Source: a virus
Virus record (IMG/VR): IMGVR_UViG_3300044617_002063
Coordinates: 1-25,201 of that record
Length of the DNA: 25,201 nt
Direction: 5' to 3' (one strand)
In this document: positions 1 to 25,201 of the stretch, piece after piece
How the letters are laid out: each line of letters starts with the position of its first letter
Numbering within the stretch: the first letter of the stretch is position 1
Position numbers and translations under genes: made by a program
The notes under the pieces: generated by a model
Databases searched by the model: none
Told to the model about the DNA's origin: nothing
What the model saw: the letters and a program-made list of their open reading frames with translations, nothing else

Positions 1-253
1 ACGGTAGGTGTTACAGTTGGAGTTACCGTACTGGTCGGTGTTACTGTTGGAGTTACCGTTGGGGTTACTGTACGGGTCGGGGTTACCGTTGGGGTTACTG
101 TACGGGTCGGGGTTACCGTTGGGGTTTCTGATGGGGTTACTGTGTTTGTTGGGGTTATTGAAGGTGTCGGTGTAAATGTTGGGGTTACAGTCGGGGTCGA
201 AGGAGGGGTAGGGGAAAGAGAAGGGGTTGGGGTTGGCGTGAGAGTTGGTGTAA
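1..253 (-). repeat. Thr-Pro stalk coding repeat (second stalk, continues off window)
   Basis: Low-complexity coding DNA of about 12-nt period (ACN CCN ACN NNN on the minus strand). It encodes Thr at nearly every other residue with Pro at most alternate positions. It follows the LCCL-like domain and continues past the left edge. It includes an exact 30-bp tandem duplication at 61-120. The plus strand is very G/T-rich. Confidence 0.9.
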
Positions 254-3200
254 CTATTGGCCCGATTCTTGTTAATTCAATACCGCAAAACGGTGCCATA
301 AAGTTTTGAGACATTACACCGTATTGAGAGTTACCATAGAACAGAGATATTGTACCTAAATCTGTTATTTTTATTAATGCGGTCTGTCCAGGAGCCAATA
401 ACCCTGCATGCACAACAGCTACAGGTAAATAAGAATCTGCAGTGTATGGATTACTACCCCAAATATCTTGTCCTGGTGGTAAGATATCTGTACCTGTAAT
501 ATTGAGTTCGAACGGCACTAACCCGCACGCAAGTACTGATGGTGTGACCGTGTTGGTTGGGGTAATGGAGGGAGTAACCGTGTTGGTTGGGGTAATAGAA
601 GGGGTAATAGAGGTGGTAGGTGTTACTGTTGGTGTTACTGTTGGTGTTACTGTGTTTGTCGGTGTTACAGTGGGTGTTACAGTGGGTGTCGGGGTAAGTG
701 TTGGTGTTGGGGATACACCTAAGGAAGGGGTGTTAGTTGGAGTTGTTGTTTGTGTTGGTGTATATGTAGGTGTATTTGTTAGTGTTGATGTAACAGAGGG
801 GGTAGGTGTTACTGTTGGGGTAGAGGTATTAGTTACAGTTGGGGTATTTGATGGTGTTACTGTGGGTGTTGTTGTGTTTGTCGGGCTTATCGTGATGGTT
901 GGGGTTAGAGTAGGAGTTATTGTGGGAGTAGGTGTGTTTGTGGGGGTAGGTGTACAAGTTGAAGTAGGGGTTAGAGTTTTAGTTGGTGTTAATGTTGGAG
1001 TTAATGTTCTTGTTGGAGTTGGCGTTGGAGTTGGCGGGCATATTGTTAGTTTACGTAAAACATTATTAAACTGATCGACAATAAATAGAGTTTGTTCGGT
1101 GTTGTGTACAATACCGACTGGTGCATTAAAACCTGCAACACTGCCTGCACCATCTCTATAACTATCCCCTCTCTCCATGCCCGCAAGAGTTGTAACCTCA
1201 AAAGGGTAAGTTGTTTTTATAACGCGAATAACATCATTGTTTGTATCGGTTATAAAAAGTTCAGTGGTATTATTTGTTGTAATACCTAAAGGCGCGTTAA
1301 ACTGCGCAATCAACCCTACACCATCAACATACCCGCTCGTGCCGGTTCCTGCAATGGTAGCTACCTGATATGGAGGAACGAGATTAACACGTCTTATCGC
1401 GTGATTTATCGAATCTGTAACATATAAATTACCATCTAAACTAGCTATAATACCTCTTGGAGATCCAAAAGAAGCTATATTACCTGGCCCGTCATTTGAG
1501 CCTTGTACACCGTTACCAGCGATGGTGGTAACAGTATTTGTAACTGGGTCAATTTTTCTTATACGATAATTGCTCTGATCTGATACAAAAATATCACCAA
1601 AAACATCAATGGTAATATTAATCGGGAAATTAAATTTAGCTGTTATACCGCTACCATCTGCAAAACCTGGGATACCAGGGACACCAGCTATAGTACTGAC
1701 AACCCCTGTCGAAACATCAATTCTACGTATACAGTGATTAAATGTATCACAAACAAATATACGCCCATTAGCATCTACAGCTAACCCGTGTGGTTTGTTG
1801 AACTTTGCAACAGATGTATCTCCATCAACATGTCCTTCTACGCCTTTTATACCCGCTATAGTGGTAACAGTGTTATTTATTATATTAAAACTTCTAATAG
1901 TATTACTGTTTGGTTCTGAAATATAAAACGTGGTTGATGTACCATATTTACCAGCTCCATACGGTCTATTGAATCTTGCACTACTACCGATACCGTCAAT
2001 AGTGTTTATGTTAGAAGCACTCCCTGCAACTGTAGTTACAAGTATACAAGGGGGTAGCGGGGTAGTCGGTGTTTGGGTAGGGGTAGGGGTAACGGTTGGA
2101 GTCGCATTTGGTAATAATTGTAAAGATGAAGACTTACAAGAAATTTCTGGCAACAAAGGTGGGTAGTAGTCACCATTGTTACCTGTAAACGGCCAAAAGA
2201 AAAACGGGCAGTCATCTGTGTAAGGAAATTCTGGGATTACCCGGGTACCTTCAAAAACTGGGTTATCACATATCGAATTTAATAGATCATTATCACCAAT
2301 AGAACGTAAAAAACTAGCTTGATCTCCAGCTTGTATAGCGTACACAACGTTGTCTTTTTTATTTCTTGCGCTTAACAAACGAGTTTTATATTGAGTTTGA
2401 ATTAGAGAAGGCGTATTTGCAGGTGTTTCGCTATTATTAGATGTTTGAAATATTGTGTTTTGTGGGTTTACTGGTCCAATTTCTATCGAAGCTCCGTTAG
2501 AAGTACCTGTACTACTACTATACACTACAACACTCGGGTAATAGTTATACACACTCTTTCCTGATCTCGTATAAACATATTTAAAATCATAGTTTCTTGG
2601 ATCTTTTGGATCATTAGGATACTTACCATTATATATAAAATATTTCGGATCAGGTACTTCCTCTCTTGTAACTAAAAACGTTTTATCGTCGTCTCCTGAA
2701 TTCCAAAGAATTCTTTCAATAGGAAAACTACCCGGTGTAGAATTTTTTGCGGTAAAAATAATTTCTAGTGGTGCTACACCATATATTTGCTCAGAAACGA
2801 CGCACAATCTCGCTTTAGGTGGTATTTCATGTACTTGTATAGAGTATGTTTTAATAACCGTTTCTTCAGTTACTTCCTCTACTTGCTCGTCATCGAAATC
2901 TGGTATTTCGCAAACATCTGGCGGTGGTTCGTATCCCCAAATTTTTTGATTCTCTCCACCACCCACTGTTTTTTCCCACTTTGTGGGGTTACCTCCGTAT
3001 TGTCGTAACTCAGACCATTTCCAATATTTACAATGTTTTTGTAAGCAATCTGATTCCCCGCCCCATGTTCTAGCATATTTACCGTTAAGCGCGCATGAAG
3101 CATCGTTCCATGTAATTCGGTTTGCTTCATCAACAGAATTACAAACTATTTTATCCCAATACCAAAGTCTGCCGTATTTACCTAAACACGGGTTACCGTC

Positions 3201-3557
3201 TTCTGTGTATGTTTGTTTTTTCTTTATTTTAAATCTCGTGAGTTTTACAGAATAAACTCCGGGCATAATATAGACATGCGTTATACAGTGCTCATCACAA
3301 AAAACTTTAACAACGTTTGTAGAATCATTATAGTAATCTCCAAAATCCCATTCATAGTATGTTGTAACTTTCGGATCCGTATGGTCAGTTTTTAAATTGG
3401 TGCAGAATAAAACAGCTAAGCTCGGAGCATATCCCTCTATAACACCTTCTGGGGTCGGTGAGACAGGTAGTGTATTACTATTATTAGGTATACCGAAATC
3501 CCATGAATAATGCTTTGGGACTGTTTTTCCTGATAAAATCGTAAACTCAGTTGTCAT
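1..3557 (-). CDS. Giant modular tail adhesin: PKD-like, NHL propeller, Thr-Pro stalks, LCCL-like (3' end off window)
   Basis: The frame is open from an ATG at 3557 to the left edge (at least 1185 codons), so the C-terminus is missing. Domains in order: PKD-like around residues 60-110 (YYEWDFGD, then [14 protein letters not shown]); a Cys/Trp-rich insert at about 120-214; a second PKD-like segment at about 260-350; a short Thr-Pro linker at about 483-500; six NHL blades at about 505-838, each with a V-T-T-I-A-G start, a D-G turn and an F-N-x-P-x-G-I strand; a Thr-Pro stalk at about 840-1005; an LCCL-like domain at about 1006-1100; then a second stalk. PKD, NHL and LCCL domains are binding or scaffold folds, and no catalytic motif is visible. 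I infer a virion-surface receptor-binding or fibre protein. It lies 40 bp after the 1309-aa stalk protein, on the same strand. There is no Shine-Dalgarno site; a weak CCTAAATA lies 21 nt upstream of the start. Confidence 0.85.
61..120 (-). repeat. Exact 30-bp tandem duplication inside the stalk
   Basis: Bases 61-90 and 91-120 are identical. The lag-30 match extends about 9 bases to the left and 6 to the right. The unit is ten codons, so it keeps the frame and the Thr-x-Thr-Pro register. Exact identity among degenerate neighbours suggests a recent slippage or recombination event. Confidence 0.9.
541..1035 (-). repeat. Thr-Pro stalk coding repeat (first stalk)
   Basis: About 165 codons of Thr-Pro-Thr-x repeats join the end of the NHL propeller (LRKLTIC, followed by PP and the repeat) to the LCCL-like domain. 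Synonymous codons are well mixed. Two local near-perfect copies remain: a 20-base match at lag 30 (547-566 against 577-596) and three consecutive 12-mers around 619-655. Confidence 0.9.
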
Positions 3558-3597
3558 ATTTTAATGTATAATACAAAGTATTTAGGCAATAAAATAA

Positions 3598-6500
3598 TTA
3601 TTGATAGACGTTTCTTATAGTTTCTTTTAAAATAATATTAAGTTCTTTATTTTGTTTTAAGTTAAAAACTCCAAAATTAAAAAATTTATAATTTTTTGGT
3701 ACACGAAACGCGTTAAACGTGCAAGTTGCGTTATTTTCAGTTATTACGTCGTTAATAGGTGTTACATGTAAAGGTTGTTGGTTATATAGTACTTGTAAAC
3801 TATTAAATGGATCACTAATGTACTCAAAGATGTTAATATTGCTATTTTTAAAGGGTGTGATTGTTTGCATACCTTCCCATGTAAAACAGTCCTTACGAGC
3901 CCAAGTGAAAGTTACATCTTTAGCCTGTAGCGGAGAAACTGATGCGTATGAAAAATAATTATTTTGTCCCTGCAAAACAGGTAAAATACTGCTTTGTAAA
4001 AAACTATAGCTCATGTATAGATAACTACAATAAAAATTATATAATAAGTTACATTCAAAAAAACTTAAACCATCTTCGCTACTTACACACCATAAATTAT
4101 CGATGTTTAAAAGAATAGGTGAGGTTTCAAAATTATTACTTACAAGATGTCTACCGTAGGGGCTAATATCGTACCAAATTTTCACTCTACCTTCTGAACC
4201 ATTTAACCAACTTGTTAGTGTACCATTTTTAATTTCTAAAACTGTAAAATCTTTTTCTTCTAAATTATTTTTCCAAATTCGTATTGTTTTTGTTATTAAA
4301 TTTGCGTGCGTAAACGTGTAACAAGATTCTATATAAGGATATAAATTTTTTTGGTTTATTTCTTTTTTTACAGATATTACATTACTATAATTCTTTTTTG
4401 TTGTATAAAAATTTTTAGCTACAGAAACGCATCGTAGGATATTATTATCTCGTAAAATTAAACTATCTACATCGAGTTCTGATACATCAGTTCTTAAAAT
4501 TGTATTCCAACCATTTTCATAACCTTGCCATTCAAACTCTAAACTATCTAAACCCTCTTGTTTAAAATTATTTTCAAGAATTAGTTTATTATTTTCAAAT
4601 AAAAGGTTAAGGGGTTGTAGATGACTTTCAAAAATATTTGACGGTATTAAACAAGAACTAACTGCAAAAGTGTTTAAATTATCACACCCTACGGCAGTAA
4701 TCTTTAAATCTTGAAAATAGTTATTTTTATCAACAAAAAAATTAAAATTAGAAGTTAAATTATTGACTAGACAGGTTATTTCTTGGCACCCAAGCCATTT
4801 AAGTAAAATATTGACCCTCATGCCGCACTCTCTTTTATAGTAAGGTATTACATTAAATAATTGTACATAAGGAGTAGATATTATATTATATACTTCTGAA
4901 TATACGGTACACTCATTAAAAGAATTTTTAGCGCAAATTTTAATACGTATTTTTTTAGAAAAATCTTTAGGTAAAATATAGTAGTCGTTGTCTTTAACTT
5001 CTGTATCTCTCCATGTGTTACTACCTAAATCGTATATTTGCCATATCCGCTCTAATTTGTCTACGTTAAACCATTTACCTGATTGTATATGTAAACAGGT
5101 AGGTGAAACTTCAAAAATAGTATCTAAAACCGTGCATATTGGAAACTGAGACGGTTTATGTAATTGTTTCAAAAATAAGTTTTTAATATACTGTATTTCG
5201 TGTTTATCACATAACCAATTAAAAATTAAACATCCATAAAAGTTAAATTCTGAAAAAACAGACTTTGTGTCGTTAAGTATTGCTCCGAAAATATTATATT
5301 TTGTATCCGAAAAAGGTATATTAAAAGATTCTTTAACAAGTACTTCTAAATTATTAAGATAAAGACGTGTCTGTTTACTATCATTAACAAGCGTTAAAAC
5401 ATGTATGTCATCTGTCAAATTAATAATCGAGCTAAAATTTACCGCTTCGCTATTTGTATAGTAAAATCTTTTATCATTTTTATACCAGAAATTATATGAA
5501 TTTTCTATATTTTGTTTTGAAAAACCTATTATATTTTTATCTTTTGCTGTAAAAAAGAACATTGCTGTAGTGTTATTAAAATTAATAGAAGGGGTAATTT
5601 TCATGTACTGTCCGTTTTCATTAAAACCTACAGAAAAAAGTTTTTCATTTTCTATATAAATTTCTGGCGCGTGTTGCACCTGGGCGTTAAATTCAAACTT
5701 TTTATTTACACTTACCCATTTGCATAATTTTTGATTTTGTGCTACACCTTTTTCATTAAAATTATCAAACAGATACTCAGGTTGAGAAATAAACTGTATA
5801 TTTGCAATTTTTTTAAGATTTTTAATATCATAAAATTCACTCTCACACTCACATATCTTTTGAGAAAAACCATTTTCCGCTAACACAGTGAGTTTTATAT
5901 AACAGGGCCCTACCTTTTCGAGATCAAATGTTAAGCAATTATCATTAAGATGTTCAACCCAAACACTCGTATTTGTAGATTTTGTAAACCACTTTACACG
6001 TATATTAGGGAGCGGGTACCCTGTCCACGTACCTACATTTCCTTTTACGGTGAAAAACGACGTTCTTTGTAAAGAAGGGGGAGTTAAATTTTCTATTTCA
6101 ACTGTAGCTGTTTTGGTGGGGGTAAGAGTGTTAGTTGGAGTTATGCTTGGTGTGATAGTTGGTGTGTTTGTTGTTGTTGAGGTGGGCGTAAGAGTTGGAG
6201 TGGTTGTAGGGGTTGTGGTCGGTGTTGTGGTAACTGTGTTAGAGGGTGTTTGTGTTAGTGTATTAGTGGGGGTTAGTGTTTGAGTGGGGGTTAATGTTGA
6301 CGTGTTGCTAGGTGTTTGTGTGACAGTTGGAGTAACTGTTGAGGTAATAGTCGGTGTACAGGTCGGGGTTCTTGTAGGGGTAGGGGTTGGTTTATTTGTT
6401 CTAGAGGGGGTTTGAGAGTTAGTTAAAGTAACAGTTGAAGTGGTTGTTGGTGTTTGAGTGAGTGTGGGGGTTAGGGTATTTGTTGGGGTGGTTGTTAGGG

Positions 6501-7527
6501 TTGGGGTTGGGGTTGGGGTGCTTGTATTTGAAGGTGTATTGGAGGGTGTTTGAGTGTTCGTTTTTGTTACTGTTAAGGTCGGGGTATTTGAAGAGGTCGG
6601 GGTACAAGATTTTGTCGGTGTTCTTGTCGGTGTTTTTGTCGGTGTACAGGTTAAAGTGGTTGTTGGGGTACTTGTAGGTGTTTGAGTGATTGTTGGTGTT
6701 TGAGTTAACGTGGGGGTTAATGTAGTGGTTTGGGTGGGTGTTGGTGTAGTAGTACGTGTCTGTGTACGTGTTAAAGTGGGTGTTGAAGTAGGGGTTGTTG
6801 TATGAGTTGGTGTTTTTGATGGAGTTATCGTTACTGTTATGGTTGGTGTGTTTGTCGGCGTGGATGTTTGAGTTAAAGTGCGGGTAAGGGTGGGTGTTGG
6901 TGTAAGGGTGGTTGTTGGTGTAGGCGTAGGGGTCGGTGTTAGTGTTGAAGTCGGGGTAGTTGTTGGAGTAAGTGTAGGGGTGGAGGTAGGGGTTGTTGTT
7001 GGAGTATAAGTTGGTGTGGTTGTAGGGGTTGAGGTTTGGGTTGGGGTAATAGTTTGTGTAGGGGTAAAGGTAGGGGTATTTGTCTGAGTTAGAGTTGGCG
7101 TGGTTGTGGGGGTTTTAGTAACTTTTGGGGTTTTAGTGGGTGTACGGGTTTGAGTAACCGTAACGGTTTTAGTCGGGGTTAATGTTGGTGTGTTTGTGGG
7201 TGTGTTTGTTTGTGTTACTGTTTGACTGGGAGTGGGGGTTCTTGTGGGGGTGCAGGTGTAGGTAGGTGTTAATGTTTGAGTATTGGTCTGTGTTATAGTT
7301 GTTGTAGGTGTAGTTGTAGGTGTAGGCGCTACAACATTCACTTTTACAACGCGTCTTATCGAGCCGTTATTAGTTTTAAATTCAACTGGTATATCGTAAA
7401 CGCCAGGGATTTGCGGAGCCTGACTCTTAATTAAATTAATATAGGTGTCAGGGTTAGTGAGATCTACATTTTCAATGACTAGCCAGCTGTGATTAGAAGG
7501 TTCGTTAATTATTTTTTCAACAGACAT
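3598..7527 (-). CDS. Thr-Pro-stalked tail fibre/adhesin with C-terminal lectin-like regions (1309 aa)
   Basis: Residues 1-68 form a small N-terminal domain ending in a beta-rich segment ([17 protein letters not shown]), perhaps the virion attachment part. Residues 69 to about 472 are an almost pure Thr-x repeat with Pro at most alternate positions. After this come an Ig/PKD-like region at about 480-565 ([23 protein letters not shown]) and a ConA/LamG-like region at about 580-785 ([20 protein letters not shown]). Another lectin-like region starts near 1112 with [12 protein letters not shown], resembling the W-x-D-x-S-G-N-G-x-H motif of LamG-type domains. No enzyme signature was seen. It probably is a long flexible fibre with a distal sugar-binding head. 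The lectin assignments rest on short motifs and are tentative; the stalk is certain. The ATG at 7527 has no Shine-Dalgarno site and follows a run of 12 T. Confidence 0.85.
6112..7325 (-). repeat. Long Thr-Pro stalk coding repeat (about 404 codons)
   Basis: About 1.2 kb of degenerate 12-nt-period repeat encodes Thr at almost every second residue, mostly alternating with Pro and otherwise with T, N, Q, S, L, K, R or V. Unlike bases 61-120, I found no long exact tandem copy: the protein pattern is kept while codons differ, so the array looks old and selected at protein level. The plus strand is G/T-rich and includes a telomere-like G-run cluster. Confidence 0.92.
6498..6518 (+). other. Potential G-quadruplex (GGG then three TTGGGG units)
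   Basis: The plus strand has four G-tracts of 3, 4, 4 and 4 separated by TT, the same unit as the Tetrahymena telomere repeat. The opposite strand encodes Thr-Pro-Thr-Pro of the stalk. The plus strand is the transcription template for this gene. A looser five-tract cluster lies at 193-232. Confidence 0.6.
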
Positions 7528-7542
7528 TTAACGTAAAATTTA

Positions 7543-7554
7543 TTTTTTTTTTTT
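7543..7554 (-). repeat. Homopolymer of 12 T (A12 in the mRNA sense) before the stalk gene
   Basis: This tract lies in the 51-bp gap between the 140-aa gene and the 1309-aa adhesin, 15 nt upstream of the adhesin ATG. It is flanked by AT-only sequence with two weak late-promoter-like octamers on the minus strand: TTTAAATA upstream of the run, and AATAAATT overlapping its start-proximal end. Tracts of this length are prone to slippage. Confidence 0.7.
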
Positions 7555-7578
7555 ATTTAAAATAAATTTGTTTTTACA

Positions 7579-8001
7579 TCAACAACAACCTTTTTCTCGC
7601 GCTACTTTAAGTGCTTGTAGCATGTCAAGATAATCTTTACTATTACTAAAATTTAAAGAAGATGAACTTTGCTCTTCTAAAGGAGTGTTGTTACTTTCAA
7701 TAAAAACAGGTATATCAAGCTGTTCTCCTACAGTTGTTGTAATTATAGACGGTAAAACTATATCTGGTAATGTGATTAATTCCTGTGGAACGTAAATTAT
7801 AACTCTTTCTAATCTATAGAGCTCGGTAACACTAATGCGTAGTTCGACAACATATTCTTTTAAATCGTTTGTTCTTCCAATAAAAGAATATATTAATTGT
7901 TTTTTTAAATTATCAAATGTGAGCACGGGTCGATCAACTTCTGTAAGCATTAAGCTAGAAAGTTGTGCAATGTACGTGTGTGCGCTTGTTAAATAGTTCA
8001 T
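7579..8001 (-). CDS. Small protein of the baseplate/fibre operon, function unknown (140 aa)
   Basis: I do not recognise this family. It is a 140-residue protein with an N-terminal half of mixed helix and strand character (ELRISVTELYRLERVIIYVP), a Ser/Asn-rich linker near residues 110-117, and a short C-terminal helix ending in Gly-Cys-Cys. There is no signal peptide or clear membrane segment. Its ATG overlaps the stop of the 1527-aa gene by 4 nt (ATGA), so translation is probably coupled. An AAGG about 10 nt before the ATG is one of the few Shine-Dalgarno-like sites in the window. Its place between a giant baseplate-operon protein and a fibre gene suggests an adaptor or assembly factor, by inference only. 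Confidence 0.75.
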   Translation of the reverse strand: MNYLTSAHTYIAQLSSLMLTEVDRPVLTFDNLKKQLIYSFIGRTNDLKEYVVELRISVTELYRLERVIIYVPQELITLPDIVLPSIITTTVGEQLDIPVFIESNNTPLEEQSSSSLNFSNSKDYLDMLQALKVAREKGCC

Positions 8002-11000
8002 ATTGGAAATACCTTACTAAATGTTTCATTTACAATATCAAGTTCGAATAAATGAGGTATTATTTGGTTACTTGAGAGCTCGCATATACTTAACAACACT
8101 ATTTTTTGTTCAGGAAAAAACCACGTGTCACCTACCTGTGCAACCGATACCCCGGTGAGAGAATTAAACTCTCTTCTTAACCCGATTGAAATTGGAGCTA
8201 TAAGTGAAATAATATGAGAGCTATCTACAAAACTATAGATGTTGTCTCTTTCATACTCATAATTAATTTTTTCTAAAAAGATAGCACTTGATGTCTCAAT
8301 ATAAAGAGTATCAAAAAACATATCTATTTTTCTTATACCACCACCGGTTAATTCAGAATACACTTCTAAACCTTTATAAGTATCAAAAACACCGCTTAGA
8401 GCTTTATATGCAGGTTGCACGACTTTTGATGTTTTTTGCACCCAAAGCTCTCCAGGTATATTTTTTTGTTCGTAAGGAGAAGAATTTTTTATATCTTTTA
8501 ATAAAGTGTACTGGTTACCGAAAATATCAGTAACCCAATTATATATTTGCTTATCGTTGCTTTGTAAGATATGTTCTTCAGCCCACACAGACGCGTTATA
8601 AATACCTGCTGCATTACCGGGTACATTTGTATTATCACCCCATTCTTTGCTTTCTCTGCCTGTCCAAGGGGTAAGTTTTTTATTTAAAATGTTAATACCT
8701 GTTTGCTTAGAAATTTTACTGTCTGTGGTGGTTTGATACGGTATAAATTTTTGATATTCTTTTGAAACTTTTCGATTTATATTTCCCGCTAAAACGTTTG
8801 AATTAAACGATTCTTTAAGCCATGTTGCATCTTCTGAAAGATCTTTATATGGTATAGAATTTTCTTTTTTAGAGTTACCTCTGCCGCCGAAAAAATAATC
8901 CGGTTTTACAAAATCTTCAATTATAGTTTCAGCTGTTGTATTTAACGTATAAGTAAAATTATTAGCATTATATACACTAACCCCTAAATTATTTGGTATA
9001 AAATACCCACCAGTATCTTTTTTTGTATAAATACTCTGTAGAGTTGGTATCGTCGGGGAAGTAGCGTTAAAACGATTTGCAAATTGATTCCACGGTCTTT
9101 CAACTTCAAGGGCTGGTGTTATATCTTTCTCTGTAATTGTGTATGTTTCAATTTCGGGTACTGCGGATATAGACCATGTAAATGGTGTTAAAGCTTTATA
9201 TAAAACTGTTACTGGGTGATTGTCGATGTAATTTGTAAGAAAAATTAAAGAAGATGATGAAAGTGGTTGTACGTTAAATAATGTACCTACATTGTCGGAT
9301 AATATATCTTTAAGGTTTGTTGGTTCGTAGGAAATTGATAGTTCTCGCCATTGTTTTTTATTAACTTCGGTTAATACGGTTATTGGTTGTTCCCAAATTA
9401 AAGAAGTGTTACTTTTTCTATCATATTCAACATAATACCCTGTATCAAAGTTTGATACAGAAAATAAAGGCTGTGTAACTATGTTATGTGTATCAAAAAC
9501 CCTATATGACGTGCTCCAATCTGGTATACTTCCAAACTGCGTATAGTTTTCGCGAGAAAAGGTAGCTTTACCCCAAAACGGTCTAGCGCCTGGGGTTGCT
9601 ACAGAGCGTTGATACGCGGTGCTGTAATCCCAACCAAAAAGATTTGTATTTAACACAAACCCTGGTTGAGGTGTATTTATGCCTGTAAGAGAAGGGGTAG
9701 TTTGAAAATACCCTACCGCGGTTATAGGGGGAATACCTGAAAACCGAACTATTGTAGCTTGCTCAGGCGTCCATGTATATGAGAACGCGGAAATATTAAA
9801 GTTAGAAGTAGTACCACCTGAATTCGGTACACGTGTAAAACTTTCTGGAGTACCTGTCTTTATATCAACTACTACACTGTATACACCTTCAATAAACGGT
9901 ATAAACGATAAAACATCTGTATTTTCATATTGAGTCACAGCCCCCGTAGGGTCAGTAACAAGCCATTTTGCGATACCTAAAACATCATCTGAATTTATAG
10001 GTGGTATACCATTACCGAGAGTTATACTCGCATTGGTAGGGTTTGTAAAATTAGTTTCTGGGTAACTTAAATAAATTTTTTGAGATGTAAGAGTGAGCGG
10101 GTCATCTGCTCTCGCGATAGATACATAATCATAATTTGCCCAAATGTTTCTTTTATTTTCAGTTATTGTGTTTTGAGATATTATAGTACCTGAAACCGCA
10201 GAAACAACAGAGCCGCTGCGTGCGTAAATTAAAAGATCTCTTTCTTTTAATACCATGTTTGACGGTTTATCGTCACTTAACCATGTACCATTATTTTGTT
10301 TAGTTGCTGAAACCCACACAAACTCTTTTGAATTTTTATTTGAGTATTTGTACCTTAAAGCTAAAGAAGGAATATTTACTCCTTCAGGTTTTGCGCGTAA
10401 ATAGATATACGCGCTTCCTTTTTTAAATCTTGGTATTCCGTTAAAAGTTTCAGTTACCCAGGCACCACTAAAGAAACCTTTTTTTAAATGAGTCTTATAC
10501 CAAGCAAAATTTAAACTTTGCTTATAATTTTTATTGAAACTATCTCTCCAGTTTGCAATATCAAGAGTACTAATATCATTAAAATCTGTACATTCAACAA
10601 TAATATCTACCTCGTTAAAAGATGAATCATCTATTGTGTTATAGTGATGCCCGTAAGGTGTAAAATTTACAGCGTGACACGAGCATTTATTGTACTCTAA
10701 AGAGCTTGCATCATTATATGGGCAATCTTTTTTATGAGGAATAAACTTAATAACGTTATTAATGTCAGTTAAATTGTCTCCTTGCCAAATAAATTTTACA
10801 CAAGTCCCCGAATCAGCAATAAATGATAAACATGGTTGGGGGGTTGTTATAATTTTACTATTTGTAAATAAAACATTTGTACCTGAAAGCCATGCACATT
10901 CTGTAGCGTTTTCTAAAGTATCTGTTGGGGAATTAATTTTATAAATTTTATCTGCGCCTTCGAAAACATTAGATACAATTTGATAATTTATATCAAGATT

Positions 11001-12581
11001 TTGTATAGAAACGGTATCGCAAACTTTAACATTTTTAGGGTAGTAATTAGGTAGTTCTTCTCCTTCAATTCGCTCGTACGGCCAATAAACAATTGTGTTT
11101 GTATTCGGTGCAATGGGTAGATCGGTTTTTGTGAATTTATAAAGCCAAGATATTTCAATATCACCTGCGTACGAAGATTCGTTCGGGAAGGGGGGAGTTT
11201 TTACTATCTTAATTTTATCAGCTTGGGGGTAAGAGGTACTTGCGTAAGCTTTTTGGTCAATGAGGGTTGTATCTTGTATATTAATAGAAGAAACAGTTAG
11301 AGTGGTGGAAGTGTAACCCCAATACTCTGTTTCTATTAATTTTTTAAACGTATCTTTTAGCGAAAAAAATTCTGGTAGATATTCATAGGAAGGACCTGTC
11401 CATTCTACCCCTACCCCAGATAGGCCGAACCCTGGGTACGGAAATTTAAATTCCGTTTTAGATTTTTTTTCAAATTTTGCTTTTAAAAGTTTATTTTCTG
11501 TTTCGTGTTTCTGAAAACTAAGCCATGCACCTTGAAGATTGTTTTTTGTTTGTATAAAAATAGTATCGCTTGTTGAAATATCTGTACCCGCAGTACCAAG
11601 CTCTTGCGCTGTTGTAGCGGTCAAAGGTATTGGAACTAACCGATTTGTAGGCGAAGCATAGGTTTTATAGAAATTGTTTGGCCAATTAAAAAGGTTATCC
11701 CCTGTATTTATTTGTATATCAAATTTTTCAATTTCTAGACTAGGTTTAGTGACCTCTCCTGTGTGTTTGTTATACCCTGAATATTTTTTAAGGTAGTTTT
11801 CTGCTAAATTTAAATTCGTTTCAGAGTCAAAATACGTGCCAGATAAATCCGGGGTGTTAATAAACACCCAACTATCGTTCAAAAGATCTATATTTTTAGT
11901 GTTAAAAAACTCTTTTGTTGTAGGGTCGTGTAGGTTAAAATACGCTGAAACCGGTAATGTGTTAGATTGATCTTGATACTCAAAGTCATCGTATACTTCT
12001 TCAACTTTAACTACTAAACTTTTTTTAATTTCGTCAAGCTCTGGTAAACATATAGAAATATTTCTTGGAATTTGAAGTGTATTAAATTCAGACTGTGTAT
12101 AACGATTTAAAAGATGTTCATGGATTTCAAGCTCGAAGCTAGTGTTAGTTCCACCTAAATTATACTGTAATTTTGTATTTTTAAGTTTTTTTCGTACATA
12201 ATTAAAATACAGCGCGATCTCTTTTAATTTTTTTGCAAAATAAGGTATAGTGTTTAAGATGTCATCGTTATTGCTAAAATTAATAACTTTATACCATCTA
12301 TCTTTTTCTTGATTAGAAAAAAATAATTGAAGTTCTTTTAATAGAGATAAATAATTGATTCGAGTTTGAAAATCTTGCTCATTATTATTATTGATTTGTT
12401 TTTTTACTGTATACCATTCGGTTAAGTATTGATTATAAAGATTATATTCTTGAGAAGGTATAATACCTGTTCTCGATTTTTTCCATTCTTGAAAAGAAAG
12501 CGGCTCTTCATAATCTAACATTTTATGCGCTAGACTAGGAGGTAAAGCTTGTTTAACTAAATGTTGCGTTATACTTTCCAC
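7998..12581 (-). CDS. Very large baseplate/tail structural protein (1527 aa), family not recognised
   Basis: The frame opens with GTG at 12581, 13 nt after the preceding stop, with GTTAAATA 10 nt upstream; the next ATG is about 20 codons in. The first 160 residues are helical and charged (likely coiled coil around 90-140). The rest is a long beta-rich chain full of Trp, Tyr, Asn and Thr, as in fibrous or baseplate proteins. A Cys/His cluster lies at about residues 617-635 (CPYNDASS, then NKCSCH) and could bind metal. In T4 the gene after gp6 is the large wedge protein gp7 (about 1030 aa). This gene lies two after the gp6-like one and could take a similar place, but I see no alignable motif. 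A receptor-binding or side-fibre role is equally possible. Confidence 0.8.
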   Translation of the reverse strand: MESITQHLVKQALPPSLAHKMLDYEEPLSFQEWKKSRTGIIPSQEYNLYNQYLTEWYTVKKQINNNNEQDFQTRINYLSLLKELQLFFSNQEKDRWYKVINFSNNDDILNTIPYFAKKLKEIALYFNYVRKKLKNTKLQYNLGGTNTSFELEIHEHLLNRYTQSEFNTLQIPRNISICLPELDEIKKSLVVKVEEVYDDFEYQDQSNTLPVSAYFNLHDPTTKEFFNTKNIDLLNDSWVFINTPDLSGTYFDSETNLNLAENYLKKYSGYNKHTGEVTKPSLEIEKFDIQINTGDNLFNWPNNFYKTYASPTNRLVPIPLTATTAQELGTAGTDISTSDTIFIQTKNNLQGAWLSFQKHETENKLLKAKFEKKSKTEFKFPYPGFGLSGVGVEWTGPSYEYLPEFFSLKDTFKKLIETEYWGYTSTTLTVSSINIQDTTLIDQKAYASTSYPQADKIKIVKTPPFPNESSYAGDIEISWLYKFTKTDLPIAPNTNTIVYWPYERIEGEELPNYYPKNVKVCDTVSIQNLDINYQIVSNVFEGADKIYKINSPTDTLENATECAWLSGTNVLFTNSKIITTPQPCLSFIADSGTCVKFIWQGDNLTDINNVIKFIPHKKDCPYNDASSLEYNKCSCHAVNFTPYGHHYNTIDDSSFNEVDIIVECTDFNDISTLDIANWRDSFNKNYKQSLNFAWYKTHLKKGFFSGAWVTETFNGIPRFKKGSAYIYLRAKPEGVNIPSLALRYKYSNKNSKEFVWVSATKQNNGTWLSDDKPSNMVLKERDLLIYARSGSVVSAVSGTIISQNTITENKRNIWANYDYVSIARADDPLTLTSQKIYLSYPETNFTNPTNASITLGNGIPPINSDDVLGIAKWLVTDPTGAVTQYENTDVLSFIPFIEGVYSVVVDIKTGTPESFTRVPNSGGTTSNFNISAFSYTWTPEQATIVRFSGIPPITAVGYFQTTPSLTGINTPQPGFVLNTNLFGWDYSTAYQRSVATPGARPFWGKATFSRENYTQFGSIPDWSTSYRVFDTHNIVTQPLFSVSNFDTGYYVEYDRKSNTSLIWEQPITVLTEVNKKQWRELSISYEPTNLKDILSDNVGTLFNVQPLSSSSLIFLTNYIDNHPVTVLYKALTPFTWSISAVPEIETYTITEKDITPALEVERPWNQFANRFNATSPTIPTLQSIYTKKDTGGYFIPNNLGVSVYNANNFTYTLNTTAETIIEDFVKPDYFFGGRGNSKKENSIPYKDLSEDATWLKESFNSNVLAGNINRKVSKEYQKFIPYQTTTDSKISKQTGINILNKKLTPWTGRESKEWGDNTNVPGNAAGIYNASVWAEEHILQSNDKQIYNWVTDIFGNQYTLLKDIKNSSPYEQKNIPGELWVQKTSKVVQPAYKALSGVFDTYKGLEVYSELTGGGIRKIDMFFDTLYIETSSAIFLEKINYEYERDNIYSFVDSSHIISLIAPISIGLRREFNSLTGVSVAQVGDTWFFPEQKIVLLSICELSSNQIIPHLFELDIVNETFSKVFPI

Positions 12582-12591
12582 TTTGTTATAT

Positions 12592-12599
12592 TATTTAAC
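12592..12599 (-). promoter_or_regulatory. Late-promoter-like octamer GTTAAATA before the 1527-aa gene
   Basis: It matches T4 late consensus TATAAATA at 6 of 8 positions and lies 10 nt before the GTG start. The spacing equals that of the better-matching sites in this window, which is the main reason to list it. Confidence 0.35.
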
Positions 12600-15500
12600 T
12601 ATTTTTTTTGAGGTTTTTAGTTAAAATATAGTTAAATACTTTTTCAACGAGCCCATCTTCCCCATACCAATCATTTTTGGACGAAATGTTAAACGAAAAA
12701 GTGGTTGAAGGGTTATTCCAGTCTATTATATTTTCAATGTAAACCGGTAATCCATTTTCTTCAATAATAGGGGTATAAGGTATATACTCGTAAAAAAGAT
12801 AATTGTTAATGACAGGTTGCGCGAAACCTACACCGTCAAAGTCTTTTAACGGGTACACGTTTAGATTGTTTTGTTTTGGCACGTTAACTAAAGTGTAAAT
12901 TGAACTGAATTTATTTTGCAAAAATATTTTTTGCCCTGCTGTAACCATATCAGTTTCTGTGTTTAAAACTTTTCCAACACTTTTTGATAAAACAGGTGCA
13001 TTATCTTGTATGCCTCTAATTCGTTCTTTAGATACTGAAAATAAATCTATGGCATTTTTTATGCTTGCTGGGAAACTCGTAAAAAATGTATCAATAGGTT
13101 GATCAACAGAAGCACATATAGACATTAATTTTTCAATACCGCATGTTTCAATATCTGCATGCATTGAAACGAAATTTGCAATCCTTTCGTAAATTTTTTC
13201 ACCAATATCTTCAAAATTACTCGGTAACGCGTCGCCCACAGTGGCAGGTAAAAACTTATCAAAAAGCCCTACGTTTTTACTAAAGTGTTCGGATAAAGCA
13301 AGTTCTTTATATTGCTCAGCCATACTAAACCCGTCGTTAATTTTTTTAAGATTAAAATTTTCATTAAAATTAAGTACAGAAAAATATTCAGATTTACCGC
13401 TAAAGTATTGTACATCACCGTATTTTTGTAACCACCGGTTACCTGTCCAATCTCCTGTAGCTTGAGCTGATTTAAATCTTTTATTTAAAATTTTAAGAGT
13501 AAACGCTGTTCGTATATCCGGCATATACCCAATTAATGCATCTGGTAAAACTTTGGCACGCCGTGATATATTATTTGTAACCGAGGTCGTAGAGGCTGAT
13601 AGCACATAAACATTGTTATATACTGAATCAATAACCCAAATACGGTTTGCTGCGTCAACAGCTAACCCGCCTAACTCTTCATCGTTTGAAGAGGAAGTGT
13701 AAAAATTTGAATCAGGTACTTTAATAGGTATAAATTGCCCGCTTGATGGAGCGCCATTTACATACCAAGATGATACCTGATATGTTACTGAATTAATAAA
13801 CCCTATATTTCTTGTTCCATGCGTAAACCAGACGTTAGCATCTCTATCTAAAGCTATAAAACTAGGTCTTCCAAAACCGGTAACAGTTGCTAATAACGTC
13901 CCATTTGTATCATATTTTTGAATTGTTCCGAACTCTTTACTCTCATGCATTGAGTTTGTGACCCATATTGAATTATCTGGTGTAACTGCAATACCTGTAG
14001 GTAGACTAGATGGTGGTAATGTTACACTTGTAATAAAATTACCATTCTCAGAATATTTAAATAAACCGCTGCATAAAGTTTGAGTGTATGATACCCAAAT
14101 ATTATTAAGTCTATCGGTTTCAACTACTGGTGGTTTAAAGATTTTTTCGTCTTGAACAATTGCATCTTTGTAAATAAAGGGTGGGGTTACAACAGCGCGC
14201 AGTTGTAAATCTTCATTAAATTTTAATACAGATACTGAATTATAGAGAGTTACCCAAAAATTAAAATGTCTATCTAAAGAAATGTAACTCGGTGTTAGGC
14301 AAAATTCACTATCGTAAAAAATAAATGTTTGTGTTGAAGGTGCAGCTGTTATTGGGTAATTTAATATATTAAGAGAGTCGTTAATTAATTTTAACTGAAT
14401 ACCACTGATTAAAACGCCGTCAGTTGTATATTTATAGATTGCGTCGGTTTCAGAATCTACAGCTATAAGGTCTTGCGTGACAGGTCTTATAGCTAAACCA
14501 AAAACCCCGGAAACACCGGAAAGATTGTAGTTAATAACGCTTGTTGTAGATAGATAGGGTACGTACGTCGTTAAAACTTGCCCGTCTTGTTGACCGTTTA
14601 ATGCTGCAATATTACCTTCAGAGCAAATATCATCTTCAGTTTGTTGGCCTGAACCTAAAATAGTTATACGGTTAAGAACATTATGCTCTGTATTTGAGAT
14701 CCAAGCGTGCTGAGGTATAGGAAAATCTAAAGGCACTAAAAACTTTTTTTGCTCAAGAGAGTTTTGTAGAGTGTAAGAGTAGCCTGTAATTCTCGTGTTA
14801 AGAGCGGTAACTAGAGGTGTTATTGACGTATGAACAATGCCGCCCGCAGGTAGACCGTTTTTGTCTAACGCTTGGAGACTTAGTATATTGTCTCGTGTTA
14901 CGTATTGATGTGGTTCAAGACCTTCTATCTCTAGTTTAATACTAAAACGATTACCGTGATCATTTGTTGAAGGGTAAGAAAACACCACACCGTAATTGCT
15001 ATCTGTTACGATTTTATTATTATGTATAGATAAAGTAACCGGTATTTCTGCGCCTACCCATTGAGTGGGGTGAACATCATCAATTAAATTGTTTGTTATT
15101 TTTAAAAATTCTGGTAATAACTTTTGAACTTGCCAAATTATAGATGCTTTTACCTGTTCTGTGTTAGCGTAACTTTCAATAGGTTTGCTTATTGTATCAA
15201 TATAATTCGTAAAACTGTTAGTTAATAAGGTAGCGTGTATAACTACTGAGCAATCTCCTTCTAAGGTATCTGTTCCTATATCATCAATATAAAAAAATTC
15301 TCCTTCTCCGTGCACTCCAACTTGTATATTGTTTTGAAATATAGGTGCAGTAGAAATAGTGATTGAAGTAATTGGGGTAAAATTTGTATCTGTAAATCTC
15401 CAAGTTGGTGTTAAATGTCTCCACTTCTCTTCAACAATTTGCAAAGGAATAGATCTTGAATTTGCAGAATGAAGCATTACTTTAATTGGTTGTTTAATTT

Positions 15501-15855
15501 CTGCAGATGTAACCCCAATTTTAAATGTTTTTTGGGTAGGTATACCAGGTAATGAAATTGTATCTGGTATTTGTAAAAACTGTATTTGATCTCTAACAGC
15601 GTAATCTATTTGCAGCTTTCTTTGTGCAACATTTACATTACCAAATACATCTACAACAGATAAAGTAACTGTAAAATTATTTGCGTACTTATATGTATGC
15701 GTAACAGCTCTTTCACCGTACGCAGTAGCGCCATCACCGAAATCCCAAAACCTATTACTTACAGGTGAAATGTGATTAGTTATATCTGTAAAGATAAAAT
15801 CTGTAGAATAAACGTAACCAGAGAAAGGAGCAATATCAAAATCTACATTTAGCAT
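12595..15855 (-). CDS. PKD plus beta-propeller baseplate-associated protein (1086 aa)
   Basis: Residues 1-82 are a clear PKD domain (RFWDFGDGATAYGE, HTYKYANNFTVTLSVVD). Residues of about 445-757 contain repeats of the NHL or virginiamycin-B-lyase-like propeller type: LPTGIAVTPDNSIWVTNS, PSFIALDRDANVWFTHG, LGGLAVDAANRIWVIDS. The lyase's catalytic residues cannot be judged by eye, and a structural or binding role is more likely in this setting. About 330 residues of unrecognised, partly helical sequence follow. The gene starts 4 nt after the gp6-like stop and is followed 13 nt later by the 1527-aa gene, so it belongs to the baseplate operon. It may be a wedge-attached receptor-binding subunit. 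I found no counterpart in the T4 gene order. Confidence 0.85.
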   Translation of the reverse strand: MLNVDFDIAPFSGYVYSTDFIFTDITNHISPVSNRFWDFGDGATAYGERAVTHTYKYANNFTVTLSVVDVFGNVNVAQRKLQIDYAVRDQIQFLQIPDTISLPGIPTQKTFKIGVTSAEIKQPIKVMLHSANSRSIPLQIVEEKWRHLTPTWRFTDTNFTPITSITISTAPIFQNNIQVGVHGEGEFFYIDDIGTDTLEGDCSVVIHATLLTNSFTNYIDTISKPIESYANTEQVKASIIWQVQKLLPEFLKITNNLIDDVHPTQWVGAEIPVTLSIHNNKIVTDSNYGVVFSYPSTNDHGNRFSIKLEIEGLEPHQYVTRDNILSLQALDKNGLPAGGIVHTSITPLVTALNTRITGYSYTLQNSLEQKKFLVPLDFPIPQHAWISNTEHNVLNRITILGSGQQTEDDICSEGNIAALNGQQDGQVLTTYVPYLSTTSVINYNLSGVSGVFGLAIRPVTQDLIAVDSETDAIYKYTTDGVLISGIQLKLINDSLNILNYPITAAPSTQTFIFYDSEFCLTPSYISLDRHFNFWVTLYNSVSVLKFNEDLQLRAVVTPPFIYKDAIVQDEKIFKPPVVETDRLNNIWVSYTQTLCSGLFKYSENGNFITSVTLPPSSLPTGIAVTPDNSIWVTNSMHESKEFGTIQKYDTNGTLLATVTGFGRPSFIALDRDANVWFTHGTRNIGFINSVTYQVSSWYVNGAPSSGQFIPIKVPDSNFYTSSSNDEELGGLAVDAANRIWVIDSVYNNVYVLSASTTSVTNNISRRAKVLPDALIGYMPDIRTAFTLKILNKRFKSAQATGDWTGNRWLQKYGDVQYFSGKSEYFSVLNFNENFNLKKINDGFSMAEQYKELALSEHFSKNVGLFDKFLPATVGDALPSNFEDIGEKIYERIANFVSMHADIETCGIEKLMSICASVDQPIDTFFTSFPASIKNAIDLFSVSKERIRGIQDNAPVLSKSVGKVLNTETDMVTAGQKIFLQNKFSSIYTLVNVPKQNNLNVYPLKDFDGVGFAQPVINNYLFYEYIPYTPIIEENGLPVYIENIIDWNNPSTTFSFNISSKNDWYGEDGLVEKVFNYILTKNLKKNS

Positions 15856-15859
15856 ACTA

Positions 15860-17677
15860 TTAATACTCTACAGATTCGTAAACACCGTATCTTGTTTGGA
15901 CTTTAATTAAATTTCTAATGTTGCTAGAATTGTAAAAAAACGGAAATTCAAAAAATCGAAGTGTAAAAGAATTTTGTGAAACGATGACATCATTATCTGG
16001 ATATTCTTGATTCCAAGTAACTAACGAGACACCTTCAACGTAAGACCCTGTATCATCTCTTACAGTTCGAACTTCCTCTACACCGTTTATATCATAAAGC
16101 TGTTGTGTGAGAGCTCTTGGGTCAATAATTTTTCCGAGAGAATTATTATACGGGTTGAAGTAATTAGTTATAATTGTAACCGCGTCGTTAATCATTGCTT
16201 CGTTACTTACTCGAGATAATGAAGCTTTTTGTAAAACTAAATAAAAGAACTCGTTATCTATAATATCAATAACTTCATCCGGTTCACCGATACCAAAACT
16301 AAACGCTTTATAAACAGGGTCTAAGAACGTTGTTTCAGTTGTATTCATTTTTGTGCTTAAAATACTCGAACTGATTAATTCTTTTTGAGCTGGGGTTAAA
16401 AAATTATAAGTTTCACCGGTCGCTGTTCTAGGTACTATGACTATATATCCATTATTAAAATTACAACTATCTGCGTATAAGATTTGATTAAACAAAGCTC
16501 GAGATGTAAGCTTCGGGTTTGTGACGCCTAATTCATAAAAATATTTTAAATAAGAAGATGTATAATCCCAGTTATTAACTACCTTAACGTCTATGATAAA
16601 ATTAGCAAAATTAGCTTTTATATACGCTTCATAATCTCCTGCAGTTACTAAACGGTACTGGCTTCTATATACTGCAGGTGCTAATTGTCTTATTTCTTCG
16701 GTTGTTTCTGCGTTTTTAGGGGTAGTCGAGCTTGCATTATTTTTAAAAAATAAATTTGTTAATTCAGTCGCCTCAAGATACAATAATTGTTCATTATTAA
16801 CATCATTTAAAATTTCATTATACTGTGGGGTGTTATATTTTCTTACTTCTTTTGTGAAAAAATCTTGCCCTACAACACCGTTTTCACCACTGCTTTCTAA
16901 ATAATATACTGCAACGACATCCCCTGTTTGAAGTTTTCTTCCATTAATATCATCCCCAAAACGAATTTCGTAACGCTTGTTGCTATTCAACCGAATTTCA
17001 TATTTTTTTGCAATACCGTTTTCTAAATATAAACTCGGTGTTGATTTATATGTTATCCATTTATTAATATCTGCTTCTTTTACGTATACGTGTATATTAT
17101 AATGATCTACTAATGATTCAGCTGTATTTATAATAAGTAATTCTCTACCCTCTCCGGTAGCTGTGTATTTAGGGTGTTCTTGAAATTGTCCTTGAAATAA
17201 GAGCTTAAGTCTTGACATTTCTGTTAACGACTCTGTAATATTGGGTGTTGTCTTTACAAAAGAAACATCCTCGTTAAAAGCAAACGGTATGCCGTTTAAA
17301 TTAACTGTGGTGTATCTCGGTATTGCGTAGATACCAGGTGCTAGATTTGAAGCTGATGCGTTAAAAGAAAGTGTAGAAGTTTGATAGCCTACAGGGTTGT
17401 AATCTAACAACTTTACAATGCGGTTCATATTCTCGTAAAGCTGAGCTTCTGTGAACATGGACTCTGTAGATGTTTTATTAAGGTAATATATTAATGTGTG
17501 ATAAGAATACGAAATAATATCAATGACTGTAGCTAAATTACTACCAATAAAATTTTGATCGGTGAAAACTTTTTGCTCATTTAACCTATTAACTATTAAC
17601 TGTCTTAAAGAAAGTGCATCAAAAGCAACATAACCATCTTGCGGTATCGCGTAAATATCGGGTTCTGTTATTTTCAT
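15860..17677 (-). CDS. gp6: Baseplate wedge protein, gp6/baseplate J-like (605 aa)
   Basis: The length is close to T4 gp6 (660 aa). The N-terminal third holds the family-typical helical segment (DIISYSYHTLIYYLNKTSTE, then ENMNRIVKLLDYNPVGYQTS). Residues of about 234-266 carry the baseplate J hallmark, YEIRFGDDINGRKLQTGDVV followed by Y-L-E-S-S-G-E-N-G-V-V-G. The C-terminal part has the LDPVYKAFSFG and RALTQQLYDINGVEEVRTVR segments seen in gp6-like proteins. In T4, gp6 forms the inner ring of the baseplate wedge as a dimer and holds it together during sheath contraction. The ATG overlaps the gp25-like stop by 4 nt (ATGA), which keeps the usual gp25-gp6 type pairing and implies translational coupling. 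Confidence 0.88.
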   Translation of the reverse strand: MKITEPDIYAIPQDGYVAFDALSLRQLIVNRLNEQKVFTDQNFIGSNLATVIDIISYSYHTLIYYLNKTSTESMFTEAQLYENMNRIVKLLDYNPVGYQTSTLSFNASASNLAPGIYAIPRYTTVNLNGIPFAFNEDVSFVKTTPNITESLTEMSRLKLLFQGQFQEHPKYTATGEGRELLIINTAESLVDHYNIHVYVKEADINKWITYKSTPSLYLENGIAKKYEIRLNSNKRYEIRFGDDINGRKLQTGDVVAVYYLESSGENGVVGQDFFTKEVRKYNTPQYNEILNDVNNEQLLYLEATELTNLFFKNNASSTTPKNAETTEEIRQLAPAVYRSQYRLVTAGDYEAYIKANFANFIIDVKVVNNWDYTSSYLKYFYELGVTNPKLTSRALFNQILYADSCNFNNGYIVIVPRTATGETYNFLTPAQKELISSSILSTKMNTTETTFLDPVYKAFSFGIGEPDEVIDIIDNEFFYLVLQKASLSRVSNEAMINDAVTIITNYFNPYNNSLGKIIDPRALTQQLYDINGVEEVRTVRDDTGSYVEGVSLVTWNQEYPDNDVIVSQNSFTLRFFEFPFFYNSSNIRNLIKVQTRYGVYESVEY

Positions 17678-18183
17678 AAATTATTTTTTTTATCTCCCGT
17701 TGTTAGTACTGTAAATATTTGATTTTGATTTTCAATATAAAAACCTGTATTTGTAGTTAAATTTAAAATCGGTACATCGTAGTAAACATCGAATTCGTAA
17801 GCGTTATCGTCTTCGTAAACTTTTGCTTTAACGTATCTTACTCGAACTCTAGGTTCATAGGCATCTATTGCAGCAACTATAGCGTCTCCAACAATTTGGG
17901 CATGTGTTTCTGTCGCTGGTTCGAATAATTGTTTGTGTAATTTTACACCATATTCAGGAAATAAAAATCTCTGTCCAGGACGAGTGTTAAATAAGTTTAA
18001 TAAAGAATTTACTACAGCTTTTCCATCTGCACTAACTTTAATGTCCTTACCGGGTACGTTTGTTGAAAACCCTGGGGTTTCGATATTGTTTAATGCCACG
18101 TCAAGTGTTAAATCTTTAAATACATGATTTTTTTCTGTATAAAGATCTGAAATAGTTTTTAAAGTTTTAATTTTAACAGGCAT
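17674..18183 (-). CDS. gp25: Baseplate wedge protein, gp25/GPW family (169 aa)
   Basis: The GPW_gp25 fold is seen in the central part: ADGKAVVNSLLNLFNTRPGQ, FLFPEYGVKLHKQLFEP, then an IVGDAIVAAIDAYEPRVRVR helix and strand. In T4, gp25 links the wedge to the hub and nucleates sheath polymerisation. The protein is slightly longer than T4 gp25 (132 aa). I chose the ATG at 18183 (MPVKIKT). An in-frame ATG at 18216 would add eleven residues (MFFSIIIYAKN) coded by the hairpin described next, which is atypical for the family. The gene's end overlaps the gp6-like start, and its upstream neighbour is transcribed divergently. Confidence 0.88.
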   Translation of the reverse strand: MPVKIKTLKTISDLYTEKNHVFKDLTLDVALNNIETPGFSTNVPGKDIKVSADGKAVVNSLLNLFNTRPGQRFLFPEYGVKLHKQLFEPATETHAQIVGDAIVAAIDAYEPRVRVRYVKAKVYEDDNAYEFDVYYDVPILNLTTNTGFYIENQNQIFTVLTTGDKKNNL

Positions 18184-18184
18184 A

Positions 18185-18212
18185 TTTTTAGCATAAATAA
18201 TTATGCTAAAAA
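18185..18212. promoter_or_regulatory. Perfect 12-bp inverted repeat with 4-nt loop between divergent genes
   Basis: The arms TTTTTAGCATAA and TTATGCTAAAAA flank ATAA. Each strand reads T-tract, stem, A-tract. The structure ends 2 nt before the gp25-like ATG. A 13-base half copy (TAGCATAAATAAT, 18189-18201) recurs at 18243-18255, next to the start of the divergent plus-strand gene. Each copy has a CATAAATA octamer on the plus strand. It could be an operator, a divergent late-promoter element or an RNA hairpin. It is too AT-rich to be a convincing terminator. Confidence 0.6.
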
Positions 18213-18245
18213 ACATGTTTAATAAGTGGTAAGTCTACAAAATAG

Positions 18246-18253
18246 CATAAATA
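18246..18253 (+). promoter_or_regulatory. Late-promoter-like octamer CATAAATA before the 182-aa gene
   Basis: It matches T4 late consensus TATAAATA at 7 of 8 positions and lies 10 nt before the ATG at 18264. It is part of the repeated TAGCATAAATAAT motif. With T4 geometry the mRNA leader would be only about 5 nt. Confidence 0.5.
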
Positions 18254-18263
18254 ATATAATCAT

Positions 18264-18812
18264 ATGAAAAGCAATTTTAACACTGTATTTGAAAACGTAC
18301 TTGAGAGATACCAACAAGGTGGGTATGTAATAGGGGATAGGGTACGTTTTATAAAAGATTGCTTAAAACATGAATTCTTCTCAAATAAAGGTCAAAGTTT
18401 TATTGATCTCGTAAAAGGGTGTATGGCAACAGATTTTGATTTAAATCTTAGAATTTCAGCGGTAAAGAGTGTTTACCCAAATACCGCATTTAACTATAGA
18501 GGTGGTGCGGAATCCCCTGACTGTATTTACGTAGATATAATGGTAGAGTATGCTCCAGGTTTATGGAGAACACCAATGACAGTACCGATAGATGTTATTG
18601 AGAAATTAGAAGACGGTATTAATACATCTCCTATACCTGATAGTCTTCGTAGAAAATCTAAAGTACATGGTCCGGAAGAAATACAAGCAAAGAGTGAGGC
18701 AGAGTTTGATGTTAACCTTCAAAATAAAAACGTAGTACCTAAATTTTCAAGTAAAAAGAGAAATGACCAAAAACCTTCAAAAGAGTGGGAACCGCTCCCG
18801 ACAAGTAATTAA
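18264..18812 (+). CDS. Phage protein of unknown function (182 aa)
   Basis: I cannot name the family. Residues 1 to about 125 look globular: a helical start (FNTVFENVLERYQQGGYVIG), a basic segment (RVRFIKDCLKHEFF), and a beta-rich part (CIYVDIMVEYAPGLWRTPMT, followed by V-P-I-D-V-I-E). Residues 126-182 are Lys/Ser/Pro-rich and probably disordered. It stands alone on the plus strand between the gp25-like and tail-collar genes, both on the minus strand. Its stop overlaps the convergent tail-collar stop by 4 nt. The start is supported by CATAAATA 10 nt upstream; there is no Shine-Dalgarno site. It could be a small virion or assembly protein expressed late, by promoter inference only. Confidence 0.8.
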   Translation: MKSNFNTVFENVLERYQQGGYVIGDRVRFIKDCLKHEFFSNKGQSFIDLVKGCMATDFDLNLRISAVKSVYPNTAFNYRGGAESPDCIYVDIMVEYAPGLWRTPMTVPIDVIEKLEDGINTSPIPDSLRRKSKVHGPEEIQAKSEAEFDVNLQNKNVVPKFSSKKRNDQKPSKEWEPLPTSN

Positions 18813-19513
18813 GTTTTTATACAATATAAAAGAGGTATATTCTTTGGACGTGTTTCTTCATCAACCCTAACAGACCCGTCAAAAAGTAAATCTGTTATAG
18901 GTCCTCCTGTAGCACGTGTGATTCCTACAGGGTTTGTAACAACATTAAGACTACCGGTACCTACCCCCTGATCTTCTGTATCGTTAACATCGTCTCTATA
19001 CCCGAATGTGTGTAAATGGCTCTGTATTGCGTCAGGATGCCTTACCCCGAAGCTTGCACTTTTTGATCCATCTGAATTCACTCCAAGCCCTCTTATAAAA
19101 TATCCTCGTAGATCAGGTAATTTTATTTTATTACCATTTGTCACGCGAAGACCGGAATCGTTTACTTTAAAACCAAAACTACTACTTGTAGAAAGATTAG
19201 CAGCGTCTCCAACATATATTGCTGCAACTAAGGTTGGATAGTTCGCTACATCAACAAGTTGTCCGTTACATTCTAACCACCCGTTAGGAGCAGTGGTTCT
19301 CGCAAAAGCCATAATGGCGCCTGAAGGAGTTGTTAAATTAAATTGTTGTAATATAGAATCTCTAGAACTTTTTAAATTTAAAATTTCACTATCAAAATAA
19401 GCAAAATTTGCATTAATAACGTTAAGAGAATCCCCAAGACACCACTCCCGAAATATATTGTACGGTACACCCGGGTAAGGCGGAGACGGTAATGTAGTTG
19501 TATTAGTTAGCAT
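18809..19513 (-). CDS. Tail-collar domain protein, short-tail-fibre-like (234 aa)
   Basis: The phage tail collar domain is visible at about residues 64-99 (SGAIMAFARTTAPNGWLECN, then GQLVDVANYPTLVAAI) and continues with IKLPDLRGYFIRG near 127-140. A His-x-His pair (QSHLHTF) near residue 165 resembles the metal-binding HxH of T4 gp12 and gp37 tips. The C-terminus (EETRPKNIPLLYCIK) is the typical end of this family. In T4, gp12 forms the short tail fibres that anchor the baseplate irreversibly to the cell. This protein is less than half the length of gp12 (527 aa) and has only a short N-terminal part, so it may be a minimal tip that attaches through a partner. It follows the 166-aa gene by 17 nt and converges on the 182-aa gene. 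Confidence 0.85.
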   Translation of the reverse strand: MLTNTTTLPSPPYPGVPYNIFREWCLGDSLNVINANFAYFDSEILNLKSSRDSILQQFNLTTPSGAIMAFARTTAPNGWLECNGQLVDVANYPTLVAAIYVGDAANLSTSSSFGFKVNDSGLRVTNGNKIKLPDLRGYFIRGLGVNSDGSKSASFGVRHPDAIQSHLHTFGYRDDVNDTEDQGVGTGSLNVVTNPVGITRATGGPITDLLFDGSVRVDEETRPKNIPLLYCIKT

Positions 19514-19527
19514 TTATGTAGTAAATA

Positions 19528-19535
19528 TATTTATT
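19528..19535 (-). promoter_or_regulatory. Late-promoter-like octamer AATAAATA before the tail-collar gene
   Basis: It matches T4 late consensus at 7 of 8 positions and lies 14 nt before the ATG at 19513, overlapping the end of the upstream 166-aa gene. The spacing is a little longer than at the best sites. Confidence 0.35.
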
Positions 19536-20031
19536 CGCTTTTATCGGGTATTAAAACTATATCGTTTTCTTCAATTTCTATGGTTTTTTCTGGTAGTATT
19601 AGTTTTTTAAGCACTTCTTCCCTCGAAGCGACAACCACATTTGTATTATTTACGATATTACTTTGAGGTAGAAGTCTAGCAATTTCTTTGCGGTTTTCAA
19701 GTTCAAGTACTTTCAGCTCTTTTGCAGCTTCATTTTTCTTTTTGAGAAGAGCCATTTTGTTTAATGCTTCAATTGCCCCTGTAGTAGAATTAATAAGATT
19801 TGCAAGGGCATCTATTTCGTCAGGGTTTTGCCCTTGTATTATATATTCTTTTAAATCTGCAACTGTTTCTAAACCAGTGTTTATTAATTCTTCAGAGCTT
19901 TTAATTACAAATTCTGTTATATTATCTTCTGTAACTTCAACACTTTTAACTCTAGGTTTACTTTCTTGAGTTGCTGGTGTGTAATTAAAACTTGAAAGCT
20001 CGTCAAGTAGGGTGTCAATACTTTCGTTCAT
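19531..20031 (-). CDS. Candidate terminase small subunit, T4 gp16-like (166 aa)
   Basis: The protein is acidic at both ends and helical in the centre. There is a long helical block at about residues 30-118 (LANLINSTTGAIEALNKMAL, then K-K-K-N-E-A-A-K-E-L-K) and a short beta segment NIVNNTNVVVASREEVLKKL. This layout, a central coiled-coil followed by an N-x-T-x-V-x-x-x-S-x-x-E-L-like segment, recalls T4 gp16 (164 aa), where NIQNATVFMGSPTELM follows the helical core. gp16 binds DNA ends and stimulates the large terminase gp17 during packaging. The length agrees, but sequence identity is low and I rate this as plausible rather than proven. No large terminase lies in the window. TATAAGTA 11 nt upstream supports the ATG. 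Confidence 0.55.
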   Translation of the reverse strand: MNESIDTLLDELSSFNYTPATQESKPRVKSVEVTEDNITEFVIKSSEELINTGLETVADLKEYIIQGQNPDEIDALANLINSTTGAIEALNKMALLKKKNEAAKELKVLELENRKEIARLLPQSNIVNNTNVVVASREEVLKKLILPEKTIEIEENDIVLIPDKSE

Positions 20032-20042
20032 GTATAATAATA

Positions 20043-20050
20043 TACTTATA
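20043..20050 (-). promoter_or_regulatory. Late-promoter-like octamer TATAAGTA before the gp16-like gene
   Basis: It matches T4 late consensus TATAAATA at 7 of 8 positions, exactly 11 nt before the ATG at 20031. It shares the 63-bp divergent gap with the sigma70-like promoter of the replication operon on the other strand. Confidence 0.5.
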
Positions 20051-20058
20051 TTCCTTGC

Positions 20059-20086
20059 TTGAAATAGTCTCTTTTTTATATATACT
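20059..20086 (+). promoter_or_regulatory. Sigma70-like promoter of the dUTPase/clamp-loader operon
   Basis: TTGAAA (20059-20064) and TATACT (20081-20086) are 16 nt apart, each 5 of 6 against the bacterial consensus. The expected start point falls at about 20093, immediately before the ATG at 20095. A TATATATA octamer (20077-20084) in the same place also sits 10 nt before this ATG, so a late-type promoter is an alternative reading. Confidence 0.45.
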
Positions 20087-20094
20087 CAGCATAT

Positions 20095-20253
20095 ATGAGT
20101 ATAACAATTCAAACACCAGAAGGAGCATATATTATTCCATCTGAAAAATATTTACAATTTATCGCGTGGTTAAATCAACATGCTATTAAAACCGTACAGC
20201 AAATTAGAGAAATACAGCAACCTCAACCGCAATCAATTCTACTTAATGAATAA
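20095..20253 (+). CDS. Small ORF leading the dUTPase operon (52 aa)
   Basis: An open frame of 52 codons starts MSITIQTPEGAYIIPSEKYL and ends QPQPQSILLNE. It starts about 9 nt after a promoter-like -10 box and ends 1 nt before the dUTPase ATG, so it looks like a real first cistron coupled to dut. The sequence is a short beta-turn start, one amphipathic helix and a Gln/Pro-rich tail. I recognise no family. Its position next to nucleotide and replication genes hints at an early function, by context only. Confidence 0.6.
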   Translation: MSITIQTPEGAYIIPSEKYLQFIAWLNQHAIKTVQQIREIQQPQPQSILLNE

Positions 20254-20254
20254 T

Positions 20255-20695
20255 ATGATAGAAGTAAAATTCGTAAAAACTCACCCTGATGCAGTGCTAC
20301 CTATCCAAAACCACTGTCATGCCTTAACAGGAGATAGTGGTCTAGATGTTACTGCAGTTGAAAATATATTAGTACCTGCAAAATCAGGTTGTATGGTGAA
20401 TGTAGGCTTACAATTAGGGTATATTACACCTGGTTACTGGATAAGAGTTGAAAGTCGTTCAGGTTTACAGTTTAAGCATAATATTTCTGCTTTTAACGGT
20501 ATAATCGATAACCCTTACAGAGGGGACATGGGGGTGAGACTTATAAATAACTCAGACATTGATTATAAAATACAAAAAGGGGATAGAGTTGCGCAGTTTG
20601 TTATTTACCCGCTTATAGCAGCATCAACGTCTTTTATAGATGTTGCTACTCAAACTGAACGCGGCTCAAAAGGATTCGGATCTTCAGGTAGATAA
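20255..20695 (+). CDS. dut: dUTP diphosphatase (dUTPase), 146 aa
   Basis: All five motifs of the trimeric dUTPase family are present in order: DSGLDV near residue 27, RSGL near 68, GIIDNPYRGDMGVRL near 82-96 with the catalytic Asp and the Tyr that selects deoxyribose, GDRVAQ near 109, and the Gly-rich P-loop-like RGSKGFGSSG near 136-145. The enzyme hydrolyses dUTP to dUMP and pyrophosphate, which keeps uracil out of phage DNA and feeds dTMP synthesis. I chose ATG 20255 (MIEVKF), 1 nt after the stop of the 52-aa ORF. An ATG at 20246 would add three residues. The clamp-loader gene follows 10 nt downstream. Length and motifs are typical for an active enzyme. Confidence 0.96.
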   Translation: MIEVKFVKTHPDAVLPIQNHCHALTGDSGLDVTAVENILVPAKSGCMVNVGLQLGYITPGYWIRVESRSGLQFKHNISAFNGIIDNPYRGDMGVRLINNSDIDYKIQKGDRVAQFVIYPLIAASTSFIDVATQTERGSKGFGSSGR

Positions 20696-20705
20696 TATTA
20701 AAAAT

Positions 20706-21620
20706 ATGTTTGAAAACTTATGGGTTGAAAAATATCGACCTAAAACACTTCAAGATATCGTATTATCTGTTAAAGATTTAAATTTTTTTCTTTCTTTAAA
20801 AGAAAAAAACGAGATACCGAATCTATTGTTTGCTGGTTCACCGGGTACCGGTAAAACTAGTCTCGCAAAAATTATCGTAAACCATATACTTGACTGTCAA
20901 TATCTATACATAAACGCATCAGATGAGAACGGTATCGATACAATTCGATCGAAGGTGTTAGGGTTTTCGCAAACAAAATCATTTGATGGAGCGCAAAAAG
21001 TTGTATTATTAGATGAAGCAGACTCAATATCTCTTGAAGGGTCAAAAGCTTTACGAAACGTAATTGAAGAATATAGTAGTAATACGCGATTTATATTTAC
21101 TTGTAATTATCTTTTTAAAATAATACCTGCTTTACAATCTCGGTGCCAAATATTCAATCTCACCCCACCTTTGGAAGGTGTAATAGCGCGGGTGATATAT
21201 ATCCTTAAGCAAGAAAACATTTCGGTACCAGATACAGAAAAGAGCAAACTCATCACACTTATACGTAATAGTTATCCTGATTTACGCAGAATAATTAATG
21301 ATATACAAAAATACTCATTTACGGGGGAATTACGCATTGACGATACAAGTGTTAAGAATATTGCTAATAAGGTTATAGAAAAAATAAAAATAAATTGTGA
21401 TCCCTGTGAGCTTCGCCGCTTTGTAATTGAAAGAGAGCAAGAATTTTCTGGTAATTTTTTACAACTTTTAAAGGAAATGTTTGAAGTGGTGTTTAATAAA
21501 CAGCAACCTCAAGCTGAAAAATCTAAAGCGTTACTTACAATTTCTGAAGGTATGTATAAAGACGCCTTAGTGACTGATAAAGAAATTAATTGGTTTAGTA
21601 CGTGTTTAAAACTATACTAA
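20706..21620 (+). CDS. gp44: Sliding-clamp loader ATPase subunit, T4 gp44/RFC-small-like (304 aa)
   Basis: The N-terminus WVEKYRPKTLQDIVL is the RFC-box signature of clamp loaders. AAA+ motifs follow: Walker A GSPGTGKTS (about residues 44-52), the SFDGAQKVVLLDEADS Walker B region (about 92-107), sensor 1 FIFTCNY, and the SRC motif (LQSRCQIF, about 144-151) whose Arg acts as the arginine finger on the neighbouring subunit. A lid helix and a C-terminal collar domain follow. Like T4 gp44 (319 aa) it should form a tetramer that, with a gp62-type partner, opens the polymerase clamp on primed DNA. No gp62 or clamp gene is in the window. I chose ATG 20706 because longer frames run through the dUTPase coding region. 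The stop overlaps the convergent 89-aa gene by 4 nt. Confidence 0.94.
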   Translation: MFENLWVEKYRPKTLQDIVLSVKDLNFFLSLKEKNEIPNLLFAGSPGTGKTSLAKIIVNHILDCQYLYINASDENGIDTIRSKVLGFSQTKSFDGAQKVVLLDEADSISLEGSKALRNVIEEYSSNTRFIFTCNYLFKIIPALQSRCQIFNLTPPLEGVIARVIYILKQENISVPDTEKSKLITLIRNSYPDLRRIINDIQKYSFTGELRIDDTSVKNIANKVIEKIKINCDPCELRRFVIEREQEFSGNFLQLLKEMFEVVFNKQQPQAEKSKALLTISEGMYKDALVTDKEINWFSTCLKLY

Positions 21621-21886
21621 CGACCACAGCATCTTCTAACTGGTTGTTCAGTGTTTTGAGGTGCCGTGTATGTTGTAGTATTACTAATTGTTTGCGGGGT
21701 GTATGTATTGTTAATACCTGGTGTCTCGTTGTTTTGATTTTGCAAAAAATTATTAACATCGATAACCGCATCTGCATGACTTGCGTGAGAAATGGTACGA
21801 TAAATTAATTGTTGACTGTTATTATCCGTTACAGCGCCATAAAACCTGTCATTAACTTTTTCGATAGAAGTAAAATAGCTTTTCAT
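21617..21886 (-). CDS. Small protein of unknown function at the end of the tail operon (89 aa)
   Basis: The N-terminal half is ordered-looking (YFTSIEKVNDRFYGAVTDNN, then a helix HASHADAVIDVNNFLQNQ). The C-terminal half is Asn/Thr/Gln-rich and probably disordered, ending RRCCGR. There is no signal peptide or membrane helix, and I recognise no family. It begins 10 nt after the hub-candidate stop, on the same strand, and its stop codon overlaps the clamp-loader stop by 4 nt. A GATAAGTA octamer 11 nt before the ATG may give it its own late transcript. Confidence 0.65.
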   Translation of the reverse strand: MKSYFTSIEKVNDRFYGAVTDNNSQQLIYRTISHASHADAVIDVNNFLQNQNNETPGINNTYTPQTISNTTTYTAPQNTEQPVRRCCGR

Positions 21887-21896
21887 ATATCAAAGA

Positions 21897-23633
21897 TTAC
21901 TTATCTATTGTGCCCTCAAATTCTACAGGTAAAGTATCAAATCTATGTACTTTAACTGCGGTAATATCGTTATAATACCACTCACCTTCAAAAACATGCT
22001 TTAAACATATTATAAACCATTGTCCATACAGTTTATCATTATAAACTGAAGATTCAACTCCTTCAGTTCTATCAATAGCAATAAACCTTCCGACTTGACG
22101 ACACGGTAACCCTAAAGTTCGAAAATGTATACAAGCGTTTTGAAAGACCCCTGTGTATATTAATTTTTGTATACCGTTTCCTTGTCGTAAAATAGGATCT
22201 TCTCCGTAAAGAGAATAAGTAGGGGTAAGACTTAAATCTTTTTTATCTTTATCTAGAGTAATTAAAAATAATTTTTCAAGGTCCGCTCCGTCGTTTTTAT
22301 AGACATGAGTAATGTATTGTTTAGCTATAAATTCTCTGGTTTTTTTTACAGTGTTATTTTCAAATTCAATATTAAACTTTCGTTCTGAAAAGTTAAAAGA
22401 ATGTACCGGTCTAGTTCGAAAAACATTCGAATTAATAAAAGGTGAAATATCAACAAAGCGATAATTAGAAATTATATTATGTCTTGCTGATTTTATATCT
22501 ATTTTTGGGTTACCGTCGTTGGTTGGTCCTCTTTTTTTCTTATTAGCGCTAGGTTTATCGTCACCATATCCCTGTAAAAACATATGTTCAATCTGCAAAG
22601 GTCCTGGAGAATCTGCTCCACTACCGGCTTGTTTAAAAAACCATGTAAGAGGTCTTAGTGTAAAATACCCAATATCATTCGGGGTTGGTCCTTTTTCAAT
22701 TGTTAAAATACTGTAATCATGAATACCAACAGCAGAATCTCCTGAAAATTTTTCATTACTAGCATGATAGCTATGCACGTAGTTTAATGCTTCATAAGCT
22801 GTAGCATAAGCTGGTGCTGTATAGAATATCTTAGTAGCTCCTTCTTCCCATTCATCCCCTGTACCGACAAGCTGTTTAACATTTAAACTTAAATCACTAA
22901 TACTTTTTTCAATAATTTCTTTTACAGCCATACCGGTGGGTATAGAATTATCTGCTTCACTAAATGAGGTCTTTGGCGCTAAATCCGATAACGCTGTAGA
23001 ATACTCAATTAAATTTGAATTCATTTTTTGAAACCTTATATCGTGAAAATAAATTTTTAAACATTTAGTATCAGCTGCAGCAGCTCCTGTGGCTCCAGGC
23101 ATACTATCGATGTCCTCAATTTCTGTAATTGAAAACAGATATGTTAATGACCAAAATTTATCGGACTCGTCTATATTATATCCACCGTATTTAGAGGTAC
23201 CGGTCTTAGTAAAATTCGATGAATCATCTATAGTTGGTGTTATTTTTATCTTTAATAAATCGTTTCCGTCACATCTAAACACATAACTACCATTTTGCTC
23301 TGGTGTTTGATTTGCTTGTTTAAGGGCTTGATTGCTTGTTTTATTTAAAAACGCTACAGGGTCAGCAATACCTCTCGATATGGACGGAAAAATATTGCTA
23401 TTGTTACCTGTTTTTGAATCTTGCCCATCTAAAATTGCGTGCGGTACATATAAAAACGTCATTGAGCCGCGTGTTACCCAATCGGAAAGATCGCTTTCAA
23501 TAGTTAAATTAATAATAGCGTTTGGGTTAATAGGGAATCGACGTAATTCTGAATCTCCGTTACTATTATCTAAATAGATTTCAACATTATGACGAAGCTG
23601 GTTGTATTTTGTATTAACAGGGGTACCGGCCAT
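21897..23633 (-). CDS. Baseplate hub candidate, gp27/gpD-like (578 aa)
   Basis: The sequence reads as a beta-rich tail protein. The N-terminus has a strand pattern common in tail hub proteins (NLTIESDLSDWVTRGSMTFL), and the C-terminus ends with a segment typical of gp27/gpD-type hubs (KLYGQWFIICLKHVFEGEWY, then Y-N-D-I-T-A-V-K-V-H-R-F). Its place directly after the gp53-like gene in a tail cluster supports this. gp27-type hubs form the trimeric adaptor between the six-fold tube and the spike. No lysozyme domain is present, unlike T4 gp5, so any spike enzyme must be elsewhere. Residues of about 350-390 are Lys/Asn-rich and may be a loop. The hub call is inference from pattern and order; a virion structural role is firmer. 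The gene starts 6 nt after the gp53-like stop. Confidence 0.65.
   Translation of the reverse strand: MAGTPVNTKYNQLRHNVEIYLDNSNGDSELRRFPINPNAIINLTIESDLSDWVTRGSMTFLYVPHAILDGQDSKTGNNSNIFPSISRGIADPVAFLNKTSNQALKQANQTPEQNGSYVFRCDGNDLLKIKITPTIDDSSNFTKTGTSKYGGYNIDESDKFWSLTYLFSITEIEDIDSMPGATGAAAADTKCLKIYFHDIRFQKMNSNLIEYSTALSDLAPKTSFSEADNSIPTGMAVKEIIEKSISDLSLNVKQLVGTGDEWEEGATKIFYTAPAYATAYEALNYVHSYHASNEKFSGDSAVGIHDYSILTIEKGPTPNDIGYFTLRPLTWFFKQAGSGADSPGPLQIEHMFLQGYGDDKPSANKKKRGPTNDGNPKIDIKSARHNIISNYRFVDISPFINSNVFRTRPVHSFNFSERKFNIEFENNTVKKTREFIAKQYITHVYKNDGADLEKLFLITLDKDKKDLSLTPTYSLYGEDPILRQGNGIQKLIYTGVFQNACIHFRTLGLPCRQVGRFIAIDRTEGVESSVYNDKLYGQWFIICLKHVFEGEWYYNDITAVKVHRFDTLPVEFEGTIDK
21898..21905 (-). promoter_or_regulatory. 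Late-promoter-like octamer GATAAGTA before the 89-aa gene
   Basis: It matches the T4 late consensus at 6 of 8 positions but has the same 11-nt spacing to the ATG (21886) as the TATAAATA and TATAAGTA sites. It overlaps the stop codon of the upstream hub candidate. Confidence 0.35.
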
Positions 23634-23639
23634 AAAAAA

Positions 23640-23993
23640 TTAATTATCGGGGGAAGTTAGTTGGTTTAATACTAATTTAACTACTTCAAGTTTATATATC
23701 TTAAGATTCGTGCCAGGTTGAGGTATTCGGGTCGGATCTAAGATATTATTTGCGCCAGTAATCACCCACCACAAGTTTGGAGTGTTGTACGCAAAGTATG
23801 AAATATTAGGCCAGGTGTCTTGGTATTTAACAGTGTAGGTGTTGTAATACCCTTCTGGTAAATTATTTGGTAATTCAACGGTTTGTAGTAAATTATAAAA
23901 ATGTATACCATTCTTATCCTTATACACATTAAATATGTTTTCGAGGTTTTCAGATTTTAATTTTTGTAAAGTAACTATTTGATTTTGTTTCAT
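23640..23993 (-). CDS. gp53: Baseplate wedge protein gp53-like with LysM-like fold (117 aa)
   Basis: Residues of about 52-103 contain YTVKYQDTWPNISYFAYNTP, NLWWVITGANNI and IPQPGTNLKIYK. This is the LysM/tail-protein-X type pattern of T4 gp53 and its relatives: Y-T-V, D-T-W, a helix with LWW, then a P-G-T-x-L-x-I strand. In T4, gp53 clamps neighbouring wedges around the hub when the baseplate dome assembles. T4 gp53 is longer (196 aa), so this is a compact version. The ATG lies 1 nt after the stop of the 349-aa gene, which suggests translational re-initiation, and there is no Shine-Dalgarno site. Confidence 0.8.
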   Translation of the reverse strand: MKQNQIVTLQKLKSENLENIFNVYKDKNGIHFYNLLQTVELPNNLPEGYYNTYTVKYQDTWPNISYFAYNTPNLWWVITGANNILDPTRIPQPGTNLKIYKLEVVKLVLNQLTSPDN

Positions 23994-23994
23994 A

Positions 23995-25044
23995 TTAACT
24001 TGTTTTTACAATTTCAGTATAAACTTTTGATTTATTAATTTGCTGAAATAAATTTTTACTTGGTAAAGTAAGATCTGTTAAGCTAATATTAACTTCATAA
24101 GCGTCTGGTACTACCGCGGACATATCACCGTCTGTACCTTTTGTTTTCATTGTTCTCATATTACCTCTATTATACACGGTAATATCTGTAACACACGCAG
24201 CATAACTGTAATGTTGCCCAGGTACGAGTACCTCGTAAAAAACTGGTGGTAAGCTTGTTACATAGTCTCTTTTGTTATAAAGGTTTTGATTAACGAGCAA
24301 AACACATAAATCTCTATTTATCTTCCAATCATCTGGATTAAATGTGTTAAACAACGGAAATTTAACTTCAAAAGTACGTGGTGTATGACTTCCCCACATT
24401 TTTGGTTTATCGGTTGGACTCGTGATTGGATATCCCCCTAAAACATCTAAACCAGTTTTACCCCAATCAGTTACCCTACCTGCCCACTTTGACATCCAAT
24501 CTCCTGCGCCGGGTGTAATTGCATTAGCCGTATCCGCAATACCAGATCCTATATTTTTTAAATTATCTATATCTTTCCAAGGATCAGACCTAACGTTAAA
24601 ATTAATTTCAGAAAAAAACGGTAACTGATATACAAACCCTGTAGGTTTATCTTTTGGAAATAACCAATGGTATGCCTCTAAACTATCAAACTGCCCGCCT
24701 ACCCCGAGGCTTTCAGCTAAACCAAATGTTAACGTATTAACAATACCTCCTACTTGACCTGTAACGCTTCTACCAACATCTCGTAAAAATCTTAATGCAG
24801 AACTTAAAATTTTACCTTCATTAACTTCAAACTCTTTTAAAATAATTACAGGTGCCTCACTTTTTGTTGGTCGGGGGCTTAAAGACCATGTAAAGTGATT
24901 TACAACATCAATAAAACCGCCTTTATTACCCGGGCTAAACATCGAAGCAAGGCTCATCTGTCCTTGCCCGAAACTACTATTTAAATCTTGCGAGCGATTT
25001 ACAAATAAACCACTCTGAGATTGAATATCTTGTTTTTCAGCCAT
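23995..25044 (-). CDS. Tail tube/baseplate junction protein candidate, gp48/gp54-like (349 aa)
   Basis: Near the N-terminus FTWSLSPRPT resembles FTWDLTPRST of T4 gp48. A Gly/Ala-rich region follows (about residues 85-120), then a C-terminal beta-rich part: RTFEVKFPLFNTFNPDDWK, YAACVTDITVYNRGNMRTMK and VVPDAYEVNISLTDLTLPSK. The last segment has the strand pattern with which gp48/gp54-type tube-fold proteins end. gp48 and gp54 cap the baseplate and start tube growth in T4. The gp53-like and hub-like neighbours fit this job. Homology is inferred from motif resemblance, and another tube-fold protein cannot be excluded. The start is well supported: TATAAATA lies 11 nt upstream of the ATG. Confidence 0.62.
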   Translation of the reverse strand: MAEKQDIQSQSGLFVNRSQDLNSSFGQGQMSLASMFSPGNKGGFIDVVNHFTWSLSPRPTKSEAPVIILKEFEVNEGKILSSALRFLRDVGRSVTGQVGGIVNTLTFGLAESLGVGGQFDSLEAYHWLFPKDKPTGFVYQLPFFSEINFNVRSDPWKDIDNLKNIGSGIADTANAITPGAGDWMSKWAGRVTDWGKTGLDVLGGYPITSPTDKPKMWGSHTPRTFEVKFPLFNTFNPDDWKINRDLCVLLVNQNLYNKRDYVTSLPPVFYEVLVPGQHYSYAACVTDITVYNRGNMRTMKTKGTDGDMSAVVPDAYEVNISLTDLTLPSKNLFQQINKSKVYTEIVKTS

Positions 25045-25055
25045 AAGGTGTTAAA

Positions 25056-25063
25056 TATTTATA
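25056..25063 (-). promoter_or_regulatory. T4-type late promoter TATAAATA before the tail junction gene
   Basis: It is an exact match to the T4 late consensus on the minus strand, 11 nt before the ATG at 25044 and overlapping the stop codon of the preceding gene. T4 late transcripts begin about 6 nt after this box, so the predicted leader is only about 6 nt. Confidence 0.6.
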
Positions 25064-25201
25064 CATTAAACCTAGATCTAATCATACGAATAGGGTCAAT
25101 GTTTGAATTCGCTACTTGAGAAGCAGATTTTGTTGGTTGTTGAGCGGGTATTTGTTGCTTAACAACTAAAGGAGGGCTAGTTTGATTATTGCTATTTGAC
25201 A
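25059..25201 (-). CDS. C-terminal end of an upstream tail-cluster protein (partial)
   Basis: The frame is open from the right edge to TAA at 25059-25061: 47 codons, rich in Ser, Asn, Gln and Pro, ending NIDPIRMIRSRFNV. The first complete codons read SNSNNQTSPP and are preceded at the edge by TG, so if the next base outside is A this would be a complete 48-residue gene starting ATG. Otherwise it is the disordered tail of a longer protein. Function unknown. Confidence 0.55.
   Translation of the reverse strand, partial: SNSNNQTSPPLVVKQQIPAQQPTKSASQVANSNIDPIRMIRSRFNV

Follow-up and report, generated by a model that had tools for sequence, protein, structure and literature searches.

The window, a 25,201-nt stretch of viral DNA (IMG/VR record IMGVR_UViG_3300044617_002063), encodes in the gp7 position of a T4-like baseplate operon a protein of 1086 aa, in which a β-propeller is predicted between Ig-like domains and a conserved C-terminal domain. 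This propeller-bearing wedge-slot protein is a feature of a virus group and not an oddity of one phage. In the reading that we favour, and to which we give about an even chance, it would be a structural wedge subunit that takes the gp7 place in a group of T4-like myoviruses, all uncultured, with the propeller acting as a docking platform.

Gene order and domain architecture

The gene, which has an ATG start, is preceded by a gp25-gp6 pair and occupies the gp7 position; 4 nt lie between the stop of the gp6-like gene, its upstream neighbour, and the 1086-aa ORF, and 13 nt separate it from the downstream gene for the 1527-aa N protein. The features discussed below are as follows.

17674..18216, minus strand: gp25-like baseplate wedge protein (Pfam GPW_gp25, 1e-15)
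15860..17677, minus strand: gp6-like baseplate wedge protein (phrog_219, 3e-37)
12595..15855, minus strand: 1086-aa wedge-slot protein, whole ORF (relative downstream of gp6 in 68 of 80 loci fetched with gp6)
15604..15828, minus strand: PKD (Ig-like) domain, residues ~10-84 (Pfam PKD_4; model pLDDT 86-92)
14722..15591, minus strand: domain B, two Ig-like beta-sandwiches, residues ~89-378 (conserved block B; fold of relative L146)
13438..14721, minus strand: propeller, seven-bladed, NHL/Vgb-like, residues ~379-806 (Pfam NHL, AlphaFold2 model, VIA-align)
12598..13437, minus strand: domain D, helical then beta, residues ~807-1086, profile match 795-1082 (alignments A1 and A10)
7998..12581, minus strand: N protein, 1527 aa, conserved domain at residues ~23-217 (shared by the gene that follows in most relatives)
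8562..8729, minus strand: N segment, residues ~1285-1340, restricted to propeller loci among those examined (boundary in the profile, 1360)

The protein thus consists, in this order, of an N-terminal PKD domain, two Ig-like sandwiches, the β-propeller and the C-terminal domain D. PKD_4 matched residues 34-76 with 34.3 bits against a Pfam cut-off of 27, and Pfam PKD was likewise above its cut-off (26.7 against 23.5 bits). The AlphaFold2 model of the whole protein has a mean pLDDT of 74 and a pTM of 0.59. Domain B was assigned from the model of L146, where the best VIA match reached Z 8.7 with many Ig matches tied; a fold search with the B and D model of this relative listed Ig-type and other folds for B only, with no wedge fold among the matches listed, which excludes nothing.

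Propellers superpose on the model with Z of 26-31 (VIA-align). Among the matches listed are 1l0q (Z 31.4, 284 residues), the designed seven-bladed propeller 7bid (Z 28.8, rmsd 2.3, 279 of 286 residues) and the Vgb lyase 2z2o (Z 27.4, rmsd 2.2, 269 residues, model range 379-757). Six blades are clear at residues 451-779 and the model closes as seven; the first blade (383-431) is of low confidence and overlaps residues 402-422, for which pLDDT is below 50. VIA-align of the model places the propeller at residues ~379-806, so that the bounds of 440-760 proposed earlier are too short. The earlier note, made from the letters alone, had put a PKD domain and propeller protein where T4 has gp7, and this is borne out by Pfam, by the phrog_219 match of gp6 and by the AlphaFold2 model. 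The fold itself is predicted as claimed (AlphaFold2 and VIA-align); a prediction without a propeller, which was to speak against the claim, was not obtained. Of the note's label 'lyase/NHL-type', the word NHL holds, as a single NHL repeat (residues 618-635) lies above the Pfam cut-off (24.0 against 20 bits), but the word lyase does not, Vgb_lyase staying below its own cut-off (29.8 against 50 bits).

The C-terminal 330 residues had been described as unrecognised. They have indeed no credible Pfam or PHROG match, but they contain domain D, which is conserved in relatives and carries a motif around residues 885-930 (YERIANFV..HADIETC). Residues 878-927 are of low confidence in the model of the window protein, and the helical part of D has a pLDDT of ~38-69 both there and in the L146 model. 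A first D profile matched I-OnuI endonuclease variants in the PDB (0.0019); this was taken as chance because a larger D profile matched nothing there at E up to 10.

Relatives with and without the propeller

In 116 of 120 loci (one per contig, window included), the distance from the last gp6 codon to the start of the family ORF is within 20 nt; the family shares with the T4 gp7 family the trait that the gene directly follows gp6. In the 12 gp6-fetched loci that show no downstream relative, the sequence ends soon after gp6. The frame PKD-Ig-Ig-(propeller)-D is kept whether or not the propeller is there: where its presence could be read, the propeller is present in 58 and absent from 50 of 108 loci. 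Absence takes the form of a clean deletion, the linker between B and D having a median of -1 residues as against 382 with the propeller. On a gp6 FastTree (102 rows, 74 distinct), the loci without a propeller fall into two clades (13 and 31 rows), and the propeller state changes twice, a number as low as which was reached in none of 500 shuffles. The propeller was probably present early in the group and later lost cleanly at least twice. It is a domain flanked on both sides by conserved parts of the same wedge-slot protein, the rest of which propeller-less lineages keep, rather than the 'distinct subunit' considered before. In some relatives D contains, or is followed by, extra modules (RCC1-like, BNR-like, Pro-Thr linkers), which would fit a peripheral display role.

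A full-protein search for close relatives gave no match in IMG/VR or phage records, and tblastn of four family members against 50,697 phage records gave either no match or a short PKD match only, so that no isolate was found to work with. A low-threshold tblastn of the C-terminus yielded two matches at chance level, and a pattern scan of genome contigs with the D domain of L040 found no relative. Among viral models, A0A6J7XER1 (1177 aa, from an uncultured Caudovirales phage and named 'PKD domain containing protein') is an apparent full-length relative (E 1.4e-63, 21% identity); the listing gives neither function nor tail location.

Relation to T4 gp7

T4 gp7 (PDB 5hx2, 5iv5) resembles the 1086-aa protein in that its gene comes directly after gp6, in its size (~1000 aa), in its many domains and in a weak fn3-like N-terminus (Pfam E 0.0019, below cut-off). 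It differs in that the window protein has an NHL-type propeller between B and D and gives no significant profile match. T4 gp7 also carries an Asp-box-like motif at 212-219, a motif typical of propellers; with this and the fn3-like N-terminus, the earlier statement that a propeller is not part of the T4 plan is not established.

The strongest alternative is that the protein is a true but extremely diverged gp7, with D as the helical core that bundles with two gp6 chains and the Ig domains and propeller as the N-terminal domains of T4 gp7. The gene slot is identical. When D and the gp7 core were compared as profiles, three comparisons gave P of 0.039, 0.091 and 0.065, and the same motifs face each other (YEKIANF..N.aDIDTCN with ..nll...DIDnT, and R.vDi.SI with KR.l.khi.DfY.SKG). 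Domain order is plastic, as the gp7 core of pf16, phiM12 and others lies near the N-terminus of the post-gp6 gene. However, hhalign probability was at most 1.3%, and controls against the gp7 core (reversed D, P 0.20; gp6, P 0.039; reversed gp6, P 0.094; N domain, P 0.026) scored like D, which is thus not singled out as a gp7 core.

T4 gp7 compared by hhalign with D, B, PKD and propeller gave nothing significant, a five-row gp7 alignment had no significant profile match to any domain of the protein, and a cyanophage gp7-like giant protein did not match D significantly. The gp7 domains V and VI (Gp7_5th, Gp7_6th) and Gp7_helical are not among the Pfam matches of the window protein at E up to 1, while the same search found domains V and VI in T4 gp7. 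The gp7-core profile A9, whose positive controls T4 (6.5e-34) and phiM12 (3.7e-61) are both rows of that profile, found nothing credible in 15 records of the group (the window and 14 contigs of 123-230 kb, perhaps incomplete), its sole match (0.0126) running across stop codons. The slot thus holds no T4 gp7 recognisable by hhalign or profile searches. By sequence, the protein is not a gp7, and we consider extreme divergence from one unlikely, if a serious contender.

Covariation of the propeller with the N protein

The N domain follows the family gene within 60 nt in 82 of the 84 loci where it was found. Complete N genes are longer where the propeller is present (935-1837 aa, 37 loci) than where it is absent (330-879 aa, 37 loci). 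Of the 43 N ORFs from propeller loci, 42 have the segment at residues ~1285-1340, and the remaining one (L016) is cut at 820 aa; the segment is in none of the 41 N ORFs from propeller-less loci, and weak pairwise alignments of two propeller-less relatives resume at N residue ~1331-1345. When all loci with a next gene are counted, the figures are 42 of 51 and 0 of 42. The covariation is one-sided: in eight propeller loci with sequence after the family gene (L050, L062, L069, L071, L072, L073, L078, L114), neither N domain nor segment was recognisable in any ORF, which leaves divergence of N in these loci or a different partner for the propeller as explanations. These loci speak against partnership with N as a general rule. 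In propeller-less L119, too, the sequence continues past the family gene and no ORF has the N domain or segment. The covariation rests on two independent absences of the propeller, and any other difference between the clades would covary as well.

It is conceivable, though in our view improbable, that gp7 was replaced by an unrelated module of two proteins, an Ig-propeller-D scaffold and N, the latter docking through residues ~1285-1340 in the window's part of the group. The nine loci in which a search for N and the segment gave nothing significant make both this replacement and the docking reading less likely.

Is the propeller a receptor binder or an enzyme?

Receptor binders are expected to diverge faster than scaffold and to be swapped often. 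Among 44 relatives, mean identity to the window protein is 28.2% in the Ig part, 31.6% in the propeller and 36.2% in D, and in 40 of the 44 the identity of the propeller equals or exceeds that of the Ig part; the propeller does not diverge faster than this scaffold. Propeller absence follows two clades, unlike the frequent swapping expected. There are precedents for modules on the wedge or elsewhere that bind receptors or glycans: excerpts of the literature describe carbohydrate-binding modules (CBMs) of the wedge protein Vp4 Gp119 that decorate cells (PMC11406892) and lectin-like propellers at fibre tips elsewhere, such as the RcGTA fibre foot (PMC7296036), and some relatives have other propeller types in or after D. 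We nevertheless hold receptor or glycan binding by a propeller displayed on the wedge to be rather improbable.

An enzyme, virginiamycin-B-lyase-like or another lyase or lactonase, is far less probable still. Vgb lyase and NHL-repeat propellers (2z2o, 6d69) have the same fold as residues ~379-806, and no other Pfam match of the propeller is as long as that to Vgb_lyase (3.5e-7), but this match covers only profile positions 57-165 of 290, and propellers of many other functions superpose about as well as 2z2o does. The catalytic His of Vgb lyase works with an acidic partner. The title of 2z2p names H270. In the family, compared by alignment column, His679 of the window protein is His in 26 of 49 propellers (window included), and at position 592, where 30 of the 49 have His, the window protein has Gln. 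Among the 49 aligned propellers, no column reaches 75% for His, Glu or Cys, and, unlike Vgb and NHL propellers, this one is embedded in a phage wedge-slot protein. Since variability in the propeller does not exceed that of the Ig part and no such column exists, the receptor-binding or sugar-processing subunit suggested earlier is not supported. To judge from these alignments, the propeller looks like an old structural part, neither an enzyme nor a fast-changing receptor binder.

Proposed role

In the structural reading, the conserved frame PKD/Ig-Ig-Ig-D would form the wedge subunit. D would anchor the protein beside gp6, a contact that is a guess given the low pLDDT of its helical part in both models, while the Ig domains and propeller would sit at the wedge periphery. 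There the propeller would most likely dock peripheral or fibre-bearing parts, the best candidate partner in the window's lineage being the N protein.

Such a role has parallels in the excerpts of papers on other systems. They present (gp6)2-gp7 as a wedge module that is conserved (PMC10457771), and T4 gp9 binds a gp7 domain (PMC3004832). In XM1 the counterpart of gp7 is gp17, which has flexible parts that serve to bind the tail spike (PMC10457771); in AlgoCIS the gp7-like part of Alg12 lies laterally, touches tail fibres and is called a re-engineering hotspot (PMC8894135). Both resemble the proposed subunit in being the third chain or part of a wedge that has gp6-like chains, and both carry fibre- or spike-binding parts, but XM1 gp17 is far smaller (242 aa), the gp7-like part of Alg12 is fused to a gp6-like part, and these excerpts mention a propeller for neither. 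Vp4 Gp119 (wedge protein 3) similarly has extra domains that its homologues Gp177 and A511 Gp105 lack; it differs in being another wedge component whose CBMs have shown cell binding, with no propeller mentioned in the excerpt (PMC11406892). Of the Kelch-type propeller proteins of a jumbo phage, one is in the virion and none is said in the part seen to be a wedge protein (PMC5259590). No description of a wedge-slot propeller protein was found in the open literature searched, which included parts of PMC5259590 and PMC11821841.

How a contractile tail senses its host and fires is decided in part by the wedge. This group keeps gp6 and gp25 with no recognisable gp7 in the records searched, and a conserved Ig-propeller-D protein stands in that place, its propeller having a specific and testable candidate partner segment in N (~1285-1340). 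If the replacement were true, the gp6/gp25 wedge would have accepted a non-homologous partner and the propeller would be an exchangeable socket.

Gene context and domain structure

The 25.2-kb virus record contains an intact gene for the wedge-slot protein, and close to its tail genes we found a clamp-loader gene (phrog_168, 1.3e-70), a dUTPase gene and a gene for a tail-collar protein. The features considered here are the following.

12595-15855, minus strand: wedge-slot protein, 1086 aa, intact
Next to the 1086-aa ORF: gp6-like gene (phrog_219, 3e-37)
Upstream of gp6: gp25 gene
7998-12581, minus strand: 1527-aa gene on the other side of the 1086-aa ORF (its product is termed N), no credible database match
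18264-18812, plus strand: 182-aa ORF flanked by the collar-protein gene and the gp25 gene (minus strand), unmatched in Pfam and PHROG at E 0.001
3598-7527, minus strand: 1309-aa protein with ~400 residues of Pro-Thr repeats near the N-terminus
3-3557, minus strand, open at the end of the record: large protein, downstream of the wedge-slot ORF and in the same direction

The last of these has an LCCL domain (1.2e-5) and long Pro-Thr repeats; it scores strongly for NHL repeats (3.2e-14) and weakly, below the cut-off, for PKD. It is likely to be a second propeller protein near the tail operon.

The wedge-slot protein had been described in the earlier note as a PKD domain followed by a lyase/NHL-type propeller. 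The PKD and NHL matches both exceed the Pfam cut-offs; the match behind the lyase name lies below its cut-off. The AlphaFold2 model (45 sequences; mean pLDDT 74) superposes on propellers over residues ~379-806. Among the 50 Foldseek matches listed most were NHL, Vgb and LRP-type propellers, the others including further propellers and multi-domain chains; among the 50 VIA-align rows listed, the alignments spanned the same residues with Z of 26-31, and a designed seven-bladed propeller was aligned over 279 of its 286 residues. Six blades are seen in the model at 451-487, 522-556, 574-612, 619-661, 665-699 and 728-779; the first blade is at 383-431, and the stretches 402-422 and 439-446 are poorly predicted. 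Of the viral models listed, the best match (1.4e-63) comes from an uncultured phage and is an uncharacterised protein annotated as 'PKD domain containing protein'. The propeller is flanked by region B (~89-378) and by a conserved C-terminal domain, D (~807-1086). A model was also made for L146, a relative that lacks the propeller (B and D; 52 sequences, pLDDT 73); it resolved B into two Ig-like sandwiches (best Z 8.7, with most other rows listed being tied Ig-type folds) and gave no clear fold for D.

Distribution of the propeller

Relatives were collected by a gp6 search (119 relatives, 80 loci kept) and by two D-domain searches (19 and 45 rows listed), the contigs of which partly overlap with each other and with the gp6 set. 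Eight loci repeating a contig were removed by hand, and identical sequences from different contigs were retained (100 distinct gp6 sequences in 132 gp6 loci). An ORF with B or D was present in 122 loci, the window included and the D-fetched loci containing D by construction; gp6 was found in 120 of them, and in 116 of these 120 the start of the family ORF lies no more than 20 nt from the final codon of gp6. The family ORF was present in 68 of the 80 gp6-fetched loci. The other 12 stop soon after gp6 (0-589 nt in 11, 1035 nt in L028), and the start of a PKD domain is visible in four of them.

B and D occur in one ORF in 108 loci, with the propeller in 58 and without it in 50 (49 and 34 by distinct sequence). 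Where the propeller is absent, B and D abut, the median linker being -1 residues versus 382 with the propeller. The 83 non-identical ORFs, truncated ones included, comprise PKD-B-propeller-D (46), PKD-B-D (31), B-propeller-D (3) and B-D (3). Two adjacent ORFs make up the gene in L015, L033 and L036, with the break in B or shortly after it; they may reflect frameshifts or genuine two-chain proteins. In a FastTree phylogeny of gp6 (102 rows, of which 74 are distinct), rows that lack the propeller fall into one clade of 13 and another of 31; two changes are required by the starred branches. With the root at the midpoint, the best reading is a propeller that was present early in the group and lost twice; a gain would be the reading if the root falls inside a propeller-less clade. 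Long branches lead to several propeller rows, and the pair L073/L049, itself on long branches, was flagged.

Extra sequence interrupts or trails D in 14 of the 108 loci, all with the propeller. It gave an RCC1-like match in L109 (PHROG 6e-11; Pfam 30.4 versus 150 bits), which lies on the same contig as L074, and a BNR/Asp-box match below the cut-off in L019 (8.8e-6). In L064, L106 and L109 it matches the Pro-Thr repeat family phrog_15511, as does the 1309-aa protein of the window (1.4e-8). In addition, a gp9-like tail-fibre-connector C-terminal domain (phrog_677, 1.1e-22) is inserted in B of L120:3343-7113 (residues 346-456). The wedge-slot protein therefore accepts display modules, at sites other than that of the NHL propeller; none of these modules is present in the window protein. 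The last ~100 residues of D are sometimes in a separate ORF (L064, L074, L110).

Function of the propeller

The earlier note considered a receptor-binding or sugar-processing subunit, and neither role is favoured by the comparison of relatives. Mean identity to the window protein in 44 relatives was 33.8% for PKD, 28.2% for B, 31.6% for the propeller and 36.2% for D, and propeller identity was at least that of B in 40 of the 44; the propeller is thus not the fast-evolving part that receptor binding would lead one to look for. Across 49 propellers, 33 columns reach a conservation of 75% or more, and His, Glu and Cys are absent from all of them. Pointing the other way, His592 (30/49; Gln in the window protein), His679 (26/49) and Glu570 (27/49) appear at the 50% level, the last two being present in the window protein as well. 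An enzyme is on balance unlikely. The charged residues among the 33 columns are Asp 467, 471, 528, 581, 670 and 734 and Lys 545 and 600, of which Asp 528, 581, 670 and 734 are repeat positions, since each lies six residues before a blade Trp.

A candidate partner in the next gene

In 84 of the 108 loci the next gene encodes the conserved N-terminal domain of N (~200 aa), and for 82 of these the distance to the family ORF is at most 60 nt. The remaining 24 divide into 15 that end within 243 nt and nine that continue without an N match, eight with the propeller (L050, L062, L069, L071, L072, L073, L078, L114) and one without (L119); a search for any part of N in all ORFs of these nine yielded nothing significant. 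In the first six named, unlike most relatives, the next gene (1533-1806 aa) has no recognisable N domain.

Complete N genes measure 935-1837 aa in 37 propeller loci versus 330-879 aa in 37 propeller-less loci. Of the 43 N ORFs in propeller loci, 42 match a profile of N residues 1200-1360 right to its end, and the other one, L016, is cut at 820 aa; in propeller-less loci the profile matches 32 of 41, always stopping before position 90 of 154. For two propeller-less relatives, pairwise alignments resume weakly at about residues 1331-1345, which places the missing piece at ~1285-1340; in the first propeller-less clade nearly the whole C-terminal part of N is absent. The segment is thus found in 42 of 51 propeller loci with a next gene versus 0 of 42 propeller-less loci, a covariation resting on two independent absences. 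It is a candidate docking site for the propeller in the lineage of the window, not a general rule.

Relationship to gp7

In T4 the gene directly after gp6 encodes gp7. A gp7-core profile grown from phiM12 matches 95 ORFs, including T4 gp7 (646-762) and giant proteins of cyanophages. Its 40-row version found T4 and phiM12, but both are rows of that profile, and neither the window nor 14 contigs of the group (123-230 kb, possibly incomplete) gave a credible hit. Three profile comparisons of D with the gp7 core gave a sensible register each time and none was significant (P 0.039, 0.091 and 0.065); controls scored as well (N domain 0.033 and 0.026, gp6 0.039, reversed gp6 0.094). The protein is not classed as gp7, because a defining feature, the gp7 core, was not recognised in the records searched.

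In published work, gp7-like chains or their parts bind fibres or spikes (PMC8894135, PMC10457771, PMC3004832), one such part is termed an evolutionary hotspot (PMC8894135), and in phage Vp4 one of the wedge proteins carries additional modules and attaches to cells (PMC11406892). The present protein fits this pattern, although the domain is of another kind and no gp7 sequence can be detected. It probably works like gp7, as a third wedge chain bearing peripheral parts.
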